Shown: positions 1 through 64,000 of the stretch, one piece after another
How the letters are laid out: each line of letters begins with the position of its first letter
Position numbering within the stretch: position 1 is the first letter of the stretch
From: Bacteroidota bacterium
GTDB lineage: Bacteria > Bacteroidota > Bacteroidia > NS11-12g > UBA9320
Assembly: GCA_947468275.1 (NCBI GenBank)
Contig: CANIKO010000012.1
Coordinates: forward strand, 1-64,000
Direction: 5' to 3'
Length of the DNA: 64,000 nucleotides
Notes under the pieces: model-generated
What the model was told of the DNA's origin: nothing
The model's database searches: none
Seen by the model: only the letters and a program-made list of their open reading frames with translations
Program-made: the position numbers and the translations under genes

Positions 1-106
1 AGTTTTTAGAATTTAGCAAGTGAAACACTCTGTTGACCAGGAGCAATTCCCAAATGAAAATTTTATGTCAAATGCTGGTATTCTCTGTCAGGCAGCTACA
101 ACTGAC

Positions 107-231
107 CTCTAACAAAGATCTGCTTCCATCCGGGTGATGGTATTTGGATTTCTAATAATTGATTAACTTTGTGTAACGATATTTATAAAATGATGCGTTC
201 CCGGCCGGCAGCAGGCCTTGGACCGTTATAG
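107..231 (+). repeat. attC-like recombination site 1
   Basis: The left core CTCTAAC lies at 107-113 and the right core GTTATAG at 225-231. Between them the arm at 117-134 is complementary to 200-217 in 13 of 18 positions plus wobble pairs, giving an imperfect hairpin with a long loop. The left core differs by one base from the complement of the right core. That is expected if the left core belongs to the upstream cassette, whose start should then read GTTAGAGGTCA. This is the weakest of the six sites, and its loop does not show the clear TTTGTG repeats of the others. Confidence 0.5.
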
Positions 232-286
232 CCAATTGCAAAAGACCACAACAGTACAACTACAATTAATTTAAAAATATAAATAC

Positions 287-787
287 ATGAAAAAAATATC
301 AATAATTTTAATTATTTCAGTTCTTTTTGTAACATTCAATGCATGTGATAAGCCTTGTAATGAAAATTTGAGAATTGGCGAAATCATTCAAATTCCTATA
401 CTATTCAATGGTTTTAGCCTTTCGGAAATAGACAATATAATTATTTATCGTGTGGACAAATCAGGAATTAATACAATTGACACTTTCTTATTAAGAGATA
501 TTCTTTGGGCGAATTCAGCTCGTACTACAAATGAAATAATTACGGACAAAAAACCTGGAAAGGTAGCTGGTAGTTATGATGAATATGAAAGTTATTTTGA
601 TAAGTGTGATTTGATTTTTGAATGGCAGAATGGGAAAGACACTCTTTCTAATTTTGAAATTACTAAATCACAAGAAAGCATAAAAGTATGTAATAAAAAT
701 GATCCAAATGTGCAAATCGACAAATTCTCATTTGTTCATAAGGGCAAAATTATCGCTAAAAATGAACAAATTCAAATAAGCAAATAA
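287..787 (+). CDS. Small lipoprotein of unknown function (cassette gene)
   Basis: The 166-residue product begins with a lysine-rich N terminus and a hydrophobic stretch ending in FNACDK, a likely lipoprotein signal with the lipidated cysteine near residue 20. It is therefore probably anchored to a membrane facing the periplasm or the outside. The mature part has several cysteines (CDKPC early, two later) and no domain I recognise. It is the only gene between attC-like sites 1 and 2, starting about 60 bp after the first core and ending about 55 bp before the second site. This is the geometry of a single-gene cassette. The ATG at 287 is preceded by an AT-rich stretch with no Shine-Dalgarno, which is normal in Bacteroidota. 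Confidence 0.75.
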   Translation: MKKISIILIISVLFVTFNACDKPCNENLRIGEIIQIPILFNGFSLSEIDNIIIYRVDKSGINTIDTFLLRDILWANSARTTNEIITDKKPGKVAGSYDEYESYFDKCDLIFEWQNGKDTLSNFEITKSQESIKVCNKNDPNVQIDKFSFVHKGKIIAKNEQIQISK

Positions 788-842
788 TATTAATTTTTTG
801 AAACACTATAAATTTAACAGTGGAATGAAAACAGAACAACTG

Positions 843-977
843 GCTATAACATGGGTTTGGCAAAAGTGGGGCTTTAGTACTTGTCTGAACATTTGTACTT
901 TCTATTAGCTTTTGTAATAAATTTGAACTTTAGTACTTTCTAAACCCCACCTTCGCCAAGCCCAAAAACGTTATAGC
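843..977 (+). repeat. attC-like recombination site 2
   Basis: The left core GCTATAAC is at 843-850 and the right core GTTATAGC at 970-977. The stem pairs GGGTTTGGC (853-861) with GCCAAGCCC (955-963), and GTGGGG (866-871) with CCCCAC (945-950). The small unpaired AAAA/CTT bulge between the two helices resembles the spacers of attC stems. The loop (872-944) contains four degenerate TTTGTACTTT-like repeats spaced about 18-20 bp. Stem sequences match those of site 4 at 31419-31556, so two stem families exist in the window. Confidence 0.75.
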
Positions 978-987
978 AATATTTTCC

Positions 988-1061
988 TTATCAGTCGGTA
1001 TCCCAAGCAAACGAAAACCTAACCCTTATATATATCTTCGAATGAAGTCCCCGACTGATAA
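988..1061. repeat. 11-bp inverted repeat beside array 1
   Basis: TTATCAGTCGG at 988-998 is the perfect reverse complement of 1051-1061, with about 52 bp between. It lies between the last attC-like core and lnt. It may be a remnant of another site or a chance or transcription-related dyad. Nothing else is recognised between 978 and 1136. Confidence 0.35.
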
Positions 1062-1136
1062 AATTAAAGAGACAATGCAACCCAAATAAAAACCATAACC
1101 TCAAAAAACTGATTGGCCAAAGCCCTACTATGACTT

Positions 1137-2756
1137 TTGCAACCAATAAAACCTTTGAACTTTGAAAAGGATATATGCCCCTTTTCCTATCTTTGCCCGC
1201 ACTTGAAAAAACAATTTCTTTTAATTCTTCTGTCACCGCTTATCCTCACTGCAGGCTGGCCGCCGTTTTATACCGGTTTTTTGCTGTTAGTTGGGTTTGT
1301 TCCTTTGCTGCTACTGGAACAGGAAACCCAAAAATGGTTTGGCTTAAAAGTATATTTTTCGCTTTTGCTCTGGAATATTGGCACTACTTGGTGGGTTTGG
1401 TTTGCCTCGCCCCAAGGCTGCATTGCCATGCTGCTGGCCAATTCGGGACTGATGTTGCTTCCTTTTGTTTTTTATCGAAGGGTAAAAAAATACTTTGGCT
1501 TAGAAACAGGTTTGGTGGCCTGGATTATAAGTTGGCTCAGCATGGAATATTTGCACCTCAACTGGGAAATTGCTTACCCATGGCTCAATCTTGGCAACGG
1601 GCTGGCGGCACTTCCACAAACTATTCAATGGTATGAATACACCGGAACATTGGGCGGAACTTTATGGATCTTGATAGCAAATGCTTTGGTTTTTAAACTG
1701 TATTTAAACTCAAACAAAAAAAACCGATGGATGGTGGCATCCGTAGTTATAGTTCCTGTAATTATTTCTTTGGTTATTTTGTTTACTTATCCTGCCGACA
1801 ATAAAGGTGCTTCGTATAAGGCAGTTGTTGTTCAACCCAATATTGACCCTTATCAAAAATTTGAAACGGAAGACCCAAAAACTGAAGTAAACTACTTTAC
1901 AAAAATGGCCGAAAAACAATTGGATGCATCTACCGAGTTTGTGTTATTTCCCGAAACCGGAATGACTGAAAACTGCGAGCAGCAATATATAAATAGCAGC
2001 CTTACCTATTCTCTTTTAAAAGATTGGCTCAAAAAATATCCGAATCTCACCTTAATTTCAGGTAGCAATACCTATCGTTTTTTTGATTCAACCAACCGCA
2101 CTTCCACAGCCCGCAGGCATTATTCAGGCAAATATTACGATGTTTACAATTCGTCCATAGTGATGAACAAAGATGGAGTAAACGATATTTATCGCAAATC
2201 AAAACTAGTGCCGGGAGTAGAAAAAATGCCTTATACCAAGGTGTTTAGTTTTCTCGAAAATTATGCCATCGACTTGGGCGGCATTAGCGGCAGCTTGGGC
2301 GAAGACACCGTGGCAAGAGTTTTTTATTCAAACCATAAAATTGGGGCTGCACCGCTCATTTGTTACGAAACTATTTTTGGAGAGTACGTTTCCCAATTTG
2401 TAAAAAACGGCGCCAATGTTATATTTATTTTAACCAACGATGGCTGGTGGGGCGATACACCGGGCTACAAACATCATAAACTTTATGCCCGATTGCGAGC
2501 CATTGAAAACCGAAGAGATGTAGTGCGTTGCACCAACACTGGCACCAGTTGCGTAATTGATAAAAAAGGAACCATTAGCGGCGAAACCGCTTGGTGGCAG
2601 CCGGCCACAATGACTTATACCATTCATCCATCGAGCACTCTTACTTTTTATACCCAACATGGCGACTATATTGGTAAAATGGCGGCATGGCTTTTTAGTA
2701 TTGTATTAATTATGTCAATTGCAGGAAAAAGTATAAGTAGAAAAATTTATTCCTAA
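1137..2756 (+). CDS. lnt: Apolipoprotein N-acyltransferase
   Basis: Lnt transfers the third acyl chain onto the lipidated N-terminal cysteine of lipoproteins in the inner membrane. The protein has an N-terminal block of about six hydrophobic segments, then a nitrilase-fold domain. Numbered from 1137, the catalytic triad is visible as Glu273 (FPETG), Lys354 (YRKSK) and Cys409 (LICYE). A last membrane segment follows at the C terminus. No in-frame ATG exists. The first TTG is at 1137, but a promoter -7 box at 1188-1195 and the natural-looking N terminus LKKQFLLILLSP make the TTG at 1203 the more likely start (517 aa, normal for the family). It is the first gene of a co-directional run with porZ, which starts 20 bp after the stop. 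Confidence 0.92.
   Translation: MQPIKPLNFEKDICPFSYLCPHLKKQFLLILLSPLILTAGWPPFYTGFLLLVGFVPLLLLEQETQKWFGLKVYFSLLLWNIGTTWWVWFASPQGCIAMLLANSGLMLLPFVFYRRVKKYFGLETGLVAWIISWLSMEYLHLNWEIAYPWLNLGNGLAALPQTIQWYEYTGTLGGTLWILIANALVFKLYLNSNKKNRWMVASVVIVPVIISLVILFTYPADNKGASYKAVVVQPNIDPYQKFETEDPKTEVNYFTKMAEKQLDASTEFVLFPETGMTENCEQQYINSSLTYSLLKDWLKKYPNLTLISGSNTYRFFDSTNRTSTARRHYSGKYYDVYNSSIVMNKDGVNDIYRKSKLVPGVEKMPYTKVFSFLENYAIDLGGISGSLGEDTVARVFYSNHKIGAAPLICYETIFGEYVSQFVKNGANVIFILTNDGWWGDTPGYKHHKLYARLRAIENRRDVVRCTNTGTSCVIDKKGTISGETAWWQPATMTYTIHPSSTLTFYTQHGDYIGKMAAWLFSIVLIMSIAGKSISRKIYS
1161..1195 (+). promoter_or_regulatory. Bacteroidota-type promoter of lnt operon
   Basis: TTTG at 1161-1164 (and 1154-1157) and TATCTTTG at 1188-1195 match the Bacteroidota consensus TTTG-N19-23-TAnnTTTG. 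The -7 box ends 7 bp before a TTG codon at 1203, which would give an almost leaderless mRNA. This supports the later start for Lnt. Confidence 0.5.
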
Positions 2757-2776
2757 ATTTACCGTTCTATCCAGTA

Positions 2777-5044
2777 ATGACCAAATATTTAAATATTATT
2801 CTTTTACTTCTTCTTGTGCCCGTTACCATTTTGGCGCAAAAAACCCACTACAACGGGGTGGGACGATGGCGAACCCATTTTCCATACAAGGATGTAAAAC
2901 AAGTTCAGGAAGCGGGTGAATTTATTTTTGTATTGCCCGAAAAAGGATTTTTTACCTACCACCAACCCAGCGGTGAAATAAGCGTTTACTCCAAAGTAAA
3001 TGGCTTTAGCGATATTGATGTATCAATAATGAGATACATTGAACCGCTTAACAAAATGGTATTTGTATATGCTTCAGGTAGCATTGATATACTTGACTTA
3101 AAAACTAATAATATTCAAAATATTCCGGACATACTTCGAAAAAGTATCTTGGGCGAAAAAGCTTTTTATGATCTTCAATATTTTGATGGCAAAGCTTATC
3201 TGTCAAGCAGTATGGGCATTATTGTTATTGATATTAATAAACTTGAAATCAGCGATTCATATCAAAATATTGGCCCTTCAGGAACAGTGGTTTCGGTATA
3301 TTCAACCATGCGATATAATGACCATCTTTATGCCGGAACCAATAAAGGAATATTGCGGGCTAAAGCTACAGGAAGTAACCTGAGTGATTTTCAAAATTGG
3401 CAAACCGTTAAACCCGGATTGGAAAGCAAACTGCTTCGTGTTTTTGACGGAAAATTATATGCAGTAAATGATTCTGTATATCAAAACTACGATGATAATT
3501 CAGGTAATATTTGGAACACAGTAAGAGGAAATACTATTAAAAATGTAGTAAGTCTTGAATTGTGTCATAATCAACTTATAGAAACCCATTGGGGTGGATA
3601 TATAATATCAAAACCCGGAGGAAGCATTGATAGTATTCGTGAAAATGCCGTGGCGTGTGGAATTTTGGATGCCAATAATTTGTTATGGACCGGTGGAACA
3701 GGCTTAGGATTTTTTAATATAAAACCCAACGGCAGTTATGGCTATTTTGGAATAAATGGCCCTAATAGCATTACCACAAATACCATAGCCGGCTGGAATG
3801 ATGAAGTATGGGTGACAAGTGGTGGCCCCGGCTTTGTGTATGGACCCACTTTTAACGGAGCAGGATATTATCATTTTAAAGAAAACACTTGGGAAAACCG
3901 ACCCAATACTCCTCAGGAATTATTGTCGATGTATGATTTTACAAGTATTGCCATAAATAAAGCTACCGGTGAAACCTGGCTGGGAAGTCATGCCACAGGA
4001 ATTGCACGATTTCAAAATGGAAAGTTTGTTGAACGATTTGATACTTATAACAGCACATTAAGAAAACAAGCAGGTTTGTATACCATCGTTCCGGGTTTGT
4101 CATTGGATAGCAAAGGAAATCTATGGGCTGCCAATTATGATGTAGATAGTTGCGTATCGGTAAGATATACCAATGGCAAATGGCAATCCTATAAATTAAG
4201 TATGAACTCCGTAGGCGAAATGGTAATTGATGATTTAGACCAAAAATGGATGGCAACTCCACGTATTGGCAGTTCGGGGATTATAGTTTTTAAAGAAGCC
4301 ACCAAAGGGGTGCCTCAGCGGCAACGGTTATTAATGAAAGGCAAAGGTGTTGGCGATTTGCCATCCAATCGCGTAAATGCGATAATTATAGATAAAGACA
4401 ATGAAATATGGATTGGCACTGATGAGGGTTTGGCTGTTTTTTTCAATCCCCTTCGTGCCTTTGATACCGAAGAAGATGCGCAACGGATAATTGTAGACCA
4501 AAACGGTGTGGTGGGATATTTATTAGGTACAGAGGCGATAAATGATATGTGCATTGACGGAGCCAACCGAAAATGGGTGGCTACAAATAATGGAGCCTTT
4601 TTAATTGAAAAAGACGGCACCAGTGTTTTAGAGCATTTCACAGCTGAGAACTCACCATTGCCAAGTAATGTTATAAAATCTGTTGGGGTAAATGGTGTTT
4701 CGGGTGAAGTGTTTTTTGGCACACAAAACGGTCTTATTTCTTATGGAGGTAATGCTACAGATGCCGGAAATCTCCACAGCGATGAAGTTAAAATTTATCC
4801 CAATCCAGTTTATGAAAACTATGATGGAGATATAACCATTCAAGGGCTGCCCGATTATGCCACAGTAAAAATCACGGATGTATCCGGCCGCATTATTTAT
4901 GAAACTTTATCGAACGGTGGGATAGCTACATGGAATGGTAAAATGTTTAATGGCAAAAGGCCACAAACCGGCATTTATCTTGTTATAAGTAGCAATAAGG
5001 AAGACAAAGACAGCAGAGTAAGTAAATTGCTTTTTGTGAACTAA
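2777..5044 (+). CDS. porZ: T9SS component PorZ-like two-propeller protein
   Basis: The 755-residue secreted protein has a signal peptide ending around residue 20 (TILAQ). The N-terminal region (about 20-300) resembles the PorZ beta-propeller domain, including the GRWRTHFPY stretch. A second propeller with repeated W(I/V)GT or WMAT blades (WLGSH, WAANYD, WIGTDEGLAVF, WVATNNGAFLI) runs to about 670. The C terminus, from YPNPVYEN on, is a T9SS type A sorting domain. PorZ is a surface component of the type IX attachment machinery that presents A-LPS to the PorU sortase in Porphyromonas. Here the role is inferred from family and architecture. The stop codon overlaps the start of the next gene by one base, so translation is probably coupled. 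Confidence 0.85.
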   Translation: MTKYLNIILLLLLVPVTILAQKTHYNGVGRWRTHFPYKDVKQVQEAGEFIFVLPEKGFFTYHQPSGEISVYSKVNGFSDIDVSIMRYIEPLNKMVFVYASGSIDILDLKTNNIQNIPDILRKSILGEKAFYDLQYFDGKAYLSSSMGIIVIDINKLEISDSYQNIGPSGTVVSVYSTMRYNDHLYAGTNKGILRAKATGSNLSDFQNWQTVKPGLESKLLRVFDGKLYAVNDSVYQNYDDNSGNIWNTVRGNTIKNVVSLELCHNQLIETHWGGYIISKPGGSIDSIRENAVACGILDANNLLWTGGTGLGFFNIKPNGSYGYFGINGPNSITTNTIAGWNDEVWVTSGGPGFVYGPTFNGAGYYHFKENTWENRPNTPQELLSMYDFTSIAINKATGETWLGSHATGIARFQNGKFVERFDTYNSTLRKQAGLYTIVPGLSLDSKGNLWAANYDVDSCVSVRYTNGKWQSYKLSMNSVGEMVIDDLDQKWMATPRIGSSGIIVFKEATKGVPQRQRLLMKGKGVGDLPSNRVNAIIIDKDNEIWIGTDEGLAVFFNPLRAFDTEEDAQRIIVDQNGVVGYLLGTEAINDMCIDGANRKWVATNNGAFLIEKDGTSVLEHFTAENSPLPSNVIKSVGVNGVSGEVFFGTQNGLISYGGNATDAGNLHSDEVKIYPNPVYENYDGDITIQGLPDYATVKITDVSGRIIYETLSNGGIATWNGKMFNGKRPQTGIYLVISSNKEDKDSRVSKLLFVN

Positions 5045-6732
5045 TGCGAAGGTTATTTAATTATACCAACTTCCTTTTCATTGCCTTATGGTGTATTCTT
5101 TTCTTTCTATTTCAGTTTGTATCCTATACCTATTTTACAAATCAAATAATCAAATTATTGTCGATTGATGATAACCGAAGAACGGTATTTCTAAGCCTAT
5201 TCAGTCCAAAAGTTTTTTTACAACTCAAATGGTTAATTCTTTTTCTAGTTATTTTTCAAATAGCAGTTTTAATAATTAGTATAAAACAACCATTCCTCCT
5301 TCAAAAAATAAAGGATTGTTTCTCCGCAGTTTTCGAATACCCAAAATGGCTTTGGAAAAGCTTTAAAAAACTGAAGACAACTGAAAGGATAAGTTTAAGT
5401 TTATTCACAATCCTACTAATTATACAGCGTTTATGGCTCAGCAGTATTACCGATGTGATTTATGATGAAGCTTGGACATACTTAGCCTTTACCAGTAAAA
5501 ATCCTTTTGTGGCAGCTTGTTTTTATCCCACATCCAATAATCATATTTTATTTTCGCACCTTACCCAAATCACCAAATTATTGCCTTTTGATATTTTAAC
5601 AAACTTAAGGTTATCGTCTTTGATACCTAATATTTTGGCTGTTATAACGCTTTTCTTTTGCTTGCGCAAATATGTAGAGCCTTTAGCGGCATGGGTTGGA
5701 ATCATTCTCTTTGCTTTTTCATTTCCAATGGTTTATTACGGATTTGTGGCTCGTGGTTATTCCTTAATTGTTTTATTTTTTACTGTGGGTTTTTTCTCGT
5801 TGCTGGATATACTTCAGAATTTTGAAAACAAAAAAGCTTGGTATAGATTATTGATATCTTCCGCTTTAGGGTTTTACACAATTCCTATTTACTTATATCC
5901 TTTTTTAAGCTTGTTTGGTTTTTCAATGGTTTTATTTTTGGTAAATAAAAACAAAACTGCTGTTTTTAAAACTTTCCAATATGGTTTGGCCACTTGTATT
6001 CTAACATTTGCAGTTTATTCTCCTGTATTTGCGGTGAGTGGAATACAATCGGTAACGAGTAATAAATTTGTAAATTCATTAAGTATAAAGGAAGTAATGA
6101 GCGGTTTTTTAAACCATATAAATCAAACCTTTCATTTTTTCACATCAGGTAATTACGTCTATATTTTTGCTTTGGCCTTGTTTCTGGTATTTATTTTAGC
6201 ACTTAAAACAATTGAATTTAAACCTGCCATCTATCTTTCTATTTTTATGATTTTAATGGTTCCTATTTTGATTTTTATTCATAAAGTATTGCCTGTGGAA
6301 CGAACCTGGATTTATCTTTTAGTACCTTTAACTTTTGTAATAAGTTTGCTTATGAAGAATTATAAATTATCAATTTTGGCTTTGGTATTAAGTATGATTT
6401 ATTCAATATTTGTCAATTTTAACTGGACTAAACAAATGCTTTGGTACGATGAAATTTGTATTGAAGACTACATTCAAGGGCAGTATTTTTCAAACTATTT
6501 TCATACCAAAAATGCCACAATAATAACTTCCAGCCGAATGAATAGTTATTTAAAATTTAATAAGGTATTGAGAAATGAAAATTGGGAAATAGGAACTGAA
6601 AACATTAATCTATTACCTCCAGAAAGCTTCTACATTCATTACATTGAAAAGGACAGTATTGCTAGTATTCCCGGGGGTTTAAATAAAATAAAAAGCTACC
6701 ATAATTATGAATTGTATCGCGCCAACAATTAG
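5044..6732 (+). CDS. Polytopic membrane protein, GT39/ArnT-like glycosyltransferase family
   Basis: The 562-residue protein has about 11-12 hydrophobic segments and a hydrophilic C-terminal tail from about residue 470. Between TM2 and TM3 (about 135-150) lies DVIYDEAWTYLAF, an acidic DEAW motif in the first large periplasmic loop. This is the usual place of the catalytic Asp/Glu of GT-C enzymes such as the PMT/ArnT family that use lipid-linked sugars. The substrate cannot be told from sequence. It starts directly on the stop of porZ and ends 3 bp before recO, so it belongs to the same operon. A role in surface glycan or LPS synthesis would fit next to PorZ, but that is inference. Confidence 0.7.
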   Translation: MRRLFNYTNFLFIALWCILFFLFQFVSYTYFTNQIIKLLSIDDNRRTVFLSLFSPKVFLQLKWLILFLVIFQIAVLIISIKQPFLLQKIKDCFSAVFEYPKWLWKSFKKLKTTERISLSLFTILLIIQRLWLSSITDVIYDEAWTYLAFTSKNPFVAACFYPTSNNHILFSHLTQITKLLPFDILTNLRLSSLIPNILAVITLFFCLRKYVEPLAAWVGIILFAFSFPMVYYGFVARGYSLIVLFFTVGFFSLLDILQNFENKKAWYRLLISSALGFYTIPIYLYPFLSLFGFSMVLFLVNKNKTAVFKTFQYGLATCILTFAVYSPVFAVSGIQSVTSNKFVNSLSIKEVMSGFLNHINQTFHFFTSGNYVYIFALALFLVFILALKTIEFKPAIYLSIFMILMVPILIFIHKVLPVERTWIYLLVPLTFVISLLMKNYKLSILALVLSMIYSIFVNFNWTKQMLWYDEICIEDYIQGQYFSNYFHTKNATIITSSRMNSYLKFNKVLRNENWEIGTENINLLPPESFYIHYIEKDSIASIPGGLNKIKSYHNYELYRANN

Positions 6733-6735
6733 CAA

Positions 6736-7464
6736 ATGATTGTAAAAACTGAAGCGATTTGTATTAAAAATACGCGTTATGGCGAATCATCGGTAATCAG
6801 TAAAATGTTTACAATTGAATATGGTTTAAGCTCCTTTATTATTCAAGGAATAAACCGGAAATCAAGTGCAATAAGACCTTCACATATTGCTCCCGGAAAT
6901 ATTTTAGAATTAGTTATTTATCAAAAACCAAACGCCACAATTCAAAGAATAAAAGAATTAAAGGTAATTACACCCCTTCATCAGGTTCATATTGATATGG
7001 TAAAAAATGCCGTATTACAATTTATACTGGAAATAATTGCCAAAACCAACGAAGAAAATTTAAAGGATGAAATAGTTTTTAATTTTTTAAGACAAACAAT
7101 TACTGAATTAGAAGAAATGACAGAAGATATTGGTTATGCGCCATTATACTTTTTGTGCAGGTATCTTAAATTTTCAGGTTGGTTTCCTAATCTTGAACTT
7201 TTGCAGGAAGGGGATAGTTTCAATTTGAAAGAAGGCCGCTTTGCAAAAGCCGACATATTGCGAACTTCAGATGAATTAAATCAAAGCCAAAGCAAAGAAT
7301 TATATAAAATACTTTTATCTGTTCAAAACGATTCGGCACAAATAAAAACGGAAATAGGTTTTAGAAAAGACCTATTTACTGCACTCCTTAAATATTTCGA
7401 TTTTCACATTCTAAAAGGAAAACGAATTAAATCGCCTGCCATATTATCTGAGGTTTTAGCATAA
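6736..7464 (+). CDS. recO: DNA repair protein RecO
   Basis: RecO helps RecR load RecA on SSB-coated single strands in recombinational repair. The 242-residue protein has the N-terminal OB-fold (residues 1-80, with the typical KTEAICIKNTRYGESS start) and a helical C-terminal part. Length is normal for Bacteroidota, where the zinc-finger cysteines are commonly missing; only one Cys is seen near 146. Last gene of the lnt operon; a strong hairpin terminator follows at 7497-7530. Confidence 0.9.
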   Translation: MIVKTEAICIKNTRYGESSVISKMFTIEYGLSSFIIQGINRKSSAIRPSHIAPGNILELVIYQKPNATIQRIKELKVITPLHQVHIDMVKNAVLQFILEIIAKTNEENLKDEIVFNFLRQTITELEEMTEDIGYAPLYFLCRYLKFSGWFPNLELLQEGDSFNLKEGRFAKADILRTSDELNQSQSKELYKILLSVQNDSAQIKTEIGFRKDLFTALLKYFDFHILKGKRIKSPAILSEVLA

Positions 7465-7496
7465 ATATTTAGAAAAACCGAATTTCATTGGGTAAT

Positions 7497-7530
7497 AAAA
7501 AGGGGAGATAATAAATTATCTCCCCTTTTT
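7497..7530. terminator. Bidirectional terminator between recO and the OmpA-like gene
   Basis: A perfect 15-bp stem pairs 7497-7511 with 7516-7530, has a 4-base loop, and has runs of A and T at the ends. This serves both converging genes. Confidence 0.9.
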
Positions 7531-7548
7531 AATTATTTTCAAATCTAA

Positions 7549-8970
7549 TTATTTCTTAGCTTTAATATCTATTCGCTGTTTAGAGTATTTACCACCCATT
7601 GTTTCTGGCTTAGTTTGTATATTAAACTTGCTTCTAGGTATTCCAAAATTAGTTACCAAGTATTCAATAACAACGTTTGTTTTAGATCTAGCACTCTGCT
7701 CTGATGATTTATTCATACCGTAATAACCAATAATATCAATGGATAAATCAGGACATTGCAGCAATTTAGTTCCTATTAAATAAATCGCAGTAAATGCTTC
7801 AGGCCTAAATTCATTATCTTCATCAACAAAAACCGATGGTAAAACCACATCATTACAATCGCAACATGAAGCACCTGAACTCGATCCATTTTTTATTTCC
7901 ACTTTTCTTCCGGATTTATCTACTAAACTTCCTGCAGGTGTATCAGCCTCTTCATCTCTACAATCAGGAACACCGTCATTATCTTCATCATATGCAACAC
8001 CTTTTTCATCAACCTGTTCGCATGAAGAAAGGACTTCATCATCTCTATAATCAGGCACTTTATCCTTATCTGAATCAACGGCTACACCATTTCCATAGAC
8101 CTGAGCGCCTTTAGGAGTAGCAGGTTCAGCATCAAATCTGTCTGCAACACCATCGCTATCAGAATCGTTCACCCCAGTTTCCTTTTCTAAAATCATTTTT
8201 TGTGTAGGACTTATCCAATCCATATGCTGGGTCTTATCATCGGTTTTTCCGAGTTTATAACTTGCATGTATTAATCCAAGCATTGAATATGAATCAAAAG
8301 CTCTGTTTGGCCAGACAGGAAAACTATAAGCATCTATCAAATCTTTTTTTGTAAGATTATATTTATATTCAATTCCTAAATCTATTTTGTTATTTATTTT
8401 TTTTGAAAAACCAAATCCGATTGGGACTTTGGAGTTATAACCTTTATAAGAGTATGTTGTATCAGATGAAGTTTTACCATTAAACTTTTTAAGTGGGCTA
8501 ATCAATTTACCTGAGCTATTATTATGCATAAATCCCATCCCTGCAAAAAGATAAAAATGCCAAGATCTTGGCTTTCGAACGTAGGACATATTGCCCATTA
8601 CTAATTGAGCTGTAGCTTCTACATCCCAATATTTATTTTTAAAATTATAATTCTCACCTATTTGATTTTTATCCCAAGAGTTACCAAAACCGCTTAATGA
8701 AAGCTTGCTTTTATCCCTACTTCCTTTGAGAGTTCCAAAATTACCACCCATGCACAAACTTAATGCAGGTGAAAACGAATACTTATAACCTAATCCTGCA
8801 AAAAAACCAGGTTTGGTTTGATCGGCATCTCCATGAAAAATAGTTGGTCCTAAATTAATTTGAAGCGAGCTCCTTCTAACGGGTTGGTAGGCATCATAAT
8901 AAGCGGGTTGTTTTTGAGCCATTCCTGACAAGGAAAGACCAATTAGAAGAAAAAGAATAATTTTTTTCAT
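7549..8970 (-). CDS. OmpA family outer-membrane protein with TSP3 repeats
   Basis: The 473-residue protein has a signal peptide (cleavage near GMAQKQ, about residue 19) and an N-terminal eight-stranded barrel-like region (about 30-245, GLGYKYSF, GFGFSKK). Calcium-binding thrombospondin type 3 repeats follow (about 265-350, DSDSDGVADRFD, DSDKDKVPDYRD, DEDNDGVPDCRD). A C-terminal OmpA-like peptidoglycan-binding domain includes the SEQSARSKTNVVIEYL helix. It probably links outer membrane and wall. Monocistronic, convergent with recO. The four Cys of CCDCND and nearby are between the repeats and the OmpA domain. Confidence 0.85.
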   Translation of the reverse strand: MKKIILFLLIGLSLSGMAQKQPAYYDAYQPVRRSSLQINLGPTIFHGDADQTKPGFFAGLGYKYSFSPALSLCMGGNFGTLKGSRDKSKLSLSGFGNSWDKNQIGENYNFKNKYWDVEATAQLVMGNMSYVRKPRSWHFYLFAGMGFMHNNSSGKLISPLKKFNGKTSSDTTYSYKGYNSKVPIGFGFSKKINNKIDLGIEYKYNLTKKDLIDAYSFPVWPNRAFDSYSMLGLIHASYKLGKTDDKTQHMDWISPTQKMILEKETGVNDSDSDGVADRFDAEPATPKGAQVYGNGVAVDSDKDKVPDYRDDEVLSSCEQVDEKGVAYDEDNDGVPDCRDEEADTPAGSLVDKSGRKVEIKNGSSSGASCCDCNDVVLPSVFVDEDNEFRPEAFTAIYLIGTKLLQCPDLSIDIIGYYGMNKSSEQSARSKTNVVIEYLVTNFGIPRSKFNIQTKPETMGGKYSKQRIDIKAKK

Positions 8971-9099
8971 AGTCAGTATCTAATAGTATTACAAATTTAA
9001 ATGTTAAATTTATTAAAAAACAATCTTTTCATATTAAATTGTTACATAAACGCATTTAAATGTTATTAAGTGACTAGTAATTTTAAATTATTTTTTTAA

Positions 9100-10674
9100 T
9101 TAATCAACTAAATTGAAATTCAATACAGGTTCAATTTTTTCAAACTCTAGATTAAAATGATGTAAAACAAAATAATTTCCCACTACAAAATCATTCCGTT
9201 CTTGCTTCTTGTCAAAAAGCTTCTCCTTTATTTTTATTATTCGTGCAAAAACCGGATCTTTTGCTTTAGTCTTTAACTCTTCATCTGATAATTGATTTGA
9301 CAGTCTAATCATTCCTTTTTGTATATCAGATATCTCTTTAAAAATCAAACCAGACTTTATTTCCTTTACCTTTAAGGTTTCACTCAAATGTTCAATACTA
9401 GATTGAATTGAATTTAATATATTGGATATGTTATGTGAATCATCTTTAATTAACTCATTATAAAGATCTACTAATTTCTTCTCATCCTGAAATAATTGCC
9501 ACCATTTCAAACCTATTTTATTAAAAGAATCAAAATTCTTATTTGAAATATATAAAACTGAATCCCTTTGAATTAAGGCAGGAAATTGAATCCCTAATTT
9601 TTGAAAAGTTTCTTGCAAGGGTAACCAATATTCCAATTCGGCACCACCCCCTAGATATAAAATATTTGGCAAAATAGTTTCTTGATAAAGTGGTCGGGTA
9701 ATAACATTAGGGCTAAGTTTATCAATGTGTTGTAAAATAATTTCCAAAGTCAATTCTTCATCAGAATCACCTTTTACTATTTTACTATTTTTAATCTTTA
9801 ATTTAATGCGTTTGCTATTTTCTAACCAAAAAAAGTTGATTTCCTGGGCATTTACACGGGGTTCAAAGCCGTGTTTCTTTATTATACTATTTTGCTCGTT
9901 ATAATTATTAAATAATATTTTCTCCTCTATTTCCCTTTTTGATATCTCAGCAAAACTTTGCTTTAAACGCTTATCATCAGGATCTACAATTAGTAATCCT
10001 TCTTCTCCAAAAATTTCATTTAACAAACTTCGAGTGGCAGCAGCCAAAGTTCTGTCGCTTTTATAATGGCTTCTGAAAAGTTTAAAAAGCTTAATATTTT
10101 CCGCGGTTTTATCCGCTCTTTCTTCAATTTTGTCAATTAATTCAGGTAATCCTTTACAAAGTATCCTCCCAACTGCATTACCTGCCTCTGCTTCCCAGGT
10201 ATGCGTTTCCCCATAAAGTTTAATATAATTTATTTCATTTAAATCATGATCCTCACTAGCCATCCAAAAAACAGGAACGGCTTTGATTCCATTATTCGAA
10301 GCATTAAAATTCTTAACATGCCTTAGCAATGACTGAATTTTATAAATAAAAAATAAAGGTCCTAAAAAAATATGTATTTGCTGGCCAGTTGTAAATGAAA
10401 AAGTACTAGACTCCTTTAAATCAAGAATGTTTCGGTAAACTTGAGAATTTTCGTTTAACTCAACACTATCCTTTTTATATTGATTTAATAGTACTTCAAC
10501 TAAAATATTCCGATTTTCTAAACTAAAATTTTTGGATTTAGCCAATTTAAATATCCCTTCATAATCCGTTACAAGTGGATTATTAATACCAATATCTTTT
10601 CCCAACAAATAATCCTTAGCCAACTCACTAACATAAGGGGTTTCAGTTATTGGTATAAATTCGTTTTTAGTCAT
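9100..10674 (-). CDS. bshC: Bacillithiol biosynthesis cysteine-adding enzyme BshC
   Basis: BshC joins cysteine to glucosamine-malate in the last step of bacillithiol synthesis. The 524-residue length is typical. Recognisable family stretches are FTTGQQIHIFLGPLFFIYK, VPVFWMASEDHDLNEIN with the ASEDHD motif in the Rossmann-like core, and YLGGGAELEYWLPL. A coiled-coil region (about 400-470) follows as in the crystal structure of the Bacillus enzyme. Its start overlaps the end of rimO by 8 bp, so it is the last gene of the rpmB-rpmG-DUF4295-ftsY-rimO-bshC run. The partner genes bshA and bshB are not in the window. Confidence 0.9.
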   Translation of the reverse strand: MTKNEFIPITETPYVSELAKDYLLGKDIGINNPLVTDYEGIFKLAKSKNFSLENRNILVEVLLNQYKKDSVELNENSQVYRNILDLKESSTFSFTTGQQIHIFLGPLFFIYKIQSLLRHVKNFNASNNGIKAVPVFWMASEDHDLNEINYIKLYGETHTWEAEAGNAVGRILCKGLPELIDKIEERADKTAENIKLFKLFRSHYKSDRTLAAATRSLLNEIFGEEGLLIVDPDDKRLKQSFAEISKREIEEKILFNNYNEQNSIIKKHGFEPRVNAQEINFFWLENSKRIKLKIKNSKIVKGDSDEELTLEIILQHIDKLSPNVITRPLYQETILPNILYLGGGAELEYWLPLQETFQKLGIQFPALIQRDSVLYISNKNFDSFNKIGLKWWQLFQDEKKLVDLYNELIKDDSHNISNILNSIQSSIEHLSETLKVKEIKSGLIFKEISDIQKGMIRLSNQLSDEELKTKAKDPVFARIIKIKEKLFDKKQERNDFVVGNYFVLHHFNLEFEKIEPVLNFNLVD

Positions 10675-11983
10675 TTACGATAGTTCCGTAAAGGTCAAAA
10701 TCTTCGGCACTTGTAATTTTCACATTGGCAAAATCTCCAATTCGTGCAAAGTTATCTTTTTTCAAAACCAATACTTCATTATCTACTTCAGGCGAATCAG
10801 CTTCAGACCTTCCCACAAAATAGTTCCCATCCACTCTATCAAATAGAACTTTATAGACGTTGCCAATTTTTTCTTCATTCTTTTTTAAGGAAATTTCTTG
10901 CTGCAAATTCATCAATTCGTCAGCACGTTCTTCCTTTATCTCTGCAGGAATGTCATCTAACAAAGAATAGGCATGAGTGTTATCTTCATGAGAATAGGTA
11001 AAAACACCCAACCTATCAAACTCATAAGATTCAACAAATTTCATTAATTCTTTAAAATCAGCATCCGTTTCGCCCGGATGACCTAATAACATGGTTGTTC
11101 TTAAAGATATTCCTGGAACCTTTTCTCTTATGGTATCAATTAATTCCATGGTTCGGCGTTTTGTGATGCCTCTCCGCATGGTTTTTAACATATTATCGGA
11201 AATATGCTGCAATGGAATATCTAAATAATTACAAATATTATCGCGTTTGGCCATAACCTCTAGTGCATCCATCGGAAATTGTGATGGGTAGGCATAATGT
11301 AAACGAATCCAATCTATCCCTTCCACATCTGCAAGGTGATTTAACAAATCTGCTAACTTACGTTCGCCATATAAATCCAATCCATAATAGGTTGAATCCT
11401 GAGCAATTAACAATAGTTCTTTCACCCCTGAACGAGCCAACCCTTTGGCTTCTTTCACCAAATCCTCAATCGATTTGGAAACATGATTTCCACGCATTAA
11501 AGGTATGGCACAAAAGGAACAAGGGCGATTACATCCTTCTGAAATTTTAAAATAAGCATAGTGTGAAGGAGTAGTTATGAGTCTCTCTCCAATCAATTCG
11601 TGCTTGTAGTCAGCCCCTAATGTTTTTAATAATTGAGGAAGCTCTAGAGTACCAAACCACGAATCAACTTGAGGTATTTCAGCTGCTAAATCATCTTTAT
11701 AACGATGAGAAAGACATCCGGTTACATATAATTTATCAATATTTCCTTTTTCTTTTTCCTCTACATATTGCAATATGGTATCTATACTTTCTTGTTTGGC
11801 AGTTTCAATAAACCCACAAGTATTAACCACGATAATATTGGCATCATCCTTTGCCGATTCATGATGGGCATCCATTTTATTTCCTTTTAGTTGGCTCAAA
11901 AGAATTTCTGAATCCACCAAATTTTTTGAACAACCGAGGGTAATAATATTTATCTTATTTTTAACTCTTGTTTTTGTTTTCAT
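10667..11983 (-). CDS. rimO: Ribosomal protein S12 methylthiotransferase
   Basis: RimO is a radical-SAM enzyme that methylthiolates an aspartate of ribosomal protein uS12. The N-terminal UPF0004 domain holds the three auxiliary-cluster cysteines Cys18, Cys56 and Cys90. The radical-SAM cysteines are Cys151, Cys155 and Cys158 (GCNRPCSFC). A C-terminal TRAM domain covers about 375-438. LGHPGETDADF and LGVFTYSHEDNT are RimO hallmarks that separate it from MiaB. It lies 58 bp after ftsY on the same strand and overlaps bshC. Confidence 0.95.
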   Translation of the reverse strand: MKTKTRVKNKINIITLGCSKNLVDSEILLSQLKGNKMDAHHESAKDDANIIVVNTCGFIETAKQESIDTILQYVEEKEKGNIDKLYVTGCLSHRYKDDLAAEIPQVDSWFGTLELPQLLKTLGADYKHELIGERLITTPSHYAYFKISEGCNRPCSFCAIPLMRGNHVSKSIEDLVKEAKGLARSGVKELLLIAQDSTYYGLDLYGERKLADLLNHLADVEGIDWIRLHYAYPSQFPMDALEVMAKRDNICNYLDIPLQHISDNMLKTMRRGITKRRTMELIDTIREKVPGISLRTTMLLGHPGETDADFKELMKFVESYEFDRLGVFTYSHEDNTHAYSLLDDIPAEIKEERADELMNLQQEISLKKNEEKIGNVYKVLFDRVDGNYFVGRSEADSPEVDNEVLVLKKDNFARIGDFANVKITSAEDFDLYGTIVND

Positions 11984-12041
11984 GCGGTTATTAATATTTA
12001 CTTTTTTTATAGGTCTGATGGAATGCTTCGCATTTCATACT

Positions 12042-12992
12042 TTACCCAAATATTGATTCAACATAAATCTCGGGATCAAAAACCTGCAAGTCGGTCATTT
12101 TTTCTCCCACTCCAATATATTTAACCGGTATTTTAAACTGGTCAGAAATACCAATCACTACGCCACCTTTGGCCGTTCCATCCAATTTTGTTATAGCTAA
12201 CGCATTTACTTCTGTTGCCGCCGTAAATTGTTTGGCTTGTTCAAACGCATTTTGACCAGTAGTTCCATCCAACACTAGAAGAATTTCGTGTGGTAAATCT
12301 TCCCGCACTTTTTGCATTACTCTTTTTATTTTGGACAATTCATTCATCAAATTCACTTTGTTGTGCAATCGTCCTGCAGTATCAATTATAACTACATCAG
12401 CTTCATTTTCGCAACCATATTTCACAGCTTCATAAGCCACCGCCGCAGGGTCGGTATTCATTCCTTTTGAAATAAACTCAACACCTGAACGTTCACTCCA
12501 TATTTTCAATTGATCAACAGCTGCAGCTCTGAAGGTATCACCCGCCCCTAAAACAACTTTTAATCCTTCGTTTTTAAATTTATTGGCCAGTTTACCTATA
12601 GTTGTTGTTTTTCCAACTCCATTTACTCCAACAACCATTATTACATAAGGTTTTGCAGTAATGCCAATTTTCAACTTTTCATTATGAGATTGTAGTAGAT
12701 TACTAATTTCTTCTTTTAAAATTCTGTTTAAATCATTGACCCCAGTATATTTTTCCTCAGCCACCCTACTCTCAAATTGTTTAATAATTTTTAATGTAGT
12801 TGCTATACCAACATCTGCTGATACCAAGGTCTCCTCCAAGTCATCCAAAAAATCATCATCAATTTTGGTCCTTCCAAAAAAGGTAGTTGAAAGTTTAGAA
12901 AGAAAACTAGTTTTAGTTTTTTCTAGTCCTTTATTTAGGCTTTCCTTTTCTTCCTCGGTTTTATTGCGTTTAAAAAAATCAAAAATTCCCAT
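12042..12992 (-). CDS. ftsY: Signal recognition particle receptor FtsY
   Basis: FtsY is the membrane-bound SRP receptor GTPase for cotranslational targeting. It has a short charged N terminus, the N helical domain (about 30-105) and the G domain. The P-loop GVNGVGKT is at 122-129, followed by GDTFRAAA, DTAGR, TKLDGTAKGG and the closing GVGEKMTDL. At 316 residues it is the compact form without the long acidic A domain of E. coli. Its own start lies behind a hairpin at 13025-13056 that separates it from the ribosomal genes upstream. Confidence 0.95.
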   Translation of the reverse strand: MGIFDFFKRNKTEEEKESLNKGLEKTKTSFLSKLSTTFFGRTKIDDDFLDDLEETLVSADVGIATTLKIIKQFESRVAEEKYTGVNDLNRILKEEISNLLQSHNEKLKIGITAKPYVIMVVGVNGVGKTTTIGKLANKFKNEGLKVVLGAGDTFRAAAVDQLKIWSERSGVEFISKGMNTDPAAVAYEAVKYGCENEADVVIIDTAGRLHNKVNLMNELSKIKRVMQKVREDLPHEILLVLDGTTGQNAFEQAKQFTAATEVNALAITKLDGTAKGGVVIGISDQFKIPVKYIGVGEKMTDLQVFDPEIYVESIFG

Positions 12993-13024
12993 TGGTTTTA
13001 CATTTTAAAACAAACTAAAAAATA

Positions 13025-13056
13025 AAAGGCTTTCCGTAATAATTCGGAAAGCCTTT
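13025..13056 (-). terminator. Hairpin between DUF4295 gene and ftsY
   Basis: A 12-bp perfect stem pairs 13025-13036 with 13045-13056 and has an 8-base loop. The reverse strand continues with a T-rich end. It would attenuate or end transcription of rpmB-rpmG-DUF4295 before ftsY. Confidence 0.75.
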
Positions 13057-13077
13057 AAAAAAAATCATTATTATAAA

Positions 13078-13227
13078 TTATTTAAAAGTTTCTTTTACCA
13101 TCTCTGATGGCATCATTTCTGATTTAAAGGTGTAAGCTCCTGTTTTAGGGCTTTTTACGGCTCTAATTACTTTGGCCCATTCTTTTCCGGTTCCGGTTTT
13201 TAGTGTTGCAACAACTTTCTTTGCCAT
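13078..13227 (-). CDS. DUF4295 small basic protein, ribosomal operon
   Basis: A 49-residue basic protein starting MAKKVVATLKTGTGKEW and ending EMVKETFK. It matches the DUF4295 family, a Bacteroidota-specific small protein always found behind rpmB and rpmG and found associated with ribosomes. The start at 13227 lies 3 bp after the rpmG stop, so it is cotranscribed with it. Confidence 0.9.
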   Translation of the reverse strand: MAKKVVATLKTGTGKEWAKVIRAVKSPKTGAYTFKSEMMPSEMVKETFK

Positions 13228-13230
13228 GGC

Positions 13231-13413
13231 TTATTTTATTTCTTTATGGATTGTTTTACGTTTCAGTATGGGATTGAATTTTTTCAACTCCAACCTTTCA
13301 GTCGTATTCTTTTTATTTTTAGTGGTAATGTAGCGAGATGTTCCAGGCATACCACTATTTTTATGCTCTGTGCATTCCATAATTACCTGTACTCGGTTTC
13401 CTTTTTTTGCCAT
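13231..13413 (-). CDS. rpmG: 50S ribosomal protein L33
   Basis: This 60-residue basic protein ([18 protein letters not shown], then [15 protein letters not shown]) is a standard bL33 of the cysteine-poor type with a single Cys. It sits between rpmB and the DUF4295 gene. Confidence 0.95.
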
Positions 13414-13419
13414 TACTAA

Positions 13420-13653
13420 TTATATTTTTCCTTTGGTAAATAAATTATTCAAACAAGCAGAAATCCCTTTCTTATTAATTGTTCTAAGCGCACTAGTAGA
13501 TACTTTTAAAGTAATCCACTCACCTTCTTCTGGAATGAAGAATCTTTTTGTTTGCAAATTGGCGTAAAAACGACGCTTAGTTTTCGCATTTGAAAACGAC
13601 ACGTTATTTCCTGACATTGCTTTCTTTCCTGTTAAATCACAAACCCTTGACAT
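13420..13653 (-). CDS. rpmB: 50S ribosomal protein L28
   Basis: This 77-residue bL28 has the typical start MSRVCDLTGKKAMSGNNVS and the N-terminal SNAKTKRRFYANLQTKRF block. It is the first gene of the reverse-strand operon and is followed by rpmG after 6 bp. The 282 bp upstream (13654-13935) hold no gene that I recognise. Confidence 0.95.
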   Translation of the reverse strand: MSRVCDLTGKKAMSGNNVSFSNAKTKRRFYANLQTKRFFIPEEGEWITLKVSTSALRTINKKGISACLNNLFTKGKI

Positions 13654-13935
13654 TTCTGGTTATTTTTTTGGGACTGCAAAAGTGGTTATTTTATTTAAAA
13701 TTACCAAGCCTATTTTTAAAATATTTTTATTTCTCTGTTTCTGGCAATTATTATAATTCATACTTCCAAAAAACACCTATTTAAAAGCCTAAACCATTAG
13801 TGGATTTGTTAACGGTCAAATATGTAAATTCCATTATTAATACTTACATACGGTTTTCTATTGAGCGTAAGTTCTACTAAAGGGAATTCACATTGACACT
13901 TATTTTGATCTTCCTTACTGGCATTTTTGTCATAA

Positions 13936-14283
13936 TTAGCAAATTAAAGTATCCTTTTCACCATTAGGCCAATGAATGTAATAATTTTTGATTTTTGAAA
14001 TAGCACTCATTTGAACAATATCTCCTATTGAAAAGTAATATTTAACATTCTTATTTGTAGATAAAATTATGTAACTCATTTTCTTTTCAAAACCTAGGCT
14101 GTCGTATAAAATAACATTTTTTACATTTCCAAAATTCATAGAATCCTTTGGGTATAATTTAAATAATAAGTTTGAATCGGATAATGAAAATAGTAATGGC
14201 CGAGGTAAAGGAAAATCACTATTAACTGACTCATCTTTGCATCCAAACCCTATAATTAGTAATAATAATAATGTATTTTTCAT
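13936..14283 (-). CDS. Small putative lipoprotein
   Basis: The 115-residue product has a hydrophobic start ending LIIGFGCKDES, a lipobox with Cys near residue 15. No known domain is seen. It begins 5 bp after the stop of the C10 protease gene, so it is probably cotranscribed. In C10 (streptopain-like) loci a small secreted inhibitor often follows the protease gene. This protein is a candidate for such a partner by position only. Confidence 0.65.
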   Translation of the reverse strand: MKNTLLLLLIIGFGCKDESVNSDFPLPRPLLFSLSDSNLLFKLYPKDSMNFGNVKNVILYDSLGFEKKMSYIILSTNKNVKYYFSIGDIVQMSAISKIKNYYIHWPNGEKDTLIC

Positions 14284-14288
14284 GATTA

Positions 14289-15539
14289 TTAGGGAATTAG
14301 ATTATAAACCATTTGATTAGCATACTTATAATTTCTATCATTACCAGAAATATACCAATTTGTGCAGCGAAACCAACCGTTATAATCATCTCCCGATTGA
14401 GCTAAAGTTGTTGCATCCACTTCATGCCACCCCCAATTCATATCAAATAATTCATAAGTAAACACACCACAATTATTTTTTGAAGTAACCCCATCACATA
14501 CCCACGTATGTCCGTGTTCATAGTTATATTTCGGTTTCCAAAACTGCCACCATTTTTTATTTGTTGCTGTTTGTACCAAATACCCAGTTAATATTACAGG
14601 TTTGTTGCTTAAAATATTAGAAATAACAGTGGATGAATTGTAATCACCGTGGTCGCTGTTTGAATAATCATACCAAACAGTAAATACATTTTTATAATCG
14701 TTCCATTGAGCACCTGATTTGTCACAACCATAATTCATATTAACCCTATCACCCACTTCTTTAAGAAAGCCTGAAAGATATGCATTACCGTGATTGGCAG
14801 GCATACTGCTATAGTTATACCCTGTGCAACATCCTGTTTTATGGAAATAATGCAATACCTGACCAACAGCTACGGCAACACACCCAGCCAATTTATGCGT
14901 TACGACAACACCTGTCGTACAGGTTCCTGTATTATTATTGTAGGTTGCATCTTGCCCCCATGTAGCATTCAATAAGGGGCCTTTTATTTGTGTAGTAATA
15001 CCTGAACATGGAGGAGAGGATTCTGCAATACGCGGTAAAATTGGTTTCCCAATAAGACTTATTGCCAAGTTATTGCTGGTTTGTTCGGTATTCCAAGCAT
15101 ATACTCCTTGTGTTATATTGTCATAATCACCCGAACGTAACATGTTAATACTTTCGATACTGGCATCTATCCACATGCCCAAGCCACCAGGGATACTATC
15201 AGGGGTAAAACCACCATGTGCATCAAATGCCATAATAGGCTCACATCTATAATCAGCACTTAATATTAGCCAGCCACTATCGGCATAATTAAAAACCCAC
15301 ATGCACGGTATTTCATTTTCATCTAATATTGGGTATTCGGTTTCTATTTCTCTTTCCAATTCGCCATGGTATGAAGTATCGGCTGCATTCATATGACTTG
15401 CATATATTTCAGCTACTTCTAAGGGTACAAAAAAAGAATCCGCTAGAACAGTATATGCTTGATTTTTGATTTGATTTTCAGAACTGGGCTTAGCCTTATC
15501 CTTTTTACATTGTAGAGCAAAAATTACGATTACTGCCAT
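14289..15539 (-). CDS. C10 family (streptopain-like) cysteine protease, probable lipoprotein
   Basis: Secreted papain-fold protease of family C10 (SpeB/interpain/PrtT group). The N-terminal about 180 residues are the inhibitory Spi-type propeptide. The catalytic Cys220 lies in LAGCVAVAVGQVL and His344 in HGHTWVCDG, followed by the FDMNWGW stretch that closes the active site. No T9SS domain is present at the C terminus. The start is odd: the signal sequence MAVIVIFALQC is very short, with a stop a few codons upstream. An IS21 end lies only about 40 bp upstream. The insertion may have removed the native N terminus or promoter, or a start is simply unusual. Confidence 0.8.
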   Translation of the reverse strand: MAVIVIFALQCKKDKAKPSSENQIKNQAYTVLADSFFVPLEVAEIYASHMNAADTSYHGELEREIETEYPILDENEIPCMWVFNYADSGWLILSADYRCEPIMAFDAHGGFTPDSIPGGLGMWIDASIESINMLRSGDYDNITQGVYAWNTEQTSNNLAISLIGKPILPRIAESSPPCSGITTQIKGPLLNATWGQDATYNNNTGTCTTGVVVTHKLAGCVAVAVGQVLHYFHKTGCCTGYNYSSMPANHGNAYLSGFLKEVGDRVNMNYGCDKSGAQWNDYKNVFTVWYDYSNSDHGDYNSSTVISNILSNKPVILTGYLVQTATNKKWWQFWKPKYNYEHGHTWVCDGVTSKNNCGVFTYELFDMNWGWHEVDATTLAQSGDDYNGWFRCTNWYISGNDRNYKYANQMVYNLIP

Positions 15540-15578
15540 TAAATTTTAAAACTAAGATTACCTTTTAAGCTTGTTGCA

Positions 15579-15625
15579 TATTCCGCGTAAAAAGACCCAC
15601 CTATTCCGTGGCAAAAAGGTCCACT
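15579..15625 (-). repeat. IS21 terminal repeats, istB side (two units)
   Basis: Two consecutive about 24-bp units, 15579-15601 and 15602-15625, are inverted relative to those at 18097-18192. In the IS21 family such multiple terminal repeats are IstA binding sites. Confidence 0.75.
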
Positions 15626-15676
15626 AAAGTTAATTTCCTGAATGAAGGTTTTTTCTACCATTTCACTGGTACAATT

Positions 15677-16435
15677 TTAGTTAATTAATTCTAATTGATC
15701 CTCCATATTATTTGGCAACATTTTTCTTAAAGATTCCCCTTTAAGTTCTATCCTGTGAGCACTGTGTATCAAGCGATCCAGAATGGCATCGGCAATGGTT
15801 TGTTCTCCAATAACCTCATACCATTTGTTGACAGGAACTTGTGAAGTAATAATGGTTGATCCTTTACCATGTCGGTCTTCTATGATTTCCATAAGCATCG
15901 CTCGGCTTTGAGCATCGAGGGGTTGTATTCCAAAATCATCAATAATAATCAATTGCTGGCGTTCCATTTTTGCTATTTCGGCAATATAGGAGTTATCTGC
16001 TTTGGCCATTTTTAGCTTCGCAAAAAGTTTACTTGAGTTTAGGTACATAACATGGTATCCAAGTGTACAGGCTTGTTGGCCTAGTGCGGAGGCAAGGTAG
16101 CTTTTGCCAATGCCGGTGCTACCTGTGATAAGGATGTTCTCATTGCGATTAATAAAGGTGCATTCTGCAAGCCTCATAATAAGGTTCTTGTCCAAGCCAC
16201 GATCTGCCTCGAAGAACATCTGTTCAATAGAGGCTTTGTAGCGGAACTTTGCATTGCTTAGCATACGTGCAATCTTTCGGTTATAGCGATCGTCCCACTC
16301 TTCATCTATGAGGTGGGCCACCATTTCATCACTCGTCAGTTGATTTGTTTCTGCTGATTCAAGGCTCAAACGGAAGGCTCTAAGCATTCCGTAAAATTTC
16401 ATACTCTTCATTTTTTCAATAATTTCTGTGTTCAT
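15677..16435 (-). CDS. istB: IS21 helper ATPase IstB
   Basis: The 252-residue AAA+ ATPase related to DnaC assists the IstA transposase in target capture. Walker A is GSTGIGKS at 105-112, Walker B is LIIIDDFG near 165, and the tail RLIHSAHRIELKGES is characteristic of IstB. It follows istA after 27 bp. Intact. Confidence 0.95.
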   Translation of the reverse strand: MNTEIIEKMKSMKFYGMLRAFRLSLESAETNQLTSDEMVAHLIDEEWDDRYNRKIARMLSNAKFRYKASIEQMFFEADRGLDKNLIMRLAECTFINRNENILITGSTGIGKSYLASALGQQACTLGYHVMYLNSSKLFAKLKMAKADNSYIAEIAKMERQQLIIIDDFGIQPLDAQSRAMLMEIIEDRHGKGSTIITSQVPVNKWYEVIGEQTIADAILDRLIHSAHRIELKGESLRKMLPNNMEDQLELIN

Positions 16436-16462
16436 ATTTGTTTTTATTTAATGGTTATTTTT

Positions 16463-18010
16463 TTACTTATAATAATCTTCTCCTCTTATATTATCGTGCT
16501 TAGGCATCGGCGGCAACTCACCTTCTAAATCATATTGATCCAAGTTGCGTTGCAGGATGCTTTCAATAATTTTAAAATTATATACACCATATTGGTGAGC
16601 TCGTTGGCATGCCCGGGTCAACCGGGCATTTCCTACTCGCTTTGCAAAGGAGATTATGCCTTGGCATGATTTATACCCTTGTTCAGGATGTGTTTTTTTC
16701 AACAGTACTTGACGGATATATAATTCCACATCGCTGTGGATTGCAGCGGCAGCCACCAAAAATCGTTCAGGATTCCATTCGGCGATATGCTTGTTGTGGG
16801 TGGCCATATGAGCAGGATCGGTGCTATAATTACCAGGACTTTTAATCCGCTGGTGAGTAGCAATCAACTCGTACTTGTAATAGATTTCAATCTGGGATTT
16901 AGAAAAGAACAGCTTAACCTTCCTTCCTATATTATCATAATGTACGCTGTAGTAATGCTTATCACAATGCAAACAGATATGACCGTTTTTCATTACCGTA
17001 ACCATCGCCGTTTGGCGCATTTCAAAACGCAAGGGATGCAATGGCTGAAGAATTTGTTTTTCAATTTCATTGAATTGATCTTTGCGCGAGTAATTGCGAC
17101 CAACAAAATTGGTTAGGTTAAAATTTTCAAGATAATGTATGATGGCCTCATTGAGCTGGGCTATGGAAGTAAATTGTTTCCCATGCAGGTTGGTAAAAAT
17201 CCTGTTATAAGCAATCTTTACAGCTCCTTCCACCAAGGATTTATCCTTTGGTTTAAAAACCCGTGCCGGTAATACAGACATTCCATAATGTTCAGCAAAG
17301 GCCTCAAAGTTATCGTTCAAACGCGGTTCATAACGGCTGGTTTTGACAACCGCTGACTTTAAATTATCCGGTACAATTGCCACCGGAGCTCCTCCAAAAA
17401 AGTGAAGGGCATTCTCGCAGCAATGGATAAAGTCTTCCATATCCTGACTCTCCACAGCTTCAACATAAGTCATCTGACTTGCACCCAGAATGGCAACAAA
17501 AACTTCAACAGATTTAACTTCGCCTGTGGATGGATCAATAACCTCTAATTTTTTGCCGGTATAATCAACGAACATTTTTTCACCGGCTTTATGAACCATG
17601 TGCATTGATGGATGCGAACGCCCTTTCCAAATCCTGAAGTGCTTGTAAAACCCGGTACTCTGAAAGCCATCAACGTGTTTAAGGGAGTACTCCTGCCACA
17701 GTAGTTTTAAGGTCATGCCAGGCTGCTTTAAACGCTTTTCAGCGTAAGGAAAGAATTTATAAAGTTCCAACTCCCTTTCAGGTGGATCTACTATAATAGG
17801 TTCTTCCAAGAACAAGCTTTCGAGATCCTTGTCATTTAACTTAGAAAGTTCATCCCATGGTGTTTGTAGTTGCTGGAATCGAACTATATACTTCTTGATA
17901 GTATTGCGCGATACCCCAGTTAAATCTCGTATTGTACGTGTACCCTGCTTATGGGTGTAGTATTTGATGATTTGTCTTAATTTGCTCATTTTGATGTTCT
18001 GGTTTGCCAT
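16463..18010 (-). CDS. istA: IS21 transposase IstA
   Basis: The 515-residue DDE transposase has an N-terminal helix-turn-helix (MSKLRQIIKYYTHKQGTR..GVSRNTIKKYI). It has an rve-like catalytic core with Asp in FVDYTGKK, Asp in IVPDNLKSAV and Glu in DKSLVEGAV. A C-terminal Mu-B-like region follows. Full length for the family and without frameshift, so the element may still be active. Confidence 0.95.
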   Translation of the reverse strand: MANQNIKMSKLRQIIKYYTHKQGTRTIRDLTGVSRNTIKKYIVRFQQLQTPWDELSKLNDKDLESLFLEEPIIVDPPERELELYKFFPYAEKRLKQPGMTLKLLWQEYSLKHVDGFQSTGFYKHFRIWKGRSHPSMHMVHKAGEKMFVDYTGKKLEVIDPSTGEVKSVEVFVAILGASQMTYVEAVESQDMEDFIHCCENALHFFGGAPVAIVPDNLKSAVVKTSRYEPRLNDNFEAFAEHYGMSVLPARVFKPKDKSLVEGAVKIAYNRIFTNLHGKQFTSIAQLNEAIIHYLENFNLTNFVGRNYSRKDQFNEIEKQILQPLHPLRFEMRQTAMVTVMKNGHICLHCDKHYYSVHYDNIGRKVKLFFSKSQIEIYYKYELIATHQRIKSPGNYSTDPAHMATHNKHIAEWNPERFLVAAAAIHSDVELYIRQVLLKKTHPEQGYKSCQGIISFAKRVGNARLTRACQRAHQYGVYNFKIIESILQRNLDQYDLEGELPPMPKHDNIRGEDYYK

Positions 18011-18096
18011 AATTCTATTAATTTCGAAGTATGCAAAGCATACTGAAATCTTTGGAAATTATGACCTGCAAAACAGCAGAGCCTTCATTTATTTCA

Positions 18097-18192
18097 GGTG
18101 GACCTTTTTGCCGCGGAATAGGTGGGTCTTTTTGCCGCGGAATAAGTGGACCCTTTTACCACGGATTCAGTGGACCTCTTTGCGCGGATTTT
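18097..18192 (-). repeat. Four tandem 24-bp terminal repeats of the IS21 element (istA side)
   Basis: Units at 18097-18120, 18121-18144, 18145-18168 and 18169-18192 share the pattern RGTGGRCCYTTTTGCCGCGG. The first two differ at only three or so positions, and the outer units are more divergent. The remaining 18193-18317 holds no gene. Confidence 0.8.
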
Positions 18193-18317
18193 CCAAGCTT
18201 GTTGCTTGTTGCTTGTATCATAAGTTAATTTTCATGTAAAACTAACTATTTATAATTAAAAAGTGAAATATTTTTTTGAGGTTATTTATTATTAAATATG
18301 GCCAAAAATTAATTCAA

Positions 18318-21300
18318 TTACTTTATTGGCAATGAAATATAAAACTGGCTTCCTTTGCCTTTTTGCGAGGTAAACCAAATTTTGCCATTACTATTTTCTA
18401 TTATTTTTTTGGAAATGGCCAACCCCAAGCCCATTCCTGAATTTTTTGTACTAAAACTTGGCACAAATATTTTGGCTTTGATATCATCACTCATTCCATC
18501 GCCATTATCTTTAATAGTAATGAGCACTTCTTTGTTTTTAACAGTATAATTTATACTTATTACTCCTTCCTTTTCGGAAGGTATGCTTTGTATTGCATTT
18601 TTTAAAATATTGGTAAACACACGCCCTATCTGGTCGGGGTCGGTATGAACAATGGCCGGTTCCAAGTTTTTATCATAAATAAATTCTACATTTTCTGATT
18701 GTTCAAAAAGATGAATTGTGGATAGCAAAATTTCATCAATCCGACAATCCATAAATTGGTTGGTAGGCAATTTTCCGAAGGATGAAAACTCAGTGGCCAA
18801 GCGGCTTAAGCTCTCAATTTGTTCAATCAATATAGCAGTTACCCGTTTAAAAGTAGCATCTAATTTTTCCTTATCACCGCCCCAAGCACGCTGTAAATGC
18901 TGAATATTAAGTTTCATGGGAGTGAGTGGATTTTTTATTTCATGAGCCACTTGTCGGGCCATTTCTTTCCAAGCTCCTTCTCGTTCCGATTCAGAAAGTT
19001 TATGGGCACTTTCCTCCAACTCCATCACCATTTTATTGTATTGCTTTACCAATTGCCCAATTTCATCCTCCCGTTGCCATTCTATTATTTCATTTTTTGA
19101 GGAAATACTGGTTTGTGAAAGTTTTTCCCGGATTAATTGAAGTGGTAATGAAATGCGCTGACCAATGAAATAGGCTATTACAATTGCAATTAAAAGTAAC
19201 AGAAAATAAATATTAATCAACGAAACCAAAAAGGATGAAATCTCTTTATCAATCTCAGACTTCTCAGTAAAATAAGGCAAATTGAGATAGGCTTTAATTA
19301 CTTTTTCATCATCAAAAAGCGGAACATAACCCGAGAGATATTCAAAATCAGTTACTTTTTCCTTTTGTAATAATTGCGAAGCATTTTCAGTTCTTAACTT
19401 GTAAAAAGCCTCGGGATGCATTACTGGTGCCAAAAGATATTGTGAATAAATACCCGGCTGAGTGGATGCCAAAAGCAAACCTGAACGGTCAAAAATATTC
19501 AAATCGATACGATTGGCATCGCTCAATTGATTTACCAAAGCCCTCAGTCTATCGTCACTTCTAAGCTTCCGAGGAAGGTCGGGCTCATTTTCTAATTGAT
19601 TTAATATTTCTTTCAGCTTTTGAAACAGTTGATCTTGCTGACGTTCATTATAATTATACCTCACATATTGGATGGTAAAAAACACTGAAACTACCAACCC
19701 GAAAAATACCAATCCCACCATACTCACCTGAATCCTTGAACTTAATAATTGTCGGCGGGGACTAAAAAGTGGCACGGTTCGGCTCAACAAATCGAGTAAT
19801 GGTGCATTATTTCGATGCTTGCTTGTGAATTTTTGCCAACCAAAACGAGCAATATATATGGATGTCCACAACAGCGCAAACACAACACCCAATGCTGTGA
19901 AAAAGATAAACATGAACGAAAACAAGGCAAATGATTTTACCAAATAATCCTGTCGATTGCTGATAATAACGGTAACTCCAGGCTGAGGCGAATTAATAAA
20001 ATGCTTATAGCCACTTAGCGAAAAAAACTGATCTTCATTTTTACCCATTCCACCTTTAGGAAGTGCAAGGCTATAAGGATAATCTCCTTTTTGACTCACT
20101 AATTTCATATCCTGATAAATGGCATAGGAATAATCTTTAAAATCAAAAGCACTTTGCTCTTTTTTATCATCAAAAATATCGGGATAAGAATGAGAACTTT
20201 GAATTATTTTGGGTTGTAAAAGCAAAAAAACTGTTCCAAAATTTCCTTCCAAATTGCAGGTTTCAAATTTGGCGAGATACCCTCTTATTCCCGTTTTATT
20301 CTTTATTTGATAAAAGTGATTGCTAGTGGTTGGAAACGACTCGAACAAATACAATCGATCGAGTATTTTAAAAGTAAACCGTGCATCTATATTTATAGAT
20401 TTTTCGGTACTATCAAAACTTAATATTTTCAACTCATATTTATCCAAATAGCCCGAAAAGAAAAGGTTCTTTATTCTTTTTTCGTATTCATCTTGTCGTT
20501 TAAAAAAATTCTGAAAATCTTGAGGAGTAATAAATTCTTTGATAAGTTCTTGATCCATTAAAGCAAACTTGCTTTCCGCTTTCAAATCCTGATTAGATAT
20601 TATTTTATCTACAAAAAAATTCAAATATTCTTGCTCATGCTTTTTGTTACTATAATTAATAATAAATGCCGAAAACCCCGATATAACTAAGAGCACAAGT
20701 ATATTTAAATAAAAATCTTTTATGGCTGGCTTAAAAATAAACCACACCAAAACCAAAGTGCAAAAGGCAATTGCGGTAAGTATGGAAATCATAGCCATAT
20801 GCCCGTCTATGGTTTGAAATAAAGCATAAAAAACAAAGGCGATAGTAATACTTAGGATGAGTTGGTTACGACTTAGGTTTCGGAAACCTGTTTTTTTATA
20901 AAGAAAGCTGAACATATAAAACAGCCCCCCCATAAGGATCCCAATTAACGTTAATCCAAAAAATGAATACCAATTAATTTTTGGTAGTTCAGCAAAATGA
21001 AATGAAATATTTGAATCGACCACCAAACTCTTAATAATGGAAAATGCCAAATCAGTGGCAAATACAAAACCTATGCAAAGTAAAACTGCCTTTATCAGTT
21101 GATATTTGGAACCAGGTATATAAATAAAAAGCCCCTTTATTTTAGTAAAACAGTTAAAAATAACCAAGATGCAAATGACATGTAAGACTAAAACACCAAA
21201 GGAGGGCAGCAAAAAAGACGAAGCATATATGTCCGGATTAAAAAACTCACTATTGAGCAGTGAGGTTAAAATTAAGCGCTGATAAATTAGCACTCTAATT

Positions 21301-22031
21301 AATATTATGAAGGTGGAAATGATAAAAAAATTGAGAAGGGAAAGACCATTAATACTAGTGAGTTCAATAAATTTATAAACTAAAAACGACAACAGCAGTA
21401 TCAATAAAAATCCAATAAAAATCCAGGTTTCACTGATGCCTTCAATATCTATCAGGTTAAAACTAGCCATAAATTCACCATTTTGCCATTTCATAATAAA
21501 ACCATGTTGGGTGGCACCAATTTGATAAATATAACCTCTACCGTTATAAAAAGGATGGTCTTCTGGCAATACAGCTTTTTCGCTAAAATCACCAGCATAG
21601 TAGAGCAGGAAACATTGAAAATTTCCCACTTTCTTTTTACATACTAAAAATGAACGTTGTCCTAAATTAATAATCCCAACTGAATCCTCAAGGTTCGTTA
21701 TACTCGGATCAATAACCGCCTGATTAGAGTTCCAAAAGAAAAGGCTGTCGTTTTTGGTACAAACTAAATAAAAATGTTGCTTTTTAATGGCATCTAAGGC
21801 AGGATGGTCGGGGTTTCTTTTTTCTATTGCATTAAGTAATCCTGGATTATCGAAAAGTTGGATGGCCTGCCATTTTTTCTTAATTAGGTGATTTTGTAAT
21901 TCATCCCCAATCTTTGCCTCCTCGTTACTAACGAAGTGTCCATCAGTGATTTTATCAGTAAATAAAAGCCCCACCACTAGCAGCAATGCTATGCCAAGAT
22001 AGAAGTATGGATTTTTAAAATACTGTTTCAC
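18318..22031 (-). CDS. Large NtrY-like sensor histidine kinase
   Basis: At 1237 residues this is about twice the size of a usual sensor kinase. An N-terminal anchor and extracytoplasmic part (to about 190) is followed by about eight membrane helices. A second periplasmic region (about 480-690) leads to another TM, then a third sensor part. The last TM (about 905-925) leads to HAMP and HisKA with the phospho-accepting His near 1030 (VAHEIKNPLTPMK, the NtrY-type H box). The HATPase domain carries DNGDGM and the GMGLGLAI lid. It follows hldD by 2 bp, so it is cotranscribed. No response regulator lies next to it. The signal sensed is unknown. Confidence 0.85.
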   Translation of the reverse strand: MKQYFKNPYFYLGIALLLVVGLLFTDKITDGHFVSNEEAKIGDELQNHLIKKKWQAIQLFDNPGLLNAIEKRNPDHPALDAIKKQHFYLVCTKNDSLFFWNSNQAVIDPSITNLEDSVGIINLGQRSFLVCKKKVGNFQCFLLYYAGDFSEKAVLPEDHPFYNGRGYIYQIGATQHGFIMKWQNGEFMASFNLIDIEGISETWIFIGFLLILLLSFLVYKFIELTSINGLSLLNFFIISTFIILIRVLIYQRLILTSLLNSEFFNPDIYASSFLLPSFGVLVLHVICILVIFNCFTKIKGLFIYIPGSKYQLIKAVLLCIGFVFATDLAFSIIKSLVVDSNISFHFAELPKINWYSFFGLTLIGILMGGLFYMFSFLYKKTGFRNLSRNQLILSITIAFVFYALFQTIDGHMAMISILTAIAFCTLVLVWFIFKPAIKDFYLNILVLLVISGFSAFIINYSNKKHEQEYLNFFVDKIISNQDLKAESKFALMDQELIKEFITPQDFQNFFKRQDEYEKRIKNLFFSGYLDKYELKILSFDSTEKSINIDARFTFKILDRLYLFESFPTTSNHFYQIKNKTGIRGYLAKFETCNLEGNFGTVFLLLQPKIIQSSHSYPDIFDDKKEQSAFDFKDYSYAIYQDMKLVSQKGDYPYSLALPKGGMGKNEDQFFSLSGYKHFINSPQPGVTVIISNRQDYLVKSFALFSFMFIFFTALGVVFALLWTSIYIARFGWQKFTSKHRNNAPLLDLLSRTVPLFSPRRQLLSSRIQVSMVGLVFFGLVVSVFFTIQYVRYNYNERQQDQLFQKLKEILNQLENEPDLPRKLRSDDRLRALVNQLSDANRIDLNIFDRSGLLLASTQPGIYSQYLLAPVMHPEAFYKLRTENASQLLQKEKVTDFEYLSGYVPLFDDEKVIKAYLNLPYFTEKSEIDKEISSFLVSLINIYFLLLLIAIVIAYFIGQRISLPLQLIREKLSQTSISSKNEIIEWQREDEIGQLVKQYNKMVMELEESAHKLSESEREGAWKEMARQVAHEIKNPLTPMKLNIQHLQRAWGGDKEKLDATFKRVTAILIEQIESLSRLATEFSSFGKLPTNQFMDCRIDEILLSTIHLFEQSENVEFIYDKNLEPAIVHTDPDQIGRVFTNILKNAIQSIPSEKEGVISINYTVKNKEVLITIKDNGDGMSDDIKAKIFVPSFSTKNSGMGLGLAISKKIIENSNGKIWFTSQKGKGSQFYISLPIK

Positions 22032-22033
22032 TT

Positions 22034-22996
22034 TTAGTAATAGGAATTCGTTAACAAATAGGTATTGACATAATCCTCCACGGCTACTTCTAGTGAGGTA
22101 AACGGTTTAGAATAACCGGTTTTTATAAGTTTTTGCATTTTGGCTTCCGTGTAGTATTGATACTTTTCGCGGATATCTTCAGGGATATCGATATATTCAA
22201 TATTTACAGGTTTTTTTAAAGCTTTAAATATTGCATTTGCCAAGTCATTCCAACTGCGGGCTTGGCCAGTTCCCAAATTATAGATGGCACTTTCAGGACG
22301 GGTGTTGTATAAATACAGGATAACATCCAGCAAATCTTTTACATAAATAAAATCCCTCACCTGCTGGCCATCCGTGTATTCGGGTAAATGGCTGCGAAAC
22401 AATTTGATAAAGCCTTTCTCCTTTATCTGTGCAGAACCGTGCAATACCACAGAAGCCATGCGTCCTTTGTGATATTCATTGGGGCCAAACACGTTAAAAA
22501 ATTTAAGTCCTGCCCAAAACGGTGGGGTTTCGGTTTGTTGCAAAACCCATACATCAAAATCCTGCTTGCTTTGTCCATAGGGATTCAGCGGTTTCAATTG
22601 TGGTATTCCTTCGTGATTATCATTAAACCCATTTTCAGCCAAACCATAGGTGGCGGCTGACGAGGCATATATAAATGGCACCTTATTTTGGGTGCAATAG
22701 TTCCACAATTGGGTGGTGTATTCGGTATTTAATTGGTGAAGCAATTGGGTATCCAACTCAGTGGTATCGGTTCGGGCGCCTATATGAAATACAAAATCTA
22801 TCGTGCCCCATTGACCTGGATTTTTGATAAACTCCAATCTGTTTACTTGCTTAAAAATATCCTTTCCTTCCAGGTTTTTGTTTTTGGCAGCATCCGTAAA
22901 ATCATCCACAGCCAACACCGGGCCAAGGCCTTCGGTATTCAATCGTTTTATAAGGCAACTGCCAATAAAACCTGCGGCACCTGTTACTACTATCAT
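22034..22996 (-). CDS. hldD: ADP-L-glycero-D-manno-heptose 6-epimerase
   Basis: Short-chain dehydrogenase/epimerase (320 aa) that makes ADP-L-glycero-D-manno-heptose for LPS inner core. The NADP-binding GAAGFIGS lies at 6-13, and the catalytic Tyr and Lys are in NPYGQSK. FKFFNVFGPNEYHKGRMASVV is characteristic of HldD rather than other epimerases. First gene of a two-gene operon with the NtrY-like kinase, divergent from the tyrosine recombinase gene at 23139. Confidence 0.9.
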   Translation of the reverse strand: MIVVTGAAGFIGSCLIKRLNTEGLGPVLAVDDFTDAAKNKNLEGKDIFKQVNRLEFIKNPGQWGTIDFVFHIGARTDTTELDTQLLHQLNTEYTTQLWNYCTQNKVPFIYASSAATYGLAENGFNDNHEGIPQLKPLNPYGQSKQDFDVWVLQQTETPPFWAGLKFFNVFGPNEYHKGRMASVVLHGSAQIKEKGFIKLFRSHLPEYTDGQQVRDFIYVKDLLDVILYLYNTRPESAIYNLGTGQARSWNDLANAIFKALKKPVNIEYIDIPEDIREKYQYYTEAKMQKLIKTGYSKPFTSLEVAVEDYVNTYLLTNSYY

Positions 22997-23138
22997 TGTG
23001 TGTGCAAAATAACACTTTTTGATTCTTAGATTCCTTTAATTTTGATAACTTGGATTTAAAAAGGTTTTAGAATATTTTTGACGAAGAACCTTATAAAAAA
23101 GTTCATTTTTTCAACAGGAAACCTTAAAACGAATATAA

Positions 23139-24221
23139 ATGAAATGGCAAGCAAAAAGTATAATGTATAAAGGCCAAAGCAGGATTGCCGTATATTTTAA
23201 AAATACACCTGAACTAAATAATAGGATAAAACAACTTGAAGATGCTAAATGGAGCCAAACACTAAAAGTTTGGCACTTGCCCAATACCAAAGAAAACAAG
23301 ATAAAGTTTGGATTAATGCCATCGGCATCTACTGTATCAAAAACTACAAATACCTTAGAAATTGATTCCATTAACAAAATAATTCAATTTCAACAATGGC
23401 TTAGGAGCAAACGATATAGTGAAGCTACTGTAAAAACATACAGTGAAGCTTTGAAAACCTTCTTAAATTTTTATTCAAACAAACCAATAAATGAAATAAA
23501 CAATCAGGATGTAATATATTTTAACAATGAGTTTATACTTCGCCATGAGTTATCAGCCTCATATCAAAACCAAGTTGTAAATGCCATTAAGCTATTTTTT
23601 GCAAAAATTGAAAATACAAACTTAGATGTTGAATTAATACACCGACCTAAAAAATATAATCCTTTACCAAAAGTATTGGCAGCTGAGGAAGTAGCCTTAA
23701 TAATTAATGCCCTTGATAATATTAAGCACAAATGCATGATGAGCTTAATATACTCAGCCGGTTTAAGACGAAGCGAATTATTGAATATGAAAATTCATGA
23801 TATTGATAGCAAACGGATGCAATTATGTATTCGTAAATCCAAAGGAGGAAAGGATAGAATTGCCCCATTAAGCGAAACAGTATTGCAAATTTTAAGGCAA
23901 TACTATAAGGATTATAAGCCAAGCGATTACTTATTTGAAGGGCAAGGTGGAGAACAATACAGCGAAAGGAGTTTAGCCTTGGTATTAAAAAAAGGATGCT
24001 TACTGGCAGGCATTAAAAAACCAGTAAATCTTCATATGCTGCGACACAGTTATGCCACCCATCTTCTCGAATCAGGAACAGACTTGCGCTACATTCAAGA
24101 ACTATTGGGGCATAAAAGTAGTAAAACGACCGAAATCTACACTCATGTTAGTCAGCAATCAATTAATAAAATAGGCAGCCCCCTTGATAAACTAAATATA
24201 AAAATAGGAGGAAACGAATAA
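23139..24221 (+). CDS. Tyrosine recombinase, candidate integrase of the cassette array
   Basis: The 360-residue tyrosine recombinase breaks and rejoins DNA through a 3'-phosphotyrosine. It has an extra N-terminal module (1-60, with WSQTLKVWHLPN), a SAM-like core-binding domain (about 82-165) and a catalytic domain. All catalytic residues are present: Arg210 (SAGLRRSEL), Lys235 (SKGGKDR), His299 and Arg302 (HMLRHSYATH), His325 (LLGHKS), Tyr334 (EIYTHV). The C-terminal GSPLDKL resembles the SPLD tail of integron integrases. The extra IntI helix between the Lys and HxxR motifs is not seen. It lies 5' of and co-oriented with the cassettes, with only a terminator and the attI-like site between. 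XerC/D house-keeping function is less likely given the extra N-terminal module. Assignment as cassette integrase is inference from position. Confidence 0.85.
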   Translation: MKWQAKSIMYKGQSRIAVYFKNTPELNNRIKQLEDAKWSQTLKVWHLPNTKENKIKFGLMPSASTVSKTTNTLEIDSINKIIQFQQWLRSKRYSEATVKTYSEALKTFLNFYSNKPINEINNQDVIYFNNEFILRHELSASYQNQVVNAIKLFFAKIENTNLDVELIHRPKKYNPLPKVLAAEEVALIINALDNIKHKCMMSLIYSAGLRRSELLNMKIHDIDSKRMQLCIRKSKGGKDRIAPLSETVLQILRQYYKDYKPSDYLFEGQGGEQYSERSLALVLKKGCLLAGIKKPVNLHMLRHSYATHLLESGTDLRYIQELLGHKSSKTTEIYTHVSQQSINKIGSPLDKLNIKIGGNE

Positions 24222-24225
24222 AAGC

Positions 24226-24275
24226 AAAAAACTTCCTCCTATATTCGCATTTAAGGATATAGGAGGAAGTTTTTT
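24226..24275 (+). terminator. Strong terminator after the recombinase gene
   Basis: A perfect 19-bp inverted repeat pairs 24226-24244 with 24257-24275, has a 12-base loop and ends in T6. It isolates recombinase transcription from the cassettes behind it. Confidence 0.9.
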
Positions 24276-24290
24276 AGAAAAAGAGTTTCC

Positions 24291-24310
24291 GCTATAACTA
24301 AGTTATGTGC
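24291..24310 (+). other. attI-like insertion site of the array
   Basis: GCTATAAC at 24291-24298 and GTTATGTGC at 24302-24310 form two inverted core sites only 3 bp apart, with no hairpin arms. The right core is complementary to the left core of site 3 (25506-25514), so it marks the start of cassette A. It may be a true attI or an attC site whose stem was lost. Confidence 0.5.
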
Positions 24311-24358
24311 AACCCTTGGACAAATTAAACTTTGAAACAATAATTCAGTCGAATATAT

Positions 24359-25486
24359 ATGAAAAAAATTATACTATTTATCAGCTTGACCATAATAACA
24401 CTGACTTCGGTTTTTTGTCAAAACGTGTATGACAGCATTTATGTTGGTAATCGTTGGCGTACTTACATGACGCACCTTCCAATTGGATACAATCCCTCTA
24501 ATCATTATCCATTGGTCTTAGCATTTCACGGAGGAAGTCCTTTGGGTTATCAATCAATTCAATATCAATCAGGCCTATCCCAAAAGGCAGACACTTCAAA
24601 CTTTATTGTGGTTTACCCAGAAGGCGTAAAGGTTTCAGGTAATAGGACTTGGAATGCAGGTGGCTGTTGTGCTCCTGCAACTACTCTAAATATTGACGAT
24701 GTTGGATTTGTTAATTCATTATTGAATAACCTATTTACCGCAAGACCAATTGATACGACTCGTGTTTATGCAACTGGATTTTCAAATGGTTCATTGCTTT
24801 GTTACCGTCTTGCAAATCAATTGACACACAGATTCGCTGCAATTGCTCCGGTAGCAGGTGATTTGATGTATTATCCTTGGAATCCATCGAGAGTTATTCC
24901 AATTATAAGTTTCCATTCCTATTTAGACCAAAATGTAAAGTATTTTGGAGGAATAACAGTTGGGGCAACAGGAACTTATTTCCCTCCTCAAGATAGTATG
25001 TTCAATATAATCAGTTCAAATTATAATTGCACGGTATTGAAAGACACATTATATCACAATGTCAGTCAATACGACCACTTTAAATATTCAAATTGTTCTT
25101 GCAACTCGGTTATAGAACAATATGTTAGTTATGATGGTGAACACTCTTGGCCTGGTGGACTTGCTTCAGGGGGTGTTACGGTAAGCAATCAGTTTAGTGC
25201 AACATATTTAATGTGGCAATTTTTTCAGAACTATACCACTACTTGTTTGACAACAGGAATTAACAATATTCCCGATAAGGTACACTCGAAAGTATATCCC
25301 AATCCTTTCACTGACAAAATCAATTTGACAAACACAACAGGTATGGAAAACTATATTTTATTAAATTCAATTGGGCAGGTAATCTGGACTGGTACGAAAG
25401 TAGAGCAAACCGATTTTTCATATTTGACAAACGGTCTTTACTTCCTGAAAGTTGACAGCAGAGTGATTAAATTAATTAAAGAATGA
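24359..25486 (+). CDS. Secreted PHB-depolymerase/feruloyl-esterase-like hydrolase with T9SS sorting domain (cassette A)
   Basis: The 375-residue protein has a signal peptide (cleavage near VFCQ, residue 20). Its alpha/beta-hydrolase domain is of the LpqC/poly(3-hydroxybutyrate) depolymerase type: oxyanion-hole region LAFHGGSP, nucleophile Ser142 in TGFSNGS, and a catalytic His in DGEHSWPGG near 255. NRTWNAGGCC near 95-104 is a family hallmark. From VYPNPFTD (about 311) a T9SS C-terminal sorting domain runs to the end, so the enzyme is expected at the cell surface or outside. The natural substrate may be an ester-linked polymer, but this cannot be specified. It starts about 57 bp after the attI-like core and ends 20 bp before site 3. 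Confidence 0.8.
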   Translation: MKKIILFISLTIITLTSVFCQNVYDSIYVGNRWRTYMTHLPIGYNPSNHYPLVLAFHGGSPLGYQSIQYQSGLSQKADTSNFIVVYPEGVKVSGNRTWNAGGCCAPATTLNIDDVGFVNSLLNNLFTARPIDTTRVYATGFSNGSLLCYRLANQLTHRFAAIAPVAGDLMYYPWNPSRVIPIISFHSYLDQNVKYFGGITVGATGTYFPPQDSMFNIISSNYNCTVLKDTLYHNVSQYDHFKYSNCSCNSVIEQYVSYDGEHSWPGGLASGGVTVSNQFSATYLMWQFFQNYTTTCLTTGINNIPDKVHSKVYPNPFTDKINLTNTTGMENYILLNSIGQVIWTGTKVEQTDFSYLTNGLYFLKVDSRVIKLIKE

Positions 25487-25505
25487 TATGCAGGAAAAAA
25501 GGGCA

Positions 25506-25642
25506 GCACATAACAGCACCTACAAGAAATTGGCGGTTCAGTGGTTAAATGAAGCTTTGTGCTTCGTATCAAGTTTTGTGCTGGCAGACAGTTTAGTGCT
25601 TCGAAATCGCCAACTTCTTGTAGCTGCAAACCGTTATAGGGC
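25506..25642 (+). repeat. attC-like recombination site 3
   Basis: The left core GCACATAAC is at 25506-25514 and the right core GTTATAGGGC at 25633-25642. The stem CTACAAGAAATTGGCG near the left core pairs in 15 of 16 positions with the segment just before the right spacer. The loop contains four TTTGTGCTTC-like repeats about 18-20 bp apart. Its left 40 bases are almost identical to those of sites 5 and 6, as in the homogeneous repeats of large chromosomal integrons. Confidence 0.8.
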
Positions 25643-25845
25643 ATTGTAAAACGACAGACAGAAAAGTAAATCGACAGACAGAAAATGAAAAGAAAAGCCA
25701 ACGCTTCGACAAAATCAAAAGAGGTGCAACCCAACACACAAGCCGACACACAGTTGCACCACATTTGCTTTTGCCCCAACGCACCAGCAAAACGACAAAT
25801 GACTGCAAATTTTAATACTTTTGACAACTAACACTTTGAAGCATA
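25643..25845. repeat. Leader of cassette B with hairpin-forming repeats
   Basis: The GACAGACAGAAAA motif occurs twice at about 25652-25685. An inverted repeat GAGGTGCAAC / GTTGCACC follows, and related pieces (GTTGCAC, ATTTGC, TTTTGCC, CCAACGCA) recur at the other end of the same cassette at 31285-31370. A TACTTTTG promoter box is at 25816-25823. No gene is seen. Confidence 0.45.
25816..25823 (+). promoter_or_regulatory. Putative -7 box for the defence operon
   Basis: TACTTTTG fits TAnnTTTG and lies 22 bp before the ATG at 25846. A matching -33 TTTG at the right distance is not clear, so the call is tentative. Confidence 0.35.
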
Positions 25846-27825
25846 ATGACAGCTATAATAATAATCGCAATAATAATTTTTATAATCTATGCCGCTTCGA
25901 GCAAGAAAAAACCGACCCAACAAAACACGACAAATACAAATCCCAACAACAAACAAAAATCTGAAAAGGAAATTCGAGATGAATTAGTGCAAAGTCTTAT
26001 TAAAAACATCAAAGTTACAGTGACGACATCAAGCGCAACAAGCAAATATAATGACGACTCAATTATTGATGTCACAGACCAATCCTACAGAATAAACTCA
26101 AATAGTAATTTGAAAAAATACAGTAGTGGTGTGCCCTACTGGGCACACCACTATGTTTATTCTTATTCTGAAATCAATAGTGCATCAAGTGAACAAAAGA
26201 AGTTCTACGCTATTTTCAAAAACAGCTTTTTAAATGGAGAGTATTTTGATTTAGAAGGAAACACGAATTATGCTTTCATTCTATTATTTGACTTGCTTAT
26301 TGAATTTGACAATCATAAAGACATATCTAAACTTGAAAGCCAACTTAAAATTTTAGGACAATGCTATCCAAAAACGAAATCATATGGTATATCATTCCTA
26401 ATTCAAAAAATGGAGGCAAATGGCGACAGTGATGGCGTTTCAAGACTTAGAGCAGAAGACAGATATAGTTATCAAAACTACAACACAGATTACGACTATT
26501 GGAGATTAGGGAGTAAGTACAAAACCAAACTAAAACTGAATGACGAAGAAGTTAAACTCCTAAACAAACTATGGTATCCGAGCAATAACTTTTGCAGTGT
26601 TGAATATTGTTGTATTGAAATTTTAAAACTCTATATTACTGTCATTGAAGAGTTAAAAGCCAGTTACATTGCGGAAGGAACAACAATTGATGCTCAATTC
26701 TTAACGGTTGCAGATGTAATTGCAAGAAAACATTTTAAATACAAGAATGGAAGTCAGAATTACAAGTATTGTATTGAAACAACAACCAATGAATTTTACT
26801 CTCATATTTTCAAACATTGTGAAAATGCCGTTCGTGAATATTACGGACATAAGAGAAAAATAAACACTGACACCTATTATACAACAGTAGAAGCAAAGAC
26901 GGAATTTGAAACTAAAATAATTTCCAAAGTATCAGGATTGCTACCCGTACTTATTTCTAAAGTTTCGGCACCAGACGAAGCCACAGAAATTGAATTGTAT
27001 TCACAAAATACAAATCGGTGGAAAATAAAGTTCGAGGAGTTAACTACACGCTATAATGAAAAGCCTAAAGAGTTTATTGATTCAATTGTCGCTGTTGGTA
27101 AACTAAATAAAAAGAATCCATCAATTGAAAATATTTTTTTTGAAGCATCAAAATTTATTGCAAAATATGATAAGGAATCAGCTCTTTCACTTTATGTTCA
27201 TTACTTATTTCACGATTTAAAATCTGCCACTTTCGATAATAAACAACTCACAAAAACTATTCAGAAAAGTTTATTCAAAACTAATGAACAATTACACGAT
27301 TTTGAAATAATTGTTAGTGAGTTAATCAAAGACAAAGATTTAGAAAAAGCATTAAAAAATGTTTCCAAAGTTTATGAAGTGAAACGAAAGAAAATACAAC
27401 TTAATAAAACTTCAATACAAGAAGTTCAGCAACAACACTCCGGAACTGTTGAACTACTTAATGAATATTTAAAAGACGATTTTGAGGATGAGAACAATTC
27501 TATAAAGTCGCAAGAAATAAACAATGAAGAAATAAAAATCGAAATCACGCAGAAAAGTGAAGAGACCTCTCATTCTGCATTTGTTAGCAACTTGACATTC
27601 TCCCCAATACACATATCGGCTTTGGAGCTTTTCTCAAAGAGTAATTTTTCAATTCCACAAAGCGAACTTGAAATATTTGCAAAATCAAAAGGCATCTTTA
27701 AAAATCAATTAATCGAAAGCATTAATGAAACTTGCTATGATTTTTTAGATGATGTATTGATTGAGGAAGAAGACGATTATTACACAATTAACACAAACTA
27801 TTTTCAAAGAATTTCTGTACAATGA
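25846..27825 (+). CDS. TerB-N/TerB-C domain protein, first gene of a BREX-related defence module (cassette B)
   Basis: The 659-residue protein starts with a membrane anchor (ITAIIIIAIIIFIIYA). The part at about 85-200 fits TerB-N: FYAIFKNSFLNGEYFDLEG, then YAFILLFDLL. The C terminus (about 575-655) fits TerB-C: a wHTH-like stretch ending in SINETCYDFLDDVLIEEED. TerB-N/TerB-C proteins belong to Ter-linked stress and conflict systems. It overlaps the BrxD-like gene by 4 bp. This points to a complex with the ATPase and helicase, perhaps anchored to the membrane. Domain calls rest on my reading of motifs, with no profile search. Confidence 0.65.
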   Translation: MTAIIIIAIIIFIIYAASSKKKPTQQNTTNTNPNNKQKSEKEIRDELVQSLIKNIKVTVTTSSATSKYNDDSIIDVTDQSYRINSNSNLKKYSSGVPYWAHHYVYSYSEINSASSEQKKFYAIFKNSFLNGEYFDLEGNTNYAFILLFDLLIEFDNHKDISKLESQLKILGQCYPKTKSYGISFLIQKMEANGDSDGVSRLRAEDRYSYQNYNTDYDYWRLGSKYKTKLKLNDEEVKLLNKLWYPSNNFCSVEYCCIEILKLYITVIEELKASYIAEGTTIDAQFLTVADVIARKHFKYKNGSQNYKYCIETTTNEFYSHIFKHCENAVREYYGHKRKINTDTYYTTVEAKTEFETKIISKVSGLLPVLISKVSAPDEATEIELYSQNTNRWKIKFEELTTRYNEKPKEFIDSIVAVGKLNKKNPSIENIFFEASKFIAKYDKESALSLYVHYLFHDLKSATFDNKQLTKTIQKSLFKTNEQLHDFEIIVSELIKDKDLEKALKNVSKVYEVKRKKIQLNKTSIQEVQQQHSGTVELLNEYLKDDFEDENNSIKSQEINNEEIKIEITQKSEETSHSAFVSNLTFSPIHISALELFSKSNFSIPQSELEIFAKSKGIFKNQLIESINETCYDFLDDVLIEEEDDYYTINTNYFQRISVQ

Positions 27826-29135
27826 TAGATAACATTAAACCTAAAGAAGCTACATCAATTATCAATTCCTTAATTGGTGGCGTAGTTCCAAAAATCGGAG
27901 TTCAACACATTACAGTTGGGCGTTCGGAAGAAATAAATGCCGTTGTTGCTGCATTAGAAGATGTAAAGAATGGGCATAGTATGGTAAAATTCTGGATTGG
28001 CGACTTCGGTTCAGGCAAATCATTTATGCTTCATTTACTCAACACTGTTGCTTTGAAGCAGAAATTTGTGGTAGCAAATGCTGACTTTACCCCTGACAAT
28101 CGTTTGTATTCAAATGACGGAAAAGGAGTTGCTCTCTATTCTGCCATTATGGATAATGTTTCCATTCAAACTAAGCCAGAAGGCGGTGCATTACCAACTT
28201 TGTTGGAAAAGTGGATTGAGCAAATTGTAACTAAAACTGCCGAAGAAAATAAAATTTCATTGACAGATATTCGCAATGAACAATACTTGAATCTCATTCA
28301 AAACAACATAATGAAAACTATTAATGAAATCACTGATGTAGGTGGTTTCGACTTTGGAATGGTTGTAATGAAATACTACGAAGGCTACATAAAAGATGAT
28401 GAACAATTAAGAAGGAATGCTTTAAAATGGCTAAAAGGAGAATACAGAACCAAAACGGAGGCAAAGCAAGATTTAGGAGTTAGAGAAGTAATTAATGATT
28501 TGAATTACTATGATATGCTAAAAAACTTCTGTAAACTCTTTGTAAGTATGGGTTATAGCGGATTTTTGGTAAATCTTGACGAAGCTATAAATCTTTACAA
28601 GATTTCAACTTCTGTAATGAGGGAGAAAAATTACGAGAAAATATTAACCATTTACAACGATTGTTTTCAAGGTAAAGTAGCAAATCTGTTTTTTAATTTT
28701 GCAGGTACAAAAGAAGTTTTAGAAAACGAACGCAGAGGACTTTTTAGTTATAATGCTTTAAAGTCAAGGCTTCTTACAAATAAATTTGAAACAGCAGAAT
28801 TAAGAGATTTTGCACAGCCAGTAATTCGTTTAATGCCACTTGACCACAACGAAATATTTGTACTGTTGAAGAAATTGAAAGCAATCTTTGATTACAATTA
28901 TAAAACTGAAATTTCCATAAGTGATAACGAAATTCACCAGTTTATGGAGGAGCTGTTTAACAAGCCTGGTGCATCAGAATTTTTAACCCCAAGAGAAGTA
29001 ATTCGAGACTTTTTGAATATTCTAAACATCATTAGACAAAATCCAACAGTAGATAAAAATAAGCTATTTGGTGAACTTGAAATTTCGGATGAAAGACCTA
29101 ATGAAGTTTCTTTAGACAGCATTGAAGAATTATAA
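27822..29135 (+). CDS. BrxD-like ATPase (DUF2791 family)
   Basis: The 437-residue P-loop ATPase has Walker A GDFGSGKS at 60-67 and Walker B FLVNLDEAINL near 246. LIGGVVPKIGVQHITVGRSEE at the start and the phrase NADFTPDNRLY behind the P-loop are typical of DUF2791, the family of BrxD in type 2 BREX. It overlaps the TerB-N gene by 4 bp and the helicase by 1 bp, so the three proteins are made together in a fixed ratio. PglX, PglZ, BrxC and PglW are absent, so this is not a full BREX system. Confidence 0.75.
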   Translation: MIDNIKPKEATSIINSLIGGVVPKIGVQHITVGRSEEINAVVAALEDVKNGHSMVKFWIGDFGSGKSFMLHLLNTVALKQKFVVANADFTPDNRLYSNDGKGVALYSAIMDNVSIQTKPEGGALPTLLEKWIEQIVTKTAEENKISLTDIRNEQYLNLIQNNIMKTINEITDVGGFDFGMVVMKYYEGYIKDDEQLRRNALKWLKGEYRTKTEAKQDLGVREVINDLNYYDMLKNFCKLFVSMGYSGFLVNLDEAINLYKISTSVMREKNYEKILTIYNDCFQGKVANLFFNFAGTKEVLENERRGLFSYNALKSRLLTNKFETAELRDFAQPVIRLMPLDHNEIFVLLKKLKAIFDYNYKTEISISDNEIHQFMEELFNKPGASEFLTPREVIRDFLNILNIIRQNPTVDKNKLFGELEISDERPNEVSLDSIEEL

Positions 29136-31261
29136 TGTCATTTGATTTACTTTCAGAACCAATACGAAAATTCATTCGTGATAAGGGTTGGGAACAATTG
29201 CGACCAATTCAAACAGCAGCTATTGCCAAAATTTTAGCATCGGACGACAATTTTATTTTGGCATCACGGACTGCATCAGGAAAAACAGAAGCCGCATTTT
29301 TACCAATTCTTTCAAAAGTTAATTTCAATGATTCAGGTGTTCAAGTTCTTTATATTTCACCGTTAATAGCTTTGATTAATGACCAATTTTATCGTATTGA
29401 AGAACTTTGCAAAAATCTTGATGTAACAGTCACTAAGTGGCACGGTGAAGCAAATAAAACACTCAAAGAAAGACTAATTAAACAGCCCAATGGAATTGTT
29501 CTAATTACACCCGAATCATTGGAGGCAATGTTTGTAAACAAACCTTACAATGTAAAGCAATTATTTTCAAATCTAAAGTATGTAGTAATTGATGAGATAC
29601 ACTCATTTATTGGAACGGACAGAGGTATTCAATTAAAATCAATTTTGTCAAGACTACAAAAAGTTAATTCTAAATCATTCAGTATTGTTGGCCTTTCGGC
29701 AACAATTGGGGATTATGATGAAGCCAAAAAGTTCACAGGTGATGAATTAAAAACAAAGGTTCTTTTAGACAGAACAGCTAAAGAAATCAATGCACTATTT
29801 CGTTATTTCAAAAACAAAAACGAAGAGTTGCCTTTGGAGCTTTTAAAAGATTTATATATTGAGACCAAAGACAATAAAGTTCTAATTTTCCCTAACAGTA
29901 GAGGACGAGCCGAAGAAGTAGCAGTAAAACTTAGAAAAATATCGGAAAGAGTAAAAGGACATCCCAATTATTTTTCACATCATTCATCTGTAGACAGAGA
30001 AGTAAGAGAGTATGTTGAATACTTTGCGAAAAATAACAATCGGCAAAACTTCTGTATTTCCTGCACATCAACATTAGAACTCGGTATTGACATTGGAACT
30101 GTTGATGAAGTTGTTCAAATTGATGCAACACATAGTATAGCTTCATTAATTCAACGAGTTGGCAGAAGCGGCAGAAAGGAAGGAGAAAGTAGTAATTTGT
30201 ATTTGTATGCCACAAATGAGTGGAGTTTACTTCAATCAATAGCTTGTTGGTTATTATACAAGGAAGGTTTTATCGAACCACCTCAAAAAAATGAGAAAGC
30301 ATATGACATTTTAGTTCATCAAGCATTATCAATAACCAAAGGACATTCAGGCATAAGATTAACAGAATTAATAAATCAACTCCAAGAAAATGCAGCGTTT
30401 CAGCAAATTGAACTTTCAGAAATTGACGAAATACTTAAACATTTAATTGAAATTGATTTTCTTGAAAAATTGCAACACGAAGTTATAATTGGTGTGGAAG
30501 GCGAAAAGGTAGTAAATAGCCGTGACTTTTATAGCGTATTTAAAACAGAAGAAAACTTTAAAGTTGTAAATGCTGGCAATACAATAGGTGAGATACCATT
30601 TTCACCACAAATTATTGAGGATGAAAATATTTTGCTTTCTGCTAAAATTTGGAAAATAAAATTCGTTGACCACAAGGCGAAAAAAATAGAAGTAATACCA
30701 ACAAAGGACGGAAAAAAACCAATGTTTTTTGGAGGTGGAGCTACTATACATCAAAGAATAAGAGAGAAAATGTTTGAAGTTCTCTATTCTAAAACGGACT
30801 ACGATTTTCTTGACCAACCAAGTTGTGATGAAACAGAAATACTTCGAAAAGACTTCTCTGTTTTCAACATTAAGGACTTACAATCCGACAGACCATTACT
30901 AACAGCAGAAAAAAACTTACAACTCTTTACATTCACTGGGACAAGAATAAACAGAACTATTCAATTGCTTTTAAATATTGCAGGGATTAAAAATACGCTT
31001 GATGACAGCAGTAGTTCATTTGACATTGAAGTGCCTAAACAAGAGTTGATATCAAGATGGAGTTATTTATTATTTCCGCTGACAGACATTGATACACACA
31101 TATCAACCCTTTTGCAGACAAATCCTGCCCTATTAGATTTTTCTAAATGGGGGACATATTTACCAGACAACTATAAAATCAAACTTGTAAAGGACAGATA
31201 TTTTGACATTGAACAAACTGCACAACTTTTAAGAACTATGAAACTAATAGAAAACGAATAA
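29135..31261 (+). CDS. BrxHI/Lhr-like DEAD/DEAH-box helicase
   Basis: The 708-residue SF2 helicase has Q-like motif LRPIQTAAI at 22-30, Walker A SRTASGKT at 44-51, Walker B DEIH at 153-156 and motif III SATIGD near 190. Motif VI is QRVGRSGR. The C-terminal half resembles Lhr-type helicases, matching the BrxHI helicase of type 2 BREX. It starts on the last base of the BrxD-like gene stop. Cassette position and companions suggest antiphage activity; this is inference. Confidence 0.8.
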   Translation: MSFDLLSEPIRKFIRDKGWEQLRPIQTAAIAKILASDDNFILASRTASGKTEAAFLPILSKVNFNDSGVQVLYISPLIALINDQFYRIEELCKNLDVTVTKWHGEANKTLKERLIKQPNGIVLITPESLEAMFVNKPYNVKQLFSNLKYVVIDEIHSFIGTDRGIQLKSILSRLQKVNSKSFSIVGLSATIGDYDEAKKFTGDELKTKVLLDRTAKEINALFRYFKNKNEELPLELLKDLYIETKDNKVLIFPNSRGRAEEVAVKLRKISERVKGHPNYFSHHSSVDREVREYVEYFAKNNNRQNFCISCTSTLELGIDIGTVDEVVQIDATHSIASLIQRVGRSGRKEGESSNLYLYATNEWSLLQSIACWLLYKEGFIEPPQKNEKAYDILVHQALSITKGHSGIRLTELINQLQENAAFQQIELSEIDEILKHLIEIDFLEKLQHEVIIGVEGEKVVNSRDFYSVFKTEENFKVVNAGNTIGEIPFSPQIIEDENILLSAKIWKIKFVDHKAKKIEVIPTKDGKKPMFFGGGATIHQRIREKMFEVLYSKTDYDFLDQPSCDETEILRKDFSVFNIKDLQSDRPLLTAEKNLQLFTFTGTRINRTIQLLLNIAGIKNTLDDSSSSFDIEVPKQELISRWSYLLFPLTDIDTHISTLLQTNPALLDFSKWGTYLPDNYKIKLVKDRYFDIEQTAQLLRTMKLIENE

Positions 31262-31418
31262 AATTGAACAATACGTTTGACATATCGCCAACGCTATTGG
31301 TTGCACATTTGCATTTTTGCCAATACACAATCCCAACGCAAAAAATGCAAAAGAGCAACCAAGCCAACGCACAACGACAGACCATAGCGGACAGACAAAC
31401 ACAACCGAAAAAAACAAC
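31262..31418. repeat. Long imperfect hairpin at the end of cassette B
   Basis: TTGGTTGC and TTTGCATTTTTGC around 31290-31315 pair with GCAAAAAATGCAAA and GCAACCAA around 31340-31370. The stem has about 20 paired bases and a three-base internal bulge on each side. It may act as a terminator for the defence operon. Related words occur at the front of the same cassette (25712-25790). Confidence 0.5.
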
Positions 31419-31556
31419 GCCCTATAACACGGGTTTGGCAAAAGTGGCGGTTCAGTGCTCCGCAGACACATTTGTGGTTCATCAAAGTTTGGTTCTCCGC
31501 ATCAACATTTGTGGTGAAAATCGCCACCTTCGCCAAGCCCGAAAACGTTATGCACA
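31419..31556 (+). repeat. attC-like recombination site 4
   Basis: The left core GCCCTATAAC is at 31419-31428 and the right core GTTATGCACA at 31547-31556. The stem pairs GGGTTTGGC with GCCAAGCCC and GTGGCG with CGCCAC, the same stem family as site 2 at 843-977. The loop carries four TTTGTGGTTC-like repeats. The left core is the exact complement of the right core of site 3. Confidence 0.8.
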
Positions 31557-31602
31557 AAAGCAATTCCGACATCTAAAATAAAAAAATCGTTTATCCAATT
31601 AC

Positions 31603-31634
31603 TTTGATTTTCCGCTTAAATTAATTTACTTTTG
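31603..31634 (+). promoter_or_regulatory. Promoter inside cassette C
   Basis: TTTG at 31603-31606, a 20-bp spacer and TACTTTTG at 31627-31634 make a full match to the Bacteroidota consensus, 28 bp before the start of the first gene. The cassette thus carries its own promoter. Confidence 0.6.
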
Positions 31635-31662
31635 ATTCAAGTTTTAAAAATTATAAGATGAT

Positions 31663-32163
31663 ATGGCAAAAAATTACACTTTAACAAAATCAGGAACAAC
31701 AGGCTGGTGGATATGGGCTTGTAAAGATGGAAGCAATTCAGGTTCTTCTACATCTAAAAAGGAAGCTAAAGAACAAGGAAAGGCAAATTGTACTTCTGGA
31801 ATTATTATCATACCTCCAAAATTTGATGCAACCTACGATAATGGCTATTTAAGTAGTTTTGCGGCTGCGAACTTAGATGAAGTAAAGACTACTTTTAGTG
31901 CTGGTGAAATTAATGAAGATTTGTTTGATTTCTTTTTCGGGTTAAACTGTCCAACATTTTCAGATTTAGATGAAACAGACAGATGCGTTGCAGTTTTTAA
32001 GATTTGGGGCGTTTATCTCAAAGGAGGTGTAAATAAACCCGAGATATTACTACTTTACAATTTAACTGAGCCTCAATTTCAAAAGATAATAAACAAAGAC
32101 TATATAGATGTTCAAATTACAATTGACGATAACCTTAATTATACTTGGGTTTTTCCTATCTAG
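31663..32163 (+). CDS. Hypothetical protein (cassette C, first gene)
   Basis: A 166-residue soluble protein with no recognised domain. The N terminus KNYTLTKSGTTGWWIWACKDGSNSGSSTSKKEAKEQ looks like a small beta-hairpin unit rich in Trp, Gly and Ser, and the rest is acidic and globular. No signal peptide. Its 3' end overlaps the next gene by 56 bp in another frame. Confidence 0.65.
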   Translation: MAKNYTLTKSGTTGWWIWACKDGSNSGSSTSKKEAKEQGKANCTSGIIIIPPKFDATYDNGYLSSFAAANLDEVKTTFSAGEINEDLFDFFFGLNCPTFSDLDETDRCVAVFKIWGVYLKGGVNKPEILLLYNLTEPQFQKIINKDYIDVQITIDDNLNYTWVFPI

Positions 32164-32698
32164 TTTTATTTTTACACATAGTAGAAATAGAACTCCCCCA
32201 GGCACCACTTTAGTTAAAGAAGTTGGATATTGGATAGATAAAGAAGAAATAAAAATAGCTGACTGGCAAGAATTTTATTTTTATATTAAAAACGCATATG
32301 GTGTTGATTCCGCCAGTACAATAATACCTGACACCAACCTTATAAAAAAGCACTTCTACCTACAATCTTATAGTGGATTAACACTTAAAGAGAAATATAA
32401 ACTTCCCATAGTTGGGGTTACATTGTATCAAATTATGCTGTATTGTAAATTCAGGACAGAAGTTGTAAATTATAAATATAAATCTAACTTTGAATACACG
32501 CCACTCAAAATTGAGATATTTGATTATTTGAACTCCAAAGGGAAAAAGGTTAGGAATTTGAACCCTATTGGCTCAAATGTGCCGGAAATTGTAGTAATCT
32601 CAAATGACAGTATAAAGATCGCAAATCAAATTCACCGGAACATCAATAATGAAGATAATTTATTTTTTGGATTTAGGTGTATAGTTGTGAAAATTTAG
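32108..32698 (+). CDS. Hypothetical exported or membrane-anchored protein (cassette C, second gene)
   Basis: The 196-residue product has a hydrophobic start (LTITLIILGFFLSSFIF) that acts as a signal anchor. No domain is recognised after it. The start lies 56 bp inside the preceding gene. Since the signal is encoded in the overlap, I regard the overlap as real. The pair may work as a unit (soluble plus anchored partner, possibly toxin and immunity), but the sequence gives no direct support for that. Confidence 0.6.
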   Translation: MFKLQLTITLIILGFFLSSFIFTHSRNRTPPGTTLVKEVGYWIDKEEIKIADWQEFYFYIKNAYGVDSASTIIPDTNLIKKHFYLQSYSGLTLKEKYKLPIVGVTLYQIMLYCKFRTEVVNYKYKSNFEYTPLKIEIFDYLNSKGKKVRNLNPIGSNVPEIVVISNDSIKIANQIHRNINNEDNLFFGFRCIVVKI

Positions 32699-32730
32699 TC
32701 TAAGCTTTTAATTCTATAAGTAAGAGCTTC

Positions 32731-32869
32731 TGTGCATAACAGCACCTACAAGAAATTGGCGGTTCAGTGGTTCGTATGACAGTTTTGTGGTTCAACAAAC
32801 ATTAGTTTTTCAAATCAAGGTTTGTGGTAAAAGTCCCGCCCTTCGGGTAGCTGCAAACCGTTACCAGTA
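32731..32869 (+). repeat. attC-like recombination site 5
   Basis: The left core TGTGCATAAC is at 32731-32740 and the right core GTTACCAGTA at 32860-32869. The left arm equals that of sites 3 and 6, but the right arm (32838-32857) has drifted. Only GGCGG/CCGCC and CTAC/GTAG still pair well, so the stem has a larger internal bulge. The loop has the phased TTTTGTGGTTC repeats. Confidence 0.75.
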
Positions 32870-32874
32870 ATTTT

Positions 32875-33336
32875 ATGACAACACAAAACGACATATTTCC
32901 ATCAGACTTTAAAGCAATTCTTGAAAGTTTATACTATCAAGAAAATGGTGGACTTGTTATCTCATCATTGAATTATATAAATAACAACCTTAAAGTTTTG
33001 TTCACCCTTTCATATGGCGACAACGAGACACCAGAGCAAATTTGGCAACTTGACATCGTAGACATTGAAAAAGAACGATTTGTTAGAGACTGGGCAACTT
33101 TTCCAGAAATTTATTCTGACCACTTCTTACTTTATGAATTTATCGACAACTACATAGAACTTTACTTTAACGGTGCGACATCAAATCCCGAAAAATTACT
33201 TGCTGACCTTTATAATTTACATATTTCAAATTACAGTAACGACCTTGACTTTGGACTAGGAATAAATGCACCAAACGGAATGCTAAAGCTATGCACGAAT
33301 GACAATGGTTTGTTTGCGAAAAGTTTCCAAACCTAA
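32875..33336 (+). CDS. Hypothetical protein (cassette D, first gene)
   Basis: A 153-residue acidic protein with no signal and no domain I know. Its ATG is only 15 bp behind the crossover point of site 5, so the cassette has no room for a promoter or leader. Transcription must come from the preceding cassette or from the att site itself. It is followed after 4 bp by the carboxylesterase. Confidence 0.6.
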   Translation: MTTQNDIFPSDFKAILESLYYQENGGLVISSLNYINNNLKVLFTLSYGDNETPEQIWQLDIVDIEKERFVRDWATFPEIYSDHFLLYEFIDNYIELYFNGATSNPEKLLADLYNLHISNYSNDLDFGLGINAPNGMLKLCTNDNGLFAKSFQT

Positions 33337-33340
33337 TAAA

Positions 33341-35029
33341 ATGACAGCAAAAAATATTTATGAAGTTTTCACAAAAGATAGTCACATTTTAAAAGGCCAT
33401 ACAGCTGAACTAAAAGGAGTTACTTATAAAGGATTTCAGTCTTATGCTGATACTACAATACAATTTAGGGGTTTACCCTATGGAAGTGATACTTCTGGAA
33501 ATAACAGATTCAAGTACGCTGAACTTTTTACCACTTCTTCCAAAGAAATCGATTGCACCAAATATGGCCCAGCTTGTTGGCAACATCCAGTTGGAGCTAG
33601 AATGATTTACGAAGGACTTGGCGTTTTGTTAAAAGAAGGCCTTTTCCCATCAACAAAAAAAGGTAGTTCTTTAATTTACGGAGATTTTAGTGAGGACTGC
33701 CTCAATTTGAATCTTTGGACGCCCAAGTTAGATGAAGAAAAACGTCCTGTCCTAGTATGGATTCATGGAGGTGCTTTTAAAAGTGGTAGTAATATTGAAT
33801 GTGAACTTTATAATGGAAACCACTTAGCTCAACGAGGAAATGTAGTAGTTATTTGTTTAAATTATAGATTTGGGATGTTTGGTTTTAACTTTCCAGAAGA
33901 AAACAGAACCAATATTGCTTTAAGTGACCAAATATTAGGATTAAAGTGGATACAGGAAAATATTTCACAGTTTGGTGGTGATCCAAATAATGTGACAATT
34001 TTCGGAGAAAGCGCAGGCGGGATATCCGTGGCATCGCTTTTAGGAAGTCCTATGGCTAAAGGATTGTTTCATAAAGCAATTTGTCAAAGTGGTGGCGCAG
34101 AAAACATGACCAAACAAGAGTTTAATCACTTAACAATAGCAGCAACTAAAAGTTTTAAATTGAATACCTCTAACACTTTGAGACCAGAAGATTTATTAAC
34201 TATCGAACCTGATATATTAGTTAAAAAAGGATCAAAAATTGAAGAAACATTAGAACATAATGGAAGTAGTAAAATTGGATTCATGCCCATTATTGATGGC
34301 AAGTATATATGTGAAGAAGGTACATTAAATGCTATTCAATCTGGTAAAGGATCCAAGATACCGTTATTGGTTGGTTCTAATGCGGAAGAAATGAAATTGT
34401 TTTTCGCTTTGCTTGGCTGGTTATCTCCCTTCGATGAAAAAACAGTGTTAGCAGCTATTAGACAACGTTTTAATTTAGTCGAAATAAATGAGCCAAAGGA
34501 AACTTATGAAAAATTAAAAGAAATTAGTGAGCAACTTAAAGCTTTAACGGAGAAAAAATTACAAAATAGCTTGAATGTAACACCAAAGAAAAAACAAATT
34601 TTAGAAGCTTTATTAACTTTTCTTCAATTTACCATTCCTTCATACGAACTAGCTGAGGCTCAAAACAATGCAGAATGTGATGTTTATTCTTACATATTAA
34701 ACTATGGGTCAGAAAAATATGGTGCTTGCCATGGGATTGATTTACAATTACTTTGGAATTTCGGACATCCAAATGAGGACTATTTTAGTAACGGAAAAAA
34801 TAAAGTTATTTCCGAGAATCCTAAAGCAGCACCTTTAGCTCGTTTTGCAGAATCCATTCAAGATGCATGGATACATTTTGCATGGTATGGAAAACCAGCA
34901 TCTATTGAAAAAAATGAATGGAAAGCCTTTCCGAATAGAATGGATTTGGATTTGTCTTCTTCAACTTCCAATTGGAACAACGATGAAATGATTATTTATT
35001 GGAAGTCGGTACGGTCGATTTTTAAATAA
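33341..35029 (+). CDS. Type-B carboxylesterase (cassette D)
   Basis: A 562-residue alpha/beta-hydrolase of the carboxylesterase B / cholinesterase family. It shows EDCLNLNLW near 119, oxyanion HGGAF at 142-146 and nucleophile Ser224 in FGESAGG. An acid is probable in VGSNAEEMK and the His in ACHGIDLQLLW. I chose the ATG at 33341, 4 bp after the preceding stop, over an upstream in-frame ATG at 33299 that would overlap the upstream gene by 38 bp. No signal peptide, so it is cytoplasmic. Substrate unknown. Confidence 0.85.
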   Translation: MTAKNIYEVFTKDSHILKGHTAELKGVTYKGFQSYADTTIQFRGLPYGSDTSGNNRFKYAELFTTSSKEIDCTKYGPACWQHPVGARMIYEGLGVLLKEGLFPSTKKGSSLIYGDFSEDCLNLNLWTPKLDEEKRPVLVWIHGGAFKSGSNIECELYNGNHLAQRGNVVVICLNYRFGMFGFNFPEENRTNIALSDQILGLKWIQENISQFGGDPNNVTIFGESAGGISVASLLGSPMAKGLFHKAICQSGGAENMTKQEFNHLTIAATKSFKLNTSNTLRPEDLLTIEPDILVKKGSKIEETLEHNGSSKIGFMPIIDGKYICEEGTLNAIQSGKGSKIPLLVGSNAEEMKLFFALLGWLSPFDEKTVLAAIRQRFNLVEINEPKETYEKLKEISEQLKALTEKKLQNSLNVTPKKKQILEALLTFLQFTIPSYELAEAQNNAECDVYSYILNYGSEKYGACHGIDLQLLWNFGHPNEDYFSNGKNKVISENPKAAPLARFAESIQDAWIHFAWYGKPASIEKNEWKAFPNRMDLDLSSSTSNWNNDEMIIYWKSVRSIFK

Positions 35030-35233
35030 AAAATCTGATTTGAGTATTGAGAATTACTTATTTATTAAAAAAAGTAAATCTGTATGTTAAATCAGACTGT
35101 TGCAATTTATTTTTCCTAAGTATTTACTATTTTTGAATAAACTATCTCTCGGTTTTGGTTCCAGATAAGCACCGAAAATGGAGTGTATATTACTATTTTT
35201 AGAAACTATATGAACTAATTAAACCTAAATAAC

Positions 35234-35668
35234 ATGGCAAAGACAAACATCTACTTAAATTTTCAAGGGAATGCTGAAGAAGCGTTCAACCTGTATAAAT
35301 CGGTTTTCAATACAGAGTGGGCAGCTCCTATTATGCGTATGGGCGACATGCCTCAACAAGAAGGAATGCCTCAACTTTCAGAGGAAGAAAAAAAAATGGT
35401 TATGCATGTATCACTTCCAATTTTAGGAGGAACAAACATCATGGGAACAGACATTTTAGAAAGTATGGGGCACAAACTAACTATTGGTAATAATACTACT
35501 ATAAGTTTAGAACCGGATACAAAAGAAGGGGCAGATAGAATTTACAACATACTTTCTCAAGGAGGAACTGATTGTGTTGCTCCACACGAACAATTTTTGG
35601 GGTACTGGGGTGTTTGTCTTGATAAATTTGGGATACGCTGGATGTTTAATGTACCAAATCAATACTAA
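35234..35668 (+). CDS. VOC family protein, PhnB-like (cassette D)
   Basis: A 144-residue vicinal-oxygen-chelate fold protein of the PhnB/DUF3861-like group (TNIYLNFQGNAEEAFNLYKSVF; MHVSLPILGGTNIMGTDILES; GYWGVCLDKFGIRWMFN). Small members are glyoxalase/bleomycin-resistance relatives, and no substrate can be assigned. The 204 bp in front carry a TATTTTTG box at 35128-35135 but no gene. Confidence 0.8.
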   Translation: MAKTNIYLNFQGNAEEAFNLYKSVFNTEWAAPIMRMGDMPQQEGMPQLSEEEKKMVMHVSLPILGGTNIMGTDILESMGHKLTIGNNTTISLEPDTKEGADRIYNILSQGGTDCVAPHEQFLGYWGVCLDKFGIRWMFNVPNQY

Positions 35669-35701
35669 AAGATAAATTCTACACTTACTAACTTAGGTTA
35701 A

Positions 35702-36109
35702 ATGAAAAACAAAATTGGAACAAAGGAAAAACCGCTTATTTTAAAAACACCTCCTTTATCAAGTGAATATACCATGCATGTAGACGAAAAAGATGGTAAA
35801 GAACTATTGGTTTGTAAGGTTGGTAAAACAGTTTTGCATTACGATGCAAAAATTCTTGACGATTTACATGCGATGCTAAAAAAGCATGGCGACTGGATTG
35901 AACTTGGCAGTGCAGACGAACAAAAACCTGCAAAAGACGGAACAGTTGAAGCTTGGGGGCGTTCAGAAAAAAATCCTATAAAAGGTTGGTATGGTTTGAA
36001 AAAAGGTTTGAGAGGTAGAGTAGGAATGTATATTCCACCACTAATGGAAGCGCTTGGACTTGCAGAAGTGACCCACGATGCAAAGGGAAATAAGATGAAA
36101 GCAAAGTAA
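35702..36109 (+). CDS. Small conserved protein, possibly DUF6855-like (cassette D, last gene)
   Basis: A 135-residue basic soluble protein with TPPLSSEYTMHVDEKDGKE and KNPIKGWYGLKKGLRGRVG stretches. I believe it is of a conserved small family (DUF6855-like), without known function. It is 33 bp behind the VOC gene and ends 18 bp before site 6. Confidence 0.6.
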   Translation: MKNKIGTKEKPLILKTPPLSSEYTMHVDEKDGKELLVCKVGKTVLHYDAKILDDLHAMLKKHGDWIELGSADEQKPAKDGTVEAWGRSEKNPIKGWYGLKKGLRGRVGMYIPPLMEALGLAEVTHDAKGNKMKAK

Positions 36110-36127
36110 CCGCAGACAGAAAAGCAC

Positions 36128-36264
36128 TACTGGTAACAGCACCTACAAGAAATTGGCGGTTCAGTGGTTAAATAAACATTTGTGCTTCGCATCAAGTTCA
36201 GTGCTGGCTGACAGTTTTGTGCTCCGAAATCGCCAACTTCTTGTAGCTGCAAAACGTTAAACTA
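36128..36264 (+). repeat. attC-like recombination site 6, end of the array
   Basis: The left core TACTGGTAAC is at 36128-36137 and is the exact complement of the right core of site 5. The right core GTTAAACTA is at 36256-36264. The stem is the same as in site 3. No further site follows. 36265-36470 holds no gene that I recognise, only AT-rich sequence with a GC-rich patch near 36280-36300. Confidence 0.8.
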
Positions 36265-36470
36265 TAATCTAAAAAAGACACCCCGCGCCTTTGGTGCATA
36301 CATCCCATTCGGGAGGTTATACAAGGAATTTAAGGAGGGTTGCCCAAAGTGTAAATTAAAAAAGCTTCATTTTTACTTAAAAAACACTTGCACCATTTAA
36401 AATTCAAAGCGCTTTAAAAAAATTATTTCCCTGCCTTTTCACAATTCCTTCGTAATTTCACGGCCTAATA

Positions 36471-36893
36471 ATGAACGAAATCAAGGGCTTGGTATATGTC
36501 ACACGGAAGTTGCATTTTAATGCAGCCCACAAACTACATAACCCCAATTGGAGTGAAGAAAAAAACACGGAGGTGTTTGGCAAATGCGCCAACAGCAACT
36601 GGCATGGTCATAACTTTGATTTATATATTACTGTTAAGGGCATTCCCAATCCCGAAACTGGTTTTGTAATAAACCTCAAAAAATTAAAAGAATTGGTGGA
36701 AGAAAAAGTAATAAACAAAATAGACCACCGCAACATAAATTTGGATGTCGATTTTATGGTCGGCAAAATGGCTTCTATTGAAGTTCTTGCTATTTCTATA
36801 TGGAATGAACTATTTCCTTTTATAAATGAAGGACAATTGCATTGCATCAAAATTTATGAAACTCCCCGGCAGTATGTGGAGTATTTTGGGTAA
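36471..36893 (+). CDS. 6-pyruvoyl-tetrahydropterin synthase / QueD-like protein
   Basis: A 140-residue T-fold enzyme. Zinc ligands are His in FNAAHKL and two His in WHGHNFDLY. The catalytic Cys is in GKCANSNWH, with the DHRNIN motif and Glu in IYETPRQY. It makes either 6-carboxy-tetrahydropterin (queuosine pathway) or a pterin; the sequence does not decide. First conserved gene after the array. Confidence 0.85.
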   Translation: MNEIKGLVYVTRKLHFNAAHKLHNPNWSEEKNTEVFGKCANSNWHGHNFDLYITVKGIPNPETGFVINLKKLKELVEEKVINKIDHRNINLDVDFMVGKMASIEVLAISIWNELFPFINEGQLHCIKIYETPRQYVEYFG

Positions 36894-36955
36894 ACTATCC
36901 TGTATTTTAAATCACCTATTTTTTGTTTGCATTGACCGAATGAACAACAAATGTT

Positions 36956-36963
36956 TAATTTTG
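36956..36963 (+). promoter_or_regulatory. -7 box next to the redoxin start
   Basis: TAATTTTG ends 4 bp before the ATG at 36968. TTTG words at 36922-36929 lie upstream at a slightly long spacing. It suggests a leaderless transcript. Confidence 0.4.
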
Positions 36964-36967
36964 CACT

Positions 36968-37507
36968 ATGCAAATAGGTGATAAACTTTTTGAATTTAAG
37001 CTACCTGCCACAGATGGCAAAACATATAGTAAATACTCTTTTGCTGACAGGTATGCGCTTTTAATAATAGTATCCTGCAATCATTGCAAATATTCCCGTA
37101 ACTATTGGAATAGAATAATCAAATTATGGAAAAGATACGAAGAAGATGATTTGGCTATAATGATAATTAGCGGAAATGATGCCAAACAATTTCCGGAAGA
37201 TTCTTTCGAAAATATGAAGAAACTAGCCGATCAAATGTTCGAAGGCCACTTTCCTTACCTTTATGATGAAGACCAAGAAGTAATTAAAGCGTTGGGGGCG
37301 ATAAAAACTCCCGAAGCTTTTTTATTTAACTCAAAACGCGAATTAGTTTATAAAGGCGCCATTGACGATAGCTGGGATAATGAACACGCAGTAACCCGCG
37401 TGTATTTGGAAGATGCACTTGAAGATACCCTTGATGGTATAGATGTAGATTTTCCCGAAATACCAGCCGTAGGATGCGGTGTTAAATGGAAACTAGAGAA
37501 TAATTAG
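36968..37507 (+). CDS. Thioredoxin-fold redoxin (peroxiredoxin/TlpA-like)
   Basis: A 179-residue cytoplasmic protein with a thioredoxin fold: CNHC motif (VSCNHCKYSRNYW, about residue 36-40), then the cis-Pro region IKTPEAFLF and a C-terminal GCGVKWK. The family is annotated as AhpC/TSA or redoxin. The exact role (thiol peroxidase or disulfide reductase) is open. Confidence 0.8.
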   Translation: MQIGDKLFEFKLPATDGKTYSKYSFADRYALLIIVSCNHCKYSRNYWNRIIKLWKRYEEDDLAIMIISGNDAKQFPEDSFENMKKLADQMFEGHFPYLYDEDQEVIKALGAIKTPEAFLFNSKRELVYKGAIDDSWDNEHAVTRVYLEDALEDTLDGIDVDFPEIPAVGCGVKWKLENN

Positions 37508-37576
37508 GAATTAGGAATGCCTTCAGCCTTCAATAAATTCTTAATAACTAAATAACCAAATAACCATTACCCAACC

Positions 37577-39352
37577 TTGACCATAGAAACCACCTTAAAA
37601 AATTTAATCCTTCAAAGTTTTTCTTCGCTTTATCATGAAGTATTAAAACCAGAAGACATAAAACTGGAACTCACCAATAAGGACCACATCGGCGATTTTA
37701 CGTTTGTTGTTTTTCCCTTTTTACGCATTTCAAAACAAAAGCCTGAAGAAACCGCCACCAATATTGGAAACGTTGTAAAATCCAATTGCAGTGATATAGC
37801 TAGCTTTAATGTTATTAAAGGTTTTTTAAACTTTGAATTGAGCACAGGCTATTGGCTCAATTTTTTAAAGCAAAATATTGCAAACGGCGATTTCGGGAAA
37901 GTAACAGACGGGGCTGGCAAAAAAGTGATGGTAGAGTACTCCTCCCCCAACACCAACAAGCCTTTACATTTGGGGCATGTACGAAATAATTTATTAGGAT
38001 TTTCGGTAAGTCAGATTTTAAAATTTGCAGGATATGAGGTGGTAAAAGCCAACCTCATAAACGACCGCGGCATTCATATTTGTAAAAGTATGCTGGCCTG
38101 GCAACTTTATGGAAATGGCGAAACCCCTGAATCGAGTGGAATGAAGGGCGACCATTTGGCAGGAAAATATTATGTATTATTTGACCAATATTATCGGGAG
38201 GAAATAAAAAATCTTATAGATACCGGATTAACCGAGGAAGATGCAAAAAAAGAAGCCCCATTAATCAAAAAAGCACAAGAAATGCTTTTGAAGTGGGAAG
38301 CCGGAGATACTGAAACCATAGCCCTTTGGAAAACCATGAATGGCTGGGTGTATGCAGGCTTTGAAAAAACCTACAACCGCATGGGAGTAAGTTTTGACAA
38401 TTACTATTACGAAAGCAATACTTACCTTTTAGGCAAAGACTGTGTGAATGAAGGGTTGCAAAAAGGAGTTTTTGTTAAAGACCCTGACGGCAGCGTTTGG
38501 ATAGACTTAACCGCCGATGGCCTTGACCGTAAAATAGTTTTAAGAGCGGATGGCACCTCGGTTTACATCACTCAGGATATTGGCACTGCCCAGCTAAAAT
38601 ACGACGAAACCAAAATGGATAAGTCGGTATATGTGGTAGGAAATGAGCAGGATTATCACTTTAAAGTTTTAAAATTAATCCTTCAAAAATTAGGAAAACC
38701 ATACTCTGATGGGGTTTATCACCTAAGTTACGGCATGGTAGATTTACCAAGTGGCAAAATGAAAAGCCGTGAAGGAACCGTGGTAGACGCGGATGAACTG
38801 ATGGAAGATATGCACGCCACCGCCAAACAGATTACGGAAGAACTTGGCAAAACCGAAGGCTTTTTAGAGAGCCAGTTGGAAGTACTTTATGAAACCATAG
38901 CCATGGGAGCATTAAAGTATTTTTTATTAAAGGTAGACCCAGTAAAGCGAATGCTGTTTAACCCAGAAGAATCGATTGATTTTCATGGCAACACTGGCCC
39001 ATTCATTCAATATACACATGCCCGTATTTGCTCCATTTTACGAAATATAACAACTACACCAGTTGTTACCACCGAGGCCAATTTGCATCCGGCGGAACAA
39101 GAATTATTAAATACTATTTCCTTATTCCCTTCTAAAATTTCAGACGCCGCCGAGGAGTATAATCCTGCACTAATTGCTAATTATATGTTTGAAACGGCCA
39201 AAGCGTTTAACCGTCTTTATCATGATGTTTCGATATTGGGAGAATTGGATGAACAACTCAAACAAAACCGACTAGCTATTTGCACTATTACAGCCAACAC
39301 CTTAAAACAAGGAATGAATTTGCTCGGCATAGTCGTACCTGAAAGAATGTAG
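37577..39352 (+). CDS. argS: Arginine-tRNA ligase
   Basis: A 591-residue class I synthetase. It has the N-terminal Add-1 domain, HIGH-like HLGHVRNN near 134-141, the family stretch GDHLAGKYY and the KMSK-like KMKSREGT near 395. A C-terminal anticodon-binding DALR domain begins near GNTGPFIQYTHARI. The start is TTG at 37577; no in-frame ATG precedes the conserved N terminus. Confidence 0.97.
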   Translation: MTIETTLKNLILQSFSSLYHEVLKPEDIKLELTNKDHIGDFTFVVFPFLRISKQKPEETATNIGNVVKSNCSDIASFNVIKGFLNFELSTGYWLNFLKQNIANGDFGKVTDGAGKKVMVEYSSPNTNKPLHLGHVRNNLLGFSVSQILKFAGYEVVKANLINDRGIHICKSMLAWQLYGNGETPESSGMKGDHLAGKYYVLFDQYYREEIKNLIDTGLTEEDAKKEAPLIKKAQEMLLKWEAGDTETIALWKTMNGWVYAGFEKTYNRMGVSFDNYYYESNTYLLGKDCVNEGLQKGVFVKDPDGSVWIDLTADGLDRKIVLRADGTSVYITQDIGTAQLKYDETKMDKSVYVVGNEQDYHFKVLKLILQKLGKPYSDGVYHLSYGMVDLPSGKMKSREGTVVDADELMEDMHATAKQITEELGKTEGFLESQLEVLYETIAMGALKYFLLKVDPVKRMLFNPEESIDFHGNTGPFIQYTHARICSILRNITTTPVVTTEANLHPAEQELLNTISLFPSKISDAAEEYNPALIANYMFETAKAFNRLYHDVSILGELDEQLKQNRLAICTITANTLKQGMNLLGIVVPERM

Positions 39353-39358
39353 ACAGTT

Positions 39359-39517
39359 GTGAATCCAAATGAAGATTATTATATAAACGAAAATGGCTTA
39401 TTGGTTTTCACTAGTAAGTATCATTTAAATAGAGGCTTTTGCTGTGGCAACGGCTGTTTGCACTGCCCATATCAAAACATTAACCAAGCTGGAATAATGG
39501 GTTCAGAGAATTACTAA
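39359..39517 (+). CDS. DUF5522 small cysteine-rich protein
   Basis: A 52-residue product starting at GTG 39359, 6 bp after argS. The core LVFTSKYHLNRGFCCGNGC followed by LHCPY matches the DUF5522 family, small proteins with a CCxxxCxxC cluster suited to bind a metal. Function unknown. It is the only reading frame that explains the sequence behind argS. Confidence 0.8.
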   Translation: MNPNEDYYINENGLLVFTSKYHLNRGFCCGNGCLHCPYQNINQAGIMGSENY

Positions 39518-39528
39518 ATTCTCAGTAA

Positions 39529-39708
39529 AATTTTGAACCTTACCTCACTGCTATTTCTGGCAGATTGCCAAAATGGTTTGGCATGCCGCTTTGGGCGGTT
39601 TATGCTATATGGGCTGCGGTAGTTGTGGCGTTAAATTTGCCGTGCCGCAGGTATAATAAATACAAAAGCAACAAAGGGCATTGGTGGTTGTGTTATGCGC
39701 AGAAATAG
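39529..39708 (+). pseudogene. C-terminal remnant of a membrane acyltransferase-like gene
   Basis: An open frame without a proper start gives about 60 residues ending in one membrane helix (PLWAVYAIWAAVVVALNL) and the tail PCRRYNKYKSNKGHWWLCYA. This resembles the C terminus of heparan-alpha-glucosaminide acetyltransferase/DUF1624-type proteins. The rest of the gene is missing, so it looks like a decayed fragment. The comparison is from memory of family tails. Confidence 0.45.
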
Positions 39709-39733
39709 GATTAATAGATCGTTTGCTTATCGG

Positions 39734-40411
39734 TCAGCTTTTGTTCAAACCCGCAAAAACCAAATCATTTAAAAAGGAAATTATTTCGCTTTCCTCTTTT
39801 GTATTGCCAAAATCGGTAAGTGAAGGCAAATTATTCATAAAGAAATTTTGAAAATGTGCCATTTCAACTATTGTAGAGGCTAATGACCTAGGATATTTAT
39901 ATGCCAGGTTGCATTCCAAAATAATATTCCCAACAACTGCACAAAGGTCTTTATAGGGTTTAAAAAAATGCTGTTTATTATCTTCTTCTACTTGCTTGGT
40001 AAGGAATGCCTTTGAGCCTTCTGAAATAATAATTTGATGAAGCAAACTTTCGTTTATGTAATTGGTTTGTTCGTCATCCTCAACAGCCGTTGCCAAAAGG
40101 GTAATGATTCTTTTTAACTTAACTGTAGGGTCATCAATATTATTGGTATGAAAACTGATTTGAAATTCAAGCCATCCCCAATACCAGGCCGTTAAATACA
40201 ACAATAATTTATGTTTATTTTCAAAATATCGGTAAATCCCGGCTTCTGTTGTACCAATGTCTTCCGCAAGTTTCTTAAATGTAAATGCCTCAAATCCTGA
40301 TTTATGGATTAATTGAATGCTGTGTTTTAGAATATTCTTTCCCAACTCCGAACTTTCAGGATCACGAAGAAATAAGGCTTCGTTCATTTTTATCTGTACA
40401 TGCAATTTCAT
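39734..40411 (-). CDS. TetR family transcriptional regulator
   Basis: A 225-residue protein with the N-terminal TetR HTH at about 30-75 (FEAFTFKKLAEDIGTTEAGIYRYF) and a helical ligand-binding C terminus. It is divergent from the ABC/HlyD/TolC exporter. A palindrome in the 176-bp spacer (40482-40494) is the likely operator. It probably represses the exporter, perhaps lifted by a substrate of the pump. An alternative start at the second Met (residue 9) is possible. Confidence 0.85.
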   Translation of the reverse strand: MKLHVQIKMNEALFLRDPESSELGKNILKHSIQLIHKSGFEAFTFKKLAEDIGTTEAGIYRYFENKHKLLLYLTAWYWGWLEFQISFHTNNIDDPTVKLKRIITLLATAVEDDEQTNYINESLLHQIIISEGSKAFLTKQVEEDNKQHFFKPYKDLCAVVGNIILECNLAYKYPRSLASTIVEMAHFQNFFMNNLPSLTDFGNTKEESEIISFLNDLVFAGLNKS

Positions 40412-40481
40412 TTTAGTATACTCTTTACTTCAATTAAATAAAGCTGCAAAGCTACAGAAAATATTTTTACAATTTTTTATA

Positions 40482-40520
40482 ATAGTATTACTATCATTCA
40501 AAAAACTAATACTACTTTTG
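40482..40520 (+). promoter_or_regulatory. Exporter promoter with probable TetR operator
   Basis: ATAGTATTACTAT at 40482-40494 is a perfect 6+1+6 palindrome. Eighteen bp behind it lies TACTTTTG (40513-40520), a -7 box. The palindrome sits where the -33 element should be, so binding there would block transcription of the exporter. Confidence 0.5.
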
Positions 40521-40587
40521 CGGTAGACTTTATAACCCTTGAATTTGTTCAGTCATTACTATGTTTAAAATAAATACGGTTTAAAAT

Positions 40588-42243
40588 ATGCAGAAAGAAG
40601 AATACGGGATTAAAAAACTATTAAACTTAATACGATTAGAAAGAAAAGAAATTTATGATATATATTTTTATGCCATATTGAGTGGTATAATCCAATTAAG
40701 TTTACCCTTGGGAATTCAGGCTATTTTGGGCTTCGTATTAGGGGCAACTATGGTTACCTCGGTTTATATATTGATAATAATTATCATATTTGGTGTTTTT
40801 CTTTTAGGATATATGCAAATCAATCAAATGAAAATTATTGAAAAAATCCAACAAAAGATTTTTGTTCGAAATGCTTTCGCATTTGCGGAAACCATACCAA
40901 ATTTTGATCTAAAAGAAATTGATAAATATTATCTGCCTGAAAAAATAAATCGATTTTTTGAAACAATTAATGTTCAAAAAGGTATTTCAAAATTACTATT
41001 AGATATTCCTACCGCTGTAATCCAAATTGCATTTGGACTCATACTGCTTTCCCTATACCATTTCTTTTTTATCTTCTTTTCTCTTCTATTAATATTGATT
41101 ATTTTTCTAATTTTTAAACTCACCAGCAAAAAAGGATTGGAAACTAGCTTTGCCGAAAGCCAATATAAATACAAGGTAGTGGCATGGCTAGAAGAAATGG
41201 GTAGGGTAATAAAATCGCTTAAATACAGTCAGGGGACTGACATTAATCTTATAAAAACAGATGAAAAATTATTCAAATACATTTCTGCTCGAACCTCACA
41301 TTTCCAGGTTTTATTAGTCCAATTTAAATCCCTCGTATTTTTTAAAGTAGCAATAACTGCACTGATGCTAATATTAGGCTCATATTTACTTTTTAACCAA
41401 AAAATAAATATCGGTCAATTTGTAGCGGCTGAAATTATAATTATTTCCTTAATCAATTCTTTGGAAAAACTAATTATTAGCCTTGAGAGCATCTATGATG
41501 TTGTAACAGGATTGCACAAGCTTAGTTCGGTTTTAGAAATTGATAAAGAAATGGATGGTAATGTTGATTTGGAAACAAAACAGTTAAGAATTGTTGTTAG
41601 CGAAGTTGATTTTTCATACAATGCAAACCAAAAAATATTTCAAAACCTATCTATAGATTTTTCGCCAAATAGTATTACGTGTATTTCTGGCGAAGAAAAT
41701 AGTGGTAAGTCTACTTTGTTAAAGTTAATTACAGGATCTTATAAATATAATAGTGGCCTTATTACCATCAATAATATGCCACTACAAAATTACAGCCTGC
41801 AAAGCCTTCGAAAACAAACAGGAGTATTATTAAACGAACAAGATCTTTTTGAGGGAACCTTGTTTGATAATATAACACTCGGCAGAATAGATATCACAAT
41901 TGAAAGTATTTCAAACTTGACCAAAACACTTGGATTTGAAAATTTTATTTCTGTTTTCCCTAAGTCTTTCCATAGCCCAATAGATCCATTAGGAAATACA
42001 CTACCTACTTCTATCAAAAAGAAAATTTTACTTTTAAGAACTCTAATCCATGATCCACTTTTGCTTATATTGGAAGAACCATGGGCAGGATTAGACGAAA
42101 ACGCAAAAAAAAACCTTCAAGCTTATCTTTTTGAAGCGGCCAAAACCAAAACAATAGTAGTATCCTCAAATGACCCTTACTTCGCTGCAAATTGTAATCA
42201 CCATATTCATCTCAATAACGGCAATGCCATTTTAAATAAATAG
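40588..42243 (+). CDS. ABC exporter with degenerate nucleotide-binding domain (type I secretion/efflux)
   Basis: A 551-residue half-transporter: a TMD with about five to six helices (25-295) and an NBD (about 335-551). Walker A GEENSGKS at 368-375 is intact. The signature LSGGQ is replaced by LPTSIKK, Walker B reads LLILEEPWAGLD, and the H-loop position appears as SSNDPYF. Transport ATPases of this kind pair with HlyD and TolC proteins, as here. The NBD may have lowered or regulated turnover. No C39 peptidase domain. Confidence 0.85.
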   Translation: MQKEEYGIKKLLNLIRLERKEIYDIYFYAILSGIIQLSLPLGIQAILGFVLGATMVTSVYILIIIIIFGVFLLGYMQINQMKIIEKIQQKIFVRNAFAFAETIPNFDLKEIDKYYLPEKINRFFETINVQKGISKLLLDIPTAVIQIAFGLILLSLYHFFFIFFSLLLILIIFLIFKLTSKKGLETSFAESQYKYKVVAWLEEMGRVIKSLKYSQGTDINLIKTDEKLFKYISARTSHFQVLLVQFKSLVFFKVAITALMLILGSYLLFNQKINIGQFVAAEIIIISLINSLEKLIISLESIYDVVTGLHKLSSVLEIDKEMDGNVDLETKQLRIVVSEVDFSYNANQKIFQNLSIDFSPNSITCISGEENSGKSTLLKLITGSYKYNSGLITINNMPLQNYSLQSLRKQTGVLLNEQDLFEGTLFDNITLGRIDITIESISNLTKTLGFENFISVFPKSFHSPIDPLGNTLPTSIKKKILLLRTLIHDPLLLILEEPWAGLDENAKKNLQAYLFEAAKTKTIVVSSNDPYFAANCNHHIHLNNGNAILNK

Positions 42244-42249
42244 CAAAAA

Positions 42250-43560
42250 ATGGAACACTACAACAAACCTTATAAATCTTTCAACTCAATTTTTTTGATA
42301 AACAGAAACAGTAGAGTCCGTTATTACTTTTGGGTAATAATGCTATTTTTACTTGTGCTTTTGTTTCTGCCTTGGACCCAAAATATCAAATCAACAGGCT
42401 ATATCACAACCCTCAAACAAGAAAACAGACCGCAAAAAGTCAATTCGCCTATTCCGGGAAGGATTAGCAAATGGTTAGTAAAAGAGGGTGATTTTGTAAA
42501 AAAAGGCGACACAATTGTAATATTAACTGAGATTAAAGAGGATTATTTAGATCCTAATTTAATTGCACGAACCAATAGCCAACTCGATGCAAAAAAAGGC
42601 AGTATTTTTTTTTACCATGGAAAAATAAGTACTACAGAAAAACAAATTGCTAATTTAAATAATGCAAAAAAGTTAAAAATAGAACAGTTAAAAAATAAGG
42701 CCACCCAATTAAAAAATAAATTGGTTGCTGAAAAAGCCGAATTAGTAGCAAATGAGAATGAAGTAAAATTATTAAAAAATCAATATGAGAGGCAATCAAA
42801 GTTGTATGAAGATGGCTTGATTTCTCAAACTCAACTGCAGCAGCGAAATATTCAATTTCAAAACGCCACAGCAAAAAAAATAAATACTGAAAATAAAATT
42901 GCTCAAACACAGCAAGACTTAATTAATATTTTAATAGAACAAAACAGTGTTGATCAGGAATATGCTGAAAAAATAAATAAAGCAGAGAGTGAAAAATTCC
43001 AAAACTTGAGCCAAATAGCCACAAGTCAAGGAGAAATGGCTAAGCTTGAAAACCAAGTTAGCAATTATACAATTAGAAACGGTATGTACATAGTAACAGC
43101 TTCGCAAGACGGACAAATTGTTCAGGCCAATAAATCGGGTATTGGTGAAGTTCTAAAAGAAGGAGAAACTATTTCCATCATTGTGCCAACACGGGCAGAC
43201 TATTCGGTAGAAATGTTTATGAGACCAATGGATTTGCCATTGGTTAATGTTGGCCAGGCAGTGCGTTTTACATTTGATGGATTTCCTGCAATTGTATTTA
43301 GTGGCTGGCCAAAAGGAAGCTATGGAACCTTTGCCGGTAAGGTTGTTTCTATAGAAAATACTATCGGAGAAAAAGGATTATACAGGGTGCTGGTAGCTGA
43401 AGACAACGGCCAAATAAAATGGCCTACCCAACTTAAAATTGGTGCAGGTGCACAAGGTATTTTGTTATTAAATGATGTACCTATTTGGTATGAACTATGG
43501 AGAAATATCAATGGGTTTCCTGCTGATTTTTATAAAATCGAAAAAAAAGAAACTAAATGA
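42250..43560 (+). CDS. HlyD-family membrane fusion protein
   Basis: A 436-residue periplasmic adaptor. One TM (about 28-48) is followed by a lipoyl/biotinyl-like half (PIPGRISKWLVKEGDFVKKGD), a long coiled-coil hairpin (about 110-265) and the second lipoyl half (ASQDGQIVQANKSGIGEVLKEG). A beta-barrel region with the HlyD-type stretch GQAVRFTFDGFPA follows. It begins 6 bp after the ABC gene and overlaps the TolC gene by 4 bp. Confidence 0.92.
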   Translation: MEHYNKPYKSFNSIFLINRNSRVRYYFWVIMLFLLVLLFLPWTQNIKSTGYITTLKQENRPQKVNSPIPGRISKWLVKEGDFVKKGDTIVILTEIKEDYLDPNLIARTNSQLDAKKGSIFFYHGKISTTEKQIANLNNAKKLKIEQLKNKATQLKNKLVAEKAELVANENEVKLLKNQYERQSKLYEDGLISQTQLQQRNIQFQNATAKKINTENKIAQTQQDLINILIEQNSVDQEYAEKINKAESEKFQNLSQIATSQGEMAKLENQVSNYTIRNGMYIVTASQDGQIVQANKSGIGEVLKEGETISIIVPTRADYSVEMFMRPMDLPLVNVGQAVRFTFDGFPAIVFSGWPKGSYGTFAGKVVSIENTIGEKGLYRVLVAEDNGQIKWPTQLKIGAGAQGILLLNDVPIWYELWRNINGFPADFYKIEKKETK

Positions 43561-44957
43561 TTAAATACAACTTTTTACTCCTGTTGCTTTTGATTTCCTC
43601 GAAGGTTTTTGCCCAAAACGATTCGTTAAATTTAAACATTGAGCAGGTTTTAGAAATAGTAAAGCAATACCATCCGGTTGTTAAGCAAGGATATATTACT
43701 ATTGAAAAATCAAAAGCCAATATTACCGCAGCTCGTGGTGCTTTCAATCCTATTATTAGCAATTATATATCAAATAAAACTTTTGATAACATCCAATACT
43801 ATAACTATTCAAACCCTAATATCTCTATTCCTACTTGGTTTGGTGTTGAAGTTTCTGCCGGTTTAGAAAATTTAAATGGGAATCGTTTCGACCCGTCTGA
43901 AACTTTAGGAAAATCAAGTTATATAGGTGCAAGTATTCCTCTACTTAAAAATTTAATGATGGACAAACGCAGGGCATATCTTAAACAAGCCAATTTATAC
44001 AATGAGATGGCAAAAACAGAGCAGCAATCCACGATAAATAACATCCTGATGGATGCTACATCAAATTACTGGGATTGGGTAAATGCCTACCAAGCCTATG
44101 TAATAGTTGAAAAAAATATAGTAATAAGTAGGAACCGATTTGAAATGGTTAAAAAATCCTATCAAAATGGTGAACACCCCGCTATTGATACTATAGAAGC
44201 TCTATCTCAATTCCAAAATTTTGAATTTCAAAAGAACGAAAGTTGGCTCAAGCTCCAAAAAGCCCGTTTGGAACTAAGTGCATTTTTATGGCAAGACAAT
44301 AACATACCTTATCAGTTACCGGAAAAAGTAGTACCTCAAAACGGCTGGGAAAATGAAATAAATATAAAGTTATTTTCCGTTAATCAAGATGAACTGTTGG
44401 CAAGTGCAAAACAGTTTCATCCTGATTTACAAATTTATAACCAAAAGTTAAACGTTTTGGAAATTGACAAAAAATTAAAATTTCAGGAAATTTTACCAAA
44501 ATTAGACTTTCGTTACAACCATCTTAGCAAAGGGTATAATGTATTTACCAATGAAGGTTTGTTGTTTCAAAACAATTATCAATACGGTTTGAAACTAGAA
44601 ATGCCATTGCTCCTTTCGCAAGGGAGAGGCGAGTTTAAAATAGCAAAATTAAAAATAGAAGAAACACAAATTGCTCAAAGCCAAAAATCACTCAGTGTAG
44701 AATTAAAGGTAAAAAACTACTACTATGAATTTCAAAACATACGAAATCAAGTGGAACTGCAACGAGGCATATTGACCAATTTTGAAAAATTACTACACGC
44801 CGAAGAAACATTATTTCGAAATGGTGAAAGTTCTATGTTTCTTATTAACTCAAGAGAAAACAAAGTATTTGAAGCAGAAAGAAAACTTGCAGAACTAAAA
44901 ACGAAGTATTTTAAAACAATTTATGCTTTGCAATGGAGTGCAGGATTGTTGATGTAA
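43557..44957 (+). CDS. TolC family outer-membrane factor
   Basis: A 466-residue protein with a signal peptide (cleavage at VFAQ, about 20) and two OEP repeats, each with long helices and barrel strands. It is the exit duct of the ABC/HlyD exporter, coupled to hlyD by a 4-bp overlap. The 264 bp behind it show only short frames and no convincing gene. Confidence 0.9.
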   Translation: MIKYNFLLLLLLISSKVFAQNDSLNLNIEQVLEIVKQYHPVVKQGYITIEKSKANITAARGAFNPIISNYISNKTFDNIQYYNYSNPNISIPTWFGVEVSAGLENLNGNRFDPSETLGKSSYIGASIPLLKNLMMDKRRAYLKQANLYNEMAKTEQQSTINNILMDATSNYWDWVNAYQAYVIVEKNIVISRNRFEMVKKSYQNGEHPAIDTIEALSQFQNFEFQKNESWLKLQKARLELSAFLWQDNNIPYQLPEKVVPQNGWENEINIKLFSVNQDELLASAKQFHPDLQIYNQKLNVLEIDKKLKFQEILPKLDFRYNHLSKGYNVFTNEGLLFQNNYQYGLKLEMPLLLSQGRGEFKIAKLKIEETQIAQSQKSLSVELKVKNYYYEFQNIRNQVELQRGILTNFEKLLHAEETLFRNGESSMFLINSRENKVFEAERKLAELKTKYFKTIYALQWSAGLLM

Positions 44958-45199
44958 AATTTTCAAGAAACTTAAGCGTTGGAGAATTTGGGGAGTAATG
45001 GAATAGTGTTCCAATTACCAAAACTGCTTCCGTATTTTACATTGGAGATATGGAAAATCTTCTCATTTACAAAACGGCAACGGATGGTAAAAAAAAGCTT
45101 GGTCACTTATATTACCATTCAATAAAAAAAAACTAAACTAATAAAAAATATCTTTTTTGAATTTGTTTAAAATTCAGAAACTGAAACAACAATTCGAAT

Positions 45200-45207
45200 T
45201 ATCTTTG
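45200..45207 (+). promoter_or_regulatory. -7 box of the FISUMP protein gene
   Basis: TATCTTTG fits TAnnTTTG and lies 14 bp before the ATG at 45222. No good -33 TTTG at the standard distance. Confidence 0.4.
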
Positions 45208-45221
45208 TTCTCGGATTAACC

Positions 45222-46214
45222 ATGAAAAGAATTGTTCTTTTAATCACGTCACTTGCATTTTTTGAAACGATAAATTATGCTCAAACAGTTGCCGATATTG
45301 ATGGGAACGTTTATAATACAGTCACTATTGGAACACAGGTTTGGTTAAAGGAAAACTTAAAAGTAACCCATTATCGCAATGGCGAGCCCATACCGGAAGT
45401 GAAAGATTCGATGGCGTGGGTTATCCAAACCAAAGGGGCTTGGTGCAACAATGAAAACAAACCGGCCAACAGCATTATTTACGGAAAACTTTATAACTGG
45501 CATGCAGCCAACGACTCGCGTGGCATAGCACCCATAGGCTGGCATGTGCCCAGCGATGCCGAATGGAAAACATTGGAAATATATGTAGGAATGCCAGCCA
45601 ATATGGCCAACCTTGAAAATTATAGAGGAACCAAAGAAGCCAATACTTTAAAAAAAGCGGATACCACTACTTACTGGACTTTGGCGTGTTGCCCAACGCC
45701 CGGGCTTTCCAAAAACAAAGGAACAAATTCAAGTGGATTTACAGCTCTTGGTGGCGGGTATAGGATTTACTTTAATGCCGGTGGAAACTATACTTCCTTT
45801 CAGGCCCCAACCGGTAATGCCCAGTTTTGGACCTCTACCGCACCGGATGACACTACCGCATGGCTTAGACATTTGTGCGTGTATCATGAAGATATTTACA
45901 GGGCTCATTGGCCTAAAGTAAATGGCAGTTCCATAAGATTAATTCGGGATTCTCCAGCAACCATAAATGAAGTGAAAACGGCTTTTGAAATAGTTATGTT
46001 TCCCAATCCAGCCTATGACAAACTTTCTATTAATTGTTCAAAAAACAAGGATATAAAGTTGAAAATATATAACACCATGGGGATTTGTGTCTTGCAAAAA
46101 GACTTAGGCAATAATAGTTCTGAAATTGATATCAGTTCTTTGACAAAAGGGGTTTATATAGTTAAATTTAGAAGTCTTGAAGGAAATTCAGAAAATAAAC
46201 TTATAAAAGAATAA
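45222..46214 (+). CDS. FISUMP domain protein with T9SS sorting domain
   Basis: A 330-residue secreted protein: signal peptide to about 20, then a Fibrobacter-succinogenes-major-paralogue domain (DIDGNVYNTVTIGTQVWL, APIGWHVPSDAEW, SSGFTALGGG, FWTSTA) up to about 245. A T9SS type A sorting domain follows from MFPNPAYDK to the end. Probably a surface protein; function of the fold is not known. Confidence 0.88.
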   Translation: MKRIVLLITSLAFFETINYAQTVADIDGNVYNTVTIGTQVWLKENLKVTHYRNGEPIPEVKDSMAWVIQTKGAWCNNENKPANSIIYGKLYNWHAANDSRGIAPIGWHVPSDAEWKTLEIYVGMPANMANLENYRGTKEANTLKKADTTTYWTLACCPTPGLSKNKGTNSSGFTALGGGYRIYFNAGGNYTSFQAPTGNAQFWTSTAPDDTTAWLRHLCVYHEDIYRAHWPKVNGSSIRLIRDSPATINEVKTAFEIVMFPNPAYDKLSINCSKNKDIKLKIYNTMGICVLQKDLGNNSSEIDISSLTKGVYIVKFRSLEGNSENKLIKE

Positions 46215-46233
46215 TAAGCACTTAAATCAAACT

Positions 46234-48105
46234 TTACTCATATCCGACTGGACTTGGTTTTGAAATTTCAAAGCTCCTTACTTTTAGAGTAAAACTGGTA
46301 ACAGGATTCAATTTATAAACAGCCTTATCAAATCCAGGTTGATTAGGAAAAGCACCAAACGTAATTTCAAAACTGCTGTTCAGCAAACTTTCGTTTCTTA
46401 ACAATAAACCAACAGAATAGGCCTGATATAATTTGCTTTCAAAAAGCTTTGTTGTTTCAGTTTGCAATATACCCAAACTTATAAAAGCCACGGGAGCAAA
46501 CTTAAATCCTATAATATTGTATGGTGCATAGGTAACTGTTTCAAAATTAAGAATGAGTTTACTTGTTCCGGTTAATGTTCCTGCATTAAAACCATACATT
46601 TCTTTTGATTTCAGGGTTATCCTTTCCGCCAATGGCTTATTAAATCCTGTAGTAAACTTTCCACTAACAAACTGTCTAACGTACCATTTTCGTTCTAAAG
46701 ATAAATCGCTGAAATAGTAAAAACCTGTATTAAAGGTTGAGTTATTTTTTTCCCCCAATTTATAAAATGTACCATACGAAACATTGCCAGATAAATAACC
46801 AATTTTTTTGTAATGTTTGCCATGTGACACCTCTATTCCACTATATTTACGACGTATATCTGTTGATTTACTCAGATATCCATAAACCAGTTGAATCATT
46901 AATCCTTCTGGCACGTCCTCATTGGCACCAAAACGATAAATATACTGGTCTTTGTAATATTTACGAAGTGAATATCCTAAACTACCAAGATATAGGGAAG
47001 AATTAAAATTGCTTTTTGCCGTATCCACACTATAATTGGGCCGAGCTTGAAAACGCTTATCCGCAAAGCGTAAAGCTCCTATTATCGCTCTATTTTTACT
47101 ATTAACAGATTTGCTACTACCGGGCCTATAACTTTTGGCCACCCAAACATCCGAGTTTGTAAAATCTAAATTATACGCTGTGTTTACACTTTTTATAGAA
47201 TCATAAAAATTAAACGTACCCCAGGTTTTAATAATTAACATCCCCCCAGCATACTTGGTTAGCGGCGAATAAAATGACCGATCAAACGAAACACCCAATT
47301 CGGTAGTTAATTTGGAATTATAGTAAAATAAATCGGATGAAACATAGGTGTTATTGATATTGGAAAAATTATAGTTTCCGCTCAGGCTATAGCCGGCAGA
47401 GAAATTATAACCAATTTTTTGTTCAAAAGTATGGCCCATACCTAGCAAATTTTTATCCCGCAATCGAATTGTTCCTCCGCTAGAACCTGCCGAGATACTT
47501 GGATCTATGGTCCATTTATCATGTACAATCACTAAAATATCGACACTATCAGTTTTATCGTCACTATTGGTCAAAAATATTCGAGCATCATTAATATATC
47601 TGGCCTGACGCAATAACCTTTCCGATTCTGATATTTTTAAAAGTTCCACTGATTCATTTTTTTTAAATAATAATCGGTTTCGCACCACCCATCGGCTAGT
47701 TGTTACATGGGTTTTGTTAGCTGTTTTTTGCAGAGGATTAACAATGGTTCTTGTGGTATCATTGGCTGAGTAGCCAAAAGGGTCAAGCACAATTATTTCG
47801 ATACTTCGAATAATGCTTGCTTTAAATTTAAGGTTTGGGTCTTCCGTTTTTTGTTTATCTGAAAGAGATTTCTTATCATATTTTAATGGTGCCGGATCAA
47901 TAAAAACGGCTTGGTAAAGAATTTTAGTAAACTTTCTCCTGAAAGCTACTTTTTGAATTTTTTTATAAATATCTAAAGTATCTTGTTTCTCTATTTTGAT
48001 GGTAATTGAACGCTTTTTCTTTTGAGCTGAGGCATTGTCTACATAAAAAAAGGCGAAGCCAAAGATTAAAATTTTAATAAATATTAATAACTTGCTAAAC
48101 CTCAT
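46234..48105 (-). CDS. BamA/Omp85-like outer-membrane barrel protein
   Basis: A 623-residue protein with a signal peptide (about 27), a POTRA-like part at about 105-205 (IRSIEIIVLDPFGYS, SERLLRQARYINDARI, DILVIVHDKW) and then barrel strands to the end. It lacks a full set of POTRA domains, so it is more like a small Omp85 relative of unknown task than BamA itself. Ten bp upstream is the OppA-like gene, same strand. Confidence 0.7.
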   Translation of the reverse strand: MRFSKLLIFIKILIFGFAFFYVDNASAQKKKRSITIKIEKQDTLDIYKKIQKVAFRRKFTKILYQAVFIDPAPLKYDKKSLSDKQKTEDPNLKFKASIIRSIEIIVLDPFGYSANDTTRTIVNPLQKTANKTHVTTSRWVVRNRLLFKKNESVELLKISESERLLRQARYINDARIFLTNSDDKTDSVDILVIVHDKWTIDPSISAGSSGGTIRLRDKNLLGMGHTFEQKIGYNFSAGYSLSGNYNFSNINNTYVSSDLFYYNSKLTTELGVSFDRSFYSPLTKYAGGMLIIKTWGTFNFYDSIKSVNTAYNLDFTNSDVWVAKSYRPGSSKSVNSKNRAIIGALRFADKRFQARPNYSVDTAKSNFNSSLYLGSLGYSLRKYYKDQYIYRFGANEDVPEGLMIQLVYGYLSKSTDIRRKYSGIEVSHGKHYKKIGYLSGNVSYGTFYKLGEKNNSTFNTGFYYFSDLSLERKWYVRQFVSGKFTTGFNKPLAERITLKSKEMYGFNAGTLTGTSKLILNFETVTYAPYNIIGFKFAPVAFISLGILQTETTKLFESKLYQAYSVGLLLRNESLLNSSFEITFGAFPNQPGFDKAVYKLNPVTSFTLKVRSFEISKPSPVGYE

Positions 48106-48114
48106 AGTAAATAA

Positions 48115-49815
48115 TTATTCAACCTTCACTCTTCTCAAATCTAAAGAATTAGCCGCCGTGTTCTTCATATTCTTAACCCTGTGACCTATCAGCCTTATGG
48201 ATTGGTCATAAAACAAAGGAATAACAGGGCTTTCGGCCAACAGCATGGCTTCCATTTTGTGGTAAATTTCTATTCGAGCACAATCATTGGTTTGTAAAAA
48301 AATAGAATCAAATAATTCATCGTACGTTTTATTTTTAAAATGGGTATAGTTAGGACCATGGGGCGAAAAATTAGGGCTGTAAAAACATGCCAAATAATTC
48401 TCCGCATCTGGATAATCGGCTATCCAAGATCCCCTAAAAAAATTCAGTCTATTATTGGATTTTTCTTCTTTTAAAAAAGAAGAAGGTTGAACCTCCAAAG
48501 CTATATCCAAGCCAATATTTTTTAAATCTTTTTGCACAAAAAGACAAATATCTAAATAATCTTTGGTAGTGTAAAGTGTGATGGGCTTTTTAGTTTTGGT
48601 CCAACCCGATTTGGCCAAATACTCTTTTGCTTTTTGAGGGTTATAACCCCAATCTTCAGCTTTTTGTGGCGAATAACCGGGCAAACCCCTAGGTATAAAT
48701 CCGCCATCCGCAGGATAACCAATATTGTTGCGAAGATGCTTCATTATCGCTTTTTTATTGATGGCTAACTGAATGGCTAAACGCAAATTTTTATCATACA
48801 ATGGATGTGAGATGGAATTTGGCAACGAATCATCCACCATAAAAGCCAAATATTCCGTATTTAAAAACGGCGTAACAAGGGTTGTAAATTTAGAGCTATA
48901 CTTATCTTTTAATCGACCATCTTTTTCTATTATTTCATCCTTAAAACTGCTTTCTAAACCATTAAAAAAATCAAGATTACCTTGTAAAAACTCTAAAAAT
49001 GCGGCCTGTTTATCGTCCAAAAACGAAACCGCTACCGCATCTAAATAGGGCAATCTATGGCCATTTTCTTTTTCAAAGTATTCAGGATTTTTAAGAAAAA
49101 CAAGTTTTACTTCCTCGTTCCACCGGCTAAACATAAATGGACCTGTACCCAAAGGATGTCGCCCAAAATCTTTGCCAAATTTATCTATCGATTCCTTAGG
49201 AACCGCGAAACAATATGGCATGGTAAGTAATCCTAAAAAAGGCGGAAATGGTTTTTTTAAATATATTTCAAGTATGGAATCATTGATGGCCACAAAGGGT
49301 TGCATTGCAACTTTATCATTAAAAATCCATGCACCCGGTGAGGCGGTAGCTTCGTCCATTATTCTATTGAAAGAATACACAAAATCTGAAGCTTTAACTT
49401 TTCGAGATAATCCATTGTTTAAAGATTTATCAATGTGGAAAAAAACATCGTTTCTTAAATAAAATCTATAAACTAAGCCATCTTCTGAAACCTCCCATTT
49501 ATGGGCTATGCAAGGTGCTATCAATAATTGACTATCGAGTTGCACCAACCCATTAAACAGTTGGCTTACAGCCCAAATATTATCCTGTGTGCGAGCAAAA
49601 GCAGGATCGAGCGAAGTGATGCCATTATCGCTGTTGTATTTGAACACCGAACGAGGGTCAACTTTCTGATTACCACCATTGCAAGAAATTAACACCAAAA
49701 GAATGTTAATAAGTAGTGGAAACCTGTTAAAATCTATTGAGGCTTTGAAAATAGTTTTGAACCTCCTACCAACACCTCCTTTTTTAACATGACGCAAGTA
49801 ACTTATTTCGGACAC
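48115..49815 (-). CDS. Peptide ABC-transporter substrate-binding lipoprotein (SBP_bac_5)
   Basis: A 566-residue DppA/OppA-type binding protein (family 5). The family signature ARTQDNIWAVSQLFNGLVQL is near the N terminus, then RHPLGTGPF. The lipoprotein signal is LLINILLVLISCNG. With the start at 49815 it overlaps the divergent hydrolase gene by 27 bp, and the pre-signal region would be about 30 residues long. A shorter start (for instance TTG at 49797) is possible. No permease genes lie beside it, as common in Bacteroidota. Confidence 0.82.
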   Translation of the reverse strand: MSEISYLRHVKKGGVGRRFKTIFKASIDFNRFPLLINILLVLISCNGGNQKVDPRSVFKYNSDNGITSLDPAFARTQDNIWAVSQLFNGLVQLDSQLLIAPCIAHKWEVSEDGLVYRFYLRNDVFFHIDKSLNNGLSRKVKASDFVYSFNRIMDEATASPGAWIFNDKVAMQPFVAINDSILEIYLKKPFPPFLGLLTMPYCFAVPKESIDKFGKDFGRHPLGTGPFMFSRWNEEVKLVFLKNPEYFEKENGHRLPYLDAVAVSFLDDKQAAFLEFLQGNLDFFNGLESSFKDEIIEKDGRLKDKYSSKFTTLVTPFLNTEYLAFMVDDSLPNSISHPLYDKNLRLAIQLAINKKAIMKHLRNNIGYPADGGFIPRGLPGYSPQKAEDWGYNPQKAKEYLAKSGWTKTKKPITLYTTKDYLDICLFVQKDLKNIGLDIALEVQPSSFLKEEKSNNRLNFFRGSWIADYPDAENYLACFYSPNFSPHGPNYTHFKNKTYDELFDSIFLQTNDCARIEIYHKMEAMLLAESPVIPLFYDQSIRLIGHRVKNMKNTAANSLDLRRVKVE

Positions 49816-50475
49816 AGCTGTTTTTTAGTTAAGACCTCAGGAGCCAAGGTTCTGTTTGATCCTTTTATAACTCCTAATGACCTTGCAAAAGAAATAAATT
49901 TAGACAGCATTTCGTGCGATTATATTTTTGTAAGTCATGGGCATTTTGATCATGTTGCTGATTTAGAAACCTTAGCACATAAAACTGGGGCAAAAGTTAT
50001 TGGGAGCTGGGAATTACATTCGTGGTTAAATAAAAAAGGAATAACCAATACACATCCAATGAATATTGGCGGAGCATGGGATTTTGGGTTTGCACACGTA
50101 AAAATGATGTATGCCGCACATTCTAATTCATTACCCGATGACACATACGGCGGAACCGCGGCCGGATATGTTTTTCAAAATGATGAAACCTGCTTTTATT
50201 ATGCTGGCGATACGGCTCTAACTTATGATATGAAACTGTTAGCAGAGGATTATAAATTAGATTTTGCTTTTTTACCAATCGGCAGCAATTTCACAATGAA
50301 TGCTACGGATGCTGCAAAAGCAGCTCAGTTTATTAATTGTAAAAAAAATATCGGTATGCATTATGATACGTTTGGTTTAATAAAAATTGATCATGATGCG
50401 GCCAAACAAGAATTTAAAAATAAAAACGCTGAACTTATATTAATGGAAATTGGTGAAACAATAACGCAATCATAA
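49789..50475 (+). CDS. UPF0173 metal-dependent hydrolase
   Basis: A 228-residue metallo-beta-lactamase-fold protein of the UPF0173 group. The metal motif is SHGHFDHV near 50, with further ligands in YAAHSNS, YYAGDTAL and GMHYDTFG. Substrate unknown. Its start overlaps the divergent OppA-like gene. It is 12 bp ahead of parA. Confidence 0.88.
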   Translation: MTQVTYFGHSCFLVKTSGAKVLFDPFITPNDLAKEINLDSISCDYIFVSHGHFDHVADLETLAHKTGAKVIGSWELHSWLNKKGITNTHPMNIGGAWDFGFAHVKMMYAAHSNSLPDDTYGGTAAGYVFQNDETCFYYAGDTALTYDMKLLAEDYKLDFAFLPIGSNFTMNATDAAKAAQFINCKKNIGMHYDTFGLIKIDHDAAKQEFKNKNAELILMEIGETITQS

Positions 50476-50487
50476 AACAACGAATAG

Positions 50488-51288
50488 ATGGGAAAAATAA
50501 TATGTATAGCCAACCAAAAAGGTGGCGTAGGAAAAACAACCACTGCCATAAACCTTGCTTCGGCATTGGCTCTGCTTGAATTTAAAACTTTACTTGTAGA
50601 TGCCGACCCTCAAGCAAATTCAACTTCGGGCATTGGTTTTGACCCAAGAAATATTAAAATAGGATTATATGAAACCTTAATTCAGGATTTAAACCCAAGC
50701 GATATTATCTTAAAAACGGAGAATTCATTTTTGGATTTATTACCTGCCAATATTGATTTGGTTGGTGCCGAGATAGAATTGGTAGATATGCCTAACCGTG
50801 AAAAATTAATGGGGAGAGCTTTGAACAGAATAAAACCTAATTATGATTTTATTATAATAGATTGTTCGCCATCGTTAGGATTAATCACTACAAATGCCCT
50901 CACTGCCGCTGATTCAATTATTATTCCTGTTCAGTGCGAATTTTTTGCGTTAGAAGGTTTGGGAAAATTGCTTAATACCATAAAAATTGTCCAACGAAGT
51001 ATAAACCCTAAATTGGAAATTGAAGGAATATTATTAACTATGTATGATATGCGTTTACGTTTGAGCAATCAAGTAGTGGATGAAGTCAAGACCCATTTCC
51101 AACAATTGGTTTTTGATACCATAATACAACGAAACACAAAATTAAGTGAAGCTCCAAGTTTCGGAATATCTGTATTGGAACATGATGCAGGGAGCAAAGG
51201 AAGTATTAATTACTTGAATCTGGCTCGTGAAATTTTACAAAAAAATGGATTAACCAATATGGTAGAGGAAGAGAAACAATTATCATGA
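50488..51288 (+). CDS. parA: Chromosome partitioning ATPase ParA
   Basis: A 266-residue deviant Walker ATPase: KGGVGKTTTAINLA at 10-23, DADPQANST at about 41 and DCSPSLG near 125. It moves ParB-parS complexes during segregation. Its stop overlaps the parB start by 4 bp. I saw no parS site in the window. Confidence 0.95.
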   Translation: MGKIICIANQKGGVGKTTTAINLASALALLEFKTLLVDADPQANSTSGIGFDPRNIKIGLYETLIQDLNPSDIILKTENSFLDLLPANIDLVGAEIELVDMPNREKLMGRALNRIKPNYDFIIIDCSPSLGLITTNALTAADSIIIPVQCEFFALEGLGKLLNTIKIVQRSINPKLEIEGILLTMYDMRLRLSNQVVDEVKTHFQQLVFDTIIQRNTKLSEAPSFGISVLEHDAGSKGSINYLNLAREILQKNGLTNMVEEEKQLS

Positions 51289-52202
51289 ATAATCCTGTAA
51301 AAAAAAGAAATTCACTCGGACGAGGTTTAAGTGCTTTACTTGAAAGTGCTGATACAGATGTAACCTCCATAGAATCAAAAACCTTAAATTCAGTAGCTAA
51401 TATTTACATTAGTCAAATTGAGGCTAATCCGTTTCAGCCAAGAACTGAATTTAACGAAGAAAACCTAAATGAACTAGCTGATAGCATTAGGGTTCACGGG
51501 GTTATTCAGCCAATTACTGTCAGAAAAGTAGGATTTGAAAAGTATCAAATTATTTCTGGAGAACGAAGAACTCGGGCTTCATTATTAGCTAGCCTTACTG
51601 AGATTCCCGCATACATTAGAGTGGCCAATGATCAAGAAATGTTGGAAATGGCCATCATTGAAAACATTCAAAGAGAAGAACTTAACCCGATTGAAATTGC
51701 TATAAGCTACAAACGTTTGTTAGAAGAATGTAATCTTAAACAAGAAGAATTAGGCGAAAGGGTAGGTAAAAACCGCACTACGGTAAACAACTACCTTCGG
51801 CTCTTAAAACTACCTGATGAAATTCAAATAGGACTTAGAGAAAACAAAATATCTATGGGTCATGCCCGTGCATTAATAAATGTAACTAGTAATGAATGGC
51901 GTATGGAAATTTTCCAACGGGCTGTTACAGAGGGCTTATCAGTTCGTGCTGTTGAAAATTTAGCCAAACAAGGTTCACCTAAAACCAAGCAGGAAAAATT
52001 ATTTATAGAGCCAATAAAATTTGGAGAGGAAGAACCGTTGCCAATTTCAAAACATTTTGCAGAGTTTAAAAACTTTGGCGACATGATAGCCCGAAAATTT
52101 AAAGCTACTGTAGAAATAAAACCACGTGGTGGCGAAAAAGGAAGTATTGTCATTGAATTTGAAAATAGGGATCATTTTAAGGAGATTCTTAAGCAATTGT
52201 AG
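51285..52202 (+). CDS. parB: Chromosome partitioning protein ParB
   Basis: A 305-residue CTPase/DNA-binding protein with RGLSALLE start motif, N-terminal ParB/Spo0J domain (IEANPFQPR, box II GERRTRAS, ENIQREELNP) and HTH (LGERVGKNRTTVNNYLRLL). A C-terminal dimer domain follows. Overlaps parA by 4 bp. Confidence 0.95.
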   Translation: MNNPVKKRNSLGRGLSALLESADTDVTSIESKTLNSVANIYISQIEANPFQPRTEFNEENLNELADSIRVHGVIQPITVRKVGFEKYQIISGERRTRASLLASLTEIPAYIRVANDQEMLEMAIIENIQREELNPIEIAISYKRLLEECNLKQEELGERVGKNRTTVNNYLRLLKLPDEIQIGLRENKISMGHARALINVTSNEWRMEIFQRAVTEGLSVRAVENLAKQGSPKTKQEKLFIEPIKFGEEEPLPISKHFAEFKNFGDMIARKFKATVEIKPRGGEKGSIVIEFENRDHFKEILKQL

Positions 52203-52215
52203 GTTTGAAATCATT

Positions 52216-52245
52216 TTTGATTGTGGGTGAGGTAACCTAACTTTG
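52216..52245 (+). promoter_or_regulatory. Promoter of the DUF5683 gene
   Basis: TTTG at 52216-52219, an 18-bp spacer and TAACTTTG at 52238-52245. The GTG start at 52250 is only 4 bp downstream, so the transcript is probably leaderless. Confidence 0.55.
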
Positions 52246-52249
52246 TCAC

Positions 52250-52801
52250 GTGTATAGACACAGAAATTTTATTCTTATAATTCTATTACTACTTGCAGAT
52301 AGCAACATGCTTTTTGCACAAAAAAATACCGCAGATTCTATAAGTATAAAACGACTTAACCCTAGAAATGCGGCTATTTATTCCGCTGTATTCCCAGGAT
52401 TGGGACAAATATATAATCATAAAATATGGAAAGCGGGAATCCTTTACGCAGGATTTGCTGGCATTACGGCTGGTTTCATTTATAATCAACGTGAATATAA
52501 AAGCTATCAGCGGGCTGTAGATGTAAGATTTGACACATTAGCCTCAACCGTTGATTTAAAATACCCAACTCTTACAGATGGAACTGTTCAAGGCCAGAGA
52601 AACTATCATCGCCGAAACCGTGATGTTTGTATTTTGGCCTACGTGGGTTTATATGCTTTAAATATTATTGATGCGAATGTTGACGCCAATTTACAAGAGT
52701 TTAAAATAAATAAAGACTTAAGTTTGGGTTGGCAACCAATACTTGCTGTTTTACCTAATCAAAGATTCCGGTCGGGTTTAAATTTGACATTAACTTTTTA
52801 A
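52250..52801 (+). CDS. DUF5683 domain protein
   Basis: A 183-residue exported protein with a signal sequence to about 24 (MLFAQ), a DUF5683 core (AIYSAVFPGLGQIYNHKIWKAG) and two membrane helices. It is regularly found behind parAB in Bacteroidota. Function unknown. The start is GTG. Confidence 0.85.
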   Translation: MYRHRNFILIILLLLADSNMLFAQKNTADSISIKRLNPRNAAIYSAVFPGLGQIYNHKIWKAGILYAGFAGITAGFIYNQREYKSYQRAVDVRFDTLASTVDLKYPTLTDGTVQGQRNYHRRNRDVCILAYVGLYALNIIDANVDANLQEFKINKDLSLGWQPILAVLPNQRFRSGLNLTLTF

Positions 52802-52822
52802 AAATAATAAATAATAATACTA

Positions 52823-53710
52823 ATGAAAAACATTTCAGTTATAGGTTCAGGAACAATGGGAAACGGGATAGCCCATGTATTTGCTCAACATGGTTACAAG
52901 GTAGCTTTGATAGATGTTAATCCTGCCGCGTTAGAAAAAGCATTGGCCGCAATTACCAAAAACTTTGACCGACAGATAGCTAAAGGCAACGCCACAGAGG
53001 AATTAAAAAATTCAGCTTTAGCTAATATTACCATATTTACTTCCATTGCCGAAGGTGTAAAAAATGCAGAACTTGTGGTTGAGGCGGCTACTGAAAACAG
53101 CGATCTTAAATTAAAAATATTTGCCGATATGGATGCTAATGCACCACAAGATTGCATCTTAGCTTCTAATACTTCTTCTATTTCTATTACTAAATTAGCT
53201 TCGGGCACTAGCCGCCCGGGAAAAGTAGTTGGTATGCACTTTATGAACCCTGTGCCTGTTATGAAATTAGTAGAAGTTATTAATGGTTATAGTACCGAAA
53301 GTGAAGTTACCAATATTATAATTGAACTTTCCATGGCCGTTGGTAAAGTGCCTGTTCCATCAAATGATTTCCCTGGTTTTATAGCCAACCGTATATTGAT
53401 GCCGATGATAAATGAAGCCATTTATTCGTTGCATGAAGGAGTAGCCGGTGTGGCTGAAATTGACACTATAATGAAACTGGGAATGGCTCATCCAATGGGT
53501 CCATTGCAATTGGCTGATTTTATAGGTCTTGATGTTTGCTACAGTATTTTAATGGTACTTTATAATGGTTTTGGCAATCCAAAGTATGCCCCTTGCCCTT
53601 TACTTACTAATATGGTAACCGCTAAAAAATTAGGAGTAAAAACCGGAGAAGGATTTTATGATTACAGTGGTGGTGGCAAAGAATTGAGTGTAAGTAAAAG
53701 TTTTAGATAA
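52823..53710 (+). CDS. 3-hydroxyacyl-CoA (3-hydroxybutyryl-CoA) dehydrogenase
   Basis: A 295-residue NAD enzyme: GSGTMGNGIA at 7-16, Rossmann fold with IDVNPAAL, the catalytic His in GMHFMNPVPVMKLVE and a C-terminal helical domain. It oxidises (S)-3-hydroxybutyryl-CoA or longer homologues in fatty-acid or butyrate metabolism. Confidence 0.92.
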   Translation: MKNISVIGSGTMGNGIAHVFAQHGYKVALIDVNPAALEKALAAITKNFDRQIAKGNATEELKNSALANITIFTSIAEGVKNAELVVEAATENSDLKLKIFADMDANAPQDCILASNTSSISITKLASGTSRPGKVVGMHFMNPVPVMKLVEVINGYSTESEVTNIIIELSMAVGKVPVPSNDFPGFIANRILMPMINEAIYSLHEGVAGVAEIDTIMKLGMAHPMGPLQLADFIGLDVCYSILMVLYNGFGNPKYAPCPLLTNMVTAKKLGVKTGEGFYDYSGGGKELSVSKSFR

Positions 53711-53769
53711 TTAATAATATCCAATATTATAATTTCGTTTTAGTCCAAAAGAATTACAATATTTACAAT

Positions 53770-54219
53770 ATGGATAATACCATTTTAGATAATGATGAAA
53801 TTGTAAACGAAAACGATTACCGAGATTTTTTAGCCCCAAAATGGAAACGTTTTTTTAATCTGATTATTGATTTCTATCTAATTTATTTTGGCTCTCTTAT
53901 TGGCGCCACGGTTTTAGCAGCATCATTGCAAGAAGTATCAACAACAGTAAAACTTCTGATATTAATTGGTCCATACCTAACCGTATTTTTTCTCTATTTT
54001 TTTACCGAACTCTATTATAATAAAACCCTTGGAAAACTAATAACCGGAACAAAAGTGATTTCGGTTTATGACGACAAACTTTCAACAAAACAATTACTTA
54101 TAAGAACCCTTAGCCGTATTATACCTTTTGAACCTTTTAGTATACTTTTTGGATACACGGCTTGGCACGATGATTGGTCAGATACTGCGGTTGTGAATAA
54201 TAGTTATCATAAAGAATAA
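53770..54219 (+). CDS. RDD family membrane protein
   Basis: A 149-residue membrane protein with the RDD pattern: AP KWKRFFNLIIDFYL at about 25, two helices, then YNKTLGKLITGTKVIS and the TLSRIIPFEPFS stretch. The role of the family is mostly unknown (some are Na+/H+ antiporters). Confidence 0.82.
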   Translation: MDNTILDNDEIVNENDYRDFLAPKWKRFFNLIIDFYLIYFGSLIGATVLAASLQEVSTTVKLLILIGPYLTVFFLYFFTELYYNKTLGKLITGTKVISVYDDKLSTKQLLIRTLSRIIPFEPFSILFGYTAWHDDWSDTAVVNNSYHKE

Positions 54220-54229
54220 TCAATAAAAA

Positions 54230-54850
54230 ATGGAAATAGACAATTTTATTGAATTCAAATCTTCTCCGCAAATAAGAGAAAAACTAGCCGAATATGGAAT
54301 TAGCAAATCCTTTAAGGAAGGAGATATAATTTTAAAAGAAAATTCCTATATCAATTCTATTCCTATTGTTAAAAGTGGCAGCATAAGAGTGATGCGAACA
54401 GATGAAGACGGCCGGGAAATTTTACTTTATTATATCAAATCTGGCGAAAGTTGTATAATGTCGTTTTTAGGAGGTATTCATAATGACACAAGTAAGGTAA
54501 AAGCGATTGCTGAGGAAGAATCGGAGATACTTTTTATACCTATCGAAAAAGTAAGTCTGCTTATAAAAGAATACCCTGAATGGTTGGATTATATATTTCG
54601 TTTGTACCACAAACGGTTTGAAGAATTATTAGAAGTGGTAAATGCCGTTGCCTTTAAAAAAATGGACGAACGGTTATTAAATTTCATAAAAAAGAAATGC
54701 GAACTAACTATGAGCCATAACCTTTACGTAACCCATGAACAATTGGCAAAAGAACTAGGGACAGTAAGGGTTGTAGTTTCCAGATTACTTAAACAAATGG
54801 AATTTGAAGGGCATGTCAAATTGGGGCGCAATAAAATCACCTTACTTTGA
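54230..54850 (+). CDS. Crp/Fnr family transcriptional regulator
   Basis: A 206-residue regulator: cyclic-nucleotide-binding fold (about 20-130), dimer helix and C-terminal winged HTH (THEQLAKELGTVRVVVSRLLKQME). It has no Fnr-type N-terminal cysteine cluster. It is upstream of the sulfur gene cluster and may control it, since in many Bacteroidota such regulators accompany rhodanese genes. Confidence 0.88.
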   Translation: MEIDNFIEFKSSPQIREKLAEYGISKSFKEGDIILKENSYINSIPIVKSGSIRVMRTDEDGREILLYYIKSGESCIMSFLGGIHNDTSKVKAIAEEESEILFIPIEKVSLLIKEYPEWLDYIFRLYHKRFEELLEVVNAVAFKKMDERLLNFIKKKCELTMSHNLYVTHEQLAKELGTVRVVVSRLLKQMEFEGHVKLGRNKITLL

Positions 54851-54873
54851 AAAAAAATGCATCAAAAGACATA

Positions 54874-55303
54874 ATGTTTGTGAGCATCCAACTAATGCTT
54901 TTCATTATTTATTTCACTCCTATATTTTCAATAATTTTAAACCTTAATACTTTTGGAAATTCACCGGTATAGCCTCCGCCATAATAGGTTTGTTTGTAAT
55001 TATTGTTGCTATTTTACAACTTAATAAAAAACTAACCCCATTTCTCCCACACCAAAAAACAGTGGCAATTTAATTCAAACAGGACTTTACAAATTCGTTC
55101 GTCATCCTATTTATTGAGGAATTATTTTAGCGGCATTAGGTTTTGGCATTTACAATGAAAGCCTATGGAAAATAACCATTGGTTTAGGCTTGTGGTTTTT
55201 ATTCCATTTCAAATCAAAGTATGAAGAAACCCTGCTTTTAAAGAGTTATCCTAAATTTGAAACATACAGGATACGTACACGTCGTTTTTTACCTTTTATT
55301 TAA
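54874..55303 (+). pseudogene. Disrupted isoprenylcysteine methyltransferase-like membrane gene
   Basis: Conceptual translation in two frames gives a start MFVSIQLMLFIIYFTPIF, a frameshift region with stops around 54975-55070, and then LIQTGLYKFVRHPIY, a TGA stop, and GIILAALGFGIYNESLWK up to FLPFI. The RHPIY motif and YPKFETYR region are those of ICMT/NnrU-like methyltransferases. At least one frameshift and one nonsense codon are present. Confidence 0.75.
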
Positions 55304-55393
55304 TTTACCTTATGTGACTTTGGTCACCTTTTAGCATTTTTTATTGTTTGAACTTTGTAGTGAAATTAATATTTACTAAAAGAAATAAAACAT

Positions 55394-55600
55394 ATGAAAA
55401 CAAACCTAGGTAACACGGACAAAATCATTCGACTTCTTGCTTCAGCAGTTATTGCTGTATTGTATTTTGCAAATTTAATTTCAGGCACCACAGCAATTGT
55501 GCTATTAATAGTTTCAGTAATATTAGTAGCTACTAGTTTTATAAGCTTTTGCCCTCTCTATTTTCTTTTTGGTACAAGTACCATTAAAAAAGGAAAATAA
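55394..55600 (+). CDS. DUF2892 (YgaP-like membrane) protein
   Basis: A 68-residue protein with two helices and the family start NLGNTDKIIRLLAS and the end FCPLYFLFGTSTIKK. In this family the CPLY motif is conserved. YgaP-like transmembrane units are often linked to rhodaneses, as in this cluster. Confidence 0.82.
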   Translation: MKTNLGNTDKIIRLLASAVIAVLYFANLISGTTAIVLLIVSVILVATSFISFCPLYFLFGTSTIKKGK

Positions 55601-55601
55601 T

Positions 55602-55970
55602 ATGGAGTGGCAAAATGTTTCTGTTATTTCATTAATTGGAATAGTGGCAGGATTATTAAGCGGATTACTTGGCCTTGGCGGAGCTATCATAATTATCCCA
55701 GCACTAGTAATGCTATTAGGGTTTTCACAACAAATGGCACAAGGCACAGCCTTAATGATGATGGTATTGCCGGTTGGAGCATTGGCTGCATTTCAATATT
55801 ATCAAAAAGGATTTGTAGATATAAAGACAGCTCTAATAATGGCTATTTTCTTTTTTATTGGAGGATACCTAGGCGCAAGGTTTGCAACTCACATACCTCA
55901 AGATGTTTTACGAAAATCATTTGCTGTAATGCTAGTATTAATTGCAGTAAAAATGTTTTTTGAAAAATAA
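55602..55970 (+). CDS. TauE/SafE-like membrane transporter, half size
   Basis: A 122-residue protein with four helices, about half of a full TauE/SafE permease. GLLSGLLGLGGAIIIIPAL is the repeat motif of the family. Half-size units are expected to dimerise. The ATG at 55602 follows the DUF2892 gene by 1 bp and is preferred over an upstream in-frame ATG. Substrate may be sulfite or another sulfur anion, judged by neighbours. Confidence 0.82.
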   Translation: MEWQNVSVISLIGIVAGLLSGLLGLGGAIIIIPALVMLLGFSQQMAQGTALMMMVLPVGALAAFQYYQKGFVDIKTALIMAIFFFIGGYLGARFATHIPQDVLRKSFAVMLVLIAVKMFFEK

Positions 55971-55979
55971 ATAAGTATA

Positions 55980-56582
55980 ATGATGATCAACTTTTGGAAT
56001 GAGCGCTATCGTGAAAAAGTGTTCTTATATGGTAAAGAGCCCAATGAATTTTTAGCACAACAACTTCAAAAAATTCAAACAGGAAAAATACTCTTCCCTT
56101 GCGAGGAAGAAGGACGAAATGCCGTTTATACAACAAAATTGGGTTGGGATACCTTCGCGTTTGACCTGAGTAAAGAAGGTTTCAAAAAAACAAAATTACT
56201 AGCAAAACATAATCAAGTAGAACTTAATTATCAAATTGCAGATGCCATAATGGTTGACTATCCAACTGAATCGTTTGATTCCGTAGCCTTAATTTTTGCG
56301 CACTTTCCTCCTACTATTAGGCAAAGCATTCATCAAAAAATTATTAATTGGTTAAATCTAGGTGGTATTTTAATTTTAGAAGCTTTTAATCAATTACAAC
56401 TAAACAATGCATCTGGCGGACCGACTGATTTAAATAGGCTTTATACTGAAGAAATAATAAAAGAAGATTTTAAACCTTTAAAAACAGAACTACTAGTTTC
56501 TTCCCAATTGATATTAAATGAAGGTAAATACCATCAGGGGAAGGCTGATATCATTAGATATGTAGGGATAAAAGATTATTAA
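55980..56582 (+). CDS. Class I SAM-dependent methyltransferase (TPMT/TehB-like)
   Basis: A 200-residue methyltransferase that starts FWNERYREKVFLYGKEPNEFL, a TehB/thiopurine-methyltransferase-like opening. Motif I is ILFPCEEEGRNAVY and the DLSKEGF acidic end follows; ALIFAHFPP is motif IV. It could methylate a small thiol or selenide/telluride. That is inference from family and sulfur genes around. Confidence 0.75.
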   Translation: MMINFWNERYREKVFLYGKEPNEFLAQQLQKIQTGKILFPCEEEGRNAVYTTKLGWDTFAFDLSKEGFKKTKLLAKHNQVELNYQIADAIMVDYPTESFDSVALIFAHFPPTIRQSIHQKIINWLNLGGILILEAFNQLQLNNASGGPTDLNRLYTEEIIKEDFKPLKTELLVSSQLILNEGKYHQGKADIIRYVGIKDY

Positions 56583-56676
56583 TTAGCTAAGTGTAATAAA
56601 TGTTACCAACCGTCAAAATTACTAGTACGACCTTTGTTAGTGAAGTTAAAACAAGTTAATTAAATATATAAAAAGT

Positions 56677-58362
56677 ATGAAATACGTTATTATTGGAGCC
56701 GTTGCCGGAGGAGCTAGCACAGCAGCTAGATTGCGAAGAATGGATGAAAAAGCGGAAATTATTATTTTCGAAAAAGGAGAATATATCTCTTATGCAAATT
56801 GTGGCCTTCCATATTATATTGGAAATGTTATAAAAAACAGAGATGCATTATTTGTTCAGACTGCGGCCTCGTTTAATCAACGATTTAATATTGATGTACG
56901 AGTAAAAACTGAAGTAGTAGCTATTGATACAGAGCGCAAAACAATAACCGCAATTAATCAGGTTACTAATAATCAATATACCGAATCGTATGACAAATTA
57001 GTATTATCACCAGGTGCCGACCCTGTTCGTCCGCCATTACCGGGTATTGGGCTTGAAGGAATTTTCACCTTGCGAAATGTTACAGATACAGATTACATAA
57101 AAAGCTATGTCGATGCCCACAAATCAGGGAAAGCTGTTGTAGTAGGTGGTGGATTTATAGGACTTGAAATGGCAGAAAATCTGGTCCATTTAGGTTTAGA
57201 AGTGAGTATAATTGAAATGGGAAACCAAGTTTTGGCCCCCGTCGATTTTCCTATAGCAGCAATTGTGCAACAACATATTAGAGTAAAAGGGGTAGATCTA
57301 CGATTGAATACAAGTGTTTCAGGATTTGAGAAAAAGCACAATCAATTGAGGGTGCTACTGAGCACTGGCGATGAGATTGAAGCTGATGTTGTTATTCTTT
57401 CCATTGGAGTGCGCCCTGATACCCGATTAGCGATAAACGCAGGACTTCAATTGGGAAATGCAAAAGGAATTTTTGTAAATGAATATTTGCAAACCTCCAA
57501 TCCTGATATTTATGCTGTAGGAGATGCCATTGAATTTGCCAATCCTATTACCAAACAATCCATGAATACTTATTTGGCAGGACCTGCAAATAAACAAGGT
57601 AGAATTTGTGCTAACAATATTGTTTTAGGAAACAAAGAAAAATATAATGGCGCAATAAATACTGCAATTGTAAAAGTATTTGACATTACCGTGGCGACAG
57701 CTGGAACAGCCTCTAAGCATTTGGATAGTGCAAAAATACCTCATATTGTCTCTACAACTCACAGTGGTTCTCATGCCGGTTATTTCCCGGGCTCCCACCA
57801 AATGCATATTCAAATTGCATTTTCTCCCAATAACGGTAGACTGTTAAGTGCTCAAATAGCGGGTCATGAAGGCGTTGATAAACGCATGGAAATGTTCTCA
57901 TCTGCCATTAAAAGAAATAGTACCATTTTTGAATTAATGGAAATGGAACATGCTTATGCACCCCCATTTTCCTCCGCCAAAGACCCTGTAAATATTGCAG
58001 GATTTGTGGCAGAAAATATTTTAAATGATAGAATGACTCCTTTTTACTGGAATCAAATTGAAAATATTGAAATCGATAGTATTTTGATAGACGTGCGCAC
58101 TAAAAAGGAACATCGTGATGGGACTATACCAAATGCTATAAATATCCCTTTGGATGAGTTGAGAAGTAATTTAAATTTAATACCAAAGGACAAAACGATC
58201 TATGTTTTTTGTGAAGTAGGACAGCGAGGATATTTGTCCCAAAGAATTTTAAATCAAAATGGATTCGAAAACGTTAATAATCTTTCTGGCGGTTATTTGA
58301 CTTGGAAAAACTGTATGGTAGAATCAAAAATAAAGTCAGAATCGAGTGTATTATTCGTATAA
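56677..58362 (+). CDS. CoA-disulfide reductase with C-terminal rhodanese domain
   Basis: A 561-residue flavoprotein: FAD-binding start VIIGAVAGGASTAARLR, single active-site Cys42 in YANCGLPYYIG, NAD-binding VVVGGGFIGLEMAENL and VGDAIEF. The dimer domain has HSGSHAGYFPG. A rhodanese domain (about 470-550) has its active Cys512 in FCEVGQRG. This CoADR-Rhd layout is known from NADH-dependent per- and polysulfide reductases, which release sulfide from CoA- or glutathione-persulfides. Confidence 0.9.
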   Translation: MKYVIIGAVAGGASTAARLRRMDEKAEIIIFEKGEYISYANCGLPYYIGNVIKNRDALFVQTAASFNQRFNIDVRVKTEVVAIDTERKTITAINQVTNNQYTESYDKLVLSPGADPVRPPLPGIGLEGIFTLRNVTDTDYIKSYVDAHKSGKAVVVGGGFIGLEMAENLVHLGLEVSIIEMGNQVLAPVDFPIAAIVQQHIRVKGVDLRLNTSVSGFEKKHNQLRVLLSTGDEIEADVVILSIGVRPDTRLAINAGLQLGNAKGIFVNEYLQTSNPDIYAVGDAIEFANPITKQSMNTYLAGPANKQGRICANNIVLGNKEKYNGAINTAIVKVFDITVATAGTASKHLDSAKIPHIVSTTHSGSHAGYFPGSHQMHIQIAFSPNNGRLLSAQIAGHEGVDKRMEMFSSAIKRNSTIFELMEMEHAYAPPFSSAKDPVNIAGFVAENILNDRMTPFYWNQIENIEIDSILIDVRTKKEHRDGTIPNAINIPLDELRSNLNLIPKDKTIYVFCEVGQRGYLSQRILNQNGFENVNNLSGGYLTWKNCMVESKIKSESSVLFV

Positions 58363-58416
58363 TTAAAAATATTCTGCTATGTAACAAATGTAGCTGATTC
58401 TAAAAATTGACGATTG

Positions 58417-58424
58417 TAACTTTG
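58417..58424 (+). promoter_or_regulatory. -7 box before the small rhodanese operon
   Basis: TAACTTTG fits TAnnTTTG, 30 bp ahead of the ATG at 58455. A TTGA at 58407-58410 is too near to serve as -33, so the call is tentative. Confidence 0.35.
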
Positions 58425-58454
58425 AAATTCAATATTATAAAATATTACAACTGA

Positions 58455-58661
58455 ATGTACTTTATTAAACGGCATATACTGACCATTACAGGAGTGGTGA
58501 TAGGTGCAATTGGCGGCTACCTTTACTACCATTTTGTGGGTTGTGCTAGCGGCAATTGCACTATAACTTCAAAACCCCTGAATAGTACCTTATATGGCTC
58601 CATAATGGGAGGACTATTTTTAAACATATTTCAAAAACAAAATAAAAAAAATGAACATTGA
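58455..58661 (+). CDS. DUF6132-like small membrane protein
   Basis: A 68-residue protein with two helices and the motif VGCASGNCTITSKP between them, the mark of DUF6132 proteins found beside rhodanese/thioredoxin genes. Overlaps the next gene by 11 bp. Confidence 0.75.
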   Translation: MYFIKRHILTITGVVIGAIGGYLYYHFVGCASGNCTITSKPLNSTLYGSIMGGLFLNIFQKQNKKNEH

Positions 58662-58935
58662 AAAAATTATCAAAGAAAAACAAGGTACAATTGTAGATGT
58701 TAGAACTCCTCATGAATTTATGGGAGGTCATGTTACTGGATCAATTAACATTCCAGTGCAAGAACTTTCAGAAAGAATGAATGAACTTAAAGCGCTAAAA
58801 ACCCCACTAGTTTTATGCTGTGCATCAGGTGGCAGAAGTGGAATGGCTCATGGCTTCTTGGCTCAACAAGGTATTGAATGTTGCAATGGAGGTTCATGGT
58901 TAGAGGTAAACTACTTTCACGCTCAAACAGTTTAA
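58651..58935 (+). CDS. Rhodanese-like sulfurtransferase
   Basis: A 94-residue single-domain rhodanese: DVRTPHEFMGGHVTGSINIP and the active loop CCASGGRSG with a CC doublet. It carries persulfide sulfur on the second Cys. Overlaps the DUF6132 gene by 11 bp and is followed after 4 bp by another rhodanese. Confidence 0.88.
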   Translation: MNIEKIIKEKQGTIVDVRTPHEFMGGHVTGSINIPVQELSERMNELKALKTPLVLCCASGGRSGMAHGFLAQQGIECCNGGSWLEVNYFHAQTV

Positions 58936-58939
58936 TAAA

Positions 58940-59257
58940 ATGATAAACGCACTAAAGAATTTATTCGGATTTGGTCCTAAAGTCGACTTTAATGAACTTG
59001 TTCAACAAGGCGCAATTATTTTGGATGTTCGAACCAAAGGCGAATATGTCGGAGGCAATATTAAAGGTTCTATGAATATCACCGTTGATCAACTTCAAAA
59101 CAATCTTCACAAATTGAAAGATAAAAATCAACCCATCATAACATGTTGTGCATCAGGTATGCGAAGTGCATCAGCAAAAAGTATTTTAAAATCAAATGGC
59201 TTCACTAAGGTACATAATGGTGGCGGATGGAGCAGCTTAAGAAGCAAAATAAGATGA
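58940..59257 (+). CDS. Rhodanese-like sulfurtransferase
   Basis: A 105-residue single-domain rhodanese with an N-terminal FGFGPKVDFNELV, DVRTKGEYVGGNIKGSMN, active loop CCASGMRSAS and end NGGGWSSL. Second of the pair, with similar CC loop, so probably from duplication. It overlaps the next gene by 4 bp (ATGA). Confidence 0.88.
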   Translation: MINALKNLFGFGPKVDFNELVQQGAIILDVRTKGEYVGGNIKGSMNITVDQLQNNLHKLKDKNQPIITCCASGMRSASAKSILKSNGFTKVHNGGGWSSLRSKIR

Positions 59258-59496
59258 TAAAACAAACACTATTTACAGGATGGCACTTTATGCGCTGGCT
59301 TCGGTTAATTGTTGGTGTTTTTATTGGAATTCAAGCCATCACAATGCATCTACCTATGTCAGGATTTATAGCAGCATTCTTTTTATTTCAGGCAGCTACT
59401 AATACAGGATGCTGCGGAACAACTAGTTGCTCAGCTCCAACAATAAAAGTCAATCCTACCAAAATTGAAGAGATACAATACGAAGAAATAAAGTAA
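59254..59496 (+). CDS. DUF2892-like small membrane protein with cysteine-rich tail
   Basis: An 80-residue protein. The start at 59254 overlaps the preceding stop and is preferred over an upstream in-frame ATG within the rhodanese gene. Two helices are followed by [11 protein letters not shown], a cluster of three cysteines, perhaps a membrane-side acceptor of sulfur or metal. Confidence 0.72.
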
Positions 59497-59500
59497 AAAA

Positions 59501-59800
59501 ATGGCAACAACATTTTCAGAAATAATTGATAGCCCCACCCCTACTTTAGTTGATTTTTCAGCCGAATGGTGTGGGCCATGCAAGGCCATGAAACCAATAT
59601 TAGAAGAATTAAAAACTAAAATTGGCGACAAAGCCAAAATAATAAAAATAGATGTAGATAAAAACCCTAACGCAGCAAGTACCTATAGAATTCGAGGGGT
59701 TCCTACACTTATTCTGTTTAAAAAAGGTGAAATAAAATGGAGACAATCTGGAGTAGTTTCAGCCAAAGATCTTGAAAAAATAATCAATTTAAATACTTAA
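59501..59800 (+). CDS. Thioredoxin
   Basis: A 99-residue thioredoxin with [14 protein letters not shown] active site (Cys29/Cys32), [22 protein letters not shown] with the cis-Pro. Shorter than usual at the C terminus by only a few residues. It probably reduces persulfides made by the rhodaneses. Confidence 0.92.
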
Positions 59801-59807
59801 ATATAAA

Positions 59808-60521
59808 ATGAAAAAATACTTATCAATAAGTTTATTACTCTTTACAATTTCATTAAATAGTTGTACCAACGGTAAAAACAAAACACCACAAACAACTCTT
59901 TCACCAACTGAATTTGAAGCTAAAATTAATGAGATACCTAACCCTCCTCTTTTAGATGTAAGAACTCCAGATGAATTTTCAAAAGGACATATTAAAAATG
60001 CATTAAATTATGATTGGAACGGAAATGATTTTGAAAAACAAATCGCACTACTTGATAAGTCAAAACCCGTTTTTGTATATTGTTTAAGTGGAGGACGAAG
60101 TTCATCCGCTGCTAGCCAAATGCGTTCAGAAGGATTTAAAGAAGTATATGAATTGGATGGCGGCATGATGAAATGGCGAAGTGCCAATCTTCCTGAAACC
60201 ACAAATAATGCGACCGTTTCCACTGGAATGACAAAACAACAATTTGAAGAATTAATCAATTCCGATAAATTAGTATTGATAGATTTTTATGCTGATTGGT
60301 GTGCCCCCTGTCAAAAAATGAAACCGTATTTAGATGAAATATCTAGAGATATGGCTGACAAAGTTATTATTGTGAGAATTAACTCTGATGAAAATCCTGC
60401 ACTTTGTAAAGAATTAAAAATTGATGCGTTGCCAACTTTGCAAGTCTATAAAACTAAAATTCTTAGTTGGTCAAACACAGGATTTATTAAAAAAGAAGAA
60501 GTATTAAAACAACTTCAGTAA
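59808..60521 (+). CDS. Rhodanese-thioredoxin fusion lipoprotein
   Basis: A 237-residue periplasmic or surface lipoprotein (signal with SLNSCTNG lipobox). It joins a rhodanese domain (about 35-130, DVRTPDEFSKGH, active loop CLSGGRSSS) and a thioredoxin domain (about 140-237, FYADWCAPCQKMKP). The fusion suggests direct handing of sulfane sulfur to the thioredoxin. Ends 7 bp before the convergent gltA stop. Confidence 0.9.
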   Translation: MKKYLSISLLLFTISLNSCTNGKNKTPQTTLSPTEFEAKINEIPNPPLLDVRTPDEFSKGHIKNALNYDWNGNDFEKQIALLDKSKPVFVYCLSGGRSSSAASQMRSEGFKEVYELDGGMMKWRSANLPETTNNATVSTGMTKQQFEELINSDKLVLIDFYADWCAPCQKMKPYLDEISRDMADKVIIVRINSDENPALCKELKIDALPTLQVYKTKILSWSNTGFIKKEEVLKQLQ

Positions 60522-60528
60522 TTTAGAT

Positions 60529-61815
60529 TTATCGATTGCTTCTTTCCACATAGGGACGAAGTGTTTCCCCAGTATAAATTTGACGCGGACGGCCAATTGG
60601 CTGTTTCTGTTCACGCATTTCATTGCATTGAGCTATCCAACCTGGTAAGCGACCAAGTGCAAATAATACGGTGAACATTTCAACTGGGAAGCCCATTGCT
60701 CTGTATATAATACCTGAATAAAAGTCAACATTAGGGAACAATTTACGTTCAATAAAATACGGATCGGCTAAAGCGGTCTCCTCCAATTTCTTAGCTATTT
60801 CAAGAGTTGAATCATTTACTCCTAACTTATTTAAAACATCATCACAAGCCTTTTTAATAATTTTAGCACGAGGATCAAAGTTTTTATAAACCCTATGACC
60901 AAAGCCCATTAAACGGAAATTATCATTTTTATCTTTAGCCTTTTCTACCCATTTCTCTACATTACCACCATCTGCTTTAATAAATTCGAGCATTTCTATC
61001 ACTTCCTGATTGGCACCACCATGCAATGGCCCCCAAAGTGCAGCAACGCCAGCCCCAACCGAAGCATACAAATTTGCATGAGATGAACCTACTAGGCGAA
61101 CTGTTGAAGTACTACAATTTTGTTCATGGTCGGCATGAAGTATCAAAAGTTTATTAAGCGCATTTACTAACACAGGATCAATATCATAATCTTCTGTTAC
61201 GTGCTTAAAGGTCATATTAAGAAAATTAGAAACATAGTCTAATTTGTTTTGAGGATAGTTGAATGGATGACCTAGACTCTTTTTATATATCATTGCACAA
61301 ATCGTTGGCATTTTGGCCAACAACCTATACACATTAAGCATCTTTTGTGAATCATTTTGAACAGTTCCTAAACTTTCAGGATAAAAAGAAGACAGTGATG
61401 AAATCATGGCTATAAGCTGACCCATTGGATGACTACCAGTTGGCCAAGCTTCAAATATGTTTTTCATATCTTCGTTTACCAAAGTATGGCTCCGAATATT
61501 CATATCAAATTCGTCATACTGTGTCTTATTTGGTAACTCACCATTTATTAAAAGATAAGCAACTTCCATAAAAGTTGCATTTTCTGCTAAATCTTCTATT
61601 GAATACCCCCTATGGCGAAGTATACCCAGTTCACCATCCAAATAAGTTATTGAACTTGCTGTGGCACCAGAATTTTTGTAGCCTACATCAAAAGTAATGG
61701 CACCGGTTTTGGCTCTTAAATCTGAAATATCGATTCCTACTTCTTGTTCTGATCCTATAATTAAAGGCAATTCAATTTCTTTGCCCTGTAAACTGATTTT
61801 AGCGGTTTCGCTCAT
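60529..61815 (-). CDS. gltA: Citrate synthase
   Basis: The type II citrate synthase condenses oxaloacetate with acetyl-CoA. Motifs: HADHEQNCSTSTVR, GPLHGGANQEVI, GFGHRVYKNFDPR and FYSGIIYRAMGFP. From the ATG at 61815 (MSETAKISLQG) the protein has 428 residues, as expected. An in-frame ATG at 61866 would add 17 residues of non-family sequence. A TACCTTCG box lies between the two on the reverse strand. Confidence 0.95.
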   Translation of the reverse strand: MSETAKISLQGKEIELPLIIGSEQEVGIDISDLRAKTGAITFDVGYKNSGATASSITYLDGELGILRHRGYSIEDLAENATFMEVAYLLINGELPNKTQYDEFDMNIRSHTLVNEDMKNIFEAWPTGSHPMGQLIAMISSLSSFYPESLGTVQNDSQKMLNVYRLLAKMPTICAMIYKKSLGHPFNYPQNKLDYVSNFLNMTFKHVTEDYDIDPVLVNALNKLLILHADHEQNCSTSTVRLVGSSHANLYASVGAGVAALWGPLHGGANQEVIEMLEFIKADGGNVEKWVEKAKDKNDNFRLMGFGHRVYKNFDPRAKIIKKACDDVLNKLGVNDSTLEIAKKLEETALADPYFIERKLFPNVDFYSGIIYRAMGFPVEMFTVLFALGRLPGWIAQCNEMREQKQPIGRPRQIYTGETLRPYVERSNR

Positions 61816-62042
61816 GAGGTGATTGGTGTTTAAAAACTGTTGCGAAGGTAGTATTTTCAAATCCATATTAAATAAAGAAAATGATTTTTTTTACTATTTA
61901 AAAACAATAAAAATACAAGGTTGGGGTTTCAAAAAAAACATTCAATTTTATACTTATTATCAAATTTTTTGCACTTTTTAAAATTATAGTCAAAAAGCAA
62001 TAATTTATGTATTAAAACACCTTAAAAGTTTACTAATTTAAA

Positions 62043-63416
62043 TTACTCAGCAGGTTTTAATTTGGCTGTAAAGTGCCTCAGCATTTGGGATTCTTCAGTA
62101 ATTACTAATCCTTTAATTTCTTTCCTATTATTGAATACTTCGATAATCACCTCCGACACATAATCTATATGGCTTTGCGTATACACCCTTCTTGGAATGG
62201 CTAAACGCACCAGTTCCATTTGTGCTGGTATAAGTTTATGGGCATCATCATATTTACCAAACATAAGTGAACCTATTTCCACACCACGAATTCCTCCTGA
62301 AATATACAATGCCCCTACTAAAGCCTGACCAGGATATTGATCAACAGGAATATGCGATAAAAATTGCTTTGCATCTAAATAAACAGCATGCCCTCCTGCT
62401 GGCTGCATCACTGGTACTCCTGCTGCTATTAATTTATTGGTAAGGTATTCGATGCTTCTTATACGATAATGTAAATAATTTTCTTCCATTACTTCTTTCA
62501 ACCCAATGGCGATTGCTTCTAAATCTCTGCCTGCTAAACCACCATAAGTAGGAAAGCCTTCCGTAATAACTAATAAATTCCTGCAATTGAGCGCAAGCTT
62601 TTCATCGTGCATCGCTAAAAAACCTCCAATATTGGCAAATGCATCTTTTTTTGCACTCATGGTGCAGCCGTCGGCAAGCGAAAAAAGCTCCCGTGCTATT
62701 TCTGATACTTCCTTATCGGCATAGCCCTCTTCACGTATTTTTATGAAATATGAATTCTCAGCAAATCTGCAGGCATCAATAAAAAGTGGAATTTTATTAT
62801 CATTACAAACTTTTTTTACATCCTTTATATTTTGCATGCTTACCGGCTGGCCTCCACCAGAATTATTAGTCACGGTTATAATACAAAGTGGAATATTGGC
62901 CGCTCCCTTTTCGACAATAAAATTTTCCAATGCCCTTACATCCATATTTCCTTTAAATGGAGCTGAAATAGTTGGATATTTTCCTTCTTCACAAAGCAAA
63001 TCGACACCTTCGGCACCTGAAAACTCAATATTTGCACGTGTTGTATCAAACAATGTATTGCTAACAAAATATTTACCTTTTCCTCCAAGTATGCTAAAAA
63101 GAATTTTTTCTGCTGCCCTTCCTTGATGAGTAGGAATCACAATTGGCATTCCTGTAATATCCTGTATTACTTTTTCAAAACGAAAAAAACTTGGACTACC
63201 GGCATACGATTCATCTCCCTGCATAATGCCTGCCCACTGATTACTGCTCATGGCACTAGTTCCGCTGTCGGTAAGCAAATCAATAATAACATCTTTGGCT
63301 TTTATTAAAAAGGGGTTATAGTGAGCTTCTTTTAATAATTCAATTCGTTGTTCTTTTGTTGTAAAATAAATAGGTTCTACAGACTTAATTTTAAAAGGCT
63401 CTATTATGGTTTTCAT
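62043..63416 (-). CDS. tnaA: Tryptophanase (tyrosine phenol-lyase family)
   Basis: A 457-residue PLP beta-eliminating lyase. It has DSGTSAMSSNQWAGIM, DESYAGS, PTHQGRAAE, Asp214 (FIDACRFAENS), PLP Lys257 (SAKKDAF), and IPRRVYTQSH at the end. RGVEIGSLMFG fits tryptophanase better than tyrosine phenol-lyase, but LAGRDLEAIAIGL occurs in both. It forms indole, pyruvate and ammonia if it is TnaA. Monocistronic; the next gene on this strand is 114 bp upstream. Confidence 0.88.
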   Translation of the reverse strand: MKTIIEPFKIKSVEPIYFTTKEQRIELLKEAHYNPFLIKAKDVIIDLLTDSGTSAMSSNQWAGIMQGDESYAGSPSFFRFEKVIQDITGMPIVIPTHQGRAAEKILFSILGGKGKYFVSNTLFDTTRANIEFSGAEGVDLLCEEGKYPTISAPFKGNMDVRALENFIVEKGAANIPLCIITVTNNSGGGQPVSMQNIKDVKKVCNDNKIPLFIDACRFAENSYFIKIREEGYADKEVSEIARELFSLADGCTMSAKKDAFANIGGFLAMHDEKLALNCRNLLVITEGFPTYGGLAGRDLEAIAIGLKEVMEENYLHYRIRSIEYLTNKLIAAGVPVMQPAGGHAVYLDAKQFLSHIPVDQYPGQALVGALYISGGIRGVEIGSLMFGKYDDAHKLIPAQMELVRLAIPRRVYTQSHIDYVSEVIIEVFNNRKEIKGLVITEESQMLRHFTAKLKPAE

Positions 63417-63530
63417 ATATTTAATTCTATTTTTTTGGGGTCAATTAAGATTTACATTAAAACCGTTTGAATGATTTATAATTATTTAATTAGCCCTAAA
63501 ATTTAAAAGACTAACTAACATCGAAAGACA

Positions 63531-63902
63531 TTATATATTATTTTTACTTAACTCCTCGCCCTGACGATTTTGTTCCTCCAAAGTCCAACCATCCGTAAAT
63601 GTTGTTTCCAACCATACCTTTCCTGATTTGCGAAAAACCTGAGCACCCAACCCATATACATCTTTAAATCCCTGCCCCAAATCAACAACTGTCATTTCTG
63701 GGCTAATACTAATTACTTCCTGATTATTGCTATTCCTAAATTCACCTAATTTTTTATTTTTCAGTTTCAAATATTTTCTCTCAAAAACACCATTAGAACT
63801 GTATGACTTTGAGAAAAATTCAAGTTTAAGGTAAGGAAAAATAGAATTAAATTCCTCCTGTAACGCAATAATTGCAGTTTGGTCATTAATCCTTAGAGTC
63901 AT
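63531..63902 (-). CDS. Conserved hypothetical protein
   Basis: A 123-residue soluble protein with no signal; end region WLETTFTDGWTLEEQNRQGEEL. It looks like a conserved small Bacteroidota protein I have no name for. The window ends with 98 bp in which I see nothing. Confidence 0.65.
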   Translation of the reverse strand: MTLRINDQTAIIALQEEFNSIFPYLKLEFFSKSYSSNGVFERKYLKLKNKKLGEFRNSNNQEVISISPEMTVVDLGQGFKDVYGLGAQVFRKSGKVWLETTFTDGWTLEEQNRQGEELSKNNI

Positions 63903-64000
63903 ATACGCACTATTTTCAATTTCAATTAATCTTCAGAATCAGAAAACGCAATTTATAGTCAATAAAGTTGGCCTAATACCAAAATTTTACTACTGCTTTT

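Follow-up and report, generated by a model that had tools for sequence, protein, structure and literature searches.

Integron integrases (IntI) carry an insertion that is termed essential for integron function (PMC8138268). A further paper describes it as necessary for cassette capture and absent from other proteins, states that its I2 helix confers single-strand recombination, regards this helix as what made integrons possible, and names the missing intermediates as a limitation (PMC7790495). IntegronFinder identifies IntI through this insert (PMC9668308), and Bacteroidota are listed among the integron-bearing phyla in PMC8618304 and PMC9668308. According to the 2021 survey, the insert is ‘not fully conserved’ in an integron-like subgroup of tyrosine recombinases, and the excerpts of that survey leave arrays, attC sites and Bacteroidota unmentioned for the insert-less members (PMC8138268). 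Among the matches listed in a search of open-licence PMC texts (titles and abstract openings), we found no I2-less or HARP-bearing integron integrase and no such arrays in Bacteroidia, and none that dealt with HARP joined to a tyrosine recombinase; an earlier description may nevertheless exist. The window analyzed here, a 64,000-nucleotide stretch of DNA from a Bacteroidota genome, holds a tyrosine recombinase gene followed by an array of cassettes. We class the locus as an integron variant and not as IntI, and we hold with good confidence that it is an integron-type platform whose XerA-like, I2-less integrase bears a HARP-like module, and that it probably follows the principle of integrons.

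The array's presumed integrase is a tyrosine recombinase of 360 amino acids with an ATG start (23139..24221, on the forward strand, as are the parts of the array and the solitary cassette described below). The six catalytic residues listed in the initial annotation (Arg210, Lys235, His299, Arg302, His325 and Tyr334) are all present and are invariant in 25 of 25 aligned homologues; in an earlier set of eight homologues, Arg302 is replaced by His in L017. Pfam returned Phage_integrase (3.6e-43) plus SAM_4 for the protein, and XerA structures are among its best PDB matches. Of the NCBIfam models, NF040815 (XerA; ‘site-specific tyrosine recombinase/integron integrase’) scores 230.3, above its cut-off of 220, and TIGR02249, the IntI model, reaches 206.3 against a cut-off of 265, with the match split into two stretches. 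The recovery of a proper IntI-specific domain by such a search had been named beforehand as the result that would make this an ordinary IntI, and none was recovered. The C-terminal SPLD, noted at the outset as an IntI-like tail, does align with the SPLS of IntI4 (2a3v).

The stretch between Lys235 and His299 had been described as missing the IntI helix, and four tests, namely the IntI model, the alignment to 2a3v, the motif spacing and the AlphaFold model, agree that the recombinase is without the IntI-specific insert. The two motifs are 64 residues apart here versus 106 in 11 of 11 IntI measured (12 were taken, and one lacked a recognizable motif). In the whole survey of 149 proteins, with copies of the window gene counted in and 15 proteins without recognizable motifs, L001, another recombinase of the same genome, has a spacing of 72, and the 122 proteins measured apart from IntI and L001 fall within 62-71. 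The alignment to IntI4 ends at query residue 254 (IntI4 179) and restarts at 276 (IntI4 244), so that about 43 residues are absent, and the AlphaFold model (mean pLDDT 84.6, pTM 0.57), considered by itself, places two helices between the motifs, at 246-259 and 276-290.

Relatives of the recombinase are found in several settings. A second integrase of the same family is encoded near the end of contig C7 of the same genome (the G000:C7 paralogue, 57%), and no attC-like site was found in the 12 kb around it, close to the contig end. Related recombinases (H10-H20; 42-49% identity, partial cover) reside on Klebsiella, Aeromonas and Acinetobacter plasmids, where some of them adjoin IS26. A plasmid of a rainbow-trout Chryseobacterium (L191, NZ_CP041688.1) carries an array with four sites past the integrase and with a group II intron and an IS110 element among its genes; next to the plasmid copy of the integrase in C. 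oryzae, 9 kb of sequence contain no site. Among phages, 29 records contain relatives, none of which covers 80% of the query.

Directly past the integrase gene, a predicted intrinsic-terminator-like hairpin (24226..24275) is followed by an attI-like site (24284..24310, left limit approximate) with its crossover GTT at 24302-24304 and the first R box, ATGTGC. Four cassettes follow, sharing one reading direction with the integrase. Their limits are fixed by reverse-complementary hexamers, one directly past each GTT and its partner directly before the next AAC: ATGTGC (24305) and GCACAT for cassette 1, ATAGGG and CCCTAT for cassette 2, ATGCAC and GTGCAT for cassette 3, ACCAGT and ACTGGT for cassette 4. 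Cassette 1 (24303..25633) contains an ORF (24359-25486) for a PHB-depolymerase-like esterase (below the models’ cut-offs) with a T9SS sorting tail, and its attC-like site occupies 25506..25635, with AAC from 25512 and GTT to 25635. Cassette 2 (25634..31547, 5.9 kb; attC-like site 31420..31549) contains a complete Shango operon, all three proteins of which are encoded adjacently: SngA (25846-27825, E 1.1e-46), SngB (27822-29135, 5.5e-168) and SngC (29135-31261, 3.4e-216). Cassette 3 (31548..32860) has two ORFs (31663-32163 and 32108-32698), neither with a Pfam family above its cut-off, and a site with a diverged right arm (32732..32862); cassette 4 (32861..36256) has ORFs from 32875, 33299 (a carboxylesterase), 35234 and 35702, and the final site of the array (36129..36258). 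The array sites are 124-125 nt long, carry AACA and CGTT at their two ends and have pairing arms, and their 13-base repeat core, allowing up to two mismatches, has four matches in the window, a number reached in 0 of 100 shuffles. Within the window, no Rfam family reached its gathering threshold and no tRNA gene was found.

A solitary cassette of the same type (226..970; ORF 287-787, site 842-972) is present 22 kb from the integrase; the bases preceding its own site are complemented exactly by GTTATAGCC at 225. The host bases past this site, ATAGCA, match its own R box, ATAGCC, at 5 of 6 positions, and this likeness is perhaps a trace of secondary-target choice. Further attC-like sites are scattered in the same genome (C4:64963, C29:577, C20:64446, C7:156131 and C11:85099, among 10 of 13 matches). 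Elsewhere in the window there are two adjacent minus-strand ORFs (15677-18010), which by eye resemble an IS21-type istA/istB pair, and three tandem 24-nt repeats (18096-18167).

The complementarity between cassette start and end extends to the related arrays. Over 69 consecutive site pairs, at least 6 of 8 positions agree in 59, 4-5 in five and at most 2 in another five; the mean is 6.03, compared with a shuffled mean of 2.59 and a maximum of 3.23 in 2000 shuffles. Clear IntI arrays of the phylum carry the same 6-nt R box, and hence R-box complementarity is common to integrons. The 61 R-box-confirmed cassettes have a median length of 834 bp, and the longest ORF lies on the cassette strand in 59 of them. 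An attI junction, searched between integrase and first site as GTT plus the first-cassette R box with no more than one mismatch, is present in 36 of 36 loci, where chance would give 2.25, and in 28 of them it is 57-224 nt past the integrase stop. Upstream of it, 29 loci share the motif CGnaTATAaanNAGTT, which was outside the search criteria (seven distant or doubtful loci were excluded from this set). Thus, an attI beside the integrase gene, which is a criterion for an integron, and tandem co-oriented cassettes with one attC each are both found.

The same GTT is also the point at which related platforms part. In one genome with two platforms (G018), the sequences are identical at 1100 of 1100 nt until the GTT and then unrelated (55/200), and two other genomes (G135 and G321), about 91% identical across 6.9 kb, part at the same GTT point. 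A relative of window cassette 1 (73% over 453 nt) stands behind an attC in a Chitinophaga MAG, with the homology beginning from GTT; it is the one cassette common to the window and another locus in an all-against-all blastn of the window and 99 loci. Such platform divergence is the trace that site-specific cassette exchange would be expected to leave, and the cassette boundaries, the attI junction and the divergence at GTT can be taken as established, in so far as sequence comparison can establish them. One could still suppose a degenerate IntI lineage that has lost the insert and whose arrays are immobile relics, considering that the site grammar is as in IntI attC and that the top Foldseek match of the recombinase is IntI4 2a3v. 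We give this supposition very little credence: the motif spacing stays at 62-71 in the 122 proteins outside IntI and L001, the catalytic residues are kept in all 25 aligned homologues, and differing cassettes stand behind platforms identical over 1100 nt.

If the recombinase moves these cassettes, its relatives should sit beside the same repeats, a test set in the initial annotation. A first detector, looking for AAC...GTT with an inner palindrome and thus requiring palindromic arms, found similar sites near homologues, mostly of 122-127 nt, and two matches in 1.02 Mb of shuffled sequence. A covariance model, R1, was then trained on 46 sites, 34 of them from the 80 related loci, and returned 128 matches at E<=0.05 on 97 sources. 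At 38 bits or more, the downstream sites of the 80 loci number 91 on the integrase strand and 0 on the other, with five sites upstream in 613 kb. At least one downstream site is present in 28 of the 80 loci and in 17 of the 34 with at least 3 kb of flank; of all 80 loci, 24 have less than 1 kb of contig remaining. Within the window’s own family, nine of 15 loci with an integrase have downstream same-strand sites and four have none; the exceptions are one locus with only an upstream site (L036) and one with only an other-strand site (L038).

Since R1 was trained partly on these 80 loci, further samples weigh more. Among 296 genomes of the window’s class (probably Bacteroidia, from named relatives), R1 sites occur in at least 216 and the integrase (E<=1e-85) in at least 156, both counts being lower bounds as at most 11 site and six protein candidates were scored per genome. 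Sites are present in 148 of 156 integrase-positive versus 68 of 140 integrase-negative genomes (odds ratio 19.6, p=1.4e-20; both 148, integrase alone 8, sites alone 68, neither 72); the window genome and a few of the training genomes are among those sampled, and related genomes are not independent. The expected association is therefore borne out by genome counts and by strand, though only for the 28 of 80 loci that have a downstream site, and may be considered established at the level of comparison. No R1 site was found in 16 non-Bacteroidota genomes, a search run without an accompanying positive control.

It is conceivable that these are ordinary IntI cassettes, in clusters without an integrase of their own (CALIN), moved in trans, with the neighboring recombinase as a bystander. 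The clear-array sites obey the AAC...GTT and 6-nt R-box grammar of IntI attC of the phylum, and IntI is common in the phylum sample, above cut-off in 85 of 296 genomes. However, only one of these 85 is marked as the window’s class, and in the window genome no IntI was found at E<=1e-70. R1 reaches 28 bits at best across 16 IntI regions, whereas three regions of the I2-less integrase have 4, 2 and 4 sites scoring at least 38 bits. Of the phylum’s genomes, 30 with IntI were compared: R1 sites occur in five of five that also have the I2-less integrase and in five of the 25 others. In the five two-enzyme genomes, IntI is encoded on a separate contig or at a distance of about 1.9 Mb or more, and in four of them the I2-less integrase has its nearest site within about 2 kb: G135 and G321 have sites following this integrase on the same strand, with additional ones on a further contig in G321, G194 has one site 1 kb upstream of it, and G273 has two within about 4 kb on the opposite strand and two others at a great distance; the site of G129 is on a contig that does not carry the I2-less integrase. 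Moreover, the conserved platforms stop at the junction beside the I2-less integrase gene. Taking all this into account, we see scarcely any chance that IntI acts here in trans, and we return to the adjoining I2-less enzyme as the presumed integrase.

The sites differ from IntI attC in how their strands may be distinguished. Extrahelical bases are absent in 63 of 80 R1 sites versus 0 of 20 IntI attC of the phylum; each of these 20 controls, which come from four IntI regions selected out of 16 for their clear arrays, leaves 1-4 bases of a single arm unpaired. When the aligner admits gaps more freely, 58 of 94 junction-supported sites are without unpaired arm bases and 36 have 1-4; a detector tolerant of gaps raised the number of supported sites by just two. 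Mismatches in the arms are polarized, 130 reading A.C in the top strand and G.T in the bottom one and 35 having the opposite polarity (p=5e-14), and one arm position is A.C in 43 of 46 sites. The more stable hairpin is formed by the bottom strand in 60 of 80 sites and by the top in 18 (p=2e-6), a bias that the IntI control shows weakly (12 vs 6 of 20). The scarcity of extrahelical bases and the bottom-strand stability bias thus both appear from comparison of sites. In the window, three of the four sites fold on the bottom strand with z of -3.3, -2.7 and -3.6; for site 3, neither strand outperforms its shuffles (bottom strand, z +0.46). The arms covary with a score of 0.636, which is at most 0.13 when slid; this measure is partly circular because the detector demanded palindromes.

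These features bear on whether the substrate is single-stranded at all. A conventional double-strand system of the Xer/dif-module kind would use short double-stranded cores, and the long hairpin would be incidental. The lack of the I2 insert and the XerA-like score are in line with this, as are the common motif CGnaTATAaanNAGTT at attI and the published statement that I2 confers single-strand recombination (PMC7790495). Yet the R-box bases vary from cassette to cassette while complementing bases one cassette away, which recognition by sequence would not keep, and the covariation of the arms, with its partial circularity, and the bottom-strand bias also argue the other way. We consider a double-strand system improbable, and we infer, on the strength of sequence patterns, that the substrate may be single-stranded and that this enzyme would perform the exchange.

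What might take the place of I2 is suggested by the N-terminus. The initial annotation had pointed to an added module at residues 1-60, and residues 4-56 are predicted to form an alpha/beta module (beta-beta-alpha-beta-beta-alpha), HARP-like by profile (residues ~4-56, 23148..23306). A profile of 22 relatives’ N-termini searched against PDB matches the HARP domain of SMARCAL1 (4o66) at 2.3e-4, with the runner-up at 0.61, and Pfam HARP (PF07443) matches five of the 22 N-termini, best 7.9e-6, the window copy not being among them. Within the whole protein, Pfam gives nothing for residues 1-60 at E<=0.1, and these residues scanned alone have as their sole match DUF5659 at 0.046, below cut-off, with no HARP. 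Foldseek with the module ranks 4o66 first, as a weak match (E 0.67); VIA-align gives no Z>=5, and among its best 50 rows SMARCAL1 is absent and XPB N-terminal domains appear at Z 3.0-3.8. The module is present in 28 of 28 array integrases, in 10 of 17 without an array in at least 3 kb (p=0.0004) and in 0 of 12 IntI, as judged by a profile built partly from array members. HARP is described as important for fork reversal, the title of the original cited for it contains ‘structure-specific’, and T4 UvsW also bears HARP (PMC4666394).

Perhaps, then, the module takes over the gripping of folded attC that the I2 helix performs in IntI; this is the least certain step of our consideration, and we put it forward tentatively, as somewhat short of an even bet. 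Alternatively, the module could be a phage-type arm-binding domain for accessory double-stranded sites near attI rather than a hairpin gripper. N-terminal arm-binding domains are frequent in tyrosine recombinases of mobile elements (PMC8138268), and the module is small and alpha/beta. Its predicted beta-beta-alpha-beta-beta-alpha topology, however, departs from the three strands and one helix that the same paper gives as canonical, and the profile and Pfam matches favor HARP. We regard an arm-binding role as unlikely, if worth bearing in mind, and keep the structure-reading role as our working proposal.

Regarding descent, a phylogeny including IntI had been suggested at the outset. In our quick tree, IntI forms a single clade (SH-aLRT 100) apart from all other rows, and the array bearers are scattered through the non-IntI remainder. 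Two other recombinases of the window genome, L001 and L004, presumed to be XerC/XerD, are placed on long branches inside the tree, which leaves it without a root. Loss of the insert, a separate origin and a pre-I2 ancestry remain, each compatible with the unrooted tree. The initial annotation had offered ‘a separate origin or a simplified version’ of the integron principle. The association of sites with the integrase and the divergence at GTT uphold the integron principle, but ‘simplified’ undersells an enzyme to which a HARP-like module has been added.

In the mechanism we propose, the bottom strand of a cassette attC would fold into a long hairpin, the integrase would recognize the shape of this hairpin and not its sequence, and one strand would be exchanged at G|TT with the double-stranded attI beside the integrase gene. 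The 56 cassette proteins represent very diverse cargo by the family assignments among the matches listed, and defense-like cargo among these matches includes Shango, type IIG restriction, GmrSD, AriA-like and Old-like proteins. We think it rather likely that this amounts to a second way of running integrons, in which an I2-less, HARP-bearing family takes cassettes from single-stranded hairpins and wobble pairs, not extrahelical bases, mark the strand. This family, with sites in most sampled genomes of the class, would either have arisen apart from IntI or keep a pre-I2 state. It is a widespread array-associated recombinase family without I2, its sites mostly lack the bases that I2 docks, and its enzyme carries another candidate reader of DNA structure, the HARP-like module. 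Such a family opens the origin of single-strand cassette capture to experiments on present-day proteins.

Compared with known systems, the locus is close in layout to the chromosomal IntI integrons, with which it shares an integrase beside the array, tandem co-oriented cassettes, AAC...GTT hairpin sites, the 6-nt cassette-specific R box and the junction at GTT. The sites are mostly 114-122 nt long in the three clearest IntI arrays and 122-127 nt here. In contrast to IntI integrons, the integrase gene here points into the array, in the reading direction of the cassettes; the enzyme is about 41 residues shorter between the motifs and has the HARP-like module added, and the arms of its sites mostly lack extrahelical bases and have A.C (top)/G.T (bottom) mismatches in their place. 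With XerA, the archaeal Xer (NF040815, 5hxy, 4a8e), the enzyme shares the catalytic and core-binding domains; the N-terminal module and the adjoining cassette arrays set it apart from XerA. The HARP domain of SMARCAL1, to which the module has a weak fold match, sits on a helicase, whereas the module described here sits on a tyrosine recombinase.

What the first reader, a model, noticed from the sequence alone, without database searches (positions are those of the whole stretch)
25633..31547. A 5.9-kb cassette carrying a TerB-N/TerB-C + BrxD + BrxHI module
Integron cassettes usually hold one small gene. Here one cassette carries three tightly overlapping genes (4-bp and 1-bp overlaps): a membrane-anchored TerB-N/TerB-C protein, a DUF2791 BrxD-like ATPase and an Lhr/BrxHI-like helicase. 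BrxD and BrxHI belong to type 2 BREX, but the methylase, PglZ and BrxC are missing. It looks like a compact independent defence or stress system moved as one unit.
Basis: partly seen in the sequence, partly recalled or inferred. Interest (0 to 1): 0.8.

Follow-up and report, generated by a model that had tools for sequence, protein, structure and literature searches.

The report
Shango phage-defence operon as mobile cassette
A known three-gene bacterial anti-phage system called Shango sits complete inside one unusually large mobile gene cassette of an integron-like array in a Bacteroidota bacterium; near-identical copies lie in two other genomes, which suggests that whole multi-gene defence systems can spread this way.

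Summary
They are not a new BREX-derived module: they are a complete Shango anti-phage system (PADLOC SngA 1e-46, SngB 6e-168, SngC 3e-216), whose defence activity is published for Pseudomonas and E. coli. BREX partners are absent. TerB-C is confirmed; TerB-N is not detected. What is notable is the vehicle. The operon fills one 5.9-kb cassette between two attC-like sites, downstream of a tyrosine recombinase with a conserved attI-like site. A MAG of another lineage (rpoB 72% nt identical) carries the same cassette at 95.6% nt identity, beginning at the attC core, in a different array. A third genome carries it from the same base, with two extra genes (DUF4062, Schlafen-AlbA_2) between sngB and sngC. 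The recombinase lacks the IntI-specific insert, so this is integron-like rather than a textbook integron. A 2025 survey, known to me only through a review, found defence systems of more than two genes absent from integrons; this is a counterexample. Cassette transfer is strongly supported; Shango's mechanism remains inferred (SngB loading the SngC helicase, SngA as membrane-tethered sensor).

The parts
23139..24221 (+). Tyrosine recombinase/integrase (360 aa, XerA-type, with an extra ~75-aa N-terminal region; no IntI-specific insert)
   Evidence: PF00589 148 bits; NF040815 230 bits, above cut-off 220; TIGR02249 integron integrase 206 bits, below cut-off 265; about 43 residues shorter than VchIntIA 2A3V at the IntI insert
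24290..24312 (+). attI-like site, core G24302^TTA
   Evidence: An AGTTA core follows the integrase stop at a similar distance (about 80-115 bp) in all seven integrase loci compared
24303..25633 (+). Cassette 1: esterase with T9SS sorting tail (24359-25486)
25511..25636 (+). attC-like site at the left end of the Shango cassette (core G25633^TTA)
   Evidence: CM 106.8 bits; bottom strand folds at -22.8 kcal/mol, z -3.5
25634..31547 (+). Shango cassette, 5.9 kb, three genes, no internal attC-like site
   Evidence: Same unit at 95.6% nt in L006 (homology 25625-31550) and starting at 25632 in L007
25723..25760 (+). Leader hairpin GGTGCAAC...GTTGCACC in a C-rich leader; leader words recur in unrelated cassettes
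   Evidence: Fold z -3.0; shared words in L113 and L119
25846..27825 (+). sngA: 659 aa, N-terminal hydrophobic segment, helical middle, TerB_C domain
   Evidence: PDLC03958 1.1e-46; PF15615 9.6e-35; AF2 mean pLDDT 78
27822..29135 (+). sngB: 437 aa AAA+ ATPase, Walker A GDFGSGKS (from residue 60), LVNLDE (from residue 249)
   Evidence: PDLC03959 5.5e-168; motif residues conserved in 26 homologues
29135..31261 (+). sngC: 708 aa SF2 helicase of the Lhr/BrxHI type
   Evidence: PDLC03960 3.4e-216; SGKT, DEIH, SAT and QRxGRSGR invariant; best PDB match Lhr 5v9x 6.5e-43
31293..31364 (+). Hairpin after sngC and before the attC
   Evidence: Fold z -5.1
31425..31550 (+). attC-like site at the right end of the Shango cassette (core G31547^TTA)
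   Evidence: CM 135 bits; bottom strand z -2.8; nearly identical copy at the same place in L006
31548..32860 (+). Cassette 3: two ORFs of unknown family (166 and 196 aa)
32737..32863 (+). attC-like site 3 (weak hairpin: not better than shuffles)
   Evidence: CM 108 bits; z 0.1
32861..36256 (+). Cassette 4: 153-aa ORF, carboxylesterase, YjdN-like protein, DUF6855
36134..36259 (+). attC-like site 4, last of the array
   Evidence: CM 107.5 bits; bottom strand z -3.5

Best explanation
A complete Shango anti-phage operon (sngA-sngB-sngC) is carried as one 5.9-kb gene cassette, in second position of a four-cassette integron-like array of a Bacteroidota bacterium. Shown: family identity, intact ATPase and helicase motifs, purifying selection, cassette boundaries, and the same cassette in other contexts in distant genomes. 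Inferred: a XerA-type recombinase cuts at the G^TTA cores of folded attC sites and inserts circular cassettes at the attI-like site. Inferred by analogy with BrxD/BrxHI: SngB forms an ORC/Cdc6-like AAA+ assembly that loads or activates the Lhr-type helicase SngC on invading DNA, while SngA, tethered to the membrane and ending in a TerB_C domain, senses or localises the complex near entering phage DNA.
For: PADLOC hits to all three Shango models in order. Published anti-phage activity of the TerB/ATPase/helicase system Shango of P. aeruginosa PA14, 10-100-fold (PMC10250203). The same gene order and tight coupling in most of the 80 loci recovered. Homology to L006 spans 25625-31550 at 95.6% nt, while rpoB is 72% nt between the two genomes. 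Three different left flanks join at the same CGTTATAGGGCAT. dN/dS about 0.013-0.14 per gene against L006 and L007 (from dN and dS). attC-like sites follow homologous integrases in five other genomes and an attI-like core in seven of seven loci. No SngB in the three congeners sampled. The helicase-loader idea for BrxD/BrxHI comes from PMC12839542.
Against: The recombinase lacks the IntI-specific insert, and no excision or insertion was measured. The right end of L006 is a contig end, so only its left junction and its attC are fully seen. Site 32737 folds no better than shuffles. The covariance model was built partly from these same sites. The SngA model had no significant PDB match and the SngB model was poor, so the mechanism rests on analogy. 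Expression in second position is untested.
Confidence: 0.85

Rival explanations
1. A remnant of a type 2 BREX operon (BrxD+BrxHI) that lost its methylase, PglZ and BrxC.
For: SngB and SngC are homologous to BrxD and BrxHI (148.6 and 449 bits).
Against: Both score far higher on Shango models (557.6 and 718); NCBI's BrxD cut-off is not met; SngA is not a BREX protein; the same trio recurs without BREX genes. The genome's only PglZ match is a roughly 525-aa open frame on another contig, a size that fits the T9SS regulator PorX (PorX from my own knowledge).
Confidence: 0.03
2. A Ter-type stress-response module that is not primarily anti-phage, for example for DNA or envelope stress.
For: The TerB_C domain and the membrane segment; I found no phage test of any Bacteroidota SngABC.
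Against: Homologous systems from two species restrict phages. The cassette copies lie among defence genes in L007 (bSEFIR, HEC-09) and near a type IIG R-M cassette in L006.
Confidence: 0.08
3. The operon was spread by another mobile element or by homologous recombination, and the flanking repeats are incidental.
For: Most other Shango loci have no attC-like match: of 39 of the 80 loci searched, only L020 and L033 besides L006 and L007 had significant sites, and these do not bracket the operon. So the operon does also spread otherwise.
Against: Breakpoints of nucleotide homology fall on the G^TTA core in three different contexts; the contexts in the window and in L006 are themselves arrays.
Confidence: 0.08

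Closest known systems
Shango (SngABC), P. aeruginosa PA14 and E. coli
   Same: Three contiguous genes: TerB-like protein, DUF2791 ATPase, DEAD/DEAH helicase; best PADLOC match for each protein
   Different: Bacteroidota SngA keeps TerB_C but has no detectable TerB_N or TerB, unlike SngA of the other phyla examined; carried as a cassette rather than in a defence hotspot
Type 2 BREX BrxD and BrxHI
   Same: Homologous ATPase and Lhr-like helicase as a tightly linked pair; helicase-loading model proposed (PMC12839542)
   Different: No PglX, PglZ, BrxC or PglW nearby; distinct subfamilies by score
Integron defence cassettes (Darracq 2025; Kieffer 2025; both known to me through PMC12409362 and PMC12690207)
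   Same: Anti-phage genes stored and moved as attC cassettes
   Different: Those are reported as small and streamlined, with systems of more than two genes absent; this is an unreduced three-gene, 5.9-kb cassette with a non-IntI recombinase

Membership tests
Shango | SngA, SngB and SngC homologues in one operon, in this order | tested here: met
Shango | TerB-type domains in SngA | tested here: inconclusive
   TerB_C met; TerB_N and TerB not detected in the Bacteroidota members, present in other phyla; N-terminal similarity suggestive only
Shango | Intact ATPase and helicase motifs | tested here: met
Shango | Protection against phages | not testable with these tools
   Published for other species
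Type 2 BREX | Core BrxC, PglX methylase and PglZ in the locus | tested here: not met
   None among the cassette genes or the eight larger window proteins tested; only a roughly 525-aa PglZ-domain frame on another contig
Type 2 BREX | SngB meets the BrxD equivalog cut-off | tested here: not met
   150 bits against 350
Integron | IntI with the IntI-specific insert | tested here: not met
   Alignment to 2A3V; TIGR02249 below cut-off
Integron | attI site next to the integrase | tested here: met
   Conserved AGTTA core after the integrase in 7 of 7 loci; activity not tested
Integron | attC sites folding on the bottom strand, between cassettes in one orientation | tested here: met
   Bottom-strand folds beat shuffles for 3 of 4 sites; bottom beats top strand for the two sites folded both ways; array shown
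Integron | Integrase-dependent cassette recombination | not testable with these tools
   Indirect only: the same cassette in different arrays

The most novel reading that the evidence does not exclude
Bacteroidota have an integron-like platform, run by a XerA-type recombinase without the IntI insert, that collects and moves operon-sized cassettes. It can spread whole multi-gene defence systems (Shango, type IIG R-M) across the phylum and such cassettes can take up accessory genes, as in the DUF4062 + Schlafen-AlbA_2 insertion of L007.
Probability: 0.4. Interest if true: 0.75.

Novelty: new variant of a known kind. Interest (0 to 1): 0.52.

Why it matters
Integron cassettes are thought to hold one or two small genes, and a survey reported through a review found larger defence systems absent from them. 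A complete, unreduced three-gene system in a cassette that moved recently between distant Bacteroidota argues that the size limit is not general, and it names a recombinase whose activity can be tested. Tools that look for canonical IntI may miss such arrays.

Tried and rejected
BREX remnant: rejected on scores and context. TerB_N in SngA: not found by Pfam; hhalign gives ordered landmarks but only 2.8% probability. SngA fold search: no significant match. SngB structure: mean pLDDT 58, not used. A hairpin of 14 pairs inside sngA at 26123-26154: erodes in diverged homologues, taken as a chance coding effect. Carriage on phages, viral contigs or plasmids: no SngB match in phage records, no relative of SngC confirmed in viral contigs, and no near-identical cassette on plasmids, although more distant SngB homologues are on 679 plasmid records. 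Empty site: the left flank is syntenic in three congeners at about 70-92% nt, and in one (G005) synteny ends 39 bp before the integrase, but the right flank was not found colinear, so no clean empty site is claimed.

Full report
Observation. A C-rich leader, the operon and a C-rich tail lie between two attC-like sites, and no further site lies inside.

Identity. Against PADLOC the proteins hit SngA (1.1e-46), SngB (5.5e-168) and SngC (3.4e-216) in order. Pfam gives TerB_C for SngA, BrxC_BrxD for SngB and DEAD/Helicase_C for SngC. Shango was shown to inhibit several Pseudomonas phages 10-100-fold and was also reported in E. coli (PMC10250203). The trio is conserved in most of 80 loci from Bacteroidota and Ignavibacteria, mostly with the same 4-bp and 1-bp overlaps. 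SngB is remarkably conserved (mean column identity 86%), SngC less (71%), SngA least (29%). ATPase and helicase motifs are intact and invariant.

A lineage difference. SngA proteins from Proteobacteria and a Fusobacterium carry TerB_N, TerB and TerB_C, and a Paenibacillus one carries TerB_N and TerB_C. In the 42 Bacteroidota-type SngA, TerB_C is found in all, while TerB_N and TerB are not among the families listed (the list shows the 25 commonest). Profile comparison aligns the C-terminal part with confidence; the N-terminal part shows ordered landmarks (W, Y, G, YP) without significance. Most have a hydrophobic N-terminal segment (32 of 42 by a simple threshold).

The vehicle. Upstream stands a tyrosine recombinase that scores above NCBI's XerA cut-off but below the integron-integrase one. 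Aligned to VchIntIA (2A3V), it has about 21 residues where that protein has about 64, so it lacks the IntI-specific insert that integron surveys use to recognise IntI (PMC9668308). Four attC-like sites follow, three of which fold far better than shuffles as bottom strand; for the two sites folded both ways the bottom strand is the more stable. With a covariance model, sites were found downstream of homologous integrases in G051, G037, G038, G011 and G002, none of them in the training set. An AGTTA core stands at a similar distance after the integrase stop in seven of seven loci. Three loci around more distant recombinases (L137, L138, L139) gave no site.

Transfer. L006, from the MAG 'Bacteroidetes bacterium SZAS-4', holds the same cassette at 95.6% nt over 25625-31550, in an array with other cassettes, one of them with a type IIG restriction-modification gene. 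rpoB of the two genomes is only 72% identical in nucleotides and 75% in protein. In L007 homology starts at 25632; its genome is titled Limnohabitans, but its rpoB is 76% identical in protein to that of the Bacteroidetes MAG, so the title looks wrong or the bin mixed. The three left flanks differ and meet at the same CGTTATAGGGCAT. The window's congeners sampled lack SngB, which was found in 6 of 395 genomes of the class, own genome included. Recent horizontal transfer of the cassette as a unit is the simplest reading. dN/dS of about 0.013 to 0.14, computed, shows that the genes are kept under selection.

A variant. In L007 two genes, a DUF4062 protein and a Schlafen-AlbA_2/ATPase-like protein, sit exactly between sngB and sngC. 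They may be an accessory effector module; this is inference.

Mechanism. No study of Shango's molecular mechanism was found in the library. For the related BrxD and BrxHI, an ORC/Cdc6-like ATPase loading or activating a helicase on target DNA has been proposed (PMC12839542). I carry that over to SngB and SngC, with SngA as membrane-tethered sensor. I put this detailed mechanism at about 0.35, the Shango identity at 0.97 and movement as a cassette at 0.9.

Novelty. The defence system is known. What is new, as far as the held literature shows, is a complete system of more than two genes in a cassette: the review PMC12409362 states that the survey by Darracq and colleagues found such larger systems absent from integrons and the others reduced in size. 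The proteins here are of normal length for the family. I have not read the primary survey.

Noticed in passing
L007:7575-9591: Two genes (DUF4062; Schlafen-AlbA_2 with HATPase_c_4) inserted precisely between sngB and sngC of a cassette-borne Shango; the second resembles part of a PADLOC pAgo model (1.7e-17).
   Followed up: partly
L006:3367-6841: A type IIG restriction-modification gene with an HTH gene forms another large (about 4 kb) defence cassette in the same kind of array.
   Followed up: partly
window 25640-25800; L113:1300-1400; L119:2345 and 7885: A C-rich, G-poor cassette leader with shared words (CCAACGCTT, CAAAA-CAAAAGAG) recurs in cassettes of different content and contains a hairpin in the Shango cassette; function unknown.
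   Followed up: partly
window 847-973 and 110-228: A strong and a weak attC-like site 22 kb upstream of the integrase, next to a 166-aa ORF: perhaps an isolated cassette outside the array.
   Followed up: no
G000 contigs C1, C4, C7, C11, C16, C18, C29: Seven further attC-like sites scattered in the genome, plus a second related integrase (57% identity) on C7.
   Followed up: partly
L007:2338-3817: bSEFIR and HEC-09 (NYN) defence genes directly upstream of the Shango cassette; the record is titled Limnohabitans but the genome's rpoB is Bacteroidota-like.
   Followed up: partly
L168 (G004:C16:50000-56097): A congener has the same left flank followed by fragments of the integrase gene, as if the platform is decaying there.
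   Followed up: partly
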